Shown: positions 1-64,000 of the stretch, one piece after another | How positions within the stretch are numbered: the stretch's first letter is position 1 | How the letters are laid out: each line of letters starts with the position of its first letter | Made by a program: the position numbers and the translations under genes | The notes under the pieces: model-generated | The model's input: the letters and a program-made list of their open reading frames with translations, nothing else | Database searches by the model: none | What the model was told of the DNA's origin: nothing | Assembly (NCBI RefSeq): GCF_901538355.1 | Contig: NZ_LR593887.1 | Location: forward strand, 1,054,001-1,118,000 | Direction: 5' to 3' | DNA: 64,000 nt | From: Tuwongella immobilis | Lineage (GTDB): Bacteria; Planctomycetota; Planctomycetia; Gemmatales; Gemmataceae

Positions 1-189
1 TTCCACGCGGCGGCGTTCGTTGCGAATGCGTTTCTGGCGCATCTCGGCCAGCTCGCATTGCACGCGAATGAAGGCGGCTCGGTCAGTTTCGCCCTGTTCT
101 TCGAGCCAATCGGCGGCCACCAATCGGGGGGAGTCCGAATCGGGGGCGGCCAGAATCGCGGTCTGCAAATCCTCGGGAAGCACCAGCAT
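1..189 (-). CDS. TIGR02996 repeat-companion protein, N-terminal part (cut by window edge)
   Basis: Reading the minus strand from the ATG at 189 gives an open frame running off the left edge; 63 residues are visible. It begins MLVLPEDLQTAILAAP and continues with the LVAADWLEEQGE...AAFIRVQCELA pattern that defines the short TIGR02996 module of Gemmataceae proteins. A GGGAG ribosome-binding site lies about 8 nt upstream. The gene starts 26 nt after the stop of the next paralogue (216-2087), so it is the most distal visible member of the tandem array. The rest, expected to be leucine-rich, is outside the window. Molecular function is unknown. Confidence 0.85.
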   Translation of the reverse strand, partial: MLVLPEDLQTAILAAPDSDSPRLVAADWLEEQGETDRAAFIRVQCELAEMRQKRIRNERRRVE

Positions 190-215
190 GGCTCGACTCC
201 CATGAGAGAGAAGGA

Positions 216-2087
216 TTACATTCCTTGGGGCGGACGCACCGACGCGATCAGATCCAGAATGCGGCGATACCAATCGGCAATGCGATAATTGCTGAACTCC
301 GCCATCAGCCGCAGCACCGATTGCTTGCCCATCCAGACCGCGCGAATTCCGCAGAATTCTTGCAGATCCCAGCGCAGCACCCGTGGCTCGGGCCGCACCG
401 ATTCGTTGACTTTGATGAAGGCGCTCCAATTGGCACCGACAAACGGCGTGGGCGGGCCGGTGAGCCAATCGCGGGCATTCATCACACCCAGCGGCGTTTC
501 GATTCGTTCCAGCCAAATCCGAGTCGGGTGCAGGATGCAGCAATCCGGCCATTCGTGCGTGGTGCCGAACTCCCGCCACCCCGCCAGGGTGACGACTCCC
601 GACGTGGCCGAGGGCGATTTCGCATCGGGAATCGCTTCCAGGCCGTTGGGCAGTTGCAGTGACAGCGTCGGAATCGCGTCTTCCGCAGGCGATTTGGCCT
701 TCGCCCCACGCCGGGGAGCGGTCGCCGGTCGTGGCTCATTCGGGCCGAACAGCGGCAATTCGACCAAATGACTGCGATCGGGCGGCACCAGATCCAACAT
801 GGCCTGCATGGATGCATATTCGGGCACAAACAGATTGGATTGTGCCAGCCGTTGCGCGCTTTCAATCGATGTTGGCATCAGGCTCGAAAGCGTCTCCAAT
901 TTCGGGAATTGGCTGCGGTGTTCGAGAATGGTTTCGGGGAGGATTCGGGCGGCTAACTCGCGCAATTCCGGGAAGTGGAATCCCGCCAGCCGAGTGGCAT
1001 CGATCCAATCGAGCAATCGCAGCACCCGCAGCGTGCGGGAGTGATTCAGCGGGCGAAGCACGGTGCCGGGCGTGCCGATTGGCATCTGAATGTTGAGGAT
1101 TTCGAGTCGTTCTTGCCGGGCCAACCATTCGCCCAATCCGGGAGCGTGACTGACCCGATGATCCAAGAAATGCAGTTCGCGGAACTGCGTGCAATTGGCC
1201 AGGATTTCCGGCAATTCCGGGGGATATTCCAACAGTTCCAGCGATTCGATCTGCGGAAGTTGGGCCAGACTGCGCAAATTGGTGGCGCTGCAGCGAAACA
1301 GTCGCACCCGGCGAAGCGTGGTGAGCGAGCGGGCAATGTTGATTTCTTGTCGCGGAATGTGCGAAATGCTCATCGTGTCTAATCCGCTGACACTGGTGCG
1401 GACGACGGGCCGCAGCCGCGCTCGCAAGTCGCTGAGCCGACCCGATTCATCGGTGGAATGCTCTTGCGTTTTCTCGCGTTGGGAATTGAGTCGGCGACGA
1501 TTCGCACTGCTAATCAGCGAGCGTCCTTGATGCGCAACCTGGATGTCGGTCAATCGCGGATGCTGCGTGAGCGGTTGCAGTTCCTCCCATTCCAAGGGCG
1601 GGCGATTGATCGCCAGATGCACCGTTCGCAAATCCCGACAGGGGAGCAAAACAGCGAGCCAATCCGGTGGCACGGGGGGCGTGATTTGCACTGCCAAGAA
1701 TCGCAGAAACGGGACACGCGTGAGCATCGCCGTGAAGCTGTCCCAATTCACGGGCAGAATGCCGAACAGATAGGTGGGGAAGCCCCGCCAGAACTGCACG
1801 GGGCTGAAAATGGCCGTGTTTAATTCGGATTCCGCGAGCCAGCGGTTGCCGTTCAGTTGCCATAATTCCGCTTCGCGGCTCGTCAATTCGCTATAATTTT
1901 TGGGGCGTTTCACCCGCACATTGGCTTCGCGGATCTTGGCCAGTTCGCATTGCACGCGAATGAATTCGGCCCGGTCGGCGTCGCCCTGTTCGATGTACCA
2001 ATCGGCGGCCATCAGCCGCACGGCATCGTCATCGGGACGAGCGAGAATCGCATCGATTAATTCGGGGGGCAAAACCGCCACGGCCAT
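216..2087 (-). CDS. TIGR02996 domain / leucine-rich repeat-like protein (array member 1)
   Basis: The 623-residue product starts MAVAVLPPELIDAIL; residues about 5-50 form the TIGR02996 module (LMAADWYIEQGDADRAEFIR). The middle (about 130-440) is rich in LxxLxxL segments resembling degenerate leucine-rich repeats. The last 150 or so residues form a separate module (WREFG, RIWLERIETPLG, final Trp/Arg-rich helix) also recognisable in the other array members. No signal peptide or membrane segment is seen. The start is set by a TGATG stop-start overlap with the upstream gene, which implies translational coupling. The frame stays open further upstream, but that part lies inside the neighbour. LRR-like folds usually bind proteins; the partner is unknown. 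Confidence 0.85.
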   Translation of the reverse strand: MAVAVLPPELIDAILARPDDDAVRLMAADWYIEQGDADRAEFIRVQCELAKIREANVRVKRPKNYSELTSREAELWQLNGNRWLAESELNTAIFSPVQFWRGFPTYLFGILPVNWDSFTAMLTRVPFLRFLAVQITPPVPPDWLAVLLPCRDLRTVHLAINRPPLEWEELQPLTQHPRLTDIQVAHQGRSLISSANRRRLNSQREKTQEHSTDESGRLSDLRARLRPVVRTSVSGLDTMSISHIPRQEINIARSLTTLRRVRLFRCSATNLRSLAQLPQIESLELLEYPPELPEILANCTQFRELHFLDHRVSHAPGLGEWLARQERLEILNIQMPIGTPGTVLRPLNHSRTLRVLRLLDWIDATRLAGFHFPELRELAARILPETILEHRSQFPKLETLSSLMPTSIESAQRLAQSNLFVPEYASMQAMLDLVPPDRSHLVELPLFGPNEPRPATAPRRGAKAKSPAEDAIPTLSLQLPNGLEAIPDAKSPSATSGVVTLAGWREFGTTHEWPDCCILHPTRIWLERIETPLGVMNARDWLTGPPTPFVGANWSAFIKVNESVRPEPRVLRWDLQEFCGIRAVWMGKQSVLRLMAEFSNYRIADWYRRILDLIASVRPPQGM

Positions 2088-3877
2088 CACTCCTCGCCAG
2101 GGATGAATCGCATCGCCAACGCTTCCAGCCAGTGATTCCAGGTCGTTCGTCGGGAAATTCCCACGTCCAGTTGAATGCGGTACGCCCGTTGTCGGGTGAG
2201 AATCAGCAATCGATTGCCGGCGAATCGTCCCGAAGTCCAATCCATGCGCGTGCCTTGCAGCCCGCTTTCGGTGGTGAACCGCGTGGAGATGGACCAGCGA
2301 ACCGTCCGCACAGGCAACGCAGGCCCGACCAGCAGCCCGCGCACGTTCGCCAAGCCACGCGATAATTCGATGCGTTCGATTTGAATTCGTGCCGGGGCGA
2401 GGTGCATTTCCAACGTGGCGGGGTCATTCTCCCCGAATTCCTGCCAATCCGCGAGCCGATTCACCGGCGATTGCGAATCGAGGGATTCCGCCAATCGCAA
2501 CTGGCCCACCGGCAACGGCATGCGGCTGCCATCCACAAACGCTGCGACCGGACAGCCGACCGTGCCATGGGACCGCATCCATCGCGGGATTTCGTTGCTA
2601 TCCACGCCGCGCGTCAGCAGCACGCCGCGATTGGCGAATTCCGCGAGTCGGGTGGCGAATTCCGGGCCATGCTGCGGAAAATCGCCCATCAACACGCGCA
2701 ACCGTGGGAACCGCTCCAACAGAGTCAGCGTGGGATCGACCGCCACTTCGTGCAGATTCAATTCCAGCAGCGACGGCATCCGCAGCATCGCCAGATCCGA
2801 TGGATTCAACGTGGAATACATGAGATCGATGATCCGCAGATTCGGCAGATGCTCAATCGCTTGCAGCATGCTCCACGCCGAGTGCAGCGTGCCATACACC
2901 GCCAGCGCGGTGAGGTTTGGCATCTCCCGCAGCCAACGGCCCAACAGCATTCCATCCAGCGAATCGCGGGAATCGAGGCGAATTTCCCGCAATTGGGGCA
3001 TGCGCGGCAGGGAGCCGAGCCGTTCCACCCGCAGCCGAGAGATCGACAGCGACCGCAACCCCTCCAACGCGCCCATCTGCTCCAGGTGGGTGGCGTTGGG
3101 ATCGCGAATCCAGAGTCCGGTGAGTGCCGGGATGTGCTGAGCGGTCACCAATTCGCGCTTGGGCTTTTTGAGCACCATCGAGCAACTGCCCGCCAGACTG
3201 CGTTGCAGGACATCGCGCAATTGTTCCTGGGCTTGTTGGTGGCGGTCGCGGTCATCTTCGACGGAGCGCAGATGCCGCGCGCGGGCCGCCGCCCAGCGGG
3301 TCAGATGCGGTCGCATCAGCGTGCGACCGGCGAGATTGCGCAGTTCCAAGCGCTGCAATCGCGGCAGCTCCGCCAGCGGGGCAATTTCTTCCCATTCCAG
3401 CGAGACAACATTCAGACGGATATCGAGTTCGTGGAGATTCCGCAACGCGGCAAAGGTCTGCAGCGATTCTGGTGTGAGTTGTGTGCGCGTCTTGCAGATG
3501 AACCGCTCCAAGAGCGGAATCCCCAGCAGGAGCGGAATGCGATCATCGGTGAGGGCGGCTCGAACTTCCAGCAGTGTCATCACGCCGCGAGCGATGGCGA
3601 AATTGGCGATTCCGCCTTCCCAAATGCGGCGAAACGGCTCCAACCAGCGATCGCGATGGCGGCTGATGAGCAGATCCTGCCGGGCGTTGAGCCGTCGCAG
3701 TTCCGTGGGGCGCAATCCATCGCGGCTGGCGCGGGCGAGTTGGCATTGCAGGCGAATGAATTCGGCGGTTTCCGCGTCGCCGGCTTCTTCCAGCCGATCG
3801 GCCGCCATCAGCCGCAACGAATCATCCTCCGGCGATTCCAAAATCGCCTCGACGGTTTCTGGCGGCAACGGAATCAT
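2087..3877 (-). CDS. TIGR02996 domain / leucine-rich repeat-like protein (array member 2)
   Basis: The 596-residue product begins MIPLPPETVEAILESPEDD, giving the TIGR02996 module (LMAADRLEEAGDAETAEFIR) at residues about 4-48. A long leucine-rich middle follows with phrases such as LPRLQRLELRNLAG and MPQLREIRLDS, then the shared C-terminal module (LADWQEFG, ARIQIERIEL, closing TTWNHWLEAL helix). The ATG at 3877 is preceded by a GAGGGG ribosome-binding site at about 7 nt and fits family length better than the longer open frame. It overlaps array member 1 by one base (TGATG), so the pair is probably co-translated. Predicted cytoplasmic; function unknown. Confidence 0.85.
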   Translation of the reverse strand: MIPLPPETVEAILESPEDDSLRLMAADRLEEAGDAETAEFIRLQCQLARASRDGLRPTELRRLNARQDLLISRHRDRWLEPFRRIWEGGIANFAIARGVMTLLEVRAALTDDRIPLLLGIPLLERFICKTRTQLTPESLQTFAALRNLHELDIRLNVVSLEWEEIAPLAELPRLQRLELRNLAGRTLMRPHLTRWAAARARHLRSVEDDRDRHQQAQEQLRDVLQRSLAGSCSMVLKKPKRELVTAQHIPALTGLWIRDPNATHLEQMGALEGLRSLSISRLRVERLGSLPRMPQLREIRLDSRDSLDGMLLGRWLREMPNLTALAVYGTLHSAWSMLQAIEHLPNLRIIDLMYSTLNPSDLAMLRMPSLLELNLHEVAVDPTLTLLERFPRLRVLMGDFPQHGPEFATRLAEFANRGVLLTRGVDSNEIPRWMRSHGTVGCPVAAFVDGSRMPLPVGQLRLAESLDSQSPVNRLADWQEFGENDPATLEMHLAPARIQIERIELSRGLANVRGLLVGPALPVRTVRWSISTRFTTESGLQGTRMDWTSGRFAGNRLLILTRQRAYRIQLDVGISRRTTWNHWLEALAMRFIPGEE

Positions 3878-3994
3878 CAACGTCCCCTCTGCAATCTCCC
3901 GCCCCGGTCGCACGCACGGGAGCGTCCCCATCTTCTCCGCATTATAAACCATCGGCCGCCGATTGGGAAAACTCCGTTGAAGCCGGGGGTGGCA

Positions 3995-5851
3995 TTACGG
4001 AATTTCCTGCCAGCGGATGCTGGAAGTTAACGATTCGATCGCGCGAGTCCAAGCGTGAATCCGCCGAAATCCGACTCGAAATCGCAACCGCATTGCCGAG
4101 CGTGGCCCCAACCAGACGCACTGCATGCCGCGCCAGGGGGCGTGATCCCAGATTTGCGTGACGCGATGCCGGTCGTTCTGCGTGGGTTCATCGGTGATCC
4201 ATCGGGTGGCCGTCTCGGGAATCCGCATCCGGCCATGCGGCTCGATTTCGAGCAGATGTTGCGGACGGACGCTTTCCATGGGCCGCTCCAGCCATTCCAG
4301 CAGAATTTGTGCCGGTCCCAACTCGCTGGGCGCGTCGGGAGCGAATGCCGATTCCGGCCAGCCGTCTTCTTGCCAGAATGCGAGAATCCCGGATTCCGGA
4401 CGCAGAGAATCGGATTGATGCAGGCAGCGCAACCCGACCGGAATTTGCAACGTCTGGCCGAAAAACCAGGGAAATGCGCTCGTTTCCGGGGAAGATTCCG
4501 ACGCGGTGACATCGTCCAGAATCGCGCTCCATGGCAACGGCGTGCGATTCTGCCGATGCGGCGCTGCCCGGAAGATGGCCCGCGCATTGGCCGAATGGCG
4601 ACCCGTCAACGGCTGGACCGTATGCCGAGGAAACGACACATCCGGTTCGATGCCGGCAATCCAGGCAATCTGCAATTGGGGAAATCGCGTGGCCAGCCAA
4701 TCCGCTGAAACGGAGGTGATTTGCGATCGATGGATGCACAATTCCCGCAACTGCGGCAATGGCGGCAGAAAGCGAAATCCCTCATCGTCCAAATTGGGCA
4801 GATTCAGGTGTAACACCCGCAGTTGCTGCGTGTTTCGCAACCCTTCCAGAATGTCCGGCTGGTGGCGCGTCGCGTGCAGCGAAAGTGTCCGCAAATTGGG
4901 CAACTGCAGCCAATAATCTCGAAGCCGCGAGTCGCCCAACTGCTCCACATGGATATCGAGATTTTCGACCGTTGGCATCGGTTCCAAATGCGGGAATTCG
5001 GCTGGCGAACTCGACATCCGCCACGCATGGGACGCAAATTGCGGGCGATTCACTTGGCTGAATTCCTGCATCGATCGCGGCAGATGCTGCGGCGAATTCC
5101 AAAGCAATCGGCGAATCTCCGGCAGTTCCGAGGCCAATTCCAAAATCGACGGAATGGTCAACAGCGCCGTCGGCTGAACCGTCAACTGCTCGGACTCCGG
5201 GTGCCAGGTTCGCAGTTGACCGGCCAACGCCAACTGCGCGAATTGGCGACGAATCGCGGGCGGTTGCATGCGCCACCACTGCATCTTGGCCGCGTTCAAC
5301 TCCGCCAGGTGGGGCGACAGCAGCGAATTCCCGCCAAAGTTGTGAATGCTCACGTCGTGCAGCCGTGGTGCGTGCATCAGCGGTAGCAGATGCTCCAACG
5401 CAATTGCGGGGGCATCGAGTGTGATGCGCAGCGATTCCAGCCGTGGCATCGCCTGCAAATTCGCCAATTCCGACAGCGGGAAATCACCGCTCAACGCGCA
5501 GGTCAAGTGACGCAACGACGGCAATTCCAACAGGGCGTCCCATTCGCGGGCGCTGGCGGTATCCAATTCGCAAGCATCGGGGAACCCATGCCGATGCGTC
5601 ACCCGTGCCAGTTGACATTCCAGCGATTTCGCCCAGCGGGGATACCAGTCCGCGAGCCGATGCGCTTGCCGATTGGTGACCTGCTTTGGATCGCGTTCGG
5701 GTTCTTGGCATTGCCAACGGATCAACTGCGCGTAATTCCATTCCTGAATTTCATCAAGCGCATCCGCCGCTTCCAGGCACACCGTGGCGGAATAGTCCGA
5801 GGCGTTGAGTCGCTCGACCCAGTCTGACGGCAAATGCTCAAAAATCGGCAT
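3995..5851 (-). CDS. TIGR02996-like / leucine-rich repeat-like protein (array member 3, divergent N-terminus)
   Basis: The 618-residue product begins MPIFEHLPSDWVERLNASD. The N-terminal module is recognisable but degenerate: ATVCLEAADALDEIQ replaces the usual RLMAADWLEE, and LIRWQCQ is kept. Leucine-rich segments follow (LPSLRHLTCALSG, LRVLHLNLPNLDDEG, LPQLRELCIHRS), then the shared C-terminal module ending in GMQCVWLGPRSAMRL and an Arg/Trp helix. The ATG at 5851 has GAGAGG about 6 nt upstream. Gaps of 117 nt to member 2 and 135 nt to member 4 mean it is not translationally coupled like its neighbours. Function unknown. Confidence 0.8.
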   Translation of the reverse strand: MPIFEHLPSDWVERLNASDYSATVCLEAADALDEIQEWNYAQLIRWQCQEPERDPKQVTNRQAHRLADWYPRWAKSLECQLARVTHRHGFPDACELDTASAREWDALLELPSLRHLTCALSGDFPLSELANLQAMPRLESLRITLDAPAIALEHLLPLMHAPRLHDVSIHNFGGNSLLSPHLAELNAAKMQWWRMQPPAIRRQFAQLALAGQLRTWHPESEQLTVQPTALLTIPSILELASELPEIRRLLWNSPQHLPRSMQEFSQVNRPQFASHAWRMSSSPAEFPHLEPMPTVENLDIHVEQLGDSRLRDYWLQLPNLRTLSLHATRHQPDILEGLRNTQQLRVLHLNLPNLDDEGFRFLPPLPQLRELCIHRSQITSVSADWLATRFPQLQIAWIAGIEPDVSFPRHTVQPLTGRHSANARAIFRAAPHRQNRTPLPWSAILDDVTASESSPETSAFPWFFGQTLQIPVGLRCLHQSDSLRPESGILAFWQEDGWPESAFAPDAPSELGPAQILLEWLERPMESVRPQHLLEIEPHGRMRIPETATRWITDEPTQNDRHRVTQIWDHAPWRGMQCVWLGPRSAMRLRFRVGFRRIHAWTRAIESLTSSIRWQEIP

Positions 5852-5986
5852 GGCAGCCTCTCGGAAAATCAACGTCTGGATATTCTCGCAATTCACTCCC
5901 GCAGGAAATACGTTGTCGCATGACGAATTGTGACGCATTCTCGCAAATTGCTCCCGCAGACCGGGCGAAAACCGCCGCCGCTTTGC

Positions 5987-7687
5987 TCAGAAGTCGCGGC
6001 TCGGGGCGGGGGGCGCGGGCATGCCAAACCAACGGCGAAACAGCATCAACCAGGGTTGCGCCCGCAGGAGTCCCGCGCGACCAGTCCAGCGATAGCGTTG
6101 GCCGGCGAATTCCCAGATGGCCGTCACGCCCTGTTCGCGCGGGCTATCCCAGGTGAGCATCCAGATGGATTCGCCCGTGGCGCTGGTTTGCATGCTGGGA
6201 TTGCCGACATTCACCCCCACGGGCACGATCGCTTCCAGCGGTTCATGCGGATCGCCCAGATGCGTCAGCGAGACGCGAGCGGGCGCAAATGCACTTTCCA
6301 AAGCAATCGCGGGATCGGCCCCAACCTCTCGCCAATCGTCCGTGCTGGCATTCCAGGCGAAACCATCCGGAATCGGCACCAGGGGCAACCCGGGTGGCAG
6401 TTCTCGGCGGGGTTGCTGGCACAATCGATCGATCCAACCGGAACCCGTGACCGGTGGAAGACGCTCATTCGATGGCCCAAAGCAGCACAGAAGCTGCGGG
6501 TTGCCGATTCCGCAGACTTGGATTTTCGGAAATCGGCCGCGAGTCGGCCAAGTCAGCATGCGGTCGTATTCCAGAGCGGGCGAGACAAGACTTAGCTCCC
6601 GCAAGTCGGGAAGTGGTGGCATCGAATCCAACCCGTTGTACGGCAACCGACCGCATTCCACTCGGAGAAATTGCAAGTGGTCGCACCCCGCCAACCAGCC
6701 CAAATTCCAGGTCGCATGGCTGGGCAAGGTCAGCCAGAGCGTGCGCAGGTGGGGGAAGAATTCCGCCAAGCGCTGTTGGGCCATCGGCGATGGCGCTTGA
6801 GCCGACATTTTGAGCGTGAGTTCCTGCACCTGCGGCAAGCGCGGCAAACCGGAACCCGCTCTCAGCAGGGAGCCAGGGACATCGCAGATGGTCAATTCCC
6901 GCAGGTGCGGTAATTCCGCGAGGCCGCCACAATCGACGGGGGATTGCAACCAGACGCTCGTCAGATGCGGCAAATCGCGGGCACGCTCCAAATACCATTG
7001 CGGAGTCGAGGGGAAATGTGCGGAGGGAATCGTCAGCACGGCATGGGAATCCGGCTGGAAGTGCTGATTTCCCAGGCTGTTGCGTGCAATGGCCTGACGG
7101 GATTCGGCATCGCGTTGGGCATGGATGCTGCGAATCTGTCTCTGGAGCCGATCGCGATGTGGTTCGAGTAGATCGTGCCCTTCGTCGCTGGTCAATTCCA
7201 GCAACATCAGGCAGGGCATCTCCGCAAATGGGGCGACATCTTCCCAGTTCAGCGCGGTGGTTCGGAGGATCAGTTGCACGCTGGAAAGTGTCGGATGCGT
7301 CGCCAATCGAGCCAATCCCTGCCGGGAGAGCGAGCAGGGGACCGTGGTGGTCAGCACGCGCAACAACGGCAGCCGGTCGAGATGGTCGAGGTAAAAATCT
7401 TCAAGCGGTTGGATGCAATCCAAACGGCGGACCCAGCCATCGACAAAGCATCGCTCCAATCGCCGTTGGTTGATGACGGCCAACCAGGGGCCAAACCACG
7501 TGTCGGCGTGTTGCTGGATGAATTCCCGAATGGGGAATCGGTGCGATGCCGGATCGCTTTGCCAGCGAATGAGTTGCGCGGCGATGGGTTGATCGTGCTC
7601 GTCGAGCCAATCGGCGGCGATGACGTGAAGTGCCGCATCCCCAGATGCCGCTTGCAACGATGCCAGAAAATCCGGCGGCAACATCAT
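5987..7687 (-). CDS. TIGR02996 domain / leucine-rich repeat-like protein (array member 4)
   Basis: The 566-residue product begins MMLPPDFLASLQAASGD with a clear TIGR02996 module (LHVIAADWLDEHDQPIAAQLIR). The middle holds leucine-rich segments (LPHLTSVWLQSP, LPHLRELTICDV, LPQVQELTLKMS) and the C-terminal part contains the shared module (WREVGADPAIALESAFAPARVSL, then a Trp/Arg-rich tail), here ending in a short Pro-rich stretch. The start overlaps the stop of array member 5: an ATGATG pair sits on the TGA, so either ATG gives a coupled start. Probable role is a protein-interaction scaffold, by analogy with LRR folds only. Confidence 0.85.
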   Translation of the reverse strand: MMLPPDFLASLQAASGDAALHVIAADWLDEHDQPIAAQLIRWQSDPASHRFPIREFIQQHADTWFGPWLAVINQRRLERCFVDGWVRRLDCIQPLEDFYLDHLDRLPLLRVLTTTVPCSLSRQGLARLATHPTLSSVQLILRTTALNWEDVAPFAEMPCLMLLELTSDEGHDLLEPHRDRLQRQIRSIHAQRDAESRQAIARNSLGNQHFQPDSHAVLTIPSAHFPSTPQWYLERARDLPHLTSVWLQSPVDCGGLAELPHLRELTICDVPGSLLRAGSGLPRLPQVQELTLKMSAQAPSPMAQQRLAEFFPHLRTLWLTLPSHATWNLGWLAGCDHLQFLRVECGRLPYNGLDSMPPLPDLRELSLVSPALEYDRMLTWPTRGRFPKIQVCGIGNPQLLCCFGPSNERLPPVTGSGWIDRLCQQPRRELPPGLPLVPIPDGFAWNASTDDWREVGADPAIALESAFAPARVSLTHLGDPHEPLEAIVPVGVNVGNPSMQTSATGESIWMLTWDSPREQGVTAIWEFAGQRYRWTGRAGLLRAQPWLMLFRRWFGMPAPPAPSRDF

Positions 7688-9486
7688 GAACGGTCCCCCG
7701 GTGCCGAAAATTGAGCCGAGGCAATCATGTCTCGCACGGCCGCATTCCAATGCCATTGAATCGATTCATCGACCAGCGAATCCAAATGCGTCAGCAGATA
7801 GCCCCGCGACCCGGCCCGCCAAAGCACCCGCGAAATCCGCTGGCCGGATTGCCAAATCTGCTGCTGCCAGCCGGGAACCGCCTCGGTTGCATACTCCCAG
7901 GGTGTATCCAACAGTTCGGCCAAGGGCGATTGTTCCTCCGCCGGAAAACGCACTTCCTGGCAGCGAAATTCCGGAATCCGCGAATCGGATGTCTCCCCGT
8001 AACTGCTCCAGTGGGTGTTGGCGCGGAGTCGGCCCAGGGTGGCGTTCCATTCCAGCGGCGCGGGGATTTCCAGCGAAAAGCCGGGGAAAATGGTGGTTCG
8101 TGTGGTTGGTCCCGGCAATGCCAGTTGGAGATCGTAATATCCGATGATTCGGCCCGGAGATGCTTCCAACAGCGGGGCGATTGGCTCGAATTCGTCGGGT
8201 AAGGTGCCGATTTCCACGGCTTGCAAGTGGCGAAATGGCGAGAAATCCGGCAGATTCGCATTCAGGAACAACGAATCGAAGAGACTCAGATGCGTCAATT
8301 GGGGGGCATCCGCCAGCGCTTCCACATGCGCGTTGGTCAGCCAGGGAATCTCCGCCAGGCAGAGATGCCGAAGATTTGGCAGTTCGGCCAAGGTGCGAAA
8401 TGCCGCCACCGACCAAGCGGGGCCGCGATGCCCGGCGAGGCTGAAAAATCGCAAGTTGGGGAACTGCTGAAGCGTGCGGATGATCGTTTCCGGGACATCG
8501 CCGTGACGCAATGCCAGCGATTCCAGTTGAGTCATCGCGTCGAGTCCGGTCAAGTCTCGCAGTTCATCGAAGGCAAGGTCGAGCGTGTGCAAGGCGGACA
8601 TCTTCGGAATCGGGCCGAGATGGTTGAGCGTTGCCCCGGCGATGGTCAGCCGTTGCAGTCGCGGCAGCCGATCCAGGTAGCGGACGATTTCGCCGGGCGT
8701 ATCCGGCATGAGAATCGTCAATTCGTCCAGGTCGGGTAGCTCGCGCAAAAACTGCCATTGGGTGGGGCCAAACACCTCGTCGTCGATGTTCTGCATGGTG
8801 GGCACCGCTTGCGGCGGAATCACGAGGTTGCGCGTGGGCAGATCCTCGGGATCGAGCCGTGGGGTGGCCCATTCGCGCGCCACGGCGGCCCGCAGATCCG
8901 CCCGCGTGATGCGGAAGGTATGCTGCCGAAGATCCTCGGCGCGCTGCCAGGGGAGCGCATCGGGAAGGGGGAAAATTTCGGCGGTAATCAGCGTGGCGAA
9001 ATCGACCCACTCGTGCGCGGGGAACTGCAAATCGCATTCCCAGAAAATCAGGTGTCGCAACGACGAGATTTGTTTGAGACACTGCACTTGCGGCCGGTTG
9101 ATGCGCATGTCCTCCACAATCAATCGAGATAAGAATGGTTCGGTTGCGAGCCATTCGAAAAGCTCGGCAGCAAATGCAGGTTCGATGGTGCGAAGATGCA
9201 GCGCGTGGAGGTAGCCGAACCGGAAGTGCGGATCGGAGTTGCGTGGGAGTTGGTTGGCACCGCGAGACATGACCAATTGGCGGGCCAAGCGGCGATAGCG
9301 CCGTTGCAGGGATACTGCTTCGGGATTCGGAGCACCCGACGTGGGGGCGAGGGCGAGTTCCGCGCGGATCATCTCCGCGCGCAGTGGCTCGTCGTGTTCC
9401 TCGAGCCAATCGGCGGCAATGGCCCACCCGGCGACATCAAACGGATCGCGGACCAAAGCGGCGATGGTATCATCAGGCAATCGCAT
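7684..9486 (-). CDS. TIGR02996 domain / leucine-rich repeat-like protein (array member 5, first gene of array)
   Basis: The 600-residue product begins MRLPDDTIAALVRDPFD with the TIGR02996 module (WAIAADWLEEHDEPLRAEMIRAELALAP) at residues about 5-48. Well-formed leucine-rich units follow (LPDLDELTILMPDTPG, LPRLQRLTIAGATL, LPNLRHLCLAEIP, APQLTHLSLFDS). The C-terminal module is present but more divergent than in members 1-4. It is the promoter-proximal gene of the minus-strand array and is divergent from mfd across a 179-bp intergenic region. An AAAGAG element about 6 nt upstream is a modest ribosome-binding site. No secretion signal is visible. Confidence 0.85.
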   Translation of the reverse strand: MRLPDDTIAALVRDPFDVAGWAIAADWLEEHDEPLRAEMIRAELALAPTSGAPNPEAVSLQRRYRRLARQLVMSRGANQLPRNSDPHFRFGYLHALHLRTIEPAFAAELFEWLATEPFLSRLIVEDMRINRPQVQCLKQISSLRHLIFWECDLQFPAHEWVDFATLITAEIFPLPDALPWQRAEDLRQHTFRITRADLRAAVAREWATPRLDPEDLPTRNLVIPPQAVPTMQNIDDEVFGPTQWQFLRELPDLDELTILMPDTPGEIVRYLDRLPRLQRLTIAGATLNHLGPIPKMSALHTLDLAFDELRDLTGLDAMTQLESLALRHGDVPETIIRTLQQFPNLRFFSLAGHRGPAWSVAAFRTLAELPNLRHLCLAEIPWLTNAHVEALADAPQLTHLSLFDSLFLNANLPDFSPFRHLQAVEIGTLPDEFEPIAPLLEASPGRIIGYYDLQLALPGPTTRTTIFPGFSLEIPAPLEWNATLGRLRANTHWSSYGETSDSRIPEFRCQEVRFPAEEQSPLAELLDTPWEYATEAVPGWQQQIWQSGQRISRVLWRAGSRGYLLTHLDSLVDESIQWHWNAAVRDMIASAQFSAPGDRS

Positions 9487-9593
9487 GCGTCTCTTTCAGG
9501 AATGGGGACCATTCGGGAGCGTTTGCCGCGACTGAGGAATTCTATCGGGGGGATTCGGGGAACTGGACTGGAAATTTTCCGGATTCGATGCCG

Positions 9594-9599
9594 TATAAT
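9594..9599 (+). promoter_or_regulatory. Candidate -10 box for mfd
   Basis: A perfect TATAAT lies 67 nt before the mfd start codon in the divergent intergenic region. No good -35 hexamer sits 16-18 nt upstream (the best nearby match is TTTTCC, too close), so the assignment rests on the -10 element and its position alone. Confidence 0.4.
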
Positions 9600-9665
9600 G
9601 ACGATTGTGCCCGGAATTCCGCGGTCGAAGGCGACAGGGGGCCGGCACGGTGCAAAGGAGGCTGC

Positions 9666-12600
9666 ATGCCCACCCTGGAAGGTTCGCTGCGGCTGGAACA
9701 ACTCCGCGATCTGACACGCCTACTCGAAACCAATCCCAATTGGCCGGAGTTGCTGGGAGCGTTGCGCGCCAATGCCAGCGCAACCATCGACGGCGCATGG
9801 GGTTCGGCTGCGGCCCTGGCAACCGCCGCACTCGCGGAGCAGACACCCGGCACGCTGTTGGTGGTGCTGCCGCATTCCGGCGATCTCACCGCTTGGGGCG
9901 AGGATCTGCTCGGCTTTCGCGGCGAACGACCGATGATCTTTCCCGCGTGGGAGAGTTGGCCGATCGATCCCAACAGCCGGGATGAAATCGCCGGGCAGCG
10001 GTTGCGGTTGGTGCAGCAATTGGATCGCAACCCGCCGAAAGTGTTGCTCACCTCGCTGGCTGCGCTGATGCAGCCGGTCCCGACCGCGGGCGATCTCGAA
10101 TCCGCTCGGCGCTGGCTGCGCGTTGGGGAATCGATCGATTTGGATGCCTTGTTGGAATGGCTGGTGGCCCGTGGCTACAAACGGGTGGAAGCCGTCGAGC
10201 ATGCGGGCGAATTCTCCCGACGCGGGGGGATTGTCGATCTGTTTTCCCCGGATGCGGAAGACCCGATTCGGTTGGAATTGTTCGGCGACGAAATCGAATC
10301 GATTCGCAGTTTCTCGGCCCAATCGCAACGATCGCTGGATGATTTGAAAGAAGCGGCAATCCTTGGTGGGACACCTGGGAGCAGTTCCAGCGGCGGATCG
10401 GCCAAGCATCCGACCGGACATTTGACCGAACATTTGCCCCCCGGATCGTGGGTGATTCTTTCGGAACTGGCGGAGTTGCGGGAACAGGGGAAAGTGTTTC
10501 TGGAACGGGTGAGCGACCCCACCGGATTATTCTCCGTCGCGGGGACATTTGCTCAACTGGTGGCCCGTCCGAGTGTGCATGTGACGGCGATGCCATCGGC
10601 CTCGCTGGAAAAGACCTGCCATTTGCATGTCGTTTCCGTGGAACGGTTTAGCGGCAATGTCAACCGCGTGCGGGATGAACTCGATTCCATCGCCACCACC
10701 GAGACCGTCTTGATTGCCGCCCACAATGAACCCGAAAAGCGCCGGCTGGAAGAGGTGTTGGCGGCGGGCAAACTCGCCACCAGCGATCGGTTGCGGCTGG
10801 TGATGGGCCAAGTTCGAGCGGGATTCCGCATCGTCAGCCACGATTCGCAAGCGGGCGTGATTGTCTTGGGCAGTCACGAACTGTTCCATCGCGAGTGGAC
10901 TCCGACCACCCCGACCGGGAACGCCAGCGGGTTGCCCAAACGCCGGATCGAATCGCGGGCCATCGACAGTTTCTTGGAGTTGAATCCCGGCGATTATGTC
11001 GTGCATGTGGCGCACGGGATTGCCATTTATCGCGGCATGCGCATGCTGGATCGTGGCCAGACTGCGCCGCCGCCGATGATGCCCGGCGAAGTCGAGGACG
11101 ATACCAGCGTTGCCGCGCATCGGCCCGCCCGCGAAGAGCATCTCGTCTTGGAATTCCGCGATGGGTTGCTGGTATATGTTCCGGTCAGCAAAATCGATTT
11201 GGTGCAAAAGTATGTCGGCGGCTCACGAACATTGCCGGAATTGTCGAAATTCGGCGGCACATCGTGGCAGCGCAAAAAGGACAAAGTCGAAGAAGCCGTC
11301 CACGATTTAGCCTCAGACATGCTGCAACTGCAAGCGGTGCGGGCATCGCAAACCGGCTTCGCCTATCCGACGAATTCCGAGTGGCAGACCGCCTTCGAAG
11401 CGACCTTTCCATACCAAGAAACGCCGGATCAGTTGGCGGCGATTTCCGAAATTTATGGCGACATGGAAAAGCCGCGCTCGATGGATCGGCTCCTCTGCGG
11501 CGATGTTGGCTACGGCAAGACGGAAGTGGCGATTCGTGCGGTGTTTAAGGCGATTGACAACGGCAAGCAAGTCGCCTTGCTGGTGCCGACGACGGTGCTG
11601 GCCGAGCAGCATTACCGCACCTTCCGCGATCGGCTGGCGGCGTATCCGTTCGAGGTGGAAGTCATCAGCCGATTCCGCTCGGCAGCGCAGCAGAAAAAAG
11701 TGCTCAAACAACTCGCAGAGGGGACGGTCGATGTGATTATCGGCACCCACCGTCTCGTCTCGAAGGATGTGCGGTTTAAGGACTTGGGGCTGGTGATTAT
11801 CGACGAAGAGCAGCGATTTGGCGTCGATCACAAGGAGCGATTGAAGCATCTGCGGGCGACGGTGGATGTGCTGACGCTGTCGGCGACGCCGATTCCCCGC
11901 ACGCTGCACCTGGCGCTGTTGGGCATCCGCGAAATTAGCAACCTGGAGACACCGCCGCCGGAGCGGATTCCGGTGGAGACACGCATTATTCGTTGGGATG
12001 AACAAATCATCCGCAATGCGATTCTGCGGGAATTCAATCGCGATGGCCAAGTCTACTTTGTGCATAATCGCGTGCATGACATTGATGCGGTCAAGCGGGC
12101 ATTGCAGAGTATCGTGCCCGAAGCGCGGATCGTCATCGGCCACGGGCAGATGGCGGAGGGGGAACTCGAAGCGGCAATGCTGAAGTTTGTGCGCAAAGAA
12201 GCCGATATCCTGTTGGCGACGACGATCATCGAAAGCGGGTTGGACATTCCCAACGCCAATACCATTTTCATCAATGAGGCGGAGAATTACGGGCTGGCCG
12301 ATCTGCACCAACTTCGCGGTCGAGTCGGTCGGCAGAAATTACGGGCGTATGCGTATTTGATTCTGCAGCCGAATAAACTGGTCACCGAAACCGCCGCCAA
12401 ACGCCTCAAGGCCATCGAAGAATTCACCGACTTGGGCGCGGGCTTCAAGATTGCCATGCGGGATCTGGAAATTCGCGGGGCGGGGAACATTCTGGGCAAC
12501 GAACAGAGCGGGCACATCGCCAGCGTTGGCTATGAGTTGTACTGCCAACTGTTGGAGAATGCGGTTCGCGGCATGAAGAAGTTGCCGTTGAAGACGCCGC

Positions 12601-13034
12601 TGGAAGTCAATCTGGATTTGCCGTGGCCGGCGTATCTGCCTCGGGAATATGTGCCGACTCAGAAATTGCGGATCGAAGTCTATCGCCGATTGGCTCGAAT
12701 TCGGGATCTTCGCAAGCTCGACGATTTCCGCGAAGAACTCCGCGACCGCTACGGGGCGCTGCCCGATCCGGCGGAGTGGCTGTTGCGGCAGACCGAGATT
12801 CGCTTGCTTGCGGCACGCTGGCAGGTGCAGAGTATCCACCGAGACAACCGCGAGTTGGCATTCACGTATCGCGTGGCGAAACGCATCCACGAATTGGTCA
12901 AGCTCAGCGGCGGCCAAATTCGCGTCATCGACGAAAAGACGGCCTTCATGCGGTTGACCCCCGCAGACGACGACAATCCGACTTTGTACGACCGGTTACG
13001 ATCGCTCTTGCGAATTGGAATGGATCCGGTATAA
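9666..13034 (+). CDS. mfd: Transcription-repair coupling factor (Mfd)
   Basis: The 1122-residue protein has the full Mfd layout. An N-terminal UvrB-like damage-recognition part (residues about 1-300) includes FPAWESWPIDPNSRDEIAGQR and EFSRRGGIVDLFSP. A central RNA-polymerase-interacting domain has the GDYVVHVAHGIAIYRG signature, and a C-terminal RecG-like SF2 translocase carries Walker A GDVGYGKTE (about residue 612), a DEEQRFG motif II and ATPIPRTL. A C-terminal TRCF domain follows. Mfd removes RNA polymerase stalled at lesions and recruits UvrA. The ATG at 9666 has a strong AAAGGAGG site 5 nt upstream; the frame is open further upstream but without family similarity. Length is normal for the family. 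Confidence 0.97.
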   Translation: MPTLEGSLRLEQLRDLTRLLETNPNWPELLGALRANASATIDGAWGSAAALATAALAEQTPGTLLVVLPHSGDLTAWGEDLLGFRGERPMIFPAWESWPIDPNSRDEIAGQRLRLVQQLDRNPPKVLLTSLAALMQPVPTAGDLESARRWLRVGESIDLDALLEWLVARGYKRVEAVEHAGEFSRRGGIVDLFSPDAEDPIRLELFGDEIESIRSFSAQSQRSLDDLKEAAILGGTPGSSSSGGSAKHPTGHLTEHLPPGSWVILSELAELREQGKVFLERVSDPTGLFSVAGTFAQLVARPSVHVTAMPSASLEKTCHLHVVSVERFSGNVNRVRDELDSIATTETVLIAAHNEPEKRRLEEVLAAGKLATSDRLRLVMGQVRAGFRIVSHDSQAGVIVLGSHELFHREWTPTTPTGNASGLPKRRIESRAIDSFLELNPGDYVVHVAHGIAIYRGMRMLDRGQTAPPPMMPGEVEDDTSVAAHRPAREEHLVLEFRDGLLVYVPVSKIDLVQKYVGGSRTLPELSKFGGTSWQRKKDKVEEAVHDLASDMLQLQAVRASQTGFAYPTNSEWQTAFEATFPYQETPDQLAAISEIYGDMEKPRSMDRLLCGDVGYGKTEVAIRAVFKAIDNGKQVALLVPTTVLAEQHYRTFRDRLAAYPFEVEVISRFRSAAQQKKVLKQLAEGTVDVIIGTHRLVSKDVRFKDLGLVIIDEEQRFGVDHKERLKHLRATVDVLTLSATPIPRTLHLALLGIREISNLETPPPERIPVETRIIRWDEQIIRNAILREFNRDGQVYFVHNRVHDIDAVKRALQSIVPEARIVIGHGQMAEGELEAAMLKFVRKEADILLATTIIESGLDIPNANTIFINEAENYGLADLHQLRGRVGRQKLRAYAYLILQPNKLVTETAAKRLKAIEEFTDLGAGFKIAMRDLEIRGAGNILGNEQSGHIASVGYELYCQLLENAVRGMKKLPLKTPLEVNLDLPWPAYLPREYVPTQKLRIEVYRRLARIRDLRKLDDFREELRDRYGALPDPAEWLLRQTEIRLLAARWQVQSIHRDNRELAFTYRVAKRIHELVKLSGGQIRVIDEKTAFMRLTPADDDNPTLYDRLRSLLRIGMDPV

Positions 13035-13122
13035 GCCCCGCGAATCCTCGACATGGATGTTCGAGGACGAGGAACATGGCTTCGACCAAATTTGCGACGA
13101 CTCAGGGAAGAGGGGACTAGCC

Positions 13123-14430
13123 ATGGCGAGCGACTGCCGACGGAAACCTTCGCTGGGCAGTTTGCTGCTGTTCACCGGCCACGTGGGGTTGCTGGTGGGA
13201 TGTGCAGCACCCATCCATTCCGGTTCGGCACGCGGCCAAAGTCCGCAGCCGGCCCCACTCGTGCGACCGAACGCATTGCCGCCCAGCGTGATTCAAGCGG
13301 AAACGATGCAAGGGCTGGGAGCGCCGGTTGGACAGCCGATTGGACGCACGCGCATTCTCGATTCCGAAGTGGTCCCCGCCGCGCCAACGGTCAACAATCC
13401 CACGGGAGAAGTGCTGCGGATGTCCAAGCCGGCGGGTGCCAGCGAAGTGCTGCCGATTGCCGCCAGTGCCGCAGCCGCTCCGCTGACGCAACCCGTGGTG
13501 CGACTCGTCGCCTACGTTGGGGATACGCCGATCTACGATTCCGAAGTGCGCGAGTCGCTCAATCAGCGGGTTGGCGAAATCCTCAACGTCCCGGAATTGG
13601 ATCGTCCCAAACGCGAAGCGGAAATCTACCGCGAAGAACTCAAGCGGATCATCGAACGTGAGTTAATTATCACCGATATGACGGTGAAGCTGAAAAAGGT
13701 CCGCCCGGACTTGCTCGAACAGTTGGAAGCGGACGCTCAGAAAGACGCGGACAAGCGCCTGATGACGTTCCGCAAGACGCGGAAAATTCCTTCGGATGAC
13801 GAGTTCAAGAAATTGCTGCAAAGTCAGGGGCTGACCCTCGAAGGGATGCGTCGGCAGATGGCGCGTGGCTTCATGATGAACGAATACATTCGCAACCTGA
13901 TTGGCCCGCGCACGCAGCGGATCAGCCTGACCGAAATCCGCGACTATTACGACGATAATCCGAATGAGTTCGCGACAGCGGATTCTGTGGTGTGGAACGA
14001 TTTGTTCTTGCGATGGGACAAATTCGCGTCACCGGCAGAGGCTCGCAAGTTCGCAGCGCAGGTGATCAGCCGCGCACGTCAGGGCGAAGATTTTGTCGCC
14101 ATGGTGAAGCAATACGACCACGGCGACAGTAGCTTCCGCGAAGGGTTGGGGTTGGGGAACAAGCGAGGCGAGATTCGCCCGGCGGAAGTGGAGACGCTCG
14201 TTTTTTCGCTCAAGCCTGGTGAAGTCGGCCCACCGGTGGAAATGGACGGCGGGTTGCACATCGTTCGCGTGGTCAAACGCGATTACGCGGGTCGCAAGCC
14301 ATTCGATGTCAACACGCAGAAAGAAATCCGCAACAAGTTGAGTGGGAAAATTGCGGAAGTGGAATATCGGCGGATCATTCAGGACTTGCAGACTCGCACG
14401 CCGATTGTGTTCTATCCCAATGAGAAATAA
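13123..14430 (+). CDS. Lipoprotein parvulin-type peptidyl-prolyl isomerase (SurA/PpiC-like)
   Basis: The 435-residue product begins MASDCRRKPSLGSLLLF with a hydrophobic stretch ending in LLVGC, a lipobox with the predicted lipidated Cys at residue 27. A Pro-rich linker leads to a SurA_N-like helical region (about 130-290), then a PpiC rotamase domain (about 290-400: VWNDLFLRW, EARKFAAQVISRARQGEDF, LKPGEVGPPVEMDGGLHIVRV). It should isomerise prolyl bonds or chaperone envelope proteins from a membrane-anchored position. The ATG at 13123 has AGAGGGG upstream. It lies 88 nt after mfd and its last 56 nt overlap the convergent HYExAFE gene. Confidence 0.9.
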   Translation: MASDCRRKPSLGSLLLFTGHVGLLVGCAAPIHSGSARGQSPQPAPLVRPNALPPSVIQAETMQGLGAPVGQPIGRTRILDSEVVPAAPTVNNPTGEVLRMSKPAGASEVLPIAASAAAAPLTQPVVRLVAYVGDTPIYDSEVRESLNQRVGEILNVPELDRPKREAEIYREELKRIIERELIITDMTVKLKKVRPDLLEQLEADAQKDADKRLMTFRKTRKIPSDDEFKKLLQSQGLTLEGMRRQMARGFMMNEYIRNLIGPRTQRISLTEIRDYYDDNPNEFATADSVVWNDLFLRWDKFASPAEARKFAAQVISRARQGEDFVAMVKQYDHGDSSFREGLGLGNKRGEIRPAEVETLVFSLKPGEVGPPVEMDGGLHIVRVVKRDYAGRKPFDVNTQKEIRNKLSGKIAEVEYRRIIQDLQTRTPIVFYPNEK

Positions 14431-14953
14431 GCGGTTGCGCGTGCAGCCAATGGCCAATCGGCTGCACGAGTTCCCGAAAGATGTCAGTCGGTAGACAGAC
14501 TGTCTGCCAGCGAGGCGAGCGTTGCCGCATCCACCGGCGATAGCTCGCCACAGTCACGCCTCGCAGCAAGTAGCGTTGCCCACCATGCGACCAGAGATCG
14601 GCGGTCGATTCCGGCAGGCGTAATTCGTCGGTCAGTGCATATGCGAAGACCAGCAATGCCTCGGCATTGGGACCGAGCGCATCCGCCCAGATGGTCAGCC
14701 CATCAATATCCGCTTGTGTGACCCAGTTTTCCCAGACCCGCCGCGGATGTTCGGGCGTGCCACCAGGGAAGCGGCGACCTTTGACATCGATCACCAATCG
14801 CGGCCGATTCGGGGGAAGCACGACGAAATCGACCGACTTCACCGACTCCGCTCCGCCGATACTGCGATGCGCTTCATCGACCCGGAAGTACGGCAGAGCC
14901 GCTGCCCGGAGATACGCCTCGAATGCGGATTCATAGGCCAAGCCGCGTTCCAT
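14375..14953 (-). CDS. HYExAFE family protein
   Basis: The 192-residue product starts MERGLAYESAFEAYLRAA; the YESAFE segment matches the N-terminal motif that names the planctomycete HYExAFE family (here the leading His is Ala). A central SVDFVVLPPNRPRLVIDVKGRRFPGG segment has the spacing of a PD-(D/E)XK-like nuclease core (D...x-D-V-K-G-R), but nuclease activity is inference; no function is established to my knowledge. No signal peptide. The gene is convergent with the PpiC gene and overlaps it by 56 nt. It is also the gene just downstream of hisS on the same strand. Confidence 0.8.
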   Translation of the reverse strand: MERGLAYESAFEAYLRAAALPYFRVDEAHRSIGGAESVKSVDFVVLPPNRPRLVIDVKGRRFPGGTPEHPRRVWENWVTQADIDGLTIWADALGPNAEALLVFAYALTDELRLPESTADLWSHGGQRYLLRGVTVASYRRWMRQRSPRWQTVCLPTDIFRELVQPIGHWLHAQPLISHWDRTQSACESASPE

Positions 14954-15022
14954 GGTGGAGTGTCTCCGGGTTCCTCCCGAACATCTGATTTCCCAACGGG
15001 TTGCGTCACCCGTTCGCGGATG

Positions 15023-16363
15023 TCATGCGGGCTTTAAGTGGGCCTGCAAGGTGGCGACCAGGTCGGCTTCGGCGACGCTGATTTCCTGACGCGCGGCCAA
15101 GTCTTTGACCTTAACGATGCCCGCTTGAAATTCGTCATCGCCTGCCACGATCGCAAATCGGAATCCGCGTTTCTCGGCATAGCTGAATTGTTTGCCGAGT
15201 TTGGTGGCTTCCGGGAATACCTCCACGCCGATGCCCGCGCCGCGCAGCATCCGGGCGATTCGCTGATAATCGCCGAGACGTGCTTGCGAAAACTGCACCA
15301 CAAATACAGGGGCAGCGGTCGATGTTTTGGGCAACAGTGCGAGCGTTTCCATGGCCGCCAGCAGTCGGTCCAGACCGAGCGACGCTCCGACACCGGGCAG
15401 CGCTTGCTTCGTGTACAACCCCGCTAGATTATCATAGCGACCACCCGAACAAACGCTACCAATTTTCGGCAGATCGTCCAGGAATGTCTCGTAGATGGTT
15501 CCCGTGTAGTAATCCAACCCACGGCAGATGGCCAGATCGAGCACGAGATTCTTCTCCGGCACCCCCGCGCGAGCGGTGACGGCGAGCAGCTCCCGCAGTC
15601 GGGCGATCCCTTCGGCAGTCTGCGGATTCTTCCCGAAATCGGCATCAATTTGATTCAAAATGTCAACATTGCTGCCGGTGGTTTCCGCCAAGCGGAGCAC
15701 CGCTTCGGCTTGTTCGCGGGTGACGCCGGCGTGGTTCTCGGCACCGTCCATCATCTCGGCAATCACGCCTTCGCGGCCAATCTTCGCCAGTTTGTCCAAG
15801 GCTCGTAGCAGCGGTACGGCCTGATTCGACAGGCCGAGTTGTTCCAGTAATCCGTTGAGAACCAGCCGGTTGTTGACGCGGATGGTGAAATTTTCAAAGC
15901 CCAACGCTCGCATCAGGTCGAATATCACCAACGAGGTTTCAATGTCGGCGGCGTTCGAGGTGGTGCCGATGGTGTCGAAATCGCACTGCACGAATTCCCG
16001 GTAGCGACCCGCCGAGGTGTTCTCGCCACGCCAAACGGGGCCCATGGCATACCGCTTAAATGGCGTGCCGAGTTGGCCAATGTGCTGGGCGGCAAATCGG
16101 GCGAATGGCACCGTAAGATCGAAGCGCAGCGCGACATCTCGGTCGCCATGATCTTTGAAGCGATAGACGATTCGGTCGGATTCTTCGCCGCCTTTGCCCA
16201 GAAGAATTTCGGCATATTCCATGGCCGGAGTGTCGATTGGGGAAAAGCCATACGAACGATACACCTTGCGGGCTTGTTCGAGCAAATGTTCGCGCGGCAA
16301 CATCAATTCAGGGGGATAATCTCGAAAGCCCTTCAATGTCCGCGGTTCGATCAAGTTCGACAC
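15023..16363 (-). CDS. hisS: Histidyl-tRNA synthetase
   Basis: The 446-residue product shows class II signatures for histidine: motif 1 region (RTLKGFRDYPPE), motif 2 (GPVWRGENTSAGRYREFVQ), the RGLDYYTGTIYE histidine-A loop and motif 3 GVGASLGLDRLL. A C-terminal anticodon-binding domain follows (about 350-446: APVFVVQFSQARLGDYQRIA). It charges tRNA-His in the cytoplasm. I chose the GTG at 16363 (VSNLIEPRTLKGF) because GAGGAG lies 8 nt upstream and it fits the family N-terminus; a longer frame from 16396 is less likely. The upstream 280 bp is divergent to a secreted protein gene. Confidence 0.97.
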   Translation of the reverse strand: MSNLIEPRTLKGFRDYPPELMLPREHLLEQARKVYRSYGFSPIDTPAMEYAEILLGKGGEESDRIVYRFKDHGDRDVALRFDLTVPFARFAAQHIGQLGTPFKRYAMGPVWRGENTSAGRYREFVQCDFDTIGTTSNAADIETSLVIFDLMRALGFENFTIRVNNRLVLNGLLEQLGLSNQAVPLLRALDKLAKIGREGVIAEMMDGAENHAGVTREQAEAVLRLAETTGSNVDILNQIDADFGKNPQTAEGIARLRELLAVTARAGVPEKNLVLDLAICRGLDYYTGTIYETFLDDLPKIGSVCSGGRYDNLAGLYTKQALPGVGASLGLDRLLAAMETLALLPKTSTAAPVFVVQFSQARLGDYQRIARMLRGAGIGVEVFPEATKLGKQFSYAEKRGFRFAIVAGDDEFQAGIVKVKDLAARQEISVAEADLVATLQAHLKPA

Positions 16364-16645
16364 AGCACACGCTCCTCGTCCGAAATTGCGATTCAAGCCT
16401 TCATTCTAGGGAGTGCCCGCAACTGCGGACAGGTTCGGCCCGTGGTCCCACTCCGCCGAGTTGGGCAAAACCGCGTGCGAAAGCTCATCCGAATGGCGCG
16501 AATGTAGCGATCTTCCGTTCTCGTTTGCAGGAAAGCTGTTGCGGCAAAGCCTTGACCCTTGACGAATCGGTTGTTAGCGTGAAGGCTGATGGGTTGTGCC
16601 GTTCGGCGACAACTTGCAGAAATGGCCCGTCTTCCGGGGATATCG

Positions 16646-18028
16646 ATGAACCGTTCTCGCATCACCGTGGGGTGCCTCGCCCTGCTGACGCTCGCCGTGT
16701 GTGCCAGTTGGCAGCCGCTGCCAGCCCAGGATTTTAGCAAAGTCGTGCCACGCCCCAAAACCGATGTCGAAGGGCTGGTCACCGACTTCCGCGAAGGTAA
16801 CAAGCCGATCCGCGAATCTAGCAAAGCGGTGACCGATGCCAATCTCGCCGCCATCAATGCCATGGCCGAATGGTTGGTCTATCGCTTGACCAATCCCGAT
16901 TCGATCACCGACACCATTCCGCCGCCACCCGCTCCGACTCGGGTGGTGAACCTCGTCGAAGATTCGCGCCGATATTTCTGGTTCCCGTGGACGGGGCAAA
17001 CGTCCGTGTTTCCGACGTATGCCGGTGGGTTGTCCCCGAGTTGGCGAGCGCCAACGGATGCCCAAAAAGCCTATGTCACCGAATTTGGTGCGGCGATTCT
17101 GAAGCATTTGAAGGTGGTGGTGAAGCATCCCAAGCCGATCGTGCGGGTCAATGCCGGGCGATTCATGACGCTGCTGGCACAGACCGGCTACGATGGCATG
17201 GCCGAATGGCTGATCGAAATCATCGAAGGGGCCAACGAACCGCTCGAACTGAAGATTTACGCATTTGAAGCGTTCAAATACATGCTCGCGGTTCGCAATC
17301 CCAAGCGGCCGAACACTACAGTCATTTTCGACCTGGCCCGGCAAAAGAAAGTCGTCGAAGCACTCAGCAAGGCCATCGTGGAAGTGCCCGATTTCCAAGC
17401 GCCCGCCGCAGGATCACCTCAAGCGGCCACCAATGCTGGCAAAGATTTGATTGATCGCATGCGAGTGTTTGCGTTTAAGCGGCGTAAGGCGACCGAAGCG
17501 CTGGCCTCGATGCCGCAAAGCGTGATTCGCGATGACCTCGACCGAGTTGCCGCCCGACCGGCCTACACCCTGATGATGGTGGCCGTCAACGATCGCCGAT
17601 TGGCGCCGGAAGCCCCGTTCCGCGAACGAGTTGAGGCGCTGATCGGCGTCTGCAACATGGTGCCGGATGAGCGCATGAACATGGACTACGCCACCTTCGG
17701 TGTGGCGATTCTGCTGCAAGAATTCGTCCAGGAACGATCCCAAGGCCGCAATTCGCTCCCCTGGAAAATGACCGCCGCCCGAATCAAAGAAGCCATGAAT
17801 CAATGGCGCAATCTGGCCAACGCCAAGAATGTCGACAAGAAAGAACTCGTGGTCGAACTGGATAAAATCGCCACGGAAATCATGACGCCGATCATGGATA
17901 AAGGGTTGGAGGCTCAAGTGAATGCCGACCGGCTCAATCGCTGGATCGGCGATCATCGCCCCATGGTGGATACCCTCTTCGGCGACGAGCCGAAATTGGC
18001 ACTCTACCCGCGCATCTTCGGAAATTGA
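16646..18028 (+). CDS. Secreted protein of unknown function
   Basis: The 460-residue product begins MNRSRITVGCLALLTLAV and has a Sec signal peptide with likely cleavage after LPA (about residue 27), so it is exported. The rest is mostly alpha-helical by composition, with a segment around residues 165-220 (MTLLAQTGYDGMAEWLIEII...LKIYAFEAFKYML) that resembles HEAT-like helical repeats. I recognise no catalytic motif. The ATG has GGGGA 6 nt upstream. It precedes the collagen-like DUF1570-type protein gene on the same strand with a 96-nt gap; both are secreted, so they may be co-expressed. Function unknown. Confidence 0.75.
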   Translation: MNRSRITVGCLALLTLAVCASWQPLPAQDFSKVVPRPKTDVEGLVTDFREGNKPIRESSKAVTDANLAAINAMAEWLVYRLTNPDSITDTIPPPPAPTRVVNLVEDSRRYFWFPWTGQTSVFPTYAGGLSPSWRAPTDAQKAYVTEFGAAILKHLKVVVKHPKPIVRVNAGRFMTLLAQTGYDGMAEWLIEIIEGANEPLELKIYAFEAFKYMLAVRNPKRPNTTVIFDLARQKKVVEALSKAIVEVPDFQAPAAGSPQAATNAGKDLIDRMRVFAFKRRKATEALASMPQSVIRDDLDRVAARPAYTLMMVAVNDRRLAPEAPFRERVEALIGVCNMVPDERMNMDYATFGVAILLQEFVQERSQGRNSLPWKMTAARIKEAMNQWRNLANAKNVDKKELVVELDKIATEIMTPIMDKGLEAQVNADRLNRWIGDHRPMVDTLFGDEPKLALYPRIFGN

Positions 18029-18124
18029 CTTGCGATTCCTTCGGAAATCACGGACAATTCCAGGGTGGATGGTCCGTGATTTCGTCCATTCTCAAACATC
18101 TCCTTCATTGAGGTGCGAACGCGC

Positions 18125-20398
18125 ATGCGTTACTGGAACATTCCTATTCTCGCACTGCTGATGCTGACGCTATCGATTGCATCTGCGCGAGCTGATTTTC
18201 TGGTGATCCGCGTTCTCCTCAACGACGGGTCCAACGCCACTACCGGATATCCTGGCGGCGAAGGTGGTTATCCCGGTGGCATCGGCCCAATGGGTCCTGG
18301 CGGCATCGGTCCAATGGGGCCAGGTGGCTTCGGTCCGATGGGGCCTGGTGGCTTCGGCCCGATGGGTCCTGGCGGCATCGGCCCAATGGGACCGGGCGGC
18401 TCCGGCTATCCTCCCGGCGGCTTCGGCCCGATGGGACCAGGCGGCGGTCGCGGCGGTGATTCCGGTGGGGCAGGCATCCTCGGTGTGGCACCCGGCGGCT
18501 CTGGATACCCCGGAGCAGAAGGCGGCGGGCGCGGGGGACGTGGTCCAGGTGGTCCCGGCATGGGGGCCCCGGGACTTGGCGGCCCCGGCATGGGCGCTCC
18601 CGGAATGATTGGCCCCGGCATGGGTGGCCCTGGTCTGCCGGGGGGACAAGGCGGAACCGATGCCAAGCCCAAACTGAAATTCGATCCGCGAACCATGCTG
18701 ATGGCGGTCGTTCGCCTGAAAGCGGCCCCCACCACTTCGGTCCTCGGTGGGCAGCCGTTCCTGCAAGTGCAACACGATTTCGATGGCAAGACGTACATCT
18801 ATAAGGATAGCAGCATTCTGGTCGATGCCGTCAAACGCAAATCCATCAACGATGTCTGGCGTGAGCGATTCATCCTGTTGGAACGCAACCGCGTGCCGGC
18901 CAAGATTTTTGAAGAAGCCGAATGGACGCTTCGCAATGGGCTGATCGAGGAATCCGGTCGATTGTTGACCGAACTGTCCAAGATGTTGCCGACCGCCCGC
19001 GACAAGATGAATCCGCGGCAAATCGCGGCGGCTGAAGCATTTGAGAAGTTGAAACCAGAATTAGATAAACCGTCCGCAGACGATACCGCGACTGTCGATG
19101 AATGGATGGCCCGGCTCAACTATCGGCAAGCCGCCCGAAGCGAACACTATGTCATGCTCCACAACGGGGAAAGTGCTCAATCCCCGGAAGTGACGCGCAA
19201 ACTCGACATGCTCGAAGAAAATCGCAAGCTGTTCTACTACTGGTTCGCTCTGAATGGTCGTGCGCTTCCGGTCAACTCCACCAAGCTGTTGACCGTGCAA
19301 ACCGAACGCATGAATGACTTTAACGACGCTCAACTGGCACTTGGGGCCGATGCGCTCACAACCGATGCATTCCTGGCCCTGCGTCAGAATATCGTCGTGT
19401 TTGCCCCGCATCGACTCGATTACGCCTATCAGAACTTCATGCAAGTGACCCGGAAAATCGAGCAAGACGGCTGGCAACTCTCGAACCTGCTCAAGGGCGA
19501 AGTGCCCCGCACCAGCGGTGGCCAAAAATCGACCGGGGAATTGGTGGCGCGAGCGCAAACCCTTGCCCTGATGGAACGTGCGTTGATCCAAGAATCCGAG
19601 CAATCCTCCGTATCCCACGAAGGTAGCCGACAATTGCTGGTTGCCGCCGGACTCATGCCCCGGTTCGTCGATGCACCCGAATGGCTCCGATTTGGCTCGG
19701 CGGCATTCTTCGAAGCACCCAAGGGACCATTCCCCAGCGAAACGTCCGCCGTCAAAGTCGCCTTCTGGCGTACCCCCGCATCCCCATCGTGGGCCTATGC
19801 GAAGTATTTCAACGATCTCGATCAAGCAAAGAAGTGGGGCAAAACGCCGTCCGAATTGCTCCGTGAAACGCTGACCGATGCCATTTTCCGCCGCGCTCGG
19901 GCGGGATTGTCTACCACCGAACAACGCTACGAAAATCGGGAAAAAGCACTCAAAAAGCGGGACGACGATCAAGCCCTCAGTCGGACGCTTGCCTGGTCGT
20001 TGGCGTACTATCTGATGAAGGATCAACCCGCGAAACTCGACGCACTCGTACAAGAATTGCGTGGATTGCCACGTGATTTGGATTTCGATGATGAATCGAA
20101 GGTGCTCATTTTCGCACGAGCAATGGGGTTTGCTCCCAACGATAAGGTCGATCCCGTTGGCATGCGCAACTTCGCCGAAGGCTGGTTCCGCTTCATGCGA
20201 ACCCAGCAGGCTCCGGTGGTTGATGTTGTGCTGGATGACTCGCTGGTCACCAACCCGAGCAGCAACCCCAACGGTGGTTATCCGGGTGGTCCCGGTGGCA
20301 GTCCAGCTGGCCCTCCGGGTAGTCCGGGTGGGCCCGGCTTCCCGGGTGGTCCCGGGGCCGGTGGTGCAGCGTTGCCCGGTGGCCGAGGCGGTCGCTGA
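18125..20398 (+). CDS. Secreted collagen-like Gly-rich protein with degenerate DUF1570 (gluzincin-like) domain
   Basis: The 757-residue product begins MRYWNIPILALLMLTLSIAS with a signal peptide ending near ARA-DF. Residues about 38-178 are a Gly/Pro/Met-rich tract of GPMGPGG-type units, and the C-terminus repeats the theme (GGYPGGPGGSP, GGPGFPGGPG). The body matches the planctomycete DUF1570 pattern near residues 495-535 (VSHEGSRQLL...RFVDAPEWLRFGSAAFFE). There the zinc motif HExxH reads H498-E-G-S-R502 and the later E-G reads F-G, so peptidase activity is unlikely. GAGG sits 11 nt before the ATG; a GTG four codons earlier overlaps that site and is less likely. A strong terminator follows. 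Confidence 0.8.
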   Translation: MRYWNIPILALLMLTLSIASARADFLVIRVLLNDGSNATTGYPGGEGGYPGGIGPMGPGGIGPMGPGGFGPMGPGGFGPMGPGGIGPMGPGGSGYPPGGFGPMGPGGGRGGDSGGAGILGVAPGGSGYPGAEGGGRGGRGPGGPGMGAPGLGGPGMGAPGMIGPGMGGPGLPGGQGGTDAKPKLKFDPRTMLMAVVRLKAAPTTSVLGGQPFLQVQHDFDGKTYIYKDSSILVDAVKRKSINDVWRERFILLERNRVPAKIFEEAEWTLRNGLIEESGRLLTELSKMLPTARDKMNPRQIAAAEAFEKLKPELDKPSADDTATVDEWMARLNYRQAARSEHYVMLHNGESAQSPEVTRKLDMLEENRKLFYYWFALNGRALPVNSTKLLTVQTERMNDFNDAQLALGADALTTDAFLALRQNIVVFAPHRLDYAYQNFMQVTRKIEQDGWQLSNLLKGEVPRTSGGQKSTGELVARAQTLALMERALIQESEQSSVSHEGSRQLLVAAGLMPRFVDAPEWLRFGSAAFFEAPKGPFPSETSAVKVAFWRTPASPSWAYAKYFNDLDQAKKWGKTPSELLRETLTDAIFRRARAGLSTTEQRYENREKALKKRDDDQALSRTLAWSLAYYLMKDQPAKLDALVQELRGLPRDLDFDDESKVLIFARAMGFAPNDKVDPVGMRNFAEGWFRFMRTQQAPVVDVVLDDSLVTNPSSNPNGGYPGGPGGSPAGPPGSPGGPGFPGGPGAGGAALPGGRGGR
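18240..18660 (+). repeat. Collagen-like GPMGPGG coding repeat tract
   Basis: The 5' part of the preceding gene consists of imperfect 24-nt and shorter units encoding GPMGPGGI/F and related Gly-Pro-rich turns, with synonymous changes between copies. It looks like slippage or recombination-driven expansion inside the reading frame. It also creates long antisense open frames that are not genes. Confidence 0.85.
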
Positions 20399-20430
20399 TC
20401 CCATCCTAATCGGATGAGTCGAAGACATTT

Positions 20431-20477
20431 CCCCCGTCGCAGTCTCGGAAGCGAGTTGCGGCGGGGGAATTTTTTTG
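20431..20477 (+). terminator. Rho-independent terminator after the collagen-like gene
   Basis: CCCCCGTCGCA at 20431-20441 pairs with TGCGGCGGGGG at 20457-20467 (11 bp, one G-T wobble) around a 15-nt loop and is followed at once by AATTTTTTT. It sits 33 nt after the stop codon and just before the comM promoter, so it insulates the two units. Confidence 0.9.
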
Positions 20478-20497
20478 GAATTTGCGGGATTTGTGGA

Positions 20498-20526
20498 TTG
20501 TCAGGGTGTTTGAGCTGGGGTATACA
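20498..20526 (+). promoter_or_regulatory. Candidate sigma-70-type promoter of comM
   Basis: TTGTCA at 20498-20503 and TATACA at 20521-20526 are separated by exactly 17 nt, close to the housekeeping consensus. Transcription would start near 20533, giving a leader of about 73 nt before the comM ATG. Confidence 0.6.
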
Positions 20527-20605
20527 TACTGACATTGACTGATCGGATTATCAGGAATGGACGTGTGGATATCCAGCAGCATCTGTCAACCCATGAGAAC
20601 TCACC

Positions 20606-22141
20606 ATGCTCGCGCAACTCACGACGTTTGCGCTCCAAGGGATTGATGCCATTCGCGTGGAAGTCGAAGTCGATGTCGCGGGAGGACTTCCCAAGACCGT
20701 CATCGTCGGACTTCCCGATCTCACCGTCCGCGAAAGTGTCCATCGCATTGAACGGGCACTCGAAAATCTGGAATATGTTCGCCCCACCGGCCGAACGATT
20801 GTCAATCTTGCTCCGGCCGATCTCCGCAAAGACGCGGGGGCGTTTGATCTTCCAATCGCGATTGGAATGCTCGTCTCCACCAATCAGATTCGGATTTCGG
20901 GGTTGGATCGCTGGGCGATCGTTGGCGAATTGGCCCTGGATGGTTCCCTGCGACCCATCAAAGGGGCTTTATCGATGGCCTTGGCTGCCAAGTCGTTGGG
21001 CATCACTCACTTGCTGCTGCCTCTGGAGAATGCCCGAGAGGCAGCCGTCGTCCAAGAATTGGCCGTCTACGGCAGCGGCACCCTTCGCGAAGCCGTCGGC
21101 TTACTCACCGGTCAACTCGACCGCGAACCGACGCCCTGCGACCTGGAAAACCTCGAAACCCATTTGAATTGTTACGACATCGATTTTTCCGATGTTCGTG
21201 GACAGGAATTCGCCAAACGGGCCATGGTCGTCGCAGCCGCCGGTGGGCATAACATCCTGATGATCGGACCGCCAGGGAGCGGCAAGACCATGCTCGCCCG
21301 GCGATTTCCCACGATTCTCCCCCCGCTCACACCCAGCGAAAGCCTCGAAACAACCAGGGTTTACAGCGCAGTCGGGCGACTTCCCCCCGGCGAGCCGATG
21401 CTCCGAACGCGACCCTACCGCTCCCCCCACCATACGATTTCCGATGCCGGGATGGTCGGCGGCGGGGCCATTCCCTCGCCCGGTGAAATCTCGTTGGCAC
21501 ACCATGGAATTCTGTTTCTGGATGAGCTTCCGGAGTTCCAGCGACGCAGTCTCGAAGTCCTTCGCCAACCCTTGGAAGAAGGGCAAGTCACCATCTCGCG
21601 TGCCTACGGTGCCATTTGCTATCCGGCAAAATTAATGCTGATTGCATCCATGAATCCGTGTCCGTGCGGATTCCTGGGCGATGCCAAGCATGTTTGCAAA
21701 TGCAGTCCGCCGCAGATCGAACGCTACATGGGCAAACTCAGCGGGCCGCTGCTGGATCGCATCGATTTGCATATCGAAGTGCCCGCCGTCCCATTCGATA
21801 AACTCGCCGCCGAGCAAGAAGGCACATCCAGCGCGACCATGCGCGATCAGGTGCAGCGTGCTCGCGAAATTCAGCATCAGCGATTTGGCGATTCCATGAC
21901 GCTGAATGCACGCATGAGCACCCGACAATTGCGTCGCTTTGCGCTGTTGGATGAGGAGTGCCGAAGCCTGCTGGAAGACGCCATGGAGGCATTCGGTCTC
22001 TCGGCCCGTGCCCACGATCGGATTCTTCGCATGGCCCGCACCATTGCCGACCTCGATGCTTCCGAATCGATCGCTCCCGAACATATCAGCGAGGCGATTG
22101 GCTATCGCTGTTTGGACCGCCGACTCTGGGCAAAAGTCTGA
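20606..22141 (+). CDS. comM: ComM/YifB family AAA+ ATPase (Mg-chelatase-like)
   Basis: The 511-residue product has the standard YifB/ComM layout. An N-terminal Lon-protease-like fold (about 1-170: GLPKTVIVGLPDLTVRES, FDLPIAIGML, GELALDGSLRPIKG) is followed by a Mg-chelatase AAA+ core with Walker A GPPGSGKTM (about 221-229) and Walker B FLDELPEF. A Cys-rich insertion MNPCPCGFLGD...CKC and a C-terminal helical domain (DLDASESIAPEHISEAI) complete it. ComM is a hexameric branch-migration helicase that helps integrate incoming DNA during natural transformation; the function here follows from the family. A promoter and preceding terminator suggest it is transcribed alone. Confidence 0.95.
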   Translation: MLAQLTTFALQGIDAIRVEVEVDVAGGLPKTVIVGLPDLTVRESVHRIERALENLEYVRPTGRTIVNLAPADLRKDAGAFDLPIAIGMLVSTNQIRISGLDRWAIVGELALDGSLRPIKGALSMALAAKSLGITHLLLPLENAREAAVVQELAVYGSGTLREAVGLLTGQLDREPTPCDLENLETHLNCYDIDFSDVRGQEFAKRAMVVAAAGGHNILMIGPPGSGKTMLARRFPTILPPLTPSESLETTRVYSAVGRLPPGEPMLRTRPYRSPHHTISDAGMVGGGAIPSPGEISLAHHGILFLDELPEFQRRSLEVLRQPLEEGQVTISRAYGAICYPAKLMLIASMNPCPCGFLGDAKHVCKCSPPQIERYMGKLSGPLLDRIDLHIEVPAVPFDKLAAEQEGTSSATMRDQVQRAREIQHQRFGDSMTLNARMSTRQLRRFALLDEECRSLLEDAMEAFGLSARAHDRILRMARTIADLDASESIAPEHISEAIGYRCLDRRLWAKV

Positions 22142-22316
22142 GAAAATCATGAGTGAAGGTCTCCTGGCGAACCACCCGGAATGGTACCGACGTATCGATT
22201 CTGAGTGAACTAGCTTGTGGGTTGCCACCAAGCCACGGGTTTGCACGATCCATCGCGGAATTCCGAATCGTCGATTGGGAATCCGCGAACGGCTGGATAC
22301 ACGAGGAGATTCAACG

Positions 22317-22865
22317 ATGATGCGATCGCTACTGGCACTGGGATTGAGCCTGCTCGGCGTCTCGGCATGGGCACAAGACGTATCGTCTGGCCCGGATGTT
22401 GGCTCGAAGCCGCCCGCGCTGAAAGTTTTTGATGTCACCGGCAAACACGAAGGCAAGGAAATCGATTACACGGCGGATCGCAAAGAGCTTCCGACGGTTT
22501 ATCTATTCGTGAATGCGGCGAAATTCGATCGGCCCATGGCCCGCTTTCTGCGGGAATTGGATACCGCGACCCAGAACGATGGCGGAGATCGCTATGTTGT
22601 CGCCGTTTGGGTTGGGGGCGATGCGGCAAAGTTGAAGGATTATCTGCCACGCGTGCAAATGTCGATCAAACTCGACGGCACCGCGATGGCCGTCCATGAA
22701 GGCGATGCCACCGGGCCCGAAGGTTGGGTGCTCAACAGCGATGCTCATCTCACTGCGGTGGTGTGCCACAAGGGGAAAGTCGCTGCCAAGTTTGGGTATC
22801 AATCGATTAACGAGACGGACGTGCCGGCGGTTCGCAAGGCGTTGACCAAGGCGATTGGCAAGTAA
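22317..22865 (+). CDS. Secreted thioredoxin-fold protein, no CxxC
   Basis: The 182-residue product begins MMRSLLALGLSLLGVSAWA with a signal peptide cleaved after AWA. The mature part has the layout of a redoxin/AhpC-TSA-like domain (VGSKPPALKVFDVTG, ELPTVYLFVNAAKFDRP, EGWVLNSDAHLTAVVCHKGKVAAKFGY) but lacks a CxxC or peroxidatic Cys at the expected place; the only mature Cys is in VVCHKGK. It may be a structural or lost-function member. GAGGAG lies 8 nt before the tandem ATGs. It is convergent with the AlgJ-like gene, with a hairpin between them. Confidence 0.75.
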   Translation: MMRSLLALGLSLLGVSAWAQDVSSGPDVGSKPPALKVFDVTGKHEGKEIDYTADRKELPTVYLFVNAAKFDRPMARFLRELDTATQNDGGDRYVVAVWVGGDAAKLKDYLPRVQMSIKLDGTAMAVHEGDATGPEGWVLNSDAHLTAVVCHKGKVAAKFGYQSINETDVPAVRKALTKAIGK

Positions 22866-22901
22866 TCCCCAACGCTTGGTGATTCGTCCGCGAGTTGCGT
22901 T

Positions 22902-22923
22902 TCGCCCCGTGATTTTGGGGCGA
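22902..22923. terminator. Hairpin between convergent genes, possible bidirectional terminator
   Basis: TCGCCCC at 22902-22908 and GGGGCGA at 22917-22923 form a 7-bp stem with an 8-nt AT-rich loop, between the stops of the convergent genes at 22865 and 22929. No long T tract follows on either strand, so intrinsic termination is uncertain. Confidence 0.4.
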
Positions 22924-22928
22924 GGCCG

Positions 22929-24089
22929 CTAGCGCGCGGGCAATTCCGGGGGGATGCTCAGCAGATTGCGCTCGACCATCTCGAAAATCACGAGGTCCGG
23001 CTGAACGGCTTCGCAAATTTCCGAGATGGGCAAGCGAGCCGGGACAGACACCAACTCCCGACAATGCAACGGGAGATACTTGAGCAACTCCATCCCAAAG
23101 GAGTCGTGAAACAACAGCACGCGCGGGCCGGTGGTCGGGCCGCAGGCATATCGGCGTGCCACCAGATGCGGCAAGCGGAAGGGGTGCGAATCCCATTCCG
23201 TTGCTCGTGCAAATGGGAGTTCGTCTGGGCGTGCGGCTAAAAATCGGAATGCTTCCGGGGCTGGTCGACCGATCATGCGTGCGAGGTCCGGATTCGGGTA
23301 GAAATCATCGCGTTCGACGAGTTGTGACCGCGGCAGCATTGCTGCAACGGGTTGCTGGCATTGTTGTTGCATCGCAGCAATCAATTCACGACACGCGATG
23401 GCACCACCAACGGAATTCCAATGGGTATCCGTTCGGAAGTAGACCGGTTCCGCACCCGATTTGACGGCCTCCAACAGCGGCGAGACCACATCCACCCAGG
23501 TGATGGAAGGATCTTGCGATTGTTGGGCGAATGTGCTGCGGACGGTCGCAAAGGGAACCGATTCCTGAAAGCGACGCGGGCGAAACTCCGGATGAATGGA
23601 TTGTTTTTCCGGAGCCACCACCAATAGAAACGGCGTCCGGCGTGCTTGCAGAGCGGTCGCTTGCTCCCGAATTGGACTCGCCCACCGAGTCAACTGATTG
23701 GGGAGTTCCGACACCGGCAAGTTTGTTGGTGCGTCAAAGACGGTCGGTTCGTGGAGGTATAACCAACCATCTCGACCCATTTGGACACGATCGGTGGGTG
23801 AGGTGCCAAACCAATCGCGATTCAGGCGATTACGCCAGTGAATGAGCTGGGTGCGACCGCCAAGATGATCGTTGAAGAATGCCTCAAACTGGGACGGATA
23901 GCGTTTCCATTCCGGGAGCGACCGCGGGATTCGGGGCGCGGCGGCGGCGGGGCGTCCTTCGGGTTCCAGAATCTCCGAATGCGATCCCAAGATCGCCCAT
24001 AATCCGGGAATGGGGAGAATCGCCACAAATCCCATGATGGCAACACGTTGTAGCCAAACGGAGGCAGCCGTCGGTGGATGAGACGCCAT
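22929..24089 (-). CDS. AlgJ/AlgX-like SGNH O-acetyltransferase
   Basis: The 386-residue product begins MASHPPTAASVWLQRVAIMG with an N-terminal membrane anchor (about 12-36), leaving the catalytic part outside. It has the landmarks of the alginate acetyltransferase AlgX/AlgJ family: GRDGWLYL (105-112), VVAPEKQSIHP (157-167), FRTDTHWNSVGG with catalytic D221 and H223, and FHDSFG with nucleophile S330. Such proteins transfer acetyl groups, delivered across the membrane by an MBOAT partner, to an extracellular polysaccharide. The ATG at 24089 has AAGGA upstream and lies 11 nt after the AlgI-like gene, so the two form an operon. The substrate polymer is not indicated by neighbours. Confidence 0.85.
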   Translation of the reverse strand: MASHPPTAASVWLQRVAIMGFVAILPIPGLWAILGSHSEILEPEGRPAAAAPRIPRSLPEWKRYPSQFEAFFNDHLGGRTQLIHWRNRLNRDWFGTSPTDRVQMGRDGWLYLHEPTVFDAPTNLPVSELPNQLTRWASPIREQATALQARRTPFLLVVAPEKQSIHPEFRPRRFQESVPFATVRSTFAQQSQDPSITWVDVVSPLLEAVKSGAEPVYFRTDTHWNSVGGAIACRELIAAMQQQCQQPVAAMLPRSQLVERDDFYPNPDLARMIGRPAPEAFRFLAARPDELPFARATEWDSHPFRLPHLVARRYACGPTTGPRVLLFHDSFGMELLKYLPLHCRELVSVPARLPISEICEAVQPDLVIFEMVERNLLSIPPELPAR

Positions 24090-24100
24090 TTGGGAATCCT

Positions 24101-25546
24101 TCAAAAGCGGAAGTAAATGAACGGGGAATAGGTGCTTCCCGCCATTTGCATGGTCGCGGTGAGGAACAACCCCGAGAGCCACGCCAATTCCAAGACGGTG
24201 CGCCCCAGGTGAATGCGCCCCGCGATCGGCTTGGCATTTGCCTCGTATTCGTGCAGCCGTTTGGCCATGGTCGGCCAGATGGGAGTGGCCGCGAGAATCG
24301 CAATGGGCAGAACCAGCGTGAGCTCACCCGGCCAGAAGTCGATCCAGGTCGCCGTGCCGGTGGTCGAGCCGGCCAGTGCCGCGAAGTATGCACCGGCGAC
24401 AGTGAGGTCCGAAACTCGGAAGAATACCCAGCCGATCATCACAACGAGCAACGTATACCCATGGCGAATCGGGCCAAGACGATCCACGAGCGTGCCCAGG
24501 CCAAGCCGTTCCAGGATGAGAAACAGGCCGTGCCATGCTCCCCACAGGATGAAACACCAACTGGCTCCGTGCCATAACCCACAGAGGAGAAAGACGATGA
24601 GGCAATTTCGATAGGTGATCCAAGCTCCGCGACGATTCCCACCCAGGGGGATATACAGGTAGTCGCGGAACCAGGTGGAGAGCGACAGATGCCAGCGTCG
24701 CCAGAAATCGGTGATGCTGGTGGCGACGTAGGGATAGCGAAAATTCTCCAGGAAGTCGAATCCGAAGAGTTTGCCCAGGCCAATGGCCATGTCGGAATAG
24801 CCGGAGAAATCGAAGTAAATCTGCAAGGTGTAGCAGATCAGTCCCAGCCAAGCCGCACTCGCGGCGAGGTCGGCGGTGGGATGCTGGAATAAGGAATCGG
24901 CCACCGCCGCGAGCGGATTGGCGAGCAGGAGTTTTTTCCCCAACCCCAGCACGAAGCGGCGGATGCCGTCCATGAATTGGGCGTCGCGCACCGGACGATC
25001 ACCGAGTTGTTCGGCAAGATCGCGGTATCGCACAATTGGGCCTGCGATCAGGTGGGGGAAGAGAAAGACGTATAAGCCGAAGCGAATGAAATGGCGTTCG
25101 GCGGCGATGTCGCGTCGGTGCACATCGAGTAGGTACGACATGGCCTGAAAGGTGAAAAACGAGACACCGAGCGGCAAATCCGGAGGTGTGAAACCGAGCG
25201 TAAATGCTGACCCACCCACGGCTTGCGAAAGGAGCGAGAGATTTTCGACGATAAACGTGAGATACTTATAGAAAATCAATAATCCTAGATTGGTGAGAAT
25301 TCCAAATGTCAACAATTGTTGGGCGGATTGGCCCTGTTGGAGACGGCGATCGATGCGGCAAGCCATGGCGTAATTGAACACCAGGGAGCCGAAGAGGACG
25401 AGGACGGTGAGTTTTTCGCCCCAGGCATAAAAGAATAAACTGGCGAGAAATAGAAAGAGATTTCGCCAGCCGCGTGGCGCGAGGTGGTAGCCGAAGAGAA
25501 ACGCGGGTAAGAACGCGAATAGGAAAATGGGCGAGCTGAAAACCAC
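24101..25546 (-). CDS. algI: MBOAT family O-acyltransferase (AlgI-like)
   Basis: The 481-residue polytopic membrane protein begins (GTG) MVFSSPIFLFAFLPAFLFGY, typical of AlgI. It carries the MBOAT pattern with H286 in FWRRWHLSLSTWFRDYLYIP and the catalytic-type H326 in LLCGLWHGASWCF. It should take an acyl (acetyl) group from a cytoplasmic donor and pass it through the membrane to an SGNH partner, here the AlgJ-like protein encoded directly downstream. The GTG at 25546 has GGGAGGA 6 nt upstream and matches the family N-terminus, unlike the longer open frame. Other alginate genes are absent, so the modified polymer is unknown. Confidence 0.92.
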   Translation of the reverse strand: MVFSSPIFLFAFLPAFLFGYHLAPRGWRNLFLFLASLFFYAWGEKLTVLVLFGSLVFNYAMACRIDRRLQQGQSAQQLLTFGILTNLGLLIFYKYLTFIVENLSLLSQAVGGSAFTLGFTPPDLPLGVSFFTFQAMSYLLDVHRRDIAAERHFIRFGLYVFLFPHLIAGPIVRYRDLAEQLGDRPVRDAQFMDGIRRFVLGLGKKLLLANPLAAVADSLFQHPTADLAASAAWLGLICYTLQIYFDFSGYSDMAIGLGKLFGFDFLENFRYPYVATSITDFWRRWHLSLSTWFRDYLYIPLGGNRRGAWITYRNCLIVFLLCGLWHGASWCFILWGAWHGLFLILERLGLGTLVDRLGPIRHGYTLLVVMIGWVFFRVSDLTVAGAYFAALAGSTTGTATWIDFWPGELTLVLPIAILAATPIWPTMAKRLHEYEANAKPIAGRIHLGRTVLELAWLSGLFLTATMQMAGSTYSPFIYFRF

Positions 25547-25633
25547 GGCAATCCTCCCGGCTGAAATCCCCCGGCAGACGCATGGTCTAACGGGGGATCT
25601 CTGGGGAATCAAGCCGAACTGACATGGGAATGT

Positions 25634-26521
25634 TCAGCCAATTCGCGAACGCTTTTCCAGGTATGCGGCCAGAAATTGGTCGTATGGTTCGTTCGTGTTG
25701 GCCAGTTGATAGCCGATGTCCCGTTCGAAACAGGTCGCTCGCACGCCTTCCAGAAACTCTTGGATGCGTGCTAAGTAGCGTCCCCGTAAGCTTTTCGGAT
25801 TTGCGACGACTTTGCCGAGTCCTTCCATATCCTGAAAGCGAGTCAGACGATCGTATGGGAAGGTGAGTTCAGCATCATCCATGACTTGGAACACGAGGAC
25901 TTCATGAGCGTTGTGTTTGAAGTGTTGCAGGCCGCTGGCGATGGAGGCGACATCATCGATGCAATCGCTGATGAGAATCACCAAGCCCCGGCGGCGGATT
26001 CGTTCCGCGACTTCGTGAAGGACGCTCCCAACATCCGTATCTCCTGGACTGGCTTCGGGTTCGAGCAGTTCCAATACCCGGCGAAACTGCGTGGGTTTGG
26101 CCTTGGGCGGCAGATATTGCCGGACGGCAGTATCAAACAGAACCAGCCCGACGGCATCATTCTGACGGAGCATTAAATGCGTGAGCGCGGCCGCGAGATA
26201 ACTTCCGTAGGTCAACTTGGAAAGCTTGCCAGAATGCTGGAATGCCATGGATTTCGAGCAATCGAGCAAGATTGTGGCACGAAGATTGGTTTCGTCCTCG
26301 AACAGTTTGACATGGTATTTATCGGTGCGGGCGAGGATTTTCCAATCAATGGAACGAATTTCATCGCCGGGGGTGTATGGGCGATGATCGAGGTATTCCA
26401 CGGAGAAGCCGTGGTACGGGCTGCGGTGGCGACCGGTGAGGAATCCCTCGACCACCTGTTTGGCGATCAGTTCGAGATTCCCCAATTTCGAGAGGCCATC
26501 CGGGTCGAAGTGCTTGCGCAT
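25634..26521 (-). CDS. DUF58 domain-containing protein
   Basis: The 295-residue cytoplasmic protein has the DUF58 signature HRPYTPGDEIRSIDWKILART (residues 46-66) followed by a von Willebrand A-like fold with a MIDAS-type DxSxS motif at D87-S89-S91. DUF58 proteins are regularly paired with MoxR AAA+ ATPases and are thought to act in metal-dependent assembly of protein complexes; the client is unknown. The gene follows the MoxR gene by 20 nt on the same strand. The larger membrane VWA proteins that often complete such operons are absent; AlgI follows instead. Confidence 0.93.
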   Translation of the reverse strand: MRKHFDPDGLSKLGNLELIAKQVVEGFLTGRHRSPYHGFSVEYLDHRPYTPGDEIRSIDWKILARTDKYHVKLFEDETNLRATILLDCSKSMAFQHSGKLSKLTYGSYLAAALTHLMLRQNDAVGLVLFDTAVRQYLPPKAKPTQFRRVLELLEPEASPGDTDVGSVLHEVAERIRRRGLVILISDCIDDVASIASGLQHFKHNAHEVLVFQVMDDAELTFPYDRLTRFQDMEGLGKVVANPKSLRGRYLARIQEFLEGVRATCFERDIGYQLANTNEPYDQFLAAYLEKRSRIG

Positions 26522-26541
26522 GGGCCGACTCGTAGGGAGAG

Positions 26542-27561
26542 TTATCGGGGTTCTCGAATGACTTCGAACAATTTTTCGACGATGTGATCGGCGGTGACGC
26601 CGTCGCTTTCGGCGCGAAAGCTGGTTCCGAGTCGGTGGCGCAACACGGGCTTGGTGACCGCACGAATGTCATCGAACGAAACGTTGATGCGGCCATCGAG
26701 CATGGCGTTGGCCTTCGCCCCCAAAAGAATGGCTTGGCAGGCGCGGGGGCCGGCTCCCCAGGTGAGGTATTTTTTGACGAAATCGGGAGCTTCATCACTG
26801 CCAGGGCGGGTGGAGCGAACGAGCTGAACGGCATACGACGACATGGAACGGCCAACCAAGACTTTGCGGACAACGCGCTGCATTTGGAGGATAACCTCTT
26901 TGGTGACAACGGGTTGCAGTTTGGGAGCATCGCCGGATGTGGTGGTTTCCGCAATCATCAATTCTTCGTCGAATGTGGGATAATCGACGATGATTTTGAA
27001 CATGAAGCGATCCAATTGGGCTTCCGGCAGCGGGTAGGTCCCTTCCTGCTCGATGGGATTTTGGGTGCCCAACACGAGGAAGGGTTTTTCCAGATGATGA
27101 TCGACTCCGGAAATCGTAACCTTATATTCCTGCATGGCTTGCAGCAGGGCAGCTTGGGTTTTCGGTGGCGTGCGGTTGATTTCGTCGCCCAGAATAATGT
27201 TCCCGAAAATCGGTCCCTTGACGAACTTCATGCGTCGGTGGCCGGTTCCTTCTTCTTCTTCGAGAATTTCGGTTCCGGTAATATCCGATGGCATCAGGTC
27301 GGGGGTGAATTGGATGCGCTTAAAATTGAGCGATAATAATTGGGCAATGTTGGCGATCATGAGGGTCTTGGCCAGGCCAGGCACCCCCTCCAAAATGCAG
27401 TGCCCCTGACAGAACAGGGCGATCATCACCTGTTTGAGGACATCGCGTTGGCCGACGATGACGCGGCTGAGTTGCTCACTCATCTGTCGATACGATTGCG
27501 TCAGTCTCTCGGCGGCGTGCAAGTCCGCTTCTTCCATGGGAGCAACAACGGAATTCGACAT
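26542..27561 (-). CDS. MoxR family AAA+ ATPase
   Basis: The 339-residue product begins MSNSVVAPMEEADLHAAERL and has the MoxR core: Walker A GVPGLAKT (59-66), Walker B ILGDEINR (D126-E127), sensor region LGTQNPIEQEGTYPLPEAQLDRF, and a C-terminal lid with LRHRLGTSF. MoxR ATPases act as chaperone-like machines with VWA/DUF58 partners; the partner gene follows within 20 nt. The ATG at 27561 has GAGG upstream, and the extra open frame to 27804 has no family similarity. The gene is divergent from a Ser/Thr kinase across 261 bp. Confidence 0.93.
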   Translation of the reverse strand: MSNSVVAPMEEADLHAAERLTQSYRQMSEQLSRVIVGQRDVLKQVMIALFCQGHCILEGVPGLAKTLMIANIAQLLSLNFKRIQFTPDLMPSDITGTEILEEEEGTGHRRMKFVKGPIFGNIILGDEINRTPPKTQAALLQAMQEYKVTISGVDHHLEKPFLVLGTQNPIEQEGTYPLPEAQLDRFMFKIIVDYPTFDEELMIAETTTSGDAPKLQPVVTKEVILQMQRVVRKVLVGRSMSSYAVQLVRSTRPGSDEAPDFVKKYLTWGAGPRACQAILLGAKANAMLDGRINVSFDDIRAVTKPVLRHRLGTSFRAESDGVTADHIVEKLFEVIREPR

Positions 27562-27822
27562 GATTACCTCATCGCAAAGCCGGCAGCGCGGGTTCCAAAG
27601 CGGCAGATGGTGTTCGTGGGCAGCACGCCGAACGACTCCTAGCTTACCCGGGCCACAGACGCCGTCAACGAAATAGCCGGGATCATCCGGAAGTTGTGTG
27701 CGGGCCAGAATTTTGGGAAAGTCAGCAAATTCATTGGTATGGAATTCGATTCCACCATGGCGGAACGGTGTTGCTGAGACTATATTGATTGGCATGATGC
27801 GCAAACTCGCCGGGGAAGGGTC

Positions 27823-30666
27823 ATGTCAGCCAGTCCGGTCGAACAAATGTTGCAGGCCATTCAGCAGCTGAATCTGCTGTCGCCTAAGCAATTGACCCTG
27901 GCCGAGCAGGAAAAACCTGCGAATCTGGACGATGTCCAAGATTTCGCCCGTCGGCTCATCGCCAAAGACCTTCTCACCCTCTATCAAGCGCGAAAGCTTT
28001 ACCAAGGCAAAGCCAGCGAACTGGTCATTGGTCCGTATTTGCTGCTGGACAAACTTGGCGAAGGCGGAATGGGGCGCGTCTACAAAGCCCGCCATTCGCG
28101 CATGGGGCGAATTGTGGCGCTGAAGGTGGTGCGACCGCAATTGGTGAGCAACCCCACCGCGTTGGGGCGATTCCGGCGGGAAGCCCGCGCGGCAGGGCAG
28201 TTAGATCATCCGAATATCGTGCGATTGCTGGATGCAGAGGAGTTTGGCCCGCATCACACGCTCGTCATGGAATTTGTCGATGGGCAGGATCTCGCCAAAA
28301 TCATCCACGAACGCGGTCCGCTGTCGGTAGCGGAAGCGTGTCGCATGATTCGCCAAGCGGCGTTGGGGCTTCAACATGCGCACAATCGCGGCGTGATTCA
28401 TCGCGATATTAAACCCTCGAATATGTTGGTGAGTTTGGATGCCCAGGGGAATTTGGGGACCCTGAAGATTTTGGATATGGGCTTGGCCCGACCCGCGTTT
28501 GAGCAGCCGAATGAGCAGATGACGGCCCTCACTCAGGAAGGGACGGTCGTTGGTACGCCAGACTATATGGCACCGGAACAGGCCAAGAATTCCCGCACGG
28601 TCGATCATCGGGCCGACTTATACAGCTTGGGATGTTCGTTTTATTTTCTGCTGACCGGCCGACCGCCCTTCGTGAAGGGCAATACGATGGAAAAATTATT
28701 GAGCCATCAGTTGGATCCGGTTCCATCGATGTATACCTATCGGAATGATATTCCGCCGGTGATCGATGCATTGGTCATGCGATTGTTGGCCAAAGTGCCA
28801 GCCGATCGATTCGAAAAAGCCTCCCATTTGGCACTGGCACTCGAAAAATTATCCCCGCAAGAACTGCCCGATACCACGCAGATGACCCCAGGCCAATCCC
28901 CGGCTCCAAACGGGGGAGCCACCGGTCTATCAGGTGGGCGGTTATTGGGGGGAATTCCATCCGGTGGAAAAGCGGCGGGCGGTTCTCCAGGGTTGCTTCG
29001 TGGGGCGAGCGCCGGTTCGGGAACGGCGCAGCTGGTTGGCACCCCCGGGCAATCGCCGTCACCAGACGGGTTGACCTCGCCGCCGACTTCGGGGCATATG
29101 GGCGGCGTTCCGGCCACGATGGGGGCGATTTCGGGTGGCCTGCCGGGGACCGGTACGGGTGCGATCTCCGGAGCGACGAATGGGCCGATTTCGGGGCCAA
29201 TGGCGGGGGCTGCGGTGTATGTGCCGCCTCGGACGATTCCGGCCTCCGCACCCGAATCACCATTTGATTTTGAAGCGGCCCAAAGCGGAGCCGTCGAACC
29301 CGCAGAACCCGTGCATCGGCAGCAATCTCTGATTTTGGGATTATTCGGCATCGGGATTGCCTTGGTCGTGATGGTGATCGTCTTCGCGCGGTTTAATTCG
29401 AGCACCCCGACAACGCAACCCGTGATCCAGGCATCAGATACGATCACGCCCAACTCGATCAAGAATCCTCCGAAGCCGAAGCCGCCTGAAACCACGGAAC
29501 TCCAACCGACACGGGGAGAGAGCAACTGGGCGAAGCTGATTCCAAGCTCGGCCGGTGCGGTGATGGTGGTAAACGCGCCGGCGTTTCTGCAAATTCCGTT
29601 CTTTCAGGAGCAATTCGCCACACGATTTGCGGAGAATTGGGGGCAAATTGGTCAGATTGTTGGTCTGACGCTGCCGACCGATCTGGAACGGGTGATTGTG
29701 GTGATTCCGGCGGAAGGGACCCCCGTTCAGCAATCGATTGTGTTGATTCAGATTACGCCGACCTGGGCCAGCCTGCGAGCCATTCTGGAAAATCAGCGGG
29801 GCGACGAGGATCGCAAATCGCCCGTGGATGGAATGGGGCCGATCTACCGCTGGTCAACCGATGGATTGCCCAATGAACGGGCGCATGTGACATTCTTAGA
29901 TTCGCACACGCTTGCGGTTTCGAGCGATCGCCAGGAATTAATCGCGTTGATGCGACAATTTCGGGGCGTTCGTCCGGGGTTGGCACCCACCGAACCGTTG
30001 GCGATGGCCATTTCTCAGTGGACCGATGGTCATTTGATTCAATTGGCAACCAGCCGCTCCCTGAAATCGCTTGCTTCGGGAGAATCGGCGGCGGTTCAGT
30101 GGATGTCGCTGCAAGTTCTTTTGGATGATCGACTTCGGATCGATGGTGTGGTTGCGGGAGCCGCCGAAGCCGATGTCCGAAAGCAGATTTCCCAGTGGTT
30201 GTTATTGGTTGGTGGATTGGGAATATTGGAATCTCGCTTGAACATTCTTGGCGAATGGGCTGGCTCGATTCAGTTGGAAGCAACCGTCTCCCGACCAACG
30301 AACTCTGTTTTGCGTGTGCGATCGTCGATTCCCGCTGAGCGATTTTTGAATTGGGTGGGTGAGCGGGTGGATGAGGCCGATCCACTGCTGCCTGCCGTCC
30401 GATTGCTCGGCTCGGGGGCGATGTACCGCTTCCTGCCGGTGGTACCGATGCCGGAAGTACCGCCCACCCCGGCCCCCGCACCTGCTGCGTCCCCTGAAAC
30501 CGTGCCTCCTGCGACGATGCCTCCGATGCCCCCACCAGCCGCTGCGCCGACTCCGACACCAGCGCCGACTGCGACACCAGCGCCGACTCCCACGCCAACG
30601 CCTGCTCCCACGCCAACGCCTGCCAACGCACCGGAAGGTGCCAAGCCGACTTCGCCAACACCGTGA
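27823..30666 (+). CDS. Transmembrane Ser/Thr protein kinase with large extracytoplasmic domain and Pro/Ala/Thr-rich tail
   Basis: The 947-residue product has an N-terminal helical module common in planctomycete kinases (about 8-66: LIAKDLLTLYQARKLYQGKA). A Hanks-type kinase domain follows (about 70-345) with LGEGGMGRVY, catalytic K101, H193-R-D195, a DMG motif (D218) in place of DFG, and APE at 250-252. A Gly/Pro/Ser-rich linker leads to one membrane segment (about 501-523). An outside domain of roughly 300 residues with no family I recognise follows, then a tail of PTPAPT-type repeats after about residue 880. It probably senses an envelope signal. GGGGAAGGG precedes the ATG. It is the first of two adjacent kinases. 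Confidence 0.93.
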   Translation: MSASPVEQMLQAIQQLNLLSPKQLTLAEQEKPANLDDVQDFARRLIAKDLLTLYQARKLYQGKASELVIGPYLLLDKLGEGGMGRVYKARHSRMGRIVALKVVRPQLVSNPTALGRFRREARAAGQLDHPNIVRLLDAEEFGPHHTLVMEFVDGQDLAKIIHERGPLSVAEACRMIRQAALGLQHAHNRGVIHRDIKPSNMLVSLDAQGNLGTLKILDMGLARPAFEQPNEQMTALTQEGTVVGTPDYMAPEQAKNSRTVDHRADLYSLGCSFYFLLTGRPPFVKGNTMEKLLSHQLDPVPSMYTYRNDIPPVIDALVMRLLAKVPADRFEKASHLALALEKLSPQELPDTTQMTPGQSPAPNGGATGLSGGRLLGGIPSGGKAAGGSPGLLRGASAGSGTAQLVGTPGQSPSPDGLTSPPTSGHMGGVPATMGAISGGLPGTGTGAISGATNGPISGPMAGAAVYVPPRTIPASAPESPFDFEAAQSGAVEPAEPVHRQQSLILGLFGIGIALVVMVIVFARFNSSTPTTQPVIQASDTITPNSIKNPPKPKPPETTELQPTRGESNWAKLIPSSAGAVMVVNAPAFLQIPFFQEQFATRFAENWGQIGQIVGLTLPTDLERVIVVIPAEGTPVQQSIVLIQITPTWASLRAILENQRGDEDRKSPVDGMGPIYRWSTDGLPNERAHVTFLDSHTLAVSSDRQELIALMRQFRGVRPGLAPTEPLAMAISQWTDGHLIQLATSRSLKSLASGESAAVQWMSLQVLLDDRLRIDGVVAGAAEADVRKQISQWLLLVGGLGILESRLNILGEWAGSIQLEATVSRPTNSVLRVRSSIPAERFLNWVGERVDEADPLLPAVRLLGSGAMYRFLPVVPMPEVPPTPAPAPAASPETVPPATMPPMPPPAAAPTPTPAPTATPAPTPTPTPAPTPTPANAPEGAKPTSPTP

Positions 30667-30823
30667 ACCGGTCCCGATCTGGATCGAGCTGACCGAAACG
30701 GGATCGGGAGTCTCCGATTCGTTTGCGTTGCTGATTCGATTGGATTGGTGGCGCTCTTGCGAATGCGCTAAGTATCCGATACCATGAAGACTGAGCGATG
30801 CTTGTACCATCCGGGGATAGTTG

Positions 30824-32596
30824 ATGGCCGCTACCGCAATTCGCACGCTTTTCGATTGGATTCGAGAGCTGCAAATTCTTTCACCGCATGATGTTGCATC
30901 GTTGGAATCGCGATTCCCCCATGATATTACCGATCTGGAAATGGGGGTGCGGTGGCTGATCGCGCAGAATCAAATCACGCTGTTCCAAGGGCGCAAACTG
31001 TTTCATGGTCGCGGGCATGAATTGAATATTGGTCCATACTTGCTGTTGGACAAGCTTGGCGAAGGCGGGATGGGGCGGGTCTATAAGGCGCAGCAGCGTC
31101 GCTTGGACCGATTGGTGGCGCTGAAAATCATGCGCTCGCAGTGGGTGACCAACCCGACGATTTTGCATCGCTTCCGCCGCGAGGCGCAAACGGCGGCCAG
31201 TCTCGATCATCCAAATTTGGTGCGATTGTTAGACGCGGATCAGATTAGCGGCTGCTACCTGTTGGTGATGGAATACGTTGCGGGGCAGGATCTTGCCCAG
31301 ATTATCAAGCGGCGCGGCCCGATGCGGCCCAAGTGGTGCGTGCGCTATGCCCGGCAAATCGCCATGGGGTTGCAACATGCACATGAACGTGGAATCGTTC
31401 ACCGGGACATTAAGCCTTCCAATCTGATGATCGCCATGGATGAACAGAATCGCATGGGCGATCTGAAGATTCTGGACATGGGCTTGGCACGACCCTTTTT
31501 GGAAGATGCGAATGACCCCGAGGTCACCGCGCTCACCAAAGAAGGGCGGGTTCTGGGCACGCCGGATTACATGGCCCCGGAGCAGGCGAAGAATTCGCGT
31601 GGGGTCGATTGGCGCGGCGATTTGTACAGCCTGGGCTGTACGATGTTTTTCATGCTCACCGGCCAACCGCCGTTTCCGAAAGAAACCGCGATGGAAAAAT
31701 TGGTGGCCCATCAATTGGAATTGCCACCACGATTGACCGATTTTGATCCGAACATTCCTGTGGAACTCGATGCGATTGTGCAGCGATTGCTCGAAAAATC
31801 GCCCGATCGACGCTATCCTCATGCCGCAGCACTCCTTGCGGCATTCGATCAGTTGGAATCGTCGTGGACACGTTCCACTGGTTCGGCGTTGGTCATCGAT
31901 TTGACGGGGAGCGAACTCTCGCCGGAGGAGATGCGGTTGTCATCGGGCTCGATCGTGTTGCCGGATGGTTCGGCGATTACGGGGCTGGGTGGCGATTCCT
32001 TGTCGGGGCGTTCGCACGCTTCGACCTCGGCTCAGTCGCAGTCGGCGATGACGTTACCGGAATCGCCCAGCGGCATTTCCGTACCGATGTTATCCGGAAC
32101 ACAATTGCCGCAACCCCTACTGGGAGTTGGAGATCCGATCGGAACCGCCTCAACGGGAAACATTCGCTTGGCCAGTCTGCCCACGCCACCGATGGGGATG
32201 CCGATTGCGTCGCAAGTGCCGATGGGAACCGCGGTTGCATCGCAAGTGCCGATGGGGGAAGTGGTTGCGACGCTATTGACACCCGGAGCCGCAATTCCAT
32301 CGGCGAGTACCCCGAGTTTTGGTATCCCCGGCGAAATGCTGGTTCCGCAGTCCGAAACGCACGCGCATCCCGTCGCCACGCCGGTGGAAACGGTGCCTGC
32401 GGTGTTTCAAAATTTGTCGCAACCCGATAGCGTGGTTGGAGATATCGTGGTGCCGCGGATGCCGCATTACACGACCGCCCGAATGAGCCTGTTGGGGCAA
32501 GGCCCGCGAAACTGGGTGATCTGGGCGGGAGTTGCTGCGGCGATGCTCGCGGTGCTGGCGGTCGCTGTGTGGCGGATCATCGGCACCGGGCGATGA
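30824..32596 (+). CDS. C-terminally anchored Ser/Thr protein kinase
   Basis: The 590-residue product is a paralogue of the preceding kinase with identical spacing of its motifs: N-terminal helical module (about 5-66), glycine loop LGEGGMGRVY, K101, H193-R-D195, DMG (D218) and APE. Instead of a large outside domain it has a disordered linker with SQVPMG repeats (about residues 460-490) and one membrane segment close to the C-terminus (about 564-586), so the kinase is cytoplasmic with almost nothing outside. The ATG at 30824 has GGGGATA upstream; an in-frame TTG just before it is less likely. It starts 157 nt after the first kinase and may share its transcript. Confidence 0.92.
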   Translation: MAATAIRTLFDWIRELQILSPHDVASLESRFPHDITDLEMGVRWLIAQNQITLFQGRKLFHGRGHELNIGPYLLLDKLGEGGMGRVYKAQQRRLDRLVALKIMRSQWVTNPTILHRFRREAQTAASLDHPNLVRLLDADQISGCYLLVMEYVAGQDLAQIIKRRGPMRPKWCVRYARQIAMGLQHAHERGIVHRDIKPSNLMIAMDEQNRMGDLKILDMGLARPFLEDANDPEVTALTKEGRVLGTPDYMAPEQAKNSRGVDWRGDLYSLGCTMFFMLTGQPPFPKETAMEKLVAHQLELPPRLTDFDPNIPVELDAIVQRLLEKSPDRRYPHAAALLAAFDQLESSWTRSTGSALVIDLTGSELSPEEMRLSSGSIVLPDGSAITGLGGDSLSGRSHASTSAQSQSAMTLPESPSGISVPMLSGTQLPQPLLGVGDPIGTASTGNIRLASLPTPPMGMPIASQVPMGTAVASQVPMGEVVATLLTPGAAIPSASTPSFGIPGEMLVPQSETHAHPVATPVETVPAVFQNLSQPDSVVGDIVVPRMPHYTTARMSLLGQGPRNWVIWAGVAAAMLAVLAVAVWRIIGTGR

Positions 32597-33061
32597 GTGG
32601 TTGTTGGCTTGTGTGGTGGTGCTTTAGTTGCTCCGGGGCCATTGAGGAGCCTCGAGTAACTTCTTCAGTAAGCTGAATCTTCCTTCCGGTTCTTGAATCG
32701 TCCGGCGATTTTTCGGCGCTGGCCGATTTCCTTCCAAATTTGAACCTCCTCATCTGCGAGGGGACTTTCGCTGCGGATTCGAATTCACCGAATGATGATC
32801 CATCGTTGCATGGACATGGGATGAATCGATTGGGCGGTAACGCTTTCAGAATTGAGAATCCAAATGAATCGATTCTCATCCGTGAGATTCGTTGGGTATT
32901 TGGTGACGCATGGAACCGAGAAATCGATTGGATGCGGCTGGCTGGATGCTTGGCATCGAACTTGCTGAAGCTCCATCGCGTTGGAAGCTTTCCGGGAGAT
33001 GTCCGGAATCGTGGAACTTCGTTGCGGTTGATTCGACCAAGGTACGGAGGGCGTTGGCATC
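32597..33061. other. Intergenic region with a dyad-symmetric site, 465 bp
   Basis: I see no convincing gene here. A plus-strand open frame crosses it but has no ribosome-binding site or family pattern and continues out of frame through the next gene. The notable element is the inverted repeat at 32853-32878, described separately. Small GC hairpins near 32637-32662 could end kinase transcription but are short. Confidence 0.6.
32853..32878. promoter_or_regulatory. Inverted repeat TGAGAATC-N10-GATTCTCA, candidate operator
   Basis: Perfect 8-bp arms at 32853-32860 and 32871-32878 are separated by 10 nt, with a further partial copy (GTGAGATTC) from 32882. The arm resembles half of Fur-type sites, but the spacing is not the classical one. 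It lies about 185 nt upstream of the Cys-rich protein gene. Confidence 0.4.
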
Positions 33062-33889
33062 ATGCGGTGGTGGTGGACCCGATACGCCGGTCTTCGGCGG
33101 TGCGACTGGCTTGCCATACTGACGTTGTTCAGTCATGGCCTTGTCGTATTTGGGTTCCCGATGCCGGTGGTGCGGATGTCGTCGCCAGCTTCGGCATCGC
33201 TCGCGTATCCCTGCCAAAACCGTGGGTGTGGTTGTGCCACAGCGGAACTTTGTTGGCAGGGGGATTGCTGTTGTTTTTCGTTGGAAGAGAAAGTGGCTTG
33301 GGCACGGGCGAATCAGGTGGAATTACCGGCCCATGTTCCGCCACTCTTGGAAAAACGGCAGTCGCGGCGAGCATCCCAATCACAACGATCCTGCTGTGCC
33401 AAATCGGCGGAATCCCCTGGAACATCCGGGCGAACTTCGAAGCCACGTTCTGCCTGCTGCAAAGGCGATGCGGAGGCATCACCGCGATCCTGTTGCGAAT
33501 CTGCGATTGCCGAGCCGACTTGCTGTGAATCTGCTGAATGCGGTAATTGTTCCGGGAATTGCGAGAGTTCGCCAGACGGCGATAACGCGCTTGCCTTGGG
33601 AGCGTGTCCTGCATGCCGGCCCCAATCGACCGAAGGTGCCGAAGCGGATCATCCACAATCGGAAGCATCGTCACCCTCCTTGGAATCAGTCCGATGGGTG
33701 ATTGGCTCGATGTTTCTGAAATGCCGTGGAATGGGTGCGATCGCATGGTTCCAAATCGAGCCAACTCTCGTAACCGAGCCGTTGCAGGTGGAGTTCCCGC
33801 AACCGCTCTGTTTGGGCATCTGGCCGATGGAATGGCCAATTGAACCGTTGTTGTCTTCCAATCCTCCGACTCCTCCTCCGAAGCGCTAA
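33062..33889 (+). CDS. Cys-rich membrane-anchored or secreted planctomycete protein
   Basis: The 275-residue product starts MRWWWTRYAGLRRCDWLAIL, with a hydrophobic stretch (about 16-36) that is either a signal anchor or an uncleaved signal. A conserved core follows, CQNRGCGCATAELCWQGD then CCCFSLEEKVAWARAN, with Cys at 51, 56, 58, 64, 69, 70 and 71; I recognise this pattern from planctomycete and proteobacterial proteins of unknown function. A second Cys-rich stretch (about 118-175) has several CC pairs. Metal binding is plausible but unproven. GGAGGG lies about 10 nt before the ATG. It heads a run of four same-strand genes including a cupredoxin-like protein and a PepSY protein. Confidence 0.75.
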   Translation: MRWWWTRYAGLRRCDWLAILTLFSHGLVVFGFPMPVVRMSSPASASLAYPCQNRGCGCATAELCWQGDCCCFSLEEKVAWARANQVELPAHVPPLLEKRQSRRASQSQRSCCAKSAESPGTSGRTSKPRSACCKGDAEASPRSCCESAIAEPTCCESAECGNCSGNCESSPDGDNALALGACPACRPQSTEGAEADHPQSEASSPSLESVRWVIGSMFLKCRGMGAIAWFQIEPTLVTEPLQVEFPQPLCLGIWPMEWPIEPLLSSNPPTPPPKR

Positions 33890-34061
33890 TTTCACACTCG
33901 AAATCCGCAGATCTCCGACTTGCTCCGTGCCTTGGGTTCCGGTGCAACGCGATGACTGCTGGATTTGATCCATCCGTTTGGCACGGGCGTTTGCTCTGGT
34001 GCGAAGCGGCTCCGTGATTCCGTTCCATGCCAATGGATCCTGGAACCGAGCGAAATTTGAA

Positions 34062-34076
34062 ACAAATGTGATTTGT
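34062..34076. promoter_or_regulatory. Inverted repeat ACAAAT-N3-ATTTGT upstream of the cupredoxin-like gene
   Basis: A perfect 6-bp dyad lies 64-78 nt before the start codon at 34140 in a 250-bp gap. It could be an operator or part of the promoter; I know no regulator with exactly this site. Confidence 0.3.
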
Positions 34077-34139
34077 GTGAATAGGCGAATTTTGATCTGT
34101 GATGGCGTGCGCCGTCATGGACTTGTGGAGGAATTGCAG

Positions 34140-35018
34140 ATGGCCGGATTCAATCCGTTTTTTCGACTGCCCAGCCGACGTGACTCACTGATTGATTTCC
34201 GAAATGCGGTCTTGGGTGGAATGCTCCTGACTCATGAAGTGGTGATGCGTTCCGCTGGGAAATTGTTGGCTGCGGAGTCCACCGCAGAAGGGGACTGGGG
34301 GACGATTCGTGGCCAGGTGGTGTACGACGAAGCGGCAATGCTGCCAGACGTGCGCGAAGTGGATTTCAGCAAAGTTTCGATGTCGGCATTGGAACGCGAA
34401 TTTTTTACTTCGACTGGCAAAGTGATGTACGAAGATTGGGTGATTGATCCCAAATCGCGCGGTGTTCGGCATACCTACATTTGGTTGCGACCGGATACAT
34501 CGGATACCAAAGTGTCTGCGATTGACACCATTCATCCGAGTTTGCGAGCGGTTCCCCGCGAAAAAGTCGTGATGGATCAAGAATCGATGGGATTCCGTCC
34601 GCATGCCGTTGCGTTGCGAAGCGGGCAAACGCTGCACATTAAAAACAGTTCTCCCATTCCGCATGCTGTGGTTTGGACCAGCCGTGAAAACGGCAATGGC
34701 AACCGAGCGATGCCCCCGAAAACGGATTTCGATCTGGAAGACCTGAAGGCGGAACGCCTTCCGGTGATGATGAGCTGCGCGCCACATCCCTGGGAGCGTG
34801 CCGTGATGCGCGTTTTCGAGCATCCGTATTTTGCGCTGACGGATGCCCAAGGGCGGTTCGAGATCAAACTCGCCCCGGGTGGAAAGTGGCGGCTCGTGGT
34901 TTGGCAAGAGTCGATGGGATTCAAAGATGGCGCCAAGGGGCGAGCGGGCATTCCAATCACCGTGGAAGCGGGAATGGTCTTGGATGTGGGCAAACTCTCG
35001 GTCGTCGCGTTGAGCTAA
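34140..35018 (+). CDS. Cupredoxin-like / methylamine-utilisation-type periplasmic protein
   Basis: The 292-residue product begins MAGFNPFFRLPSRRDSLIDF and has a basic N-terminus followed by a moderately hydrophobic stretch (about 20-45) that may direct export. The C-terminal half has a blue-copper-like arrangement: H175 (SPIPHAVVW), then C213-x2-H216 and M223 in MSCAPHPWERAVMRVFEHPY, leading into a carboxypeptidase-regulatory-like beta module (FALTDAQGRFEIKLAPGGKW). This pattern is common in planctomycete proteins annotated as methylamine utilisation or plastocyanin-like. A type-1 copper site is inferred from residue order only. GGAGG is 8 nt before the ATG. It lies 24 nt before a DUF1559 gene. 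Confidence 0.75.
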   Translation: MAGFNPFFRLPSRRDSLIDFRNAVLGGMLLTHEVVMRSAGKLLAAESTAEGDWGTIRGQVVYDEAAMLPDVREVDFSKVSMSALEREFFTSTGKVMYEDWVIDPKSRGVRHTYIWLRPDTSDTKVSAIDTIHPSLRAVPREKVVMDQESMGFRPHAVALRSGQTLHIKNSSPIPHAVVWTSRENGNGNRAMPPKTDFDLEDLKAERLPVMMSCAPHPWERAVMRVFEHPYFALTDAQGRFEIKLAPGGKWRLVVWQESMGFKDGAKGRAGIPITVEAGMVLDVGKLSVVALS

Positions 35019-35042
35019 TTCCACGTGAAGGGAGAATTTTCC

Positions 35043-36122
35043 ATGATTCGATTCCGAAGGAATGCCTTCACGTTGATTGAGCTGTTGGTGGTGATCGCGA
35101 TCATCGCGATTTTGATTGGATTGCTTCTACCAGCGGTTCAGAAGGTTCGCGAAGCGGCTTCTCGCATGAAGTGCCAAAACAACATGAAGCAGTTGGCATT
35201 GGCGGTGCACAATTTTGAGTCGGCGAACCAACTGCTGCCAGCGTATTCGAGTTTGACCGGGAGCAATGCCGGGAACTTTTCCATTCAAGCGAGATTGCTG
35301 CCGTTTGTCGAGCAGGAGAATTTGCGCAACTTGCTGACATTCGATGTCTCGCTCACTGTTGGGTGTTGTCCTGGCGATGTTCGGCCGCAATTTGTGGTGC
35401 CTGCCAAGACGGTGTTGTCGCTGTTTCGCTGTCCCAGTGATGCGTCGCAAGATACCTTCACCAGCCGTTCGGGAACCTCAGGCGGGGCAACCGGGCAAGA
35501 TTTCGTGTATGCGGGCACGAATTACCATGTCAATATTGGGACGGGAGTGGGGACATTGTACGATGCCCGGCTCCCGACGGACGGAATTGCTTGGACCAAT
35601 TCGCGAGTCCGGATCACGGATATCATCGATGGCACGAGCAATACCGCCGCGTTTGGCGAATCGCTACTGGGGGTGCAGACCCAAGCACCGCCCGCGCCAA
35701 CGACCGATGCCGAACGCAAACGGGTCATGATGAATATCACCTGTTCGTGGATCAGTCCGACGATTCCGCCGGCGGTGGCGGGGCTGAATGGCGGGTATGT
35801 GCTGCCAGTCGATCCGGCAGGGTATTACAGCATGTCGTTGGCCAGTTCGCTCAATCGCGGGTGGTCTGGTCAGCGCGGTGCGGGGTGGATTAGCGGGCGA
35901 GAATACTGGACCGCCTATCAGCATTATCTTCCTCCCAACAGCAACATTCCCGACATGCAAACCTGTGGAAATGGTGTGCTGGGCTCCCGAAGTAACCACA
36001 CAGGGGGCGTGAACCTGGCGTTGTGTGACGGCAGTGTCCGCTTCGTTCGAGACAGCATCACCCTGACGACTTGGCGTGCCTATGGCAGCCGCAACGGTGG
36101 CGAAATCATTACCGAGGAATAA
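35043..36122 (+). CDS. DUF1559 domain prepilin-like protein
   Basis: The 359-residue product starts [20 protein letters not shown], a type IV prepilin N-terminus (cleavage expected between Ala and Phe) running into the planctomycete signature [16 protein letters not shown]. The C-terminal DUF1559 motif GGVNLALCDGSVRFVRDSI is intact. Family members are abundant surface-associated, pseudopilin-like proteins of Planctomycetes; no biochemical function is established. The ATG at 35043 has GGGAGA about 8 nt upstream; a GTG six codons earlier is less likely. It sits between the cupredoxin-like gene and the PepSY gene and is probably co-transcribed with them. Confidence 0.93.
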   Translation: MIRFRRNAFTLIELLVVIAIIAILIGLLLPAVQKVREAASRMKCQNNMKQLALAVHNFESANQLLPAYSSLTGSNAGNFSIQARLLPFVEQENLRNLLTFDVSLTVGCCPGDVRPQFVVPAKTVLSLFRCPSDASQDTFTSRSGTSGGATGQDFVYAGTNYHVNIGTGVGTLYDARLPTDGIAWTNSRVRITDIIDGTSNTAAFGESLLGVQTQAPPAPTTDAERKRVMMNITCSWISPTIPPAVAGLNGGYVLPVDPAGYYSMSLASSLNRGWSGQRGAGWISGREYWTAYQHYLPPNSNIPDMQTCGNGVLGSRSNHTGGVNLALCDGSVRFVRDSITLTTWRAYGSRNGGEIITEE

Positions 36123-36204
36123 TCCGGTTCGTCTCGTCGTCGGGATCATCTCCCGGCGGCGAGATGGGATTGTTTCCCACCCCCTAACACGATTGGAACC
36201 GACG

Positions 36205-37227
36205 ATGGACCAACTCGATTCACCTGTGCCAATCCCCACTGCGACAATCACCAAACCGAAGTATGTGCCTCCGCCTCGTCCCTTGTCTCGAAGAATCCTC
36301 CAGGTGATTCGTCGGGGGCATTTGTATGTTGGTTTGATGCTTTTTCCATGGGCGATTCTCTACGGGGTTACCGGATTTTTGTTCAACCATCCGACCTTGT
36401 TTGCCGATGCGCCGACGGTTCGCTTTTCTCCTGCCGATCTGCAGGGGACTCCGCTGGAATCGCCTCCTTCGCCGCAGCAACAAGCCGAGGCGGTGTTGGC
36501 GGCCTTGAATGCGCAGCAACAACCAACCGAAGCCTACGGGATGGGAGGAGATCCCGCTTGCTATTCTGCACGAGATACGTTCGTTGCGACTGTGAAGGCG
36601 GCGGATCGAAGTTTTTTCGTGGTGTATGAGCCGTTGAGCAACAGTGGTACCATTCGGGAAACCACCACGCGAGTCCTTGCGGAGAAAGCTCCCTTTGCCA
36701 CGGGCCGCGCGGAACCGCCTCGTCAACGTGGCATGGGGATGGGAGGACCAATGCAGCATCAGCATGGCGGGATTTCGATTCCGGATTCGATCATCGAGCG
36801 AATCCAATCGGCCATTCCGACGTTGCTCCAGCGGCATGGTTTCCCCAGTGGAGCAGTGACCGTCACCACGGCCCCGGATATTCGCTTTCCAGTCATGGTC
36901 GGCGAGCAGTTGTGGACGGCGAAGTACAACCCGATCACAACCGCCGTCACGGGGACCGTTGGCGAACCCCAGAATGAACTCACCGTGCGCACGTTTCTAC
37001 TGCGGCTGCATCTCACACGCGGCTATCCGGGGGAGATTTCCACGAAATGGTATTGGGCAATCGGTGTTGATGCGATTGCAGTTGTTCTCTGTTTCTGGGG
37101 CGTTTCCGGATTGTTGATGTGGTGGCAAATCAAGGCAACTCGACTGCCTGGATTGATTGTCTTGGCGGTTAGCGCCATCACGGCAACCAGCCTCGGGATT
37201 GCCATGCACGACATCTTGAGCCGATAA
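36205..37227 (+). CDS. PepSY-associated transmembrane protein
   Basis: The 340-residue product begins MDQLDSPVPIPTATITKPKY. It has a membrane segment in RRGHLYVGLMLFPWAILYGV (about 36-58), the PepSY_TM opening with conserved GHLYVGL and GFLFNHP. A periplasmic part includes a Met/His-rich stretch near GMGMGGPMQHQHGG, and two C-terminal membrane segments follow (WYWAIGVDAIAVVLCFWGVSGLLMWW and LPGLIVLAVSAITATSLG). PepSY_TM proteins often accompany iron-siderophore uptake and act as membrane reductase-like partners. The Met/His stretch and the cupredoxin-like neighbour hint at copper or iron, by inference. Ribosome-binding site is weak (GGAA). Confidence 0.82.
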   Translation: MDQLDSPVPIPTATITKPKYVPPPRPLSRRILQVIRRGHLYVGLMLFPWAILYGVTGFLFNHPTLFADAPTVRFSPADLQGTPLESPPSPQQQAEAVLAALNAQQQPTEAYGMGGDPACYSARDTFVATVKAADRSFFVVYEPLSNSGTIRETTTRVLAEKAPFATGRAEPPRQRGMGMGGPMQHQHGGISIPDSIIERIQSAIPTLLQRHGFPSGAVTVTTAPDIRFPVMVGEQLWTAKYNPITTAVTGTVGEPQNELTVRTFLLRLHLTRGYPGEISTKWYWAIGVDAIAVVLCFWGVSGLLMWWQIKATRLPGLIVLAVSAITATSLGIAMHDILSR

Positions 37228-37272
37228 CCGCTCATTCGAGTGGAACCATGCGGACGCCGATTTGAGTTCGGC

Positions 37273-37312
37273 CGCTCCGTCTGCTTCTGGACTCCCCAGA
37301 AGGGATGGAGCG
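37273..37312. terminator. Two-part hairpin between convergent genes
   Basis: CGCTCCGTC at 37273-37281 pairs with GATGGAGCG at 37304-37312 (one wobble), and inside it TTCTGG pairs with CCAGAA around a short loop. It lies between the PepSY stop (37227) and the stop of the hybrid histidine kinase (37367). No long T run follows, so it may be a bidirectional or factor-assisted terminator. Confidence 0.5.
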
Positions 37313-37366
37313 AATTCAAGTCGGCTACCGATGTGATTCCATGGAATGCGCTTCCGCTGCATCCGA

Positions 37367-39625
37367 TTAGCGGCGTGGGGTTTGCGTGAGACTGCGCTGG
37401 ACGGCGTCGATGAAGGCGGCTTCTTGCACGGGCTTGGCGACAATCTGCCATTTCGGGTCGATCAATCCCAAGTAGATCAACAAGTCGCGCGGTTGGGATG
37501 CCAAGGCGATGGTGCGCAAGCCGGATTGGGCCGATTCCAATTCTTGTACCAATTCTCGGCAGGATGTTTGTGGCAACGGCACCTGCGAGATCAACAGTTG
37601 CAGCCGATCCATGAGCGGAAGTGCCGAGACGAGCGCTTCGCTGGCATGCCGACAGGGAACTGGTTCGTATCCCATCGGTCGTAGCCACTCGGCAAGTTGG
37701 TGGCGCAGTTCGCGGTTTTCTTCGACAATCAGCGCCACGGGGCGATCCGCCGGGAGATACTCCCAGAGTGGGAAGTAGAGCCGCACGGTGGTGCCCTGGC
37801 CGGTGGTGGATTGAATGGCGATGCCGCCGCCGATGCGGTCCATCAATCCGTAGGCGGCGGCTAATCCGAGTCCGGACAAGCGTTCGCTACTGCCACGGGT
37901 GCTGACAAGCGGTTCAAACAAGCGTTGTTGCATTTCGGGGGAGATGCCCGCGCCGGTGTCGCTGGCTTCCAGAACGATGTATTCGCCGGGTTTCAGGCGG
38001 GGCAGGATATCGGCTTGCCATTCGCCGGGCTTGGCGCGACGAAGCGTGAGATTCCATCGCCCGCCGGCGGTGAGCGCATCGCGTGCGTTGGCGGCCAGCG
38101 CGGTCAGAATGTTGCGAACTGCCCGAGGATCGGCGGCGATCGGCGGAAACGAGTTGGGCAACTCCAGATTCAGCGAGTTGGCCGGGCCGAGCAGTTCGAG
38201 CAACTCCGTCCGCATCGAACCGAGCAGATCGACGAGATCCAGTTCCGATTCCATCAACACGCTGGCACCGGCGAATTCCGTGAGCTGATTGAGCACTTGC
38301 GATTGGCGGGTCAGCCCTTCGGTGATTTGCTCGGCATATTGGGCAGCGGCTTCGGGATCGGCGATTTCGCGGTTGAGATGCTGCAGCATCAGTCGGCTTT
38401 GGCCTTTGAGTCGCACGGCGGATTGATTGAGCCGCACGGCGACTTGGCCCAGGACGCGCTGCAACGCATCGAGCAGGCGCATGCGTTCGCGGGGGGCGTC
38501 GGAGAGGCCATCTGCGGGGAGGGGGACGAGCACGGCGATGGTGGCGCGGTCGGCGTCGGCGGTCAGTCGGGCCAGCCGCAGCAGCACGGGCACGCTCGGA
38601 TCGCCTGCAGCGCGAATGAGTCCTTCGGTTTGGGTGCGTTGGCCGTTGATGACGGCGGCGAATGCTTCCATGACTTTGGGACCGTCGAGCGGTTGGACGA
38701 GGTCCAATAAGGATCGGCCCAGCGTGGCACCGTTGCCCAAGAGTTGGCTGGCGAGTGGGGACAATTCTTGCAATCGGCCCGATGCGTTGAGCGTGCCGTA
38801 GCCGACCGGGAATTGATCCAGTAGCGACCGCGATTGTCGGGCCAGGCGGGTGGCTTCGCGGATGGTGGCGGTGGCGGTGTCGGGGCGGAAGGCGAAGACT
38901 AGCCCGGCCATTTTGCGGTCGGTTTTGGTCATTGCGGTGAGATTCACCAGAATCGGCAGATGGCTGCCATCGCGTCGCAGCAGCACCACGGGCTGGCCGC
39001 TTTGCTCCAAATCTTCGCCCGCGCGGCGACTCGCCTGACATTCGATGGGGGCGAGCGTTTCGGGGTGCAAAGTCGGCAGCACCTTCAGGTAATCTTGGCC
39101 GATGGCGTCGTTGGCGTCCCAACCGGAAAGGGCCGCAGCCACCGGGTTCATCATGGTGATGCTGCCGGTGACATCGGTGGCGACAATTCCCAGGTCGGCC
39201 TGTTCGAAGACCATTTGCCGCAATTGATCGATTTGCAGATTGCGACTGCGTTGATGGCGCAACAGGGCCAATTCCAGGAAGGGGGCCAAGGATGCCCAAT
39301 CGAACGGAAGGTGCAGATAGGCCAATGGTTTGAGCGATTCGGCTCGATCGAATGCCTCGGCGGTTTTGGGATTGCCGACGAAGATGATTCCGAGCCGTTG
39401 TCGCTGTTGGAGTTGCTGGGCGAGATCGATGCCGTCCATCGGCCCGGTCAAATTGGGATCGACCAAGGCCAAGGTGGGGGAGACTTCGACGGCTTTGCGA
39501 AGGGCGTCGGCCACACCGGCGGTATAGACCGTGTGGCCCAAGAGACGGAGTTTGTCTCGGAAGACAATGGCTTGTTCCGGTTCCACTGCGACCAGGATGA
39601 CCACTTTCATTCCGATGCCGTCCAT
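37367..39625 (-). CDS. Hybrid histidine-kinase-like protein, REC-PAS-PAS-HATPase-REC
   Basis: The 752-residue soluble product starts with a receiver-like domain (about 6-125) that keeps the phospho-acceptor position D56 (LALVDPNL) but has a single acidic residue in VAVEPEQ and no conserved Lys (YLHLPF). PAS domains follow (about 140-260, GIVATDVTGSITMMNP; and about 290-380, GYGTLNASGRLQELSP), then a dimerisation region without a canonical H-box. An HATPase domain has ASDTGAGISP and LSGLGLAAAYG. The C-terminal receiver reads LLISQVPLP, with Gln where Asp is expected. It is the last gene of the 11-gene cluster, 14 nt after the preceding stop. An ATG at 39610 is an alternative start. Confidence 0.85.
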   Translation of the reverse strand: MDGIGMKVVILVAVEPEQAIVFRDKLRLLGHTVYTAGVADALRKAVEVSPTLALVDPNLTGPMDGIDLAQQLQQRQRLGIIFVGNPKTAEAFDRAESLKPLAYLHLPFDWASLAPFLELALLRHQRSRNLQIDQLRQMVFEQADLGIVATDVTGSITMMNPVAAALSGWDANDAIGQDYLKVLPTLHPETLAPIECQASRRAGEDLEQSGQPVVLLRRDGSHLPILVNLTAMTKTDRKMAGLVFAFRPDTATATIREATRLARQSRSLLDQFPVGYGTLNASGRLQELSPLASQLLGNGATLGRSLLDLVQPLDGPKVMEAFAAVINGQRTQTEGLIRAAGDPSVPVLLRLARLTADADRATIAVLVPLPADGLSDAPRERMRLLDALQRVLGQVAVRLNQSAVRLKGQSRLMLQHLNREIADPEAAAQYAEQITEGLTRQSQVLNQLTEFAGASVLMESELDLVDLLGSMRTELLELLGPANSLNLELPNSFPPIAADPRAVRNILTALAANARDALTAGGRWNLTLRRAKPGEWQADILPRLKPGEYIVLEASDTGAGISPEMQQRLFEPLVSTRGSSERLSGLGLAAAYGLMDRIGGGIAIQSTTGQGTTVRLYFPLWEYLPADRPVALIVEENRELRHQLAEWLRPMGYEPVPCRHASEALVSALPLMDRLQLLISQVPLPQTSCRELVQELESAQSGLRTIALASQPRDLLIYLGLIDPKWQIVAKPVQEAAFIDAVQRSLTQTPRR

Positions 39626-39639
39626 TCCGCCCCGAGAAA

Positions 39640-40179
39640 TTATCGCACACCTGCCGGGACGCGCGGAGCGGCGGCTCCACTGCGTCGTTCGCCCACTTCG
39701 GCCTTGTGCGGCTCGGGGATGTTGCATAGCCGCGAGGCGATGTGGTCGAAATACGGACGATTCAATTCATACGTCTGCGGTGTGAGATGCTGTTGTAGGT
39801 ATTTGTCCCACAATCGGCAGGCATCTTGCATGAATTGCGGCGTCAGGTGAGCCGCTTTCATCATCGTGCAGACCCAGAACAGGCAGGCTTCGTCCAGCCA
39901 GCGCTTGTCGTCCATGAGCATGGCGTTGGCGGAGAAGGTGTGGTACAGCTCCAAATCGCGGCGGCCTTTTTCCCAGCCTTGCGGGTGGTATTGTTTGAAT
40001 CGCGGATACATCACTTGGTATTCTTCCAGGATGTCATCCACGATTTCTTTTTGCTTGGTCCGCATTTCATCGTAGGCGGCGAGTCGATCGGCAAACGAGG
40101 CGACATAATCCGCGACCGCCGACTTTTCGCCGGGCGTGGGGTAGCGTTGATCCAGTCGCACCATCAGATTCGTTAACAT
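39640..40179 (-). CDS. Phycobilisome-fold (globin-like) protein, second copy
   Basis: The 179-residue product is all-helical. Its central part GRRDLELYHTFSANAMLMDD followed by WLDEACLFWVCTMM fits the phycobiliprotein pattern RRD...YYLR..TYALLAGD...LDE..L.GLRE.Y in order and spacing, so I assign the globin-like phycobilisome fold. The match is weaker than for the upstream gene. No Cys stands at the canonical bilin position before RD. The basic tail after residue 160 looks disordered. AAGGAG lies 9 nt before the ATG; the gene starts 24 nt after the upstream stop. In Synechocystis the comparable operon includes an unnamed small protein next to the phycocyanin-like one; whether they correspond needs alignment. 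Confidence 0.6.
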   Translation of the reverse strand: MLTNLMVRLDQRYPTPGEKSAVADYVASFADRLAAYDEMRTKQKEIVDDILEEYQVMYPRFKQYHPQGWEKGRRDLELYHTFSANAMLMDDKRWLDEACLFWVCTMMKAAHLTPQFMQDACRLWDKYLQQHLTPQTYELNRPYFDHIASRLCNIPEPHKAEVGERRSGAAAPRVPAGVR

Positions 40180-40203
40180 GCGTTGTGCTCCTTGCCGGGG
40201 GCG

Positions 40204-40674
40204 TTAGACCGGGGTGGCCACGGCCAGTGCATCGGTAATTTGACTGAGATACGGTTCCAGAATGCCCCATTGCGAAACGCCCAGCTTTTCCGCCAACAGC
40301 GTTTGCAGCAGGTGATACGGGGCGGCAACCACCTCGGCGGGAATCTCCAGATTCCGCACCAGTGCGGTCAGGTGATCGGTGACCCGATATTGCAGCAAGC
40401 GTGGATCATCCGCCAGCATCGATTGCACCACCACCCGCATCGACTCGATGACATCGCGCACGAATCGCTGGTTGTAGCAGGTGCGTGTGGGATGCTGCCG
40501 GGCGAGTTGGGTAATCAACTCGCGTTCCAGCCAGGATTCCATTTTCTCGATTTCTTCGGCAACGCGCATCCGCGGAGTCACGGAATTGACATACGTGCGA
40601 ACTTTATCGAGTTCTGCCGGCGTGAAGAATCGCTCGTTCACGCTGTAGAGCATTTCGTTCAGCCAGGGTGTCAT
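40204..40674 (-). CDS. Phycobilisome/allophycocyanin-like protein without bilin Cys
   Basis: The 156-residue product follows the phycobiliprotein template closely. FFTPAELDKVRTYVNSVTPR (16-35) matches the YLSAEEL..IR.YV.SG..R helices; FVRDVIESMRVVVQSMLADD (71-90) matches CLRD..YYLR..TYALVAGD; DHLTALVRNLEIP (100-112) matches GLREMY.SLGVP. The chromophore-binding Cys position is Phe71, and the only Cys is C66, so covalent bilin attachment at the usual site is not expected. Non-covalent tetrapyrrole binding or a purely structural role remain possible. It overlaps the upstream V4R gene by 4 nt (ATGA), indicating tight co-translation. Confidence 0.75.
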   Translation of the reverse strand: MTPWLNEMLYSVNERFFTPAELDKVRTYVNSVTPRMRVAEEIEKMESWLERELITQLARQHPTRTCYNQRFVRDVIESMRVVVQSMLADDPRLLQYRVTDHLTALVRNLEIPAEVVAAPYHLLQTLLAEKLGVSQWGILEPYLSQITDALAVATPV

Positions 40675-41399
40675 GCGCGGTCCTCTGCGGTGGCGGTGGC
40701 GGTGGATTCTTCGGCTGCGGGTCCGGGATCGGTCAGGCTGAGCAATCGCTTGAGAATCGCGTCGTGCGGAATCGTGGTATTGGGCACCGATTTATTCAGC
40801 CAGGCTTCGATTTCCGCGATCGCTGGCGTGGAAGCGATCAGGAACTTGCAACTTTCCGCACCTTGGGAGGGGCAATCGGTTTGCACCGCTTCCAGCGCTT
40901 GCCCGGAGAGATGCGAGAAAATCGCGCCGAGCATTCCGGCCATCATCAAATCTACCGGGCGATCCGATTCCGGCACCAGCGCGGGCATCATGGAGTTGCG
41001 CAGATCAATCAGCACCACGCCGCGATCCAGCAGGGTGAAATCGATGCGCAACTTCCCCCAGCCGTGATAGTTGAACGCATCGGCCAAGCAGGTGTGAACG
41101 ATGCCGGTGCTGAGTTCGGCGAGCGGGGTTTGATAATACGCGGAAATCTCCGTGTCAAACCGCTTGATGAACTGCACCCCCCAGCGGCGACCAACGGCTT
41201 TGAGCACTCGCCGATACGATTTGCCACATTCGAAGATGACCGCATCTCGAAATCCGGTGACAAAGTCGTTGGTCACCGCGCAGATGCGGGACTTGGTGGG
41301 CGTGCGCGTGACACCGGTGGCGGGATCGGTGGTGAAAAATCCGGGCTGGGCGTAGTAATTGCCTTTGAGCCGCAGCGGTAGATCGACTGTGTCCGACAT
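40671..41399 (-). CDS. V4R (4-vinyl-reductase-like) domain protein 1
   Basis: The 242-residue product begins MSDTVDLPLRLKGNYYAQPG. A conserved N-terminal part (FFTTDPATG, VTNDFVTGFRDAVIFECG) leads to a V4R domain: GWGKLRIDFTLLDRGVVLIDLRNS, then TDCPSQGAESCKFLI with the typical Cys pair C176 and C184. V4R domains are small-molecule-binding modules first named from the bacteriochlorophyll protein BchJ and related to heme/NO-type sensor folds. AGGAG is 5 nt before the ATG. It is a paralogue of V4R protein 2 two genes upstream, sharing the D-P-x-x-G and [ST]-x-D-F motifs, and overlaps the phycobilisome-like gene. Confidence 0.82.
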   Translation of the reverse strand: MSDTVDLPLRLKGNYYAQPGFFTTDPATGVTRTPTKSRICAVTNDFVTGFRDAVIFECGKSYRRVLKAVGRRWGVQFIKRFDTEISAYYQTPLAELSTGIVHTCLADAFNYHGWGKLRIDFTLLDRGVVLIDLRNSMMPALVPESDRPVDLMMAGMLGAIFSHLSGQALEAVQTDCPSQGAESCKFLIASTPAIAEIEAWLNKSVPNTTIPHDAILKRLLSLTDPGPAAEESTATATAEDRA

Positions 41400-41407
41400 G
41401 GGAACTC

Positions 41408-41716
41408 CTACACAACAACCCGTTTGGCTTCTGAGGATGAACTTGCCGAGACGCTGCGGTCGGGTTTGCGAGACCACGCGGGCGAGGCAAACAATCGGCG
41501 TAACGGTCGCTGGCTGGCTTGGGGCAAGTCGATTGCCAGGCCGCCGGATGCGGAGGGGGCCGGTGCGGGAGAACCCGAACCGACGCTGCGAGTCACCGGG
41601 GCGCTTCTCGAACGGGAGGCCTCGACGGAACTGCTTGACGAATCAGCAGTTCCGGCAGGTTTGCCCAGTCGTTCCCAGGTGCGTTTCAGCGGGAGTTTGG
41701 AGATTGATTCGCTCAT
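41408..41716 (-). CDS. Small Ser-rich basic protein in the V4R cluster
   Basis: The 102-residue product begins MSESISKLPLKRTWERLGKP and is dominated by Ser, Pro, Arg and Ala (SSSSSVEASRSRS, SVSASSSSEAKRVVV), so it is probably disordered. I recognise no family. I accept it as a gene because it fills the space between the two V4R genes exactly (12 nt after one stop, 8 nt before the next start) and has GAGGGG just before its ATG. Ser-rich basic proteins beside Ser/Thr kinases are plausible phosphorylation substrates or flexible linkers; both are guesses. Confidence 0.6.
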   Translation of the reverse strand: MSESISKLPLKRTWERLGKPAGTADSSSSSVEASRSRSAPVTRSVGSGSPAPAPSASGGLAIDLPQASQRPLRRLFASPAWSRKPDRSVSASSSSEAKRVVV

Positions 41717-41728
41717 GGGCCCCTCGAA

Positions 41729-42520
41729 TTACATCTGCGAGACTTTGCGGATAATGTCGGCGGCGGTCGCTCCTTCACTGCGCCAGAACGCGGCAGCATC
41801 GACTCGTTCGTAATCCGACACCAGGAATCGGCAGTGATCTTCGCCCGTGGAATAGCATTGCATTTCCACGCTGCCCAAACTGCGGCGGGCCAAGACGCTG
41901 AACACGGCGGCGAACAATCCCGCGTAGAAGTAGCAGACCACCGCGCCAATATCCCCCAGCGATTGGGCGACGGCGGATTCGTACAAATCGACGTAGAGCA
42001 ATCCCTTGTCTTTTTGCCGGAAGTCGAACCGCCAAGTGCCCCACCCTTCGACGGTCAGCGGCCACCACCAGGTTTCCAGCAAGAAATCGACGCGCTGCTT
42101 ATCGAGTTCGGCTTCGAATTCGGCTTGTTGCCGACGCAGGAAGCCACGCATGTCTTCCATGCCCCACTGGTAGCCGCTCTTGTACATGATTTCGCGGGCC
42201 GCATTGATGCCCACTTCATCTTCCAAGCCGCCCAGCATTGCCACCATGAAATCTTCGGAAACCCGCATCATCCGCTGCCCATACGGGTTGAAGATGGTCC
42301 CCTGGTTGGGATCGTGCAGGTAGAATTTTTGATCGAAATAATGATTGTGCTGATAGGCTTGCGTGCCCACCTGCGGGACGATTTGCGTGCGAATCCGGCC
42401 ATCGCTGACACCGGGACGACGCAGAAACGACATCGATTTCAAATCCGCCTTCTCTTTCCAGAACAGTTGCAAGGTCTGTTCCGAGGGGCGGTCGATCGAT
42501 TCATCGAAATTGACGGACAT
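41729..42520 (-). CDS. V4R (4-vinyl-reductase-like) domain protein 2
   Basis: The 263-residue product begins MSVNFDESIDRPSEQTLQLF. The N-terminal part carries HYFDQKFYLHDPNQG and VSEDFMVAMLGGLEDEVG, paralogous to V4R protein 1. The V4R domain follows (about 155-235): GWGTWRFDFRQKDKGLLYVD, a hydrophobic helix VVCYFYAGLFAAVFSVLARR, and MQCYSTGEDHCRFLV with C222 and C230. The paired Cys may bind metal or heme by analogy with related folds. AGGA is 8 nt before the ATG. It is separated from the ferredoxin gene by 118 nt containing a strong hairpin, so its level may be set separately from the upstream genes. Confidence 0.85.
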   Translation of the reverse strand: MSVNFDESIDRPSEQTLQLFWKEKADLKSMSFLRRPGVSDGRIRTQIVPQVGTQAYQHNHYFDQKFYLHDPNQGTIFNPYGQRMMRVSEDFMVAMLGGLEDEVGINAAREIMYKSGYQWGMEDMRGFLRRQQAEFEAELDKQRVDFLLETWWWPLTVEGWGTWRFDFRQKDKGLLYVDLYESAVAQSLGDIGAVVCYFYAGLFAAVFSVLARRSLGSVEMQCYSTGEDHCRFLVSDYERVDAAAFWRSEGATAADIIRKVSQM

Positions 42521-42584
42521 GGCGTTGTCCTATCTCCATGCTTCGGGGGAAGCGGGTGATTCGGGGCGGTCCCAAGGTTGCGAG

Positions 42585-42617
42585 TGGGGCGAGGGCGGAT
42601 TGGCGCCCTCGGTCCCA
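42585..42617 (-). other. Intra-operon hairpin between ferredoxin and V4R-2 genes
   Basis: CGAGGGCG at 42590-42597 and CGCCCTCG at 42604-42611 form a perfect 8-bp stem with a GATTGG loop; outer bases TGGGG and TCCCA extend it to about 13 bp with one bulged G. No T tract follows on the minus strand, so it is more likely an RNA processing or stability element, or a partial terminator, than a full stop. Confidence 0.5.
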
Positions 42618-42638
42618 GTCGGCGAATTTGTCGGCGAA

Positions 42639-43106
42639 TCAGTCTTGTTGCAGTTTCTTCAGGTCGGCGGCGATGTCGTTGCAGATCTTCAGCATCGTCC
42701 GGGTGATGAGTTTCCCCTTGGGGATCATCACTTGCCCGGTGATGGCGTGGCGAAAATCCTTGTCCGCTTCTTCGCCGATGTACTGCATCAGCTCCTCGGC
42801 ACTCTTCAGGTACATGCCCACGGGCACTTCCACGACAATGCCTTCATCCAGCACCGAACATTGGCAGGACAATCGGCTATCCTGATCGGTATCGGCGATG
42901 AATCCCAGCGTGCGCATTTCGCGCTGCGTTTGCGGCGACAGCTTCGATTGCCCCTGGCGGACGTAGACGTGGCAGGTGGCACACAACCCGCGACCACCGC
43001 ACGCCATTTCGACCTTCAGCGCCTTGGAGAGCAAGCCATCCAGCAGGCTTGCCCCGGTGATGACGTGAGCCGTGGTATCAATCGGCTTCAGTTTAATCGA
43101 CTTCAT
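42639..43106 (-). CDS. Plant-type [2Fe-2S] ferredoxin with C-terminal extension
   Basis: The 155-residue product begins MKSIKLKPIDTTAHVITGAS and has the cluster motif C36-x5-C42-x2-C45 (CGGRGLCATC) plus C81 in RLSCQC, with a further C83, so it should carry one [2Fe-2S] centre and pass electrons. About 55 residues after the usual end (from MYLKSAEELMQYIGEEADKD) form a helical extension that may bind a partner. It sits between the membrane histidine-kinase-like gene (45 nt upstream) and V4R-2. From memory, the comparable Synechocystis ferredoxin (Fed5, slr0148) is phosphorylated on Thr by the kinase encoded in the same operon. Confidence 0.92.
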   Translation of the reverse strand: MKSIKLKPIDTTAHVITGASLLDGLLSKALKVEMACGGRGLCATCHVYVRQGQSKLSPQTQREMRTLGFIADTDQDSRLSCQCSVLDEGIVVEVPVGMYLKSAEELMQYIGEEADKDFRHAITGQVMIPKGKLITRTMLKICNDIAADLKKLQQD

Positions 43107-43151
43107 CGCTTGGCCTCTTCCGGGTGCTTCGCAAGGGAGCGTGATCGAGAA

Positions 43152-44846
43152 TTAGTTGGCATATCCCAATCGCCAGCCGCCGCAGGTTTCTTCTTCCGGG
43201 GCGGAGCTGGTGATCGGTTCTTCCGGGCCGGCTTCCACGTGGCGCGACAATCGCGTGGGCAATTCCAACGTCACTTCCAACTGATTCGAGGCATCGCTGG
43301 ACAGCGTAATTCGTCCTTCCATGGCGGCGGCCAATCGACCGGCCAGCAGCAGACCCAGCGGGAAACCACCCGAGGTGTATTCATCCACGGTGATGCCTTG
43401 CGGTCCTTCAAACGGGCGGCGCAACTGATCGAGCTGTTCCGGGGTCAATGCCGGACCCGCGTCCCGAATCGAAATCAGCAGATGATCCGTCGGGGCGGCG
43501 GCATCGCCATATCGGCGTTCCAGCGAAAGTTCAATCGTGGAACCCTTCACCGAGTCGTTGGCATGCGTCAGCACACCCACCAGCAGGGCGTTGAGATAAT
43601 CGGCATCGCACAGAATCCAGCCGCCTTCGTCTTGAATGCGCAGGATGTTGTTGCGTTCGGCCAAGCGCGGGGCCAACTTGTCTTGGGCTTCCCGAATTGC
43701 TTCCACGGCCATGAATTCCGAGGGATTCTGTTCCGGCAGCCCGCCCCAGATCGCCAGGTACAGCCATTGCAGCGAATCGACAAACGCGGCCTGACGCTTC
43801 GTGTGATCCAATACCTGTTTCAGTTTGGGCAGCAGTCGATCGCGATAGCCGAGTTGCTTCGATTCCTGAATCAGGAATTTCGCCAAGTTTTGCACATCAT
43901 GCAGCGGCTTGGTTGCTTCGCGGAGCATGCGATTGCTCAGCGATTTGATTTCGCGCTCGCGTTCTTGAGCGATGCGGTTGGCTTCGGCGGTTTTGCGGCG
44001 GGTCAATTCGCGGCCCATCAGCACCACGGCGTTCGAATTCTTCGCGGTGTTCGCATCGTTGCTGAGCAATTCCATGGGGAAATGTCGGCCACTGCGATCG
44101 TGGGCGGTCACTTCGATTTCGCCGTGCCCGCTCAGGCTGAGCCAATCCAGCACCGGCACCCCGGTGGGAGCGTGACCATTGCGTTGAGCCGGGGTCAGCA
44201 GCGTCGAAAGCGGTTTGTTTGCCCAATCGGTGCGGGTTTGGCGGAACAGGCGTTCGCCAGCGGTGTTCATCATGCGAATGCTGCCGCGAACATCGGTGAC
44301 AATTACCGCTGCGGGAACTTCCTGGAGGATTTGCCGCATGGTGGTCGCCTGTTGCCGCGCCGCCCGAACCGCCTTCGCCAGGGCATCAAAGGTGCCGCCC
44401 AGCGATTGATTCACCAGCGGGAAGGGAGATTCGGCGACGAGCGTGGGCAGTGTGGTGCTATCGGCGGTGAGTTGGTGCATCGCTTGGCCGCATCGCTCGA
44501 ACGCGACTTGCGCTTGGGCCAACTGATCGGCCAAATGTTGGCGACGCCCTTCCAGCAACTCCAATGCTTCGGAGAAATCGGCGGCCATTCCCGTGACCGG
44601 GGGCAATTCCGCGCCAACACTCCCCCGAGCGTAGCCATCTGCGGCGGCGGCCAATCGCCCCAGTGGGCGCGTCAATAGCAGCGATGCCGCGACCGCAGCC
44701 GCCAGCAGCACCGCGACCAAGCCCCAATACAAACCGGCGGATTCGCCAGCCGAAACCACCATCGGCAGCACACCGACCAAAATCACGGGCACTCCCGCCG
44801 CCAAGGCGAGCGTTCCGCGGAACAGATTGGCACGAGACGAATTCAT
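43152..44846 (-). CDS. Membrane histidine-kinase-like protein (2 TM, HAMP, PAS, HATPase)
   Basis: The 564-residue product begins MNSSRANLFRGTLALAAGVP and has two membrane helices (about 11-33 and 38-59) with almost no loop between them. A HAMP-like stretch (LTRPLGRLAAAADGYARGS), a helical linker and a PAS domain (about 175-285: AAVIVTDVRGSIRMMNTAGERLFRQ) follow, then a kinase-like core. The presumed dimerisation helix (REATKPLHDVQNLAKFLIQE) lacks the usual H-E-x-R/N box, and the ATP-binding part has unusual boxes (VLTHANDSVKG, IRDAGPALTP). It may be a weak or inactive kinase working as a sensor scaffold. It lies 57 nt after the upstream Ser/Thr kinase gene. Confidence 0.82.
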   Translation of the reverse strand: MNSSRANLFRGTLALAAGVPVILVGVLPMVVSAGESAGLYWGLVAVLLAAAVAASLLLTRPLGRLAAAADGYARGSVGAELPPVTGMAADFSEALELLEGRRQHLADQLAQAQVAFERCGQAMHQLTADSTTLPTLVAESPFPLVNQSLGGTFDALAKAVRAARQQATTMRQILQEVPAAVIVTDVRGSIRMMNTAGERLFRQTRTDWANKPLSTLLTPAQRNGHAPTGVPVLDWLSLSGHGEIEVTAHDRSGRHFPMELLSNDANTAKNSNAVVLMGRELTRRKTAEANRIAQEREREIKSLSNRMLREATKPLHDVQNLAKFLIQESKQLGYRDRLLPKLKQVLDHTKRQAAFVDSLQWLYLAIWGGLPEQNPSEFMAVEAIREAQDKLAPRLAERNNILRIQDEGGWILCDADYLNALLVGVLTHANDSVKGSTIELSLERRYGDAAAPTDHLLISIRDAGPALTPEQLDQLRRPFEGPQGITVDEYTSGGFPLGLLLAGRLAAAMEGRITLSSDASNQLEVTLELPTRLSRHVEAGPEEPITSSAPEEETCGGWRLGYAN

Positions 44847-44903
44847 GGCTCGGGTTCCATCAACGGGTACGAAAGCGAAGGGAGAATTCCATCCGCATTG
44901 GCC

Positions 44904-46115
44904 TTAGGGTGCATCCAACCGAAGGCCAAACGCGGTATCCAGTTCCGTGAGCAATTCGTCATACGATCCCGGGCGACGTTCCGGGATTTTGTCCAACATC
45001 CGCAGCACCAATTGCGAGACGGCCGGCGAGATGCCCGGCACAAAATGGTGCAACGGCGTCGGCGTTCCATGGCGATGCCGTTCGATAATCGCATGCGTCG
45101 TCGCCGCTTCGGTCGGCAGGCCACCGCCCAGCATTTGGTACAGCACCAACCCCAGCGCGTAGATATCCGCACGAAACGAAGCCGCGTTCTCGAATAATTC
45201 CGGGGCCATGTACAGCAGCGTGCCTTGCAGAATCGGCGAAGGCGTATCCCACGCTTTCGCTTCGATTAGCAACGGCTGACGGACCCGCGAAATTCCGAAA
45301 TCGGCGAGTTTGTAGGTTCCTTCCAGCGTACTCAGCACATTCGACGGCTTGACATCCAAATGAATGACGCCCATGCGATACGCCGCTCGCAGCCCCCGCG
45401 CCACCTGCACGGCAATGCTGTATGCGCGGGCCGGCTCCAAGCGATTCGCATGCCGTAGCGTATGCTGCAGGCTGTCGCCATCGACATATTCCAGCACCAT
45501 AAACGGCGGGTCATGCTCCTCCAGATCCAGCACGCGCACAATGTTCGCATGGTTCAGTCGGGCCAGCAGTTTCGCCTCGGTGCGAAATTGCCGCATGAAC
45601 GCATCCAGCGGAATCGGCCCACTGGGATCAAAGACTTTCAGCGCGACCAAAATCCCCAACGTGCCATGCGTGGCTAGGAAAATCTGACCCGCGCCGCCGC
45701 TGCCCAACAAGCCTTTGATGAGGAATTTGTTGATGCGTTCGCCCAGTCGAAACAGCATGCGTTTCCGCGTAACGGAACTGGTGCCAGCATCGCCATTTCC
45801 AACGGCATCCGAAGTGGCCAACGCAGTCGATTCGGGAGCGGCAGCATCGGCGGCAAGTCGTTCAAATTCCGCACGCAATTGATTGGTTTGCAGCAATTGC
45901 CGCAAATCCAGTTCATCGTATTCCTGCCGATATGCCAGCAGAATCGCCCGAGCCGCCACCCGTGAAACAATTCCACGTTGAACCAGATAATCCAGCAGCG
46001 ATTCTTCCGGGGAATGGCCCGCCCGCAGGGTTGGCAGCAGTTCCAGCGTTTTGGCGTCGATTCCGGCAATGCGGCCCAGCACGGTCCGGACATAGGCATC
46101 GGTTTCGTGCTTCAT
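44904..46115 (-). CDS. Ser/Thr protein kinase with HLD catalytic loop
   Basis: The 403-residue soluble product begins MKHETDAYVRTVLGRIAGID, with an N-terminal helical module shared with the next kinase (LLDYLVQRGIVSRVAARAILLAYRQ). The kinase domain (about 130-395) has LLGSGGAGQIF, K160, E180, a catalytic loop H252-L253-D254 (HLDVKPSN) instead of HRD, DFG at 272-274 and APE. Lack of the loop Arg makes it a non-RD kinase, so activation-loop phosphorylation is probably not how it is switched on. No membrane segment. Its start overlaps the stop of the upstream kinase by 4 nt. Together with that kinase it is a candidate to phosphorylate cluster proteins. Confidence 0.92.
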   Translation of the reverse strand: MKHETDAYVRTVLGRIAGIDAKTLELLPTLRAGHSPEESLLDYLVQRGIVSRVAARAILLAYRQEYDELDLRQLLQTNQLRAEFERLAADAAAPESTALATSDAVGNGDAGTSSVTRKRMLFRLGERINKFLIKGLLGSGGAGQIFLATHGTLGILVALKVFDPSGPIPLDAFMRQFRTEAKLLARLNHANIVRVLDLEEHDPPFMVLEYVDGDSLQHTLRHANRLEPARAYSIAVQVARGLRAAYRMGVIHLDVKPSNVLSTLEGTYKLADFGISRVRQPLLIEAKAWDTPSPILQGTLLYMAPELFENAASFRADIYALGLVLYQMLGGGLPTEAATTHAIIERHRHGTPTPLHHFVPGISPAVSQLVLRMLDKIPERRPGSYDELLTELDTAFGLRLDAP

Positions 46116-47623
46116 GAATCACTCCCGGGACGGCGAGGCGTGGGCCGTCGCAGAAACGATACCGACCGAATCGTTGATGAGCCGGGCTTGCGCGGCGATT
46201 TGCCGGTCGCCAATCGTGTTAAGCCTGGGAGCAGATTCCCGGCGGCGGAATGATTCGCTGGCGCATCCGAACTGCGGCGATTATGCGGCACCAACGACCG
46301 CAATTCCCGGAGCAATTCGCCATAATCCGCGTGCCGATGGTCGGGATGTTTCGCCAGCATTTTCAGAATCGTCGCATCGGCATCGGGCGAAATTCCCGGC
46401 ACCAATTGCGAGGGCGGTTGCGGCTGCTCTTGCGCTTGCGCGGCGAGCATGGCCGCCAGCGATGCCGCCCGAAACGGTAACCGACCGGTGAGCATCTGGT
46501 AGAAACTCACGCCCAACGCATACATGTCCGCACGCGGATCAATCGTCGGGGTCGCCGTCAGTTGTTCCGGGGCCAAATACGCGGCCGTGCCGACAATCCC
46601 GCTGGCATCGGTCTGGATGCCATACGCCGACACTGCCGCCGCATCTTGGGCCAACGCCAATCCCAGATCCGCCAGCTTGACGCTGCCATCTTTGCCCAGC
46701 AGAATGTTGGCCGGCTTGACATCGCGATGCACCATTCCCAAGCCCCACACGGCTTGCAGGGCTTCGGCGATTTGCGTGGTGATCGCCAACGCGCGGCTGA
46801 ATTGCAGCGGGCCGGCCTGTTGCAGCAGCTCCGCCAGACTCGACCCCTCAATGCATTCCATCACCACAAACGGCGTGTGCGGATCATCCTCGAAATCCAG
46901 CACGCGCACCAGATTCGGATGATTCAACTGGGCCAGCACCCGCGCCTCAGAGCGGAGCAGGTCATACGCTCGCCGATTCGCCACCAGCGATGCATGCAGC
47001 ACTTTGACGGCCACGGTCATATTCAGCACCGAATGCAGGGCTCGATAGACCATCCCTGCCGACCCACGACCCAGCAACGCAATCAGCAGATACTTGCCAA
47101 GCGACGTGCCGATCTGCGGCATCCCATCGCCCATCCGTCCCGCAGGGGGAGTGCCCGGCGAAATCGGAGCCGCTGCCGAATACCCCGGCGTGGTATATCG
47201 ACCCGGGGCGATCGCATGCGGTGGCGATGGTGACGCATACCCGGCAGGGGTATGTGGGGCGGATGCCGGAACGGTGGTCGGCTTCGGCGGCGCACTCGCC
47301 GCTGGACTCGCTGCCGTGGCGTGGCTGGAGCCGAAATGGTTGCTGGTCCCCAACAGGGCGAGTTTTTCCAACTCCGCACGCAGGGCATTGGTGGCGATCA
47401 ATTGGCGGAGGTCGGCTTCGTCCAATTCTTGACGATACGCCAGATGAATCGCCCGCGCGGCCACTCGTGACAATAGCCCCCGCGATACCAGATAATCCAG
47501 CAGCGACACTTCTTCGCCACTGGCCAATAATCCCAACGAAACCGGGGCCATGCGCGTGCCGTCCAGGCCGGTCAACCGGGCCAGCACCATGCGAATGTAG
47601 GTTTCGGTGGGATCGCTCATCAT
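46112..47623 (-). CDS. Ser/Thr protein kinase, cluster copy 2
   Basis: The 503-residue product begins MMSDPTETYIRMVLARLTGL and shares the N-terminal helical module (LLDYLVSRGLLSRVAARAIHLAYRQ) with the downstream kinase. A Pro/Ala/Ser-rich linker (about 96-168) leads to a kinase domain with LLGRGSAGMVYRA, K207, H299-R-D301, DLG at 319-321 in place of DFG, and APE. No membrane segment is visible, so it is cytoplasmic. The C-terminal tail is basic. Tandem ATGs sit on the stop of the upstream kinase gene (ATGATG over TGA), so the three kinases are translationally coupled. Confidence 0.92.
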   Translation of the reverse strand: MMSDPTETYIRMVLARLTGLDGTRMAPVSLGLLASGEEVSLLDYLVSRGLLSRVAARAIHLAYRQELDEADLRQLIATNALRAELEKLALLGTSNHFGSSHATAASPAASAPPKPTTVPASAPHTPAGYASPSPPHAIAPGRYTTPGYSAAAPISPGTPPAGRMGDGMPQIGTSLGKYLLIALLGRGSAGMVYRALHSVLNMTVAVKVLHASLVANRRAYDLLRSEARVLAQLNHPNLVRVLDFEDDPHTPFVVMECIEGSSLAELLQQAGPLQFSRALAITTQIAEALQAVWGLGMVHRDVKPANILLGKDGSVKLADLGLALAQDAAAVSAYGIQTDASGIVGTAAYLAPEQLTATPTIDPRADMYALGVSFYQMLTGRLPFRAASLAAMLAAQAQEQPQPPSQLVPGISPDADATILKMLAKHPDHRHADYGELLRELRSLVPHNRRSSDAPANHSAAGNLLPGLTRLATGKSPRKPGSSTIRSVSFLRRPTPRRPGSDS

Positions 47624-48999
47624 GGATTGTCTCCCGTGCGATTGCCGAGCAATCGGCGAACGAGTTGCGAGCGGATCACCATCGATTCGGACTGAACGGT
47701 TTGCGGCGATTGCGGCAAGGTCGGCGTGGCAGAGCCGCCCATCGCGTCCATTGGCCGACGGAAGCCCGGCACCAATCCCCGCAAGGCCGTCAGCAGACTG
47801 GCGTAGCTATCGAAGCGTTCTTCCGGCTTCTTGGCGAGCATCTTCAGAATCACTTGCGAAGCGGCGAGGGGGAGGTCCGCACAATGCAGATGCGGCGGCT
47901 CGGGCGTTTCCGAAGCGTGGCTGACGAGCATCGCCGCCAGCGTGGTCGCCTGGAACGGCAGCCGACCCGTGACCAATTGGTAGAAGGTAATGCCCAGCGA
48001 ATAAATATCCGCTCGCGGATCGACATTGCCGGGATTGGTGAACTGTTCGGGGGCCATGTAGGCGGCGGTGCCCACGATTCCGCCCGCGCGACCGGCCACG
48101 CCATGCAGACTCGCTTGCGAGTGATCGACGACCATCGCCAAGCCCAGGTCGGCGAGTTTGGCAACGCCGTCTTTGGTGAGCAGAATGTTCGCCGGCTTGA
48201 CATCCCGGTGGATGATCCCCAGCCCCCAGACGGCTTGGAGCGCATCGGCAATTTGCGTGATAATCGTCAGAGCACGTGGATATTCAAGCGGGCCGGCCTG
48301 TTGTAACAGATCCGCCAAGCTGAGCCCTTCCACGCATTCCATGACGACATAGGGGGCACGGGCATCATCTTCAAAATCCAACACCCGCAGAATGTTTGGA
48401 TGGTTGAGTTGGGCCAGCACGCGGGCTTCGGAGCGCAGTTGTTCGTAGGCTTTGCGATTCTGGACAATATTTTCGTTTAATACCTTAACGGCCACCGAGA
48501 TATTTAAGCCTTGATGCAGGGCACGATAGACCGTTCCGGCCGCACCGCGACCTAATAACGAAATTAACAAACATTTTCCCAGTTGGCTCCCGATTTGCGG
48601 CATGGGAACGGCGGTGCGATCGGTCGTTGTGTTGGAGCCAAATAATTCAACGGAGACCTGAGAAGTATGTTGAAGCGAGGATTTTCCGGCCAAGGTGGAG
48701 ATGGTTGGCGGGGAGGTCCAACGGGCGGGGCGTTGGCTGAGAGATTGAAGGATTGCCCAGCGTTGGGAGCCTAATAACGGCTCGGCGTCGCCCAATGTGA
48801 TTCGGCCTCGGCTGGTGAGTTCTAATAATCGTGAGGCGTGGGCATGAAACAATTGTTGTCGAACTAAGAATGCCGGGAATGATTCACCGGTCATGGCCTG
48901 CGTTTGCCACGATTGTCGGAGAAATTCGGCACCGGCGGCACCGCAACTATTGCTGGCCGCGAGTAGTTCCAACACCAGCGAGTTGGTCGTGTCTTCCAT
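47620..48999 (-). CDS. Ser/Thr protein kinase, cluster copy 3 (first gene of the cluster)
   Basis: The 459-residue product begins MEDTTNSLVLELLAASNSCG. Its N-terminal region is a divergent version of the module in the other two cluster kinases. The kinase domain (about 140-410) has LLGRGAAGTVYRA, K172, H264-R-D266, DLG at 284-286 and MAPEQF. I chose the ATG at 48999 because it aligns with the paralogues; an upstream in-frame ATG at 49107 would add 36 residues without similarity but is closer to a possible -10 box (TATAGT, minus strand, 49140-49135). This is the promoter-proximal gene of the co-directional group ending at 37367. Confidence 0.88.
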   Translation of the reverse strand: MEDTTNSLVLELLAASNSCGAAGAEFLRQSWQTQAMTGESFPAFLVRQQLFHAHASRLLELTSRGRITLGDAEPLLGSQRWAILQSLSQRPARWTSPPTISTLAGKSSLQHTSQVSVELFGSNTTTDRTAVPMPQIGSQLGKCLLISLLGRGAAGTVYRALHQGLNISVAVKVLNENIVQNRKAYEQLRSEARVLAQLNHPNILRVLDFEDDARAPYVVMECVEGLSLADLLQQAGPLEYPRALTIITQIADALQAVWGLGIIHRDVKPANILLTKDGVAKLADLGLAMVVDHSQASLHGVAGRAGGIVGTAAYMAPEQFTNPGNVDPRADIYSLGITFYQLVTGRLPFQATTLAAMLVSHASETPEPPHLHCADLPLAASQVILKMLAKKPEERFDSYASLLTALRGLVPGFRRPMDAMGGSATPTLPQSPQTVQSESMVIRSQLVRRLLGNRTGDNP

Positions 49000-49107
49000 G
49001 CGAATCTCGCAGAGGGGGCGGATACGAATTCGCGTTCCGGGCGATTCTTTGTTACGAGTCACGATCGCGCCGAATGAGGCGTGAGAATGGGAGGCTAAGG
49101 GGACCAT

Positions 49108-49683
49108 CCAACTCTCACATCACCTGTTAATTCGACTATAACGGATGATATATCCGAGTGCGATGGATTTTCGCGTTTTTTCGCCGATTTCAAGAGATTT
49201 TTGCAAGCTGTTGTGCTGGAGAAATAACTTTCAGATGTGGGTATGCATTGGCCAAAAATGATTTCATATCACATCCTCAATTTTCAGATCCGTGTCGAGT
49301 TTCCGGGCGAATCCTCGCCGCGGTGGATTGTGTCTCACATCTCAATTCTCAGGAGTTTTCGTGAATTCGGTCGTTTTGCTCGATTGGCGGATGGGCCGCA
49401 CGCACGCGGCAGCCATGACATTCCCGATCGGATCCGAGGTAAAATCGAGTCGAAAATAGGCGTGGCTTTCCACAGGTGGACAGGCGGCGGATCCCGTCAA
49501 GCTTTCCAGAAAACCGTGCGATTTGCTGTTTCTGTATAGTACAATATGCATTGATTGTATGCGATTTGGGTGAACTTCTTCGTTTCTTCACAAGAACTGA
49601 ATCATTTAATTGTAATCCACAAGTAGACTGTCCTCACCGAAACACTGGTGATTCGGATGTCGATTCGCAATCGGAGGCCCATC
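49108..49683. other. AT-rich divergent intergenic region, about 575 bp
   Basis: It separates the minus-strand kinase/V4R/ferredoxin cluster from the plus-strand lipoprotein gene and is clearly richer in A and T than the flanking genes. Short open frames cross it but none has a ribosome-binding site with a family-like product. Promoters for both directions are expected here: a minus-strand TATAGT at 49140-49135 lacks a good -35, and near 49531-49545 a TATAGTACAAT stretch faces the plus-strand gene. A small GCCGC/GCGGC hairpin lies near 49395-49411. Confidence 0.5.
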
Positions 49684-50133
49684 ATGTTCCATCGAATCGC
49701 TCGCCCATCTTGGCTGATTGGTCTGAGCCTGTTGCTGGTGTGTGGATGCGGCAAGCCTCCGTTTGTCCCGGTCACTGGCACAGTCACCATGAATGGCCAG
49801 CCGTTGGCCCAATGCAAAGTCGGATTCTTTCCCGATGGCGAATTCGACCCCGATCGCTCCGGATACGGCTTTGGCATCACCGATGCCCAGGGCAAGTACG
49901 AAATCCAGCATCCGCAGGGCGAAAAGGGCATCTATCCGGGAAGCTACAAAATCACGCTGGTGCTCTGGGTGGATAGCAAAGGCAACGTGTTGCCCTTCGA
50001 CACCAAGCCCAGCGAAGTCAAAGGGGGCGTGAAAAACAAGCTCCCGGCGAAGTACGAATCTCCATCGTCCACCCCCGAGAGCGTTGTGGTTCCTTCGGGT
50101 GGGACGACCAAAGACATCGCCGTTGCGGGCTAA
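49684..50133 (+). CDS. Lipoprotein with transthyretin/carboxypeptidase-regulatory-like domain
   Basis: The 149-residue product begins MFHRIARPSWLIGLSLLLVC and has a lipoprotein signal with Cys in LLVCGCGKPP, so it is probably anchored to a membrane. The remainder is a single beta-sandwich of the planctomycete type (VTGTVTMNGQPLAQCKVGFF, YGFGITDAQGKYEI, GIYPGSYKITLVLWVD) common in small lipoproteins next to DUF1559 genes. GGAGG is 7 nt before the ATG at 49684. A DUF1559 gene follows 78 nt downstream on the same strand. No enzymatic function is expected. Confidence 0.88.
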   Translation: MFHRIARPSWLIGLSLLLVCGCGKPPFVPVTGTVTMNGQPLAQCKVGFFPDGEFDPDRSGYGFGITDAQGKYEIQHPQGEKGIYPGSYKITLVLWVDSKGNVLPFDTKPSEVKGGVKNKLPAKYESPSSTPESVVVPSGGTTKDIAVAG

Positions 50134-50211
50134 TCCGTGGCGGTCGATTGGCTTGTTTTCGGTGTTGACGTGGTACTGTCGATTCGTTTCAGCCAACATG
50201 AGGTGGCGAAG

Positions 50212-51267
50212 ATGACTCGGAATCGGACTCGCTCGGCGTTTACCCTGATTGAACTGCTGGTCGTGATCGCAATTATCGCTATCTTGATCGGCTTGCTGTT
50301 GCCCGCAGTTCAAAAGGTGCGTGAAGCTGCGTCCCGCATGCAATGCCAGAACAATCTCAAGCAGATTGGCATCGCCTGCCATGCGTTCCATGATGCCCAA
50401 AACGGCTGGCCGTTGGGCGCTGAATTCAACGTCGGTTCCGCGTGGTCGGCATTCTTGCTGCCCTACTTGGAACAAGAAAACATGTATCGTGGGTTGTCGT
50501 TCCGGGAAGATACCGGCGTGAACGATCAATGGGCACGGGGGCTGCCCGGCGCTCCGGGGAACTTCTCCTCCGCAAGCGCCACCGATCGCAACATTGCCGC
50601 CTGCGAAACCCCGCTGAAGATGTTCCGCTGCCCGTCTGCGGCGTTGCCGGAAGCGGTCGCGGATATTTCCGGCGATAACTGGATTGTGCAGCGTCGTGCC
50701 CCGGCCAGCTACCTCGGCTGCGTCTCCGGCGTGCTGACTGCGGATTATCGCAACCCCGCTCGCATCGATGATCTCGATGGCATCTTCATCGCTCGCCGAC
50801 TGAATCAACGCGTCGCCCATGCCACCAACACGGATAACAGCATGGCCAACGGCGTGACGATGACCAGCATTACCGATGGCACCTCGAACACGATCGCCGT
50901 CGGGGAAGCACTGTTCGACATCCGCGATATTCCGCTGATGGGATCGACCCGCGAAGTCAACGGTCTGGCCAATGCCGGTGCCCGTAAGGAACACTGGATC
51001 ATCGGATCGGACGATGTCGATACCAGCGGCCAAGGCGATATGTCGGAGTTCCTCGGTTCGACGGGCGTGCCGATGAATCTGCAAAAGGTCGCTGCCGGTA
51101 GCGCGGCGTTCGATGCCTACGAATTTGGCTTCGGCAGCCGTCACACCGGCGGGGCCAACTTCCTGTTCGCCGACGGTGCGGTTCGCTTCCTGCGAGATAA
51201 CCTCGCCGCCAATGTGTATAGCGCACTGGGCACCCGTTCGGGTGGCGAAGTCGTCAACCTCGACTAA
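50212..51267 (+). CDS. DUF1559 domain prepilin-like protein
   Basis: The 351-residue product begins [20 protein letters not shown] with a prepilin-type cleavage and membrane helix, then [16 protein letters not shown]. The C-terminal DUF1559 motif is [18 protein letters not shown]. It is a paralogue of the DUF1559 protein at 35043-36122, and like that one it follows a small beta-sandwich protein gene, suggesting a conserved two-gene unit. GAGG is about 8 nt before the ATG. A large hairpin lies 30 nt after its stop. Surface location is inferred from the prepilin-like N-terminus. Confidence 0.93.
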
Positions 51268-51296
51268 TCCGCGACTGGGGATGATCGCAATTGCTG

Positions 51297-51340
51297 CCGC
51301 TCGCCGCGTGATGCTCCCCGGAGCCTCGCCCGGCGAGCGG
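51297..51340. terminator. Strong nested hairpin after the DUF1559 gene
   Basis: CCGCTCGCCG at 51297-51306 pairs perfectly with CGGCGAGCGG at 51331-51340; inside it GCTCC and GGAGC form a second short stem. No T run follows, so it may be a factor-assisted terminator or an mRNA 3'-end stabiliser. Confidence 0.5.
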
Positions 51341-51455
51341 TCTCCATTTGTGCAGCGCAACGATTGGGGGGCGGCGGTTGCTTGTCGGTGTGGGCGGGAT
51401 TGTCTACAATCGACCGAGTGTGACCGGGAGCGGGAGACTTGCGAGAGGGTTTGCG

Positions 51456-52583
51456 ATGAAGATCGTCGCCATTCATACGACATCGTTGGCCGGGGCTACC
51501 GAGGATAACGGCTGGCCGGATAAGACTGATCCGAATGCGGCGATGAATACCATCATCGAACTGGAAACCGATTCCGGCATGATCGGCATTGGCTCCTGTT
51601 TCTCCACCCCCGCGCTGGTGGAGGCGGCGTTGACGGTGCTGCGGCCGATGCTGTTGGGCGAAACCGCTTTTGAGCCGGAGCGCGTCAGCGAGAAATTGCG
51701 GCAGACCACCTTCTGGTTCGGTCGGGGCGGCGCAATCGAGCATGCGATCAGCGGCATCGATATTGCCTTATGGGATCTCATGGGCAAAGCGGTGGGGCAA
51801 CCGGTGAGTCGGTTGTTGGGCGGCAATTACCGCGATCGCATCAAACCGTATGCCTCCATTCTGTTCGATGAGCCGGCGATTCTACGGGAAAAGTTGCAAG
51901 AGCAATTATCACGCGGATTTAAGGCGATCAAGATGGGCTGGCGGCCGTTTGGCCGGGTCAGTCGCAAACTCGACGAGCAACTCATTCAGACGGCCCGCGA
52001 TACGGTCGGACCCGATGTCGATCTGATGGTCGATGCCGGGGGGAGCGAACAATTTTGGCCCCACACCGCACGCTGGGCCATTGAGACGGCCAAAATGCTG
52101 GGCGAATATGGCATCGTCTGGTTCGAAGAAGCCCTGAAGCCGGACGATCTCGAAGGCTACATAGCGTTGTCGGCCCAATCGCCGGTCTTGGTTGCCAGCG
52201 GCGAAGTGTTCACCCGACGCCAAAGTTTCCAACCGTTTATCACGGGGCGAGCGTTGGACGTGATTCAACCGGATTTGACGAAGTGCGGCGGCATCAGCGA
52301 AGGGCGTCGGCTCGGCTGGATGGCCTACGATCATGGCGTGCTGATGGTGCCGCATGGCTGGAATACGGGCATTGGTGTGGCGGCGGATCTGGCGCTGATG
52401 GCGGCCATGCCGGTTGCGTCGTATGTCGAGTATCAGACTGGGGTTCCGTACATTGAATCGCTGACCCTGCCCCAGTTTACCATTGACGCCAACGGCATGT
52501 TGGAAGTGCCGACCGGGCCGGGGTTGGGCATCACCTTGAACCCGGAGACGATGGCCCGATTCGGCACGCGCAAGACGGCGTGA
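51456..52583 (+). CDS. Enolase-superfamily enzyme (mandelate racemase/muconate lactonizing-like)
   Basis: The 375-residue product begins MKIVAIHTTSLAGATEDNGW. It has the two-domain layout of the family, with catalytic and metal positions in order: K159 in FKAIKMGW, D193 in LMVDAGG, E224/E225 in WFEEALKPDD, E250 in ASGEVF and H300 in VPHGWNTG. Such enzymes abstract a proton next to a carboxylate using Mg and are typically sugar-acid dehydratases or racemases. The substrate cannot be told from sequence alone. AGAGGG precedes the ATG. It is followed by a secreted M20 amidohydrolase 122 nt downstream; no transporter or aldolase is adjacent. Confidence 0.92.
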   Translation: MKIVAIHTTSLAGATEDNGWPDKTDPNAAMNTIIELETDSGMIGIGSCFSTPALVEAALTVLRPMLLGETAFEPERVSEKLRQTTFWFGRGGAIEHAISGIDIALWDLMGKAVGQPVSRLLGGNYRDRIKPYASILFDEPAILREKLQEQLSRGFKAIKMGWRPFGRVSRKLDEQLIQTARDTVGPDVDLMVDAGGSEQFWPHTARWAIETAKMLGEYGIVWFEEALKPDDLEGYIALSAQSPVLVASGEVFTRRQSFQPFITGRALDVIQPDLTKCGGISEGRRLGWMAYDHGVLMVPHGWNTGIGVAADLALMAAMPVASYVEYQTGVPYIESLTLPQFTIDANGMLEVPTGPGLGITLNPETMARFGTRKTA

Positions 52584-52705
52584 CGGCGCATTGGGGCAGC
52601 GATGGAACGGCGAGTGGGAGGGGAGTGGGGCGGATTCCCTCGCCGTTGTCCAAGCGAACTACTATCATCCCTCGCGGCAACAGCAACTCAGCCGGGAGGA
52701 TCATC

Positions 52706-54166
52706 ATGCCACGATGGAATCGAGCAATGCTGGCGGGGATTATTCTCGTCAGTTTCACGCAAGTCGTGATGGCTCAGAAGGATGCGATTGTCGCCGAGGT
52801 CGGAAAACGCAGCGATCGCGCCTGGGCCAACGCCCAACAGATTTGGCAGTGGGCCGAGCCGGGCTATCAGGAATCGAAGTCGGCCCAATTGCTCAGCGGC
52901 GAACTGGAGCGGGCGGGCTTTCGGGTCGAGCGCGGCGTGGCGGGCATTCCCACCGCATTCGTGGCCACCATCGGCCAAGGGGCGCCGGTGATCGGCATTC
53001 TGGGCGAATACGATGCCCTGCCGGATTTATCGCAAGAGGCGGTGCCGTTTCGCAAGCCGCGGGGCGAGGGGGGCTATGGCCATGCCTGCGGGCATCATCT
53101 GTTCGGCGTGGCGTCGGCGGAGGCGGCGATTGCCGTCGGGACTGCAATTCGAGATGGGAAAATCAACGGCACGTTGAAATTCTTCGGCTGTCCGGCGGAA
53201 GAAGGCGGTGCGGCCAAGGTATTCATGGCACGCGATGGCGTCTTCAAGGGCGTCGATGTCGCGCTGCATTGGCACCCGGCCAGCAGCAATTCCGCGGGCG
53301 ATCGCTCGTGTTTGTCCCGGATTGCGGCCAAATTCCGCTTTTATGGCAAAGCCTCGCACGCCGCCGGTTCGCCGGAGCAGGGGCGTTCCGCGCTCGATGC
53401 CGTGGAGTTGACGTGTCACGCGGCGGAATTGATGCGGGAACACACGCCCGATCGCACCCGCATTCATCATGTCATCACCAGTGGCGGCGGTGCGGCGAAT
53501 GTCGTGCCGGAATTCGCCGAGGTGTTTTTCTACGTTCGCCATCCCAAATCGACGGTCGTTTCGGAATTGTATCCGCGTCTGAAGAAGTGTGCCGAGGCCG
53601 GGGCGTTGGCCACCGAAACCAAGCTCGAAATCGAATATCTCGGTGGCACGATGGAACTGCTGCCCAATCAGGTGCTGGCGAAAGCGGTTCGCCGCAACTT
53701 GGAGCAGCTCAACGATTTGCAATACGATGACGCCGAGACGCAATTCGCACTTCGGCTGCAAGAAACCTTCAGCGTGAAAACGCCGTTGACGGCCATTCGC
53801 ACGGTGACGGATGTTTCCGGTGTCGTCGGCATGGGCTCCACCGATGTCGGCGATGTCTCGTGGGTGGTGCCCACGGTCGGATTCAGCACCGCCACCTGGG
53901 TGCCCGGCACTCCAGCGCATTCCTGGCAAGCGGTCGCCTGTGGCGGCACCACCATCGCCCGCAAGGGGATGAATCTGGCGGCCCGCACGCTGGCGGCATC
54001 GGCGGTCGATCTGTTCCAATCACCGAAATTGGTGGCCGATGCCAAGGCCGAGCATCAGGAACGCCGCGAAGGGGTGCCGTATCAGCCGCTCTTGGAAAAA
54101 GGCCAGAAACCACCGCTGAATTATCGCAATCCCCCGAAATCGGGCCTGATTCGCTCCGGCGAATAA
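52706..54166 (+). CDS. Secreted M20-family amidohydrolase (AbgB-like)
   Basis: The 486-residue product begins MPRWNRAMLAGIILVSFTQV with a signal peptide ending near VMA-QK, so it acts outside the cytoplasm. The M20 catalytic domain shows ILGEYDALPDLS, the metal ligands in GHACGHH, the EE pair in GCPAEEGG and H in VALHWHP. A dimerisation domain follows (FYGKASHAAGSPEQGRSALD). The closest named pattern is the AbgB/aminobenzoyl-glutamate hydrolase group, which cleaves amide bonds of N-acyl amino acids. The substrate is not determined. GGGAGGA is close to the ATG. It lies downstream of the enolase-superfamily gene on the same strand. Confidence 0.92.
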   Translation: MPRWNRAMLAGIILVSFTQVVMAQKDAIVAEVGKRSDRAWANAQQIWQWAEPGYQESKSAQLLSGELERAGFRVERGVAGIPTAFVATIGQGAPVIGILGEYDALPDLSQEAVPFRKPRGEGGYGHACGHHLFGVASAEAAIAVGTAIRDGKINGTLKFFGCPAEEGGAAKVFMARDGVFKGVDVALHWHPASSNSAGDRSCLSRIAAKFRFYGKASHAAGSPEQGRSALDAVELTCHAAELMREHTPDRTRIHHVITSGGGAANVVPEFAEVFFYVRHPKSTVVSELYPRLKKCAEAGALATETKLEIEYLGGTMELLPNQVLAKAVRRNLEQLNDLQYDDAETQFALRLQETFSVKTPLTAIRTVTDVSGVVGMGSTDVGDVSWVVPTVGFSTATWVPGTPAHSWQAVACGGTTIARKGMNLAARTLAASAVDLFQSPKLVADAKAEHQERREGVPYQPLLEKGQKPPLNYRNPPKSGLIRSGE

Positions 54167-54403
54167 CCCCAACTACTCCCCATCTCGCTCGCCGATCCGC
54201 CCGCAGTCATTCCAACTCCGCCCAAGCTCGCGGATGGCCGCCGCTGTCGCAAGCGGTTGCTGGGGCGGCACATCGGGCGGGATGCGGCAAGGCGAGGGCG
54301 GGAGCGGGCGGCTGGGTGGCGGCAAAATCCGAAAATGCTTGCAAATGGGGATGGTTGTCTTTACGAATAGCATGATCACCGTCACTCGAATCGGGAACGC
54401 CCC

Positions 54404-57400
54404 ATGCACGCATTGCTCCGCCAGGCTCAGCAACTCGCCGTCAAATTCGGGAACCAGGCCGCACGTTCTGTCGTCCGGTCGATCATCACCACGGCGGTTC
54501 CCATTGGTGGTTCCTCGCTGGCGAATCTGGTCGGCTCGCTGTTCGATGCCACCTCGGAAGCCGATCTGCCACCGATGAGCGTGGCCGACCAAGCCCGCGT
54601 GGAGAGCATTCTCGCCGCCTGCGAAGGCAATCTCAGCGATTTGGGCGAACGCATTGCCGAGCAAGGCGAGCAACTCGACCGCATCCGCGAACTCATCGAA
54701 TCGGCCCTGGTCCGCGAATCCGAAGTCCGCGACGCCTTCGAGCAGATCGCCGAAGTCGCCAACGGCATGGAATGGCTGCAAGTGCATCTGCGGGAGCTGC
54801 TGGCGCGGGTCGATTATGGCAACGATCTCAGCGAAGGAATGCTCGAACTGCTGCGAGAGAATCAGCGCATTGTCGTCGGCTTCGTCGTGGAAGCGCGAGC
54901 GGCGGGCCTGGAACCGCGGCGCATCATCGAGGATCTTTCGGCGGTGCGAGGGATGCTCGCCGGGCTGATTGCCGGGCAGAGTGTGACGCAGGAGCGGCTG
55001 CAAACCATCGAACAACGCTTTGCCGATCGCCAGAAGCCCGCCCCCGTGACGACGGTGATGCTGCAAGGCATGGCCGCCGCTTTCCAGGGTCACCCGCGCG
55101 AGGCGGCCCAACGGCTCAGCGAAGCAACCCGCCGCCAGCCGGACAATCCGCGACTGCGTGAGCTGAGCCGCCGCGTCACGCAATCGCTTCCCCCCGAGAC
55201 GCCGGTGATCCCGTCCCCGTCCCCATCCCCAGTCCCCACCCCCGAGCCGCTGAAGGTCGGGGATTCGATTGATGGTTGGGTGATTTGTCGGCAACTTGGT
55301 TTCGGTGGCTGGGGCGCGGTGTACGAGGTCGAACGCGACCAGCACAAGCGGGCGATGAAGTTGCTGCACCCGGAACTGAGCCGCGATCGGGATTTTGTCG
55401 ACACGTTCAAGCGAGAGATTCAATCGCTGATTGCCCTGCATTCTCCCCAGTTGCAGCCGTATCTCGTGGTGCTGGATACCTTTGGGTACGATTTGGCACG
55501 CGGCGGCTGGTATCTGCTGATGGAGTATGTCGCGGGGGAATCGCTGCAAACTCGGCTGAGCCGCGATGGCGTGTTCTCTCCAACGGAAGCGGTGGAATTG
55601 ATGGCGAAGCTGGCTGGGCCGGGCGGGCTGGCATCGGTTCACGAACGCGGGATGTGTCACCGCGACATCAAACCGGCGAATATCCTGGTTCGTCCCGATG
55701 GGACGCCGGTGCTGATTGATTTCGGGCTGGCACTCGGTGGCAATCATGCGCTAACGCGGATTCAACGGGTCACAGGGTATACCGTCGATTATGCCGCCCC
55801 GGAACAGTTGCGAGGTGCCCCGGCCGATGCTCGCAGCGATGTCTATTCGCTGACGGCGACCCTCTGGAAATTGCTGACCAAACGCACCCCCGAAGATTGC
55901 GACGAAGACGATCTGCCGCCCGATTTGCAATCGCTCCGCGACGTCTTCCGTCTGGGCATGCACAAGACCCCCGCCAAACGCCCCGCCACCGCCGCCGAAT
56001 GGACCCAACTGCTGCCCAAAATCTCGGCTATTAAGCAATCAGTCGCTCCACCTGTCGCGCAGCCAATTGCTCCCCCGCCACCCGCACTGACCAAGCGAAA
56101 GAATGCCACGCTCCCCGATCTCACCCCCGGACTCGCCAGAATTGGGGCGAAAGTCAATGAATTGGGAACCTTGACGGGGCATTCATTTGGTGTGAGTAGT
56201 GTGTCGTTTTCACCGGATGGCCAGACGTTGGCGTCTGGGAGTGATGACAACACTGCGAAGTTGTGGGAGGTTTCGAGTGGGAAGTGTCTTGCGACCCTGA
56301 CGGGGCATTCCGGATCGGTCTATGGTGTATCGTATTCGCCGGATGGCCGGACGTTGGCGACTGCGAGTTGGGACAAAACGGCAAAGTTGTGGGAGGTTTC
56401 GAGTGGGAAGTGTCTTGCGACCCTGACGGGGCATTCGGGCGCGGTTTCCAGTGTATCGTATTCGCCGGATGGTCGGACGTTGGCGACTGCGAGTAGGGAC
56501 AAAACTGCGAAGTTGTGGGATGTTTCGAGCGGGAAGTGTATTGCGATCCTGATGGGGCATTCGAATCCGGTTGTGAGTGTGTCGTTTTCGCCGGATGGTC
56601 GGACGTTGGCGACTGGGAGTTGGGACCAAACTGCAAAGTTGTGGGATGTTTCGAGCGGGAAGTGTCTTGCGACCCTGACGGGGCATTCGAACTTGGTCTG
56701 GAGTGTATCATATTCGCCGGATGGTCGGACGTTGGCGACTGGGAGTTCGGACAACACGGCGAAGCTGTGGGAGGTTTCGAGCGGGAAGTGTCTTGCGACC
56801 CTGACGGGGCATTCGGATTTGGTCTTGAGTGTATCGTATTCGCCGGATGGTCGGACGTTGGCGACTGGGAGTTCGGACAACACGGCGAAGCTGTGGGAGG
56901 TTTCGAGCGGGAAGTGTCTTGCGACCCTGATCGGTCATTCAGGCGTTGTTTTGGGTGTATCGTTTTCGCCGGATCGACGGACGTTGGCAACTGCGAGTGC
57001 GGACAAAACGGCCAAGTTGTGGGATTTAGGCGAGGTTGATCCTTCAGACTGGACGTATCTGGAGCCGCTGTTTACGCCGCGGTCTTCGGTTTGCGCGACA
57101 TTATCGGGGGATGGTGTGGTTTACCCCGGTGAATATGTCTGGCTGTCGTTTCAGGTGTCGAATACGGGTAAGGGGGAGTTGGTGCAGGTGTGGGCGGAAT
57201 TGCGGAGTGCGTTGCCGCTGTTGAATGGGTTGCGGGCCAAGCTGGGGATGGTGAAGCCGGGTGAGACGGCGGAGCGCTGTTTGGCGGTGATTCTGCCAGC
57301 GGATACGCCGCCGGGGGTGATCGAGGCGGAACTGGTGTTTCATGAAGCCAATGGGCATCAGCCGTCTGCGGTGCCGGTGCGATTCGAAGTGCAACCGTTG

Positions 57401-57769
57401 CCGCGACCGGATTTTCAGGTGAGCTATCGAATCATCAATGATGATAGCGGGAATTCGGTGGGCAATGGTGATGGCCAGCCGAAACGCGGCGAGACGGTGG
57501 ATGTCGCGGTGACAATTCGCAATCAGACTGGGGAATCGCTTCGCAATGTGCGAGTCACCATGCAACCGGTCACGGTGCCCACGGGGGTAAGTATCAGCGT
57601 TCCCGAGCAGACTCTGGCGACGTTGGCTGATGATGACTCGGCTGAGGTGCGGCTGACGTTTCTGGTCAAATCGACTGCGGAGGTTGGGCCGGTGCGGTTC
57701 CAACTGCGGGTGACCACTGAGGATGGGCGGACCTTTGCCGTGGTACCTTGTAAGACGTCGATCGTGTAA
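54404..57769 (+). CDS. Chimeric Ser/Thr kinase with seven-blade WD40 propeller and Ig-like C-terminus
   Basis: The 1121-residue product begins MHALLRQAQQLAVKFGNQAA. Residues about 1-270 are helical and coiled-coil-like with no named family, then a Pro-rich linker. The kinase domain (about 287-540) has GFGGWGAVYEV, a catalytic Lys in RAMKLL, HRDIKPAN (about 418) and DFG (about 439). Seven WD40 units of exactly 42 residues follow (about 586-880: LTGHS...VSFSPDGRTLATGS...KLW), then two beta-sandwich modules (PGEYVWLSFQVSNTGKGE, RGETVDVAVTIRNQTGESL) like CARDB/NEW3 domains. No membrane segment is clear. It may sense a ligand or protein through the propeller; that is inference. Confidence 0.92.
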   Translation: MHALLRQAQQLAVKFGNQAARSVVRSIITTAVPIGGSSLANLVGSLFDATSEADLPPMSVADQARVESILAACEGNLSDLGERIAEQGEQLDRIRELIESALVRESEVRDAFEQIAEVANGMEWLQVHLRELLARVDYGNDLSEGMLELLRENQRIVVGFVVEARAAGLEPRRIIEDLSAVRGMLAGLIAGQSVTQERLQTIEQRFADRQKPAPVTTVMLQGMAAAFQGHPREAAQRLSEATRRQPDNPRLRELSRRVTQSLPPETPVIPSPSPSPVPTPEPLKVGDSIDGWVICRQLGFGGWGAVYEVERDQHKRAMKLLHPELSRDRDFVDTFKREIQSLIALHSPQLQPYLVVLDTFGYDLARGGWYLLMEYVAGESLQTRLSRDGVFSPTEAVELMAKLAGPGGLASVHERGMCHRDIKPANILVRPDGTPVLIDFGLALGGNHALTRIQRVTGYTVDYAAPEQLRGAPADARSDVYSLTATLWKLLTKRTPEDCDEDDLPPDLQSLRDVFRLGMHKTPAKRPATAAEWTQLLPKISAIKQSVAPPVAQPIAPPPPALTKRKNATLPDLTPGLARIGAKVNELGTLTGHSFGVSSVSFSPDGQTLASGSDDNTAKLWEVSSGKCLATLTGHSGSVYGVSYSPDGRTLATASWDKTAKLWEVSSGKCLATLTGHSGAVSSVSYSPDGRTLATASRDKTAKLWDVSSGKCIAILMGHSNPVVSVSFSPDGRTLATGSWDQTAKLWDVSSGKCLATLTGHSNLVWSVSYSPDGRTLATGSSDNTAKLWEVSSGKCLATLTGHSDLVLSVSYSPDGRTLATGSSDNTAKLWEVSSGKCLATLIGHSGVVLGVSFSPDRRTLATASADKTAKLWDLGEVDPSDWTYLEPLFTPRSSVCATLSGDGVVYPGEYVWLSFQVSNTGKGELVQVWAELRSALPLLNGLRAKLGMVKPGETAERCLAVILPADTPPGVIEAELVFHEANGHQPSAVPVRFEVQPLPRPDFQVSYRIINDDSGNSVGNGDGQPKRGETVDVAVTIRNQTGESLRNVRVTMQPVTVPTGVSISVPEQTLATLADDDSAEVRLTFLVKSTAEVGPVRFQLRVTTEDGRTFAVVPCKTSIV
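56160..57030 (+). repeat. Seven near-identical 126-nt WD40 coding repeats
   Basis: Each unit contains GACGGGGCATTC (or a one-base variant) spaced exactly 126 nt apart from 56173 onwards and encodes one 42-residue WD40 blade. Long identical stretches between units and uniform phase indicate recent in-frame duplication, enough to build one complete propeller. Codon choice is also less GC-rich than in the kinase part. Confidence 0.92.
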
Positions 57770-57959
57770 TCGTTGGGGGGTGGTGTGGCATCGCAGCTTC
57801 GCTCCATCATTCTCGTATCATCGCGGGGGGAAAATCTGGTTTCCTTTGGGCGGGGGATCGGCTCCAATGGGTGGGGGCGGGGTCGGCCGGGGAGCGGTCG
57901 GCGGCGTCTGGCTTGGCGTGCGGGGTGTGCGCGGGCCAATCCTCTCCCGGGGGCGAATC

Positions 57960-59402
57960 ATGCGGCACGATCGGCGAATCGGCGTGGCGATCCTGGCAAT
58001 GCTCGGGTGGCTGGGAAGCAGCGGAATCAGTCTGGCGGAACCGAGACGCGATCCGCGGCCCAATATCGTGTGGATTGTTACCGAAGACATTTCTCCCAAT
58101 TTGGGGTGCTATGCCGATCCCGATGCGATCACGCCGAATCTCGATCGGCTGGCTGCGGAGGGGGCGCGGTTCCAGCGGGCGTTTAGTCATGCGCCGGTCT
58201 GTGCGCCAACGCGGTCGGGGCTGATTACTGGCGTCTATCCGACGACGCTGGGCAGCCATCACATGCGGTCGAAGTTGACCACGCCGCCGCCGTTGTTCAC
58301 CGACGATCTCAAGAAGGCGGGGTATACCGTCTTTTGGCCGGGAAAGACCGATTTCAATTTCGATGTCACCAAAGGTTGGGCGGATACCCGCAATTGGGTG
58401 CAGAATCCGCGTCTGCTGCCGCAGGATCGGCCCTTTTTCGCATACATCAATTTTACGATCACGCATGAAAGTCAAGCGCGGCCCACTCCGGCACAGTATG
58501 CCAAGAATACGGAGCGGCTGACCGATGCGCAGCGTCACAACCCCGCGAATGTGCGATTGCCGAAGTATTATCCGGATCATCCGCTGGTTCGCAAGAATGT
58601 GGCGATCTACCATGACAATATCACGGCGATGGATCATCTCGTGGGCGATGTTTTGAAGGTGGTGGATGATCCAAAGTGGCGAGACAATACGATTGTGGTG
58701 TTTTTCGGCGATCACGGCTGGGGGTTGAGTCGGGGCAAACGCTGGTGCTATGACAGTGGTTTGCGGGTGCCGTTGCTGGTGCGCTGGCCGGGGGTGGTGA
58801 AGCCGGGAAGCGTGCGCGAAGACCTGGTGCAACTGCTGGACCTGGCACCGACAATGCTGAGCGTGGCCGGGGTGCCGGTGCCGCAGCGGATGCAGGGGCA
58901 GGTGATTCTGGGGGCGAACACCGCGCCGGCGCGAACCATGCTAGTCGGCGGACGGGATCGCATGGATGAGGCGGTCGACCGCATCCGCACGGTGCGTTCG
59001 CAACGCTATCGCTACATTCGCAACTTCCGGCCGGATTTGCCGTATGCCCAGTATATCAATTATATGGACGAAATGCCGATTATGAAAGTCTGGCGGGAGC
59101 AAGCCTTTGCCGGGAAGTTGAACCCGATTCAGGCGGCCTTCTTCGCGCGGACCAAGCCGAAGGAAGAATTCTACGACCTGGCAGCCGACCCCGAAGAGAC
59201 GGTGAATCTGGCCAACTCCCCGGAATTGCAGGCGGTGATTCGGGAGCATGCGGCCGCGCTGGATCGGTGGATGGCGGAAACCAAAGACATGGGCGAGATT
59301 CCCGAGCAGGAATTGATTCGCCGAGGCATCGTCCGCGATCTGCTGAACACGGAATACGCGGAGCGGGTTCGGAATCATCCCAAGACACCGCCGGTGCCCT
59401 GA
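57960..59402 (+). CDS. Secreted type I sulfatase
   Basis: The 480-residue product begins MRHDRRIGVAILAMLGWLGS with a signal peptide ending near SLA-EP. The N-terminal PNIVWIVTEDISP supplies metal ligands, and CAPTRSGLITG contains the C81-x-P-x-R motif whose Cys is converted to formylglycine, the catalytic residue. FFGDHGWGLSRGKRW adds further metal and sulfate ligands. It should cleave sulfate esters from polysaccharides or glycans outside the cytoplasm. Planctomycetes carry many such enzymes. GGGGGC precedes the ATG at 57960; the frame extends upstream without family similarity. It is followed by a membrane patatin gene 116 nt downstream. Confidence 0.93.
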   Translation: MRHDRRIGVAILAMLGWLGSSGISLAEPRRDPRPNIVWIVTEDISPNLGCYADPDAITPNLDRLAAEGARFQRAFSHAPVCAPTRSGLITGVYPTTLGSHHMRSKLTTPPPLFTDDLKKAGYTVFWPGKTDFNFDVTKGWADTRNWVQNPRLLPQDRPFFAYINFTITHESQARPTPAQYAKNTERLTDAQRHNPANVRLPKYYPDHPLVRKNVAIYHDNITAMDHLVGDVLKVVDDPKWRDNTIVVFFGDHGWGLSRGKRWCYDSGLRVPLLVRWPGVVKPGSVREDLVQLLDLAPTMLSVAGVPVPQRMQGQVILGANTAPARTMLVGGRDRMDEAVDRIRTVRSQRYRYIRNFRPDLPYAQYINYMDEMPIMKVWREQAFAGKLNPIQAAFFARTKPKEEFYDLAADPEETVNLANSPELQAVIREHAAALDRWMAETKDMGEIPEQELIRRGIVRDLLNTEYAERVRNHPKTPPVP

Positions 59403-59518
59403 GTGCATCGTGTGCGTTTGACAGAGTTGCCGACCGTGTGATACCGTCGGCGATCCGCGGTTCGTCTGGCATGGAGTCCGGCGGCAGGAAGCAATCAGCG
59501 TCAGGAGATGCAGCACCC

Positions 59519-62110
59519 ATGACTCGTGCGTTTTTTCTCATTGTGGCCATTGGCGTTTGGGCGCTGACCTGGGGGCCGATTCTGCTGGGAATTGGCTGGG
59601 CGGGGTTGCTCACCGAGGCAGCCACTCCCATCACCGGCATGGGCGACATTCCGGATGTCGGCACCGGCGGGCCAACCAACTCCGCCATTGGCACCGCCAC
59701 GGGCACCATCGCCGATTCGCCGCTGAATCCCTGGTTCAACTCCCGCTATGTCTCCGCGCTGTTGTTTCTGGTGCTGGTGCTGGTGGTGATCCGCGTCAGC
59801 AAATTCATGATGCACGAACAGCGCGTGGCGACAGTGCATCTGCTGTTGCTGATGCGATTCGGCGTCCTCTCCGCGATGGCGTCGATGGGGGTGGCCGCCT
59901 TGGGGCTGTGGATCGAGCCGGCCTATTTCGGCGGGCTGCTGGTGATGTTATCGCCGGGGCATCTGGTGTGGGTGACGGTGATTGCGCTGCTGTCGGCGTT
60001 TGCGTCGATGGCCATGGGCTTTGCCTTGGAGGTGAACGCGCATTGTCGCTACGGCACCTGCCCGGTTCAGGAATTATCCTGGGGCTGGAAGGAATGGGGA
60101 TTGTGGCTGCTGATGGGCAGTCTGGTGCCGGTGACCTGTCTGGTGCAGACGATCCGCGATGTGCCGGATCGGGCGATGGAATTGGTCGGCTGCCTGCTGC
60201 TGGGGGGCGTGGCGTCGGTGGGGGTGGTGCTGCTGGGTGCGGCGATTATCCAGCGAGTAGTGCATCCCGATTTGATGCTGCCGGGCTTGTGGCCACGCTG
60301 GATCTGCCGCGTGCCTTCGGAAACCATGACCGAACGCTGGTTTTATCGTCTTGGCTCGTGGATCGCTGTCGGCTTCTCCCGGCTAGGCAAAGGCTATGCC
60401 GAGGTGGATGAGAATGGGCAATCGCGGCTCAGTCCCGGGCATGCGCAACTCATTTGGGCGATGTTGTTTGGGTTGATGGGCTATGCCGCTGCCGGGTTGC
60501 TCAATCGCCTGGTGGGGCCAAGCGTCGATGTGTTTCCGCCCGTGTTCTATCTGCTGCTGCTCATCATGCTGAGCGGGCTGGTGCTGCAAGGCGGGAGTTT
60601 CTTTCTGGATTACTTCCGCGTGCCGACCCTGCTGACGCTGCTGGTGCTGTCGCTGGGCTTCTACTTTGTGTACGACACCGATCACTATTTCCGGCTGAAT
60701 CCCGACGAGGAGCCGATCGCCGCGGTCGATTCGCAGTCGGAGTCGTCGCCGGTTCCGACTGCGCCGGAGTCGCCCGCATCGCCGCCGCCGGGGAATCCGC
60801 TGGTGGAGAAGGAGCCATCCAAGGCCAATCCTGGAAAAATGGGGAAATCGAGCGATGTGCAGTCGGCCATGGCGCAGCGATCGGACCGCAAGCGGACTCC
60901 GCCAATGGTCGGGGCGGGGCGTGAATCGGCGCTGCCGAAAAAGCGCGTGCTGATCTGCGTGGCGGCGGCCGGTGGCGGTGTGCAGGCTTCCGCATGGACC
61001 GCGCAGGTGCTGACGAAGTTGGAAGAACGCTTTGGCGAGAATTTCTCGGATAATCTGGGCGTCGTGAGTGCGGTTTCGGGGGGCAGTCTGGGAACGATGG
61101 TCTACCTCGATTCGTGGGAGGAACTCCAGGCCGCGACCGATGCCACGCAGCGCCAGGAATTGTGGCAGCAAATCCGCGAGCATTCCCGAGCGTCGAGTTT
61201 GGCCGCGACCGGGCAAGGGCTGGCGTATCCCGATTTCTGGCGGTCGGTTTTTCCGCCGTTGGTGCATCGCGATGATGATCGGGGCACCCGCATCGAAGCC
61301 GCCTGGAAGAGTCGCATGCGCCACCCGGAACGGTCGCTCAACGATTGGGGGGAGAAGATGGCCAAAGGTGAAATGCCCATCGTCGTCTTCAATTCCACCA
61401 TCGTCGAAACGGGCCAACGGATGCTCCTTTGCCCGCTGCCCACCACCAGCAAAACGCCTTGCACCGGGCAGGCGACCTTTCGACAACTCACCGAAATGTA
61501 CCCGAATTCGCGCATGCGGGTCTCGACGGCGGTGCGGCTCTCCGCGACATTCCCGTATGTCATGCCCATGTGCAAACCCGCCGATGCCCCCAGTCCCGAG
61601 ACGGCATTCCATTTCTGCGATGGTGGCTATGCCGATAACGAAGGGATTATGTCGATCTTGGAATGGCTCGATGAATATCAGGGCGAAAATCAGACGATTG
61701 TGATTCTGCGAATTCTCCCATTCCAGGCGTCCCCGCTCAGCGAAGCCAGTTCGCACAACGGCTGGTTCTATTCGTCGCTGGGGCCGATCTCGGCAATCGC
61801 GTCGGTGCGCAACACCTCGCAGGTCGAACGCAATGATCGCATGGTGCGATTATTCCGCGACTCGAAGAAGTGTGCCGAGAAGAATTTGAAGGTGGTTGAT
61901 GTGGTGTTCGAATTCACCGGGCAGAATCTGGCACCCATCTCTTGGCAACTGACCGAAGGACAGAAGCGGAATATCGACAACGCCTGGCAGGTGTTGGAGG
62001 AGAACGCCAGTCGCAAGCAGGGGCCGATCGCCAAATTGGAAGAGATTTTGCAGATGCCGCCGCAACCGCAACCGCGAACGGGAGGCATCCCCACGCCGCG
62101 GATGCGCTAA
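59519..62110 (+). CDS. Polytopic membrane protein with C-terminal patatin-like phospholipase domain
   Basis: The 863-residue product begins MTRAFFLIVAIGVWALTWGP and has about nine membrane segments in residues 1-400 (for example YVSALLFLVLVLVVIRV and LLTLLVLSLGFYFVYD). A Pro/Ser-rich linker leads to a patatin-like domain from about residue 475: RVLICVAAAGGGVQAS (oxyanion glycine loop), nucleophile S523 in SGGSLG and catalytic D701 in CDGGYADNEG. It would be a Ser-Asp lipid acyl hydrolase tethered to the membrane. The start at 59519 has AGGAG 12 nt upstream, a long spacing; a longer upstream frame overlaps the sulfatase and is unlikely. The substrate is unknown. Confidence 0.85.
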   Translation: MTRAFFLIVAIGVWALTWGPILLGIGWAGLLTEAATPITGMGDIPDVGTGGPTNSAIGTATGTIADSPLNPWFNSRYVSALLFLVLVLVVIRVSKFMMHEQRVATVHLLLLMRFGVLSAMASMGVAALGLWIEPAYFGGLLVMLSPGHLVWVTVIALLSAFASMAMGFALEVNAHCRYGTCPVQELSWGWKEWGLWLLMGSLVPVTCLVQTIRDVPDRAMELVGCLLLGGVASVGVVLLGAAIIQRVVHPDLMLPGLWPRWICRVPSETMTERWFYRLGSWIAVGFSRLGKGYAEVDENGQSRLSPGHAQLIWAMLFGLMGYAAAGLLNRLVGPSVDVFPPVFYLLLLIMLSGLVLQGGSFFLDYFRVPTLLTLLVLSLGFYFVYDTDHYFRLNPDEEPIAAVDSQSESSPVPTAPESPASPPPGNPLVEKEPSKANPGKMGKSSDVQSAMAQRSDRKRTPPMVGAGRESALPKKRVLICVAAAGGGVQASAWTAQVLTKLEERFGENFSDNLGVVSAVSGGSLGTMVYLDSWEELQAATDATQRQELWQQIREHSRASSLAATGQGLAYPDFWRSVFPPLVHRDDDRGTRIEAAWKSRMRHPERSLNDWGEKMAKGEMPIVVFNSTIVETGQRMLLCPLPTTSKTPCTGQATFRQLTEMYPNSRMRVSTAVRLSATFPYVMPMCKPADAPSPETAFHFCDGGYADNEGIMSILEWLDEYQGENQTIVILRILPFQASPLSEASSHNGWFYSSLGPISAIASVRNTSQVERNDRMVRLFRDSKKCAEKNLKVVDVVFEFTGQNLAPISWQLTEGQKRNIDNAWQVLEENASRKQGPIAKLEEILQMPPQPQPRTGGIPTPRMR

Positions 62111-62142
62111 CCTCGATCGATGCGTTGACGGTGGGCGATCCG

Positions 62143-63684
62143 TCAGCGCATCACGCCGGGGGTGAAGATGCCCGCGGGCAGGCTGCCACCGACGATCTCG
62201 ATTTTCTGCGCGTGATGCGAGCGGATGCCCGTGGCCTCGAATTGGCCCATCGCCCGGCCATCCGCATCGAGTCCGAGTTGTCGAAAGCGGAATAGTTCCT
62301 GCATCGAGATGACGTCGTTTTCCGATCCGGTGACTTCCGTAATGCTGGTGATGCGACGCGGGCCGCCGGTCAAGCGGCTGACCTGCACCACCAAATGCAC
62401 CGCCGATGCGATCTGCTGCCGAATCACCTTCAACGGCAGCTCCACCCCCATCATCACCATCATCTCCAGCCGGGAAAGCACATCGCGTGGCGAGTTGGCG
62501 TGCAGCGTGGTCATCGATCCTTCGTGGCCGGTGTTCATCGCCTGCAACATATCCAGCGTTTCCGGGCCGCGACATTCGCCAATGATGATGCGATTGGGCC
62601 GCATCCGCAGGGCGTTTTTCACCAAATCCCGCACCGTCACCGCGCCTTTTCCTTCCAGATTTGGCGGGCGAGTTTCCAGCGAGCCGACATGTTCCTGCTG
62701 CAACTGCAACTCGGCGGCATCTTCAATGGTGATGATGCGCTCATCATGCGGAATGAAGGCGGACAGCGCATTGAGCAGCGTGGTTTTCCCCGACCCGGTC
62801 CCACCGGAAACGACGATGTTCATCTTCGCACGCACGGCCTGGGACAAAAATTCGCTCATGCCTGCGGATAATGCTCCCAGCGCGACCAAATCCGGCATAT
62901 TCAGCCGTTTCGAGCCGAATCGCCGAATCGAGAGCATCGGCCCACGCAGCGACAGCGGCGGCACAATCGCGTTCACCCGCGACCCATCCGCCAGCCGTGC
63001 ATCCACCATCGGTGAGCTTTCATCCACCCGCCGACCGACTCGCGAGACAATTCGGCGAATGATTTCCAGCAATTGATCGTCGTCCCGAAATCGCACGGAA
63101 CTGCGTTCGAGTTTGCCGTGCCGTTCGACGTAGATTTGATTGGCCCCATTCACGAGAATATCGCAAATGCTGGGATCACTAAGCAGCCGTTCCAGCGGCC
63201 CCAACCCGAGTAAATCGTCCAGCAGTTCCTGCACCATCGCACTGCGGGCGGCCCCGGAAAGCGGAATTTGCAGGCTGCCAATGAGCTGTTCGATCCCGCG
63301 AGCCAACATGCCGCGTTGACGCTCGGGCGGAACTTTGGCCAATTCCGTCGGCTGAATCGCATCCACCAATTTGCTGTGCAGATGTGTTTTCAATTCCTCG
63401 AAATCGTGAATCTCCGCAGGAAGACTGGTCAGATTCAAGCGATGCGAAAGGTCGCCGGAATCGTCGTGCGGACTGGCATGAAATCCACCCCCCAGCGGAT
63501 GGGCACCCCCCAACCCCGGATGCAGGCCGCTCAGCCGTGGCGGAGGGAGCGGCGGTTGTGGCGGTTCGGTCACGGGATGCGGTGGCAGCACGCGCGGCGA
63601 TTCCGATGTGGTGGCTGACTCTTCCGGCGGATGGCTGAGGTCCCGCAGAAAATGAATCCGACGATTTGGTTGAGAGGGTTCCAT
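62143..63684 (-). CDS. cpaF: CpaF/TadA-type secretion ATPase
   Basis: The 513-residue product begins MEPSQPNRRIHFLRDLSHPP with a long Pro/His-rich, probably disordered N-terminus (about 1-90). The Tad/type IV secretion ATPase core follows: SICDILVNGANQIYVERHGK, VDARLADGSRVNAIVPPLS, Walker A SGGTGSGKTTLLN, Asp box IITIEDAAELQL, Walker B IIIGECRG and His box MTTLHANSPRD. The hexamer powers assembly of Flp/Tad pili or a related secretion system at the inner membrane. In the visible sequence only one unrelated fragment lies upstream on the same strand, so the partner genes (CpaB, CpaE, TadB/C) must lie elsewhere or beyond the edge. Confidence 0.95.
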   Translation of the reverse strand: MEPSQPNRRIHFLRDLSHPPEESATTSESPRVLPPHPVTEPPQPPLPPPRLSGLHPGLGGAHPLGGGFHASPHDDSGDLSHRLNLTSLPAEIHDFEELKTHLHSKLVDAIQPTELAKVPPERQRGMLARGIEQLIGSLQIPLSGAARSAMVQELLDDLLGLGPLERLLSDPSICDILVNGANQIYVERHGKLERSSVRFRDDDQLLEIIRRIVSRVGRRVDESSPMVDARLADGSRVNAIVPPLSLRGPMLSIRRFGSKRLNMPDLVALGALSAGMSEFLSQAVRAKMNIVVSGGTGSGKTTLLNALSAFIPHDERIITIEDAAELQLQQEHVGSLETRPPNLEGKGAVTVRDLVKNALRMRPNRIIIGECRGPETLDMLQAMNTGHEGSMTTLHANSPRDVLSRLEMMVMMGVELPLKVIRQQIASAVHLVVQVSRLTGGPRRITSITEVTGSENDVISMQELFRFRQLGLDADGRAMGQFEATGIRSHHAQKIEIVGGSLPAGIFTPGVMR

Positions 63685-63720
63685 CGTAGAATTCTCGTTT
63701 GGCGGAGCATCCGATGCGGA

Positions 63721-64000
63721 TTAGTGGGTCAGCCAATGAAGGAATCGCCCGATCCGCGATGGAGCCGATTCTGCCGCAACCGTCAGTAGTTCTGGGGTTT
63801 GCAGCAATTCCGCCAACAGTGCCCGCACATCTTCCAGCGGGGGCGCACTCGGCGATTGATCGCGGATGGGCAGCCCATTATTCGCGGCTTCCAAGACCGT
63901 TGTTCCCTGATTGCGAATGCAACGAATCGCGGATGTTTTCAGCAACTCTTGAATTTCGCTCAGGGTCGCACCGGGGCCGTGCGGCTGAAACCGGTTGACC
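63721..64000 (-). CDS. C-terminal end of an unknown protein (cut by window edge)
   Basis: The minus-strand frame is open from the right edge to the TGA-type stop at 63721, giving 92 visible residues, including the segments ATLSEIQELLKTSAIRCIRN, LEDVRALLAELLQTPELL and the end SRIGRFLHWLTH. It looks alpha-helical with no motif I can name. It ends 36 nt before the cpaF start and so is probably in the same operon; a role in the Tad-type system is possible but not shown. The start lies outside the window. Confidence 0.6.
   Translation of the reverse strand, partial: VNRFQPHGPGATLSEIQELLKTSAIRCIRNQGTTVLEAANNGLPIRDQSPSAPPLEDVRALLAELLQTPELLTVAAESAPSRIGRFLHWLTH

Follow-up and report, generated by a model that had tools for sequence, protein, structure and literature searches.

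An operon of Tuwongella immobilis, lying in the 64,000-nucleotide stretch of DNA analysed here (the window), represents what we term type 2, a Gemmataceae form of the BBAG/V4R/ferredoxin bilin cluster. It adds a new variant to gene clusters that are already on record but poorly understood. In this non-photosynthetic bacterium, relatives of antenna proteins are joined with a ferredoxin, possible sensors and kinases, which points to signalling by heme-breakdown pigments. In the portions of the literature examined, no description of the variant was found. The functions of BBAGs, which are close kin of phycobiliproteins, are stated as not yet known (PMC10151467), little is said to be known about the V4R proteins of the slr0144 operon (PMC13174344), and neighbouring genes were set aside by Rockwell, Martin and Lagarias in 2023 because evidence of conservation was lacking (PMC10151467). 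Type-2 clusters make the purpose of BBAGs testable because they are compact, contain no bilin reductase and occur in genomes of which half have no phytochrome match.

Our preferred reading, held tentatively, is that the operon encodes a biliverdin-responsive complex with Ser/Thr-kinase output. Heme oxygenase (HO) would make biliverdin, plausibly with electrons from the cluster ferredoxin, and the globins BBAG1 and BBAG2, whose chains may pair like phycobiliprotein alpha and beta, would hold it non-covalently. A reduced bilin is another possible ligand in T. immobilis because its genome also has a bilin reductase. The V4R pair, one member of which has an intact zinc-type pattern, might gate or deliver the tetrapyrrole, and the bilin state would be passed to a membrane pseudo-histidine-kinase and on to adjacent Ser/Thr kinases with no His-Asp phosphorelay. 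The input could be light, heme or bilin level, or redox state.

Gene content and organization

The operon comprises eleven closely spaced genes read in one direction on the minus strand at window positions 37367-49107 (ORF reading), with 4-nt overlaps at STK1/STK2, STK2/STK3 and V4Rb/BBAG1. It begins with three Ser/Thr kinases, STK1 (47620-49107; 495 aa; Pkinase 1.4e-51) and STK2 (46112-47623; 503 aa; Pkinase 2e-48), both of a family here called KP, and STK3 (44904-46115; 403 aa; Pkinase 3.5e-43). These are followed by HKTM (43152-44846; HATPase_c 1.1e-10, PAS 1.2e-7), a membrane PAS-HATPase protein that is predicted to be a pseudo-histidine-kinase and serves as the type-2 marker; a [2Fe-2S] ferredoxin with a C-terminal extension (Fer2; 42639-43106; Fer2 2.7e-9); V4Ra, a V4R protein assigned to clade A (41729-42520; V4R 1.4e-13); a small Ser-rich protein of 102 aa (41408-41716; ORF call); and V4Rb, assigned to clade B (40671-41399; V4R 1.3e-8). 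Two phycobiliprotein-fold globins, BBAG1 (40204-40674; PF00502 3.5e-11) and BBAG2 (39640-40179; PF00502 8.4e-14), have FVRD and GRRD, respectively, in place of CXRD, and the last gene encodes HKhyb, a REC-PAS-PAS-HATPase-REC protein (37367-39625; REC, PAS and HATPase_c 2.6e-15 in Pfam). An earlier, sequence-only reading of this DNA had described eleven co-directional, overlapping genes with these domain identities, and ORFs and Pfam bear it out. Its extent of 37367-48999 holds for the gene set but not for the 5' limit: for STK1 an ATG lies further upstream, at 49107, and 48999 is an internal ATG (M37) that would give a protein of 459 aa.

The ~500 nt upstream of STK1 (49108-49605, minus strand), to which no gene is assigned, is a candidate promoter region, and a 625-aa ORF upstream has no match in Pfam. 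The open frame of V4Rb extends to 41477, with the ATG at 41399 as the more likely start, and HKhyb more likely starts at ATG 39625 or 39610. A 108-aa ORF matching the Ser-rich protein occupies the same place in the cluster of the sister genome; neither protein has a Pfam match.

With 111 Pkinase matches in the 6.69 Mb genome of T. immobilis (G000), ~0.2 kinases are expected per 12 kb, compared with the three seen. Chance neighbours in a kinase-rich genome are rejected because of the KP membership of these kinases and the recurrence of the grouping: 12 Gemmataceae genomes, including that of the window, share the core gene set and its order. Gene-order conservation among planctomycetes, which the sequence-only reading had proposed looking for, was found. 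Another kinase at window positions 28042-28815 (L154), ~8.5 kb off, falls outside KP in the kinase tree.

Distribution and linkage to heme oxygenase

Type-2 clusters have the order [HK-like]-Fer2-V4Ra-V4Rb-BBAG1-BBAG2 and were found at 12 loci, nine via V4R or phycobilisome matches and three more via an HKTM search alone, in which 13 candidates were scored per genome. The locus list holds the best 80 of 248 loci, on which per-phylum counts rest, and several type-2 genomes are incomplete drafts, so that calls of absence carry less weight in them.

The clearest functional clue, which had been overlooked earlier, is the link to HO and bilin reductase. HO adjoins ten of the 12 type-2 clusters: in six it is directly 3' of BBAG2 on the same strand, and in the other four it flanks one end in the opposite orientation. 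The window cluster has no HO, which is located elsewhere in the same genome, and this is counted against our preferred reading. Bilin reductase (FDBR, pre-PcyA) was found in none of the 12 type-2 clusters; two of the 12 genomes have one, and that of T. immobilis is at C1:79312, outside the cluster. All seven FDBR-bearing genomes among 59 also carry PF00502. Six of the 12 type-2 genomes have a cluster HO and no FDBR or phytochrome match, which makes the BBAGs the obvious candidates for bilin receivers.

These neighbourhoods could instead represent a bilin-making or heme-degrading metabolon, in which V4R proteins and BBAGs carry biliverdin from HO to phytochromes or catabolism, the ferredoxin supplies HO and the role of the kinases is limited to tuning the enzymes. 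HO and Fer2 adjoin in type-2 clusters, phytochromes adjoin two of the 12 type-2 clusters (L045, L065) and two type-1 clusters (L058, L063), and the cluster ferredoxin is a target of SpkG in Synechocystis (PMC11863333), all of which favour such a role. However, half of the type-2 genomes have no phytochrome match, and a PAS-bearing pseudo-kinase with up to three kinases exceeds the needs of a carrier; we consider a metabolon rather unlikely.

Globins, V4R proteins and ferredoxin

Pfam, a profile search, fold prediction and a tree all confirm the phycobilisome-family signal that had been read at 39640-40674. The predicted AF2 fold of BBAG1 (pLDDT 95.2) matches an allophycocyanin chain with a VIA Z of 17.2, and that of BBAG2 (pLDDT 93.6) reaches a VIA Z of 18.4; like allophycocyanin, the pair is predicted to have the full-length fold, including N-terminal helices, in two tandem-encoded chains. 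In the globin tree, six Arthrospira phycobiliproteins split from the 68 other rows (starred support 100/99) and type-2 BBAGs lie outside this light-harvesting clade; BBAG1 has no firm position among the BBAGs in this tree. The bilin-binding Cys of CXRD is absent from all 24 type-2 BBAGs, unlike light-harvesting phycobiliproteins, and the Asp is present in all 24; the Arg is lost from BBAG1 in 11 of 12 clusters. Identity to the sister genome is 31% for BBAG1 and 41% for BBAG2. Because the BBAGs evolve fast and BBAG1 has lost the CXRD Arg, their ligand could have changed. Photocobilins (photoglobins) likewise have a Cys-less globin with a phycobilisome-like pocket, which binds biliverdin via a key Asp and is coupled to signalling (PMC10979010), but they are fused to a B12 domain, which type-2 BBAGs, being free-standing chains, lack.

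A quick tree of 88 of 170 sequences divides V4Ra and V4Rb into two groups that also hold cyanobacterial and further sequences, one long V4Rb row (L074) being on the V4Ra side; gene content suggests that these groups are clades A and B of Rockwell et al. In V4Ra, a C-E-C-C pattern is retained, with E and the last two C in 86 of 86 sequences and the first C in 85 (one gap), whereas in V4Rb Q replaces E in 78 of 84 and the pattern is mostly gone. The V4Ra pattern aligns with that of PoxR/DmpR/MopR, whose C-E-C-C residues we take to be zinc ligands of their V4R domains; V4Ra and V4Rb differ from these regulators in standing alone with no activator domain. Against the PDB, the V4Ra profile had no match at E<=0.01 and the single sequence had weak matches (0.002 to 0.091). 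The nearest solved kin of the ferredoxin are of ISC/adrenodoxin type (E. coli Fdx 1i7h, 2.3e-17, profile A2), and it groups with cluster ferredoxins, within which type 2 forms a clade (starred 96/94). The branch that separates cluster Fer2 from seven of nine other Fer2 proteins has support of 94/98, with L143 and L145 on the cluster side. The trees thus group V4Ra, V4Rb and Fer2 with cyanobacterial operon members, so that these relationships, like the phycobilisome signal, stand as first proposed. Recent transfer from cyanobacteria is rejected, because planctomycete V4R, Fer2 and BBAG sequences are not nested in cyanobacterial clades.

No part of the cluster is more conserved than V4Ra, which is 83% identical to its counterpart in the sister genome. 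This conservation, the retained C-E-C-C and its alignment with PoxR/DmpR/MopR, the fast-evolving BBAGs and the lack of a local HO in the window would suit a sensor of redox state or aromatic compounds, with V4Ra as the true sensor, the BBAGs as apo scaffolds and an ancestral bilin link since lost. HO beside most type-2 clusters and an invariant CXRD Asp argue against such a loss, which we judge unlikely.

Histidine-kinase-like proteins

HKTM looks like a pseudo-histidine-kinase. In an alignment covering eight of the 12 type-2 proteins, none of the eight has a His at the position aligned with the phospho-acceptor of a canonical phytochrome kinase, with a His a few residues further on only in the window and sister genome, and the N-box Asn is replaced in all eight (by His in seven). 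Pfam did not report HisKA in HKTM at E<=1. An ordinary histidine kinase is rejected on the loss of these two residues. HKhyb has Val at the phospho-acceptor column; its N-box and G boxes look intact, and HisKA was not reported by Pfam at E<=0.1. Both proteins, called histidine-kinase-like in the sequence-only reading, carry HATPase_c but lack the phospho-acceptor His. Nor was HKTM an extra sensor kinase gained here, as had been supposed: it occurs in all nine type-2 clusters found via V4R or phycobilisome matches and in the three found by its own search. None of the other 11 type-2 clusters has a mapped counterpart of HKhyb in this position, which HO takes in six of the 12.

Relationship to published clusters

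BBAG clusters have been described in heterotrophs, including Planctomycetes, which are already listed for pre-1 clusters, and were tied to bilin synthesis (PMC10151467); the kinship of the V4R/ferredoxin/globin set with slr0144-slr0149 is also already published there. Pre-1 and pre-3 clusters, like type 2, have an Fe-S protein, clade-A and clade-B V4R proteins, one or two BBAGs and bilin enzymes, and the window has two such globins. Type 2 differs in its own V4Ra-V4Rb-BBAG1-BBAG2 order, its pseudo-histidine-kinase and KP kinases, the loss of the CXRD Cys from both globins and the absence of pre-PcyA from the cluster. A search anchored on pre-PcyA would miss type 2 for this last reason; the cyanobacterial clusters of Rockwell et al. 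are also without a bilin reductase (PMC10151467). The BBAG-1 and BBAG-3 proteins examined by them have the CXRD motif, BBAG-1, -2 and -3 proteins bind bilins, and the word kinase occurs once in the available main text, in the reference list (PMC10151467).

The cyanobacterial cluster was inferred by the same authors to descend from heterotroph clusters (PMC10151467), so the direction first assumed for the operon, a planctomycete version of a cyanobacterial one, may be reversed. It is conceivable, if doubtful, that bilin-gated Ser/Thr-kinase signalling is the old job of phycobiliprotein-like globins. A complex made up of BBAG, the V4R pair, a ferredoxin and a kinase would then predate photosynthetic use, and the type-2 operon would be its surviving HO-only form: two Cys-less globins would bind biliverdin reversibly and signal light or heme turnover through the pseudo-histidine-kinase to Ser/Thr kinases.

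Ser/Thr kinases

All three window kinases fall in the KP clade (starred support 100/98), STK1 and STK2 as a pair (starred 100/99) and STK3 with four kinases upstream of the HK-like gene in type-2 clusters (starred 99/96). Cyanobacteria and type-1 planctomycetes have kinases 3' of V4Rb, and these form another clade, the SpkG-position group (starred 98/81), in a tree that leaves out SpkG itself. The window kinases are therefore rejected as SpkG-position orthologues; the SpkG-position-type kinase of this genome is ~3.7 Mb away (L040). The sequence-only reading is supported in part: homology and gene order uphold it, and neither a kinship of the window kinases with the SpkG-position group nor a gain of the membrane sensor here finds support.

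Synechocystis slr0144-slr0152, which is associated with PSII assembly, resembles the window in its homologous V4R pair, [2Fe-2S] ferredoxin, BBAGs and linked Ser/Thr kinase, but the window kinases belong to another clade and Pfam found no TPR or second ferredoxin in the window operon. HO, FDBR and HKTM had no match in the examined stretch of 46 cyanobacterial loci. That the operon is a direct counterpart, with SpkG-like kinases and a role in assembling or repairing a membrane redox complex, is highly improbable despite these homologies and the SpkG-position-type kinases of type-1 planctomycete clusters, given the different kinase clade and because, to our knowledge, a photosystem partner is not to be expected in Gemmataceae. 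The PSII role may also rest on slr0150-slr0152 (PMC10151467), which counts further against it. In Synechocystis, Slr0144-Slr0149 interact (PMC9880817), SpkG is the last gene of the operon and Fd5 is unphosphorylated without it (PMC11863333), and Fdx5 is described as nearer bacterial than plant type (PMC7363133).

The common grouping of cyanobacterial and planctomycete SpkG-position kinases suggests early recruitment of a kinase to the cluster. In a first tree (82 rows, 20 background), downstream kinases formed one starred group of 26. In a second, quick tree (93 rows, 48 background), this group had support of 84 with one long background row within it, and myxococcal L069, L070 and L084 fell outside. 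Once 13 long or redundant rows (11 background and the cluster kinases of L066 and L067) had been removed from the 93, these three joined the SpkG-position group only at 86/44 in the final tree and the L068 kinase stayed outside; the L072 kinase, below the score threshold, is absent from the second and final trees. At five of the 12 type-2 loci no kinase was seen beside the cluster: L042 and L046 end at a contig edge upstream, and L047, L217 and L218 have none in the stretch examined. The KP family is tied to planctomycete clusters and may extend beyond them, because one tree placed the cluster kinase of myxococcal L066 within KP. Genome G001 has a second pseudo-histidine-kinase, with no V4R or BBAG match within the 19 kb examined, and it adjoins a kinase whose best matches are KP.

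Composition and genomic setting of the operon

Eleven genes running in the same direction were recognized by sequence reading and domain searches at window positions 37367-49107 on the minus strand. They encode three Ser/Thr kinases (STK1-3), a membrane PAS-HATPase protein (HKTM), a [2Fe-2S] ferredoxin (Fer2), two V4R proteins (V4Ra and V4Rb) flanking a Ser-rich protein of 102 amino acids, two globins of the PF00502 (Phycobilisome) family (BBAG1 and BBAG2) and a REC-PAS-PAS-HATPase-REC protein (HKhyb); searches of the encoded proteins confirmed the domains that the sequence-only reading had claimed. The kinship with the cyanobacterial cluster that it also claimed is already in print: Rockwell and colleagues report it and set the neighbouring genes aside for want of evidence of conservation (PMC10151467). 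Apart from that paper, titles and abstract openings of open-licence PMC articles yielded no planctomycete cluster of this make-up.

The genome is a single contig of 6.69 Mb, in which a search at E<=1e-10 gives 111 matches to Ser/Thr kinases. Two further Ser/Thr kinase genes lie close to the operon on the plus strand (window 27823-32596), the first of which is placed outside the operon's kinase clade in the tree. Upstream, a 625-aa ORF (window 49606-51483, minus strand) has no Pfam match at E<=0.1. Parts of a second kind of cluster, here called type 1, are scattered through the same genome, with a bilin reductase (FDBR) at ~79 kb, V4Ra-BBAG-V4Rb at ~3.78 Mb (L035:9002-10963) and STK-heme oxygenase-Fer2-STK at ~4.80 Mb (L040:6445-12872).

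Two cluster types in Gemmataceae

Profile models were used to map the 80 best of the 248 named loci that a V4Ra scan had returned, plus additional stretches. In this set, type 1 has the layout STK-FDBR/HO-Fer2-V4Ra-x-BBAG-V4Rb-STK (HO, heme oxygenase), with gaps and variation. The window's kind, type 2, reads (STK)-HKTM-Fer2-V4Ra-(small)-V4Rb-BBAG1-BBAG2. HKTM occurs in all nine type-2 loci recovered by V4R and phycobilisome searches, and an HKTM model was built from the window's protein and one other of these nine. When the HKTM alignment was run against 102 genomes of the order, 14 had a match at E<=1e-25. In 12 the value was 6.8e-89 or better, and these 12 matches all lie within type-2 clusters, three of which (L216-L218) were new. 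V4Ra, V4Rb and two BBAGs are present in all 12 clusters, Fer2 in 11 (the exception is L038) and at least one Ser/Thr kinase in seven. HO is found in 10: it follows BBAG2 in six, and in the other four it lies at one end of the cluster, encoded on the opposite strand; the two clusters that lack it are those of the window and its sister genome, G005. None of the 12 contains FDBR, so a bilin-reductase-anchored survey would miss type 2.

Anywhere in the genome, FDBR is present in two of the 12 type-2 genomes (the window's own and G005) and a phytochrome in six, with a weak match in G005 (8.1e-5). Six genomes (G001, G063, G064, G089, G091 and G094; 86-99% complete) have a cluster HO, and neither FDBR nor phytochrome was found in them. 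Bacteriophytochromes adjoin two type-2 clusters (L045:13760-16783, L065:13184-16780) and two type-1 clusters (L058:295-4119, L063:2-1531), and phytochrome-like matches lie near four cyanobacterial clusters (L079, which is confirmed, L088, L095 and L101). One type-2 cluster (G082) has a second cluster-type ferredoxin match between HO and the downstream kinase (L216:6043-8456).

Kinship of the V4R proteins, ferredoxin and globins

A quick tree of 88 V4R sequences chosen out of 170 separates V4Ra from V4Rb, apart from one long V4Rb row (L074) that falls on the V4Ra side. Both groups include planctomycete and cyanobacterial sequences as well as others, and type-2 V4Ra and type-2 V4Rb each form one clade (support 99 for both). 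The C-E-C-C pattern of V4Ra aligns with PoxR and DmpR. Its E and last two C are present in 86/86 sequences and its first C in 85/86, with one gap, while Q replaces the E in 78/84 V4Rb sequences. Cluster ferredoxins group apart from seven of nine other Fer2 proteins (94/98), with background rows L143 and L145 on the cluster side, and type-2 ferredoxins form a clade (96/94). The closest solved structures to the window Fer2 are E. coli Fdx (1i7h, 2.3e-17), putidaredoxin and one more [2Fe-2S] ferredoxin. Fdx5 of Synechocystis (slr0148), too, is reported to resemble bacterial ferredoxins more than plant-type ones (PMC7363133).

A careful tree built from 74 selected globin rows sets six Arthrospira phycobiliproteins apart from the other 68 (100/99). 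The window BBAG1 and BBAG2 fall in type-2 clades (100/98 and 99/95, respectively); BBAG2 groups with planctomycete BBAGs (92/95) and BBAG1 takes no resolved position. AlphaFold2 predicts a phycobiliprotein fold for BBAG1 (pLDDT 95.2) and BBAG2 (pLDDT 93.6). Over residues 1-152, the BBAG1 model matches an allophycocyanin chain at VIA Z 17.2 with rmsd 3.1 and the BBAG2 model does so at Z 18.4 with rmsd 2.2, each across 152 residues. Identity to the sister proteins in G005 is 83% for V4Ra, 70% for Fer2, 55% for V4Rb, 41% for BBAG2, 34% for HKTM and 31% for BBAG1.

Ser/Thr kinases

As read from the sequence, STK1-3 retain both catalytic residues, Lys and Asp. A careful tree of 80 kinases (37 of them background; SpkG, the Synechocystis operon kinase, left out) places STK1-3 in a clade of 25 (KP, 100/98), which holds 22 kinases from type-1 and type-2 clusters, plus three of the 37 background kinases. 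All three come from the window's genome, one from ~8 kb beside its V4Ra-BBAG-V4Rb fragment. A second clade (98/81) comprises kinases downstream of V4Rb: seven cyanobacterial, nine from type-1 planctomycetes (including the downstream kinase of the window genome's HO-Fer2 fragment), one myxococcal and none of the 37 background kinases. Three other myxococcal kinases join it at just 86/44. An earlier, less clean tree supported the second group at 84, included one background row in it and placed the myxococcal L066 kinase within KP. The second clade is tied to SpkG by position. A same-strand kinase starts <=450 nt from V4Rb in 22/43 cyanobacterial loci with room, 5/9 Gemmataceae type-1 loci and 6/9 loci of other phyla, and in 0/7 Pirellula-type and 0/8 type-2 loci. 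In Synechocystis, an SpkG mutant is reported to lack Fd5 phosphorylation (PMC11863333), and interaction among Slr0144-Slr0149 is reported from co-fractionation and from affinity purification (PMC9880817).

Putative bilin site, histidine-kinase-like proteins and a probable signalling route

The Cys of the bilin-binding CXRD motif is absent from all 24 type-2 BBAGs and Asp is present in all 24; Arg is kept in 12/12 BBAG2 and 1/12 BBAG1. Cys is kept in one other planctomycete BBAG among those compared (L057) and in some myxococcal, Sumerlaeia and cyanobacterial BBAGs. Photocobilins are reported to bind biliverdin in a phycobilisome-like pocket without the help of a Cys; Asp270 makes key contacts there, and weaker binding is ascribed to His in place of Asp270 (PMC10979010). 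This residue presumably corresponds to the conserved BBAG Asp.

In an alignment of eight of the 12 type-2 HKTMs, no protein carries His where the phytochrome kinase has its own; only in the window and sister proteins does one follow a few residues later. The N-box Asn is substituted in 8/8 (by His in seven), and K330, Q331 and R335 are invariant. HKTM is thus a predicted pseudo-histidine-kinase. In HKhyb, Val occupies the His column, the N and G boxes look intact, and the last domain reads Ser at the expected receiver Asp. A second type-2 pseudo-histidine-kinase copy in G001 (L219:7397-10609) adjoins a Ser/Thr kinase with KP best matches, and no V4R or BBAG match was found in the 19 kb examined, which suggests that HKTM and a KP-type kinase work as a pair.

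Biliverdin from HO is the likely ligand and would probably be held by a BBAG1/BBAG2 pair in a putative complex with helping V4R proteins. The state of the bilin would then probably be relayed through HKTM to the Ser/Thr kinases, a signal direction that, like the stimulus, is presumed.

Globin variants in other clusters

Pirellula-type clusters (L052-L055, L059-L062; e.g., L053:11309-13705) carry an ORF of ~760-820 aa after V4Rb with an N-terminal BBAG domain, and no kinase match was found in these loci. The single such ORF scanned, that of L053, matches PF00502 at its start (4.2e-17) and has no other Pfam match above cut-off. A Sericytochromatia protein of 268 aa (L068:4120-4923) contains two tandem BBAG domains according to the globin model.
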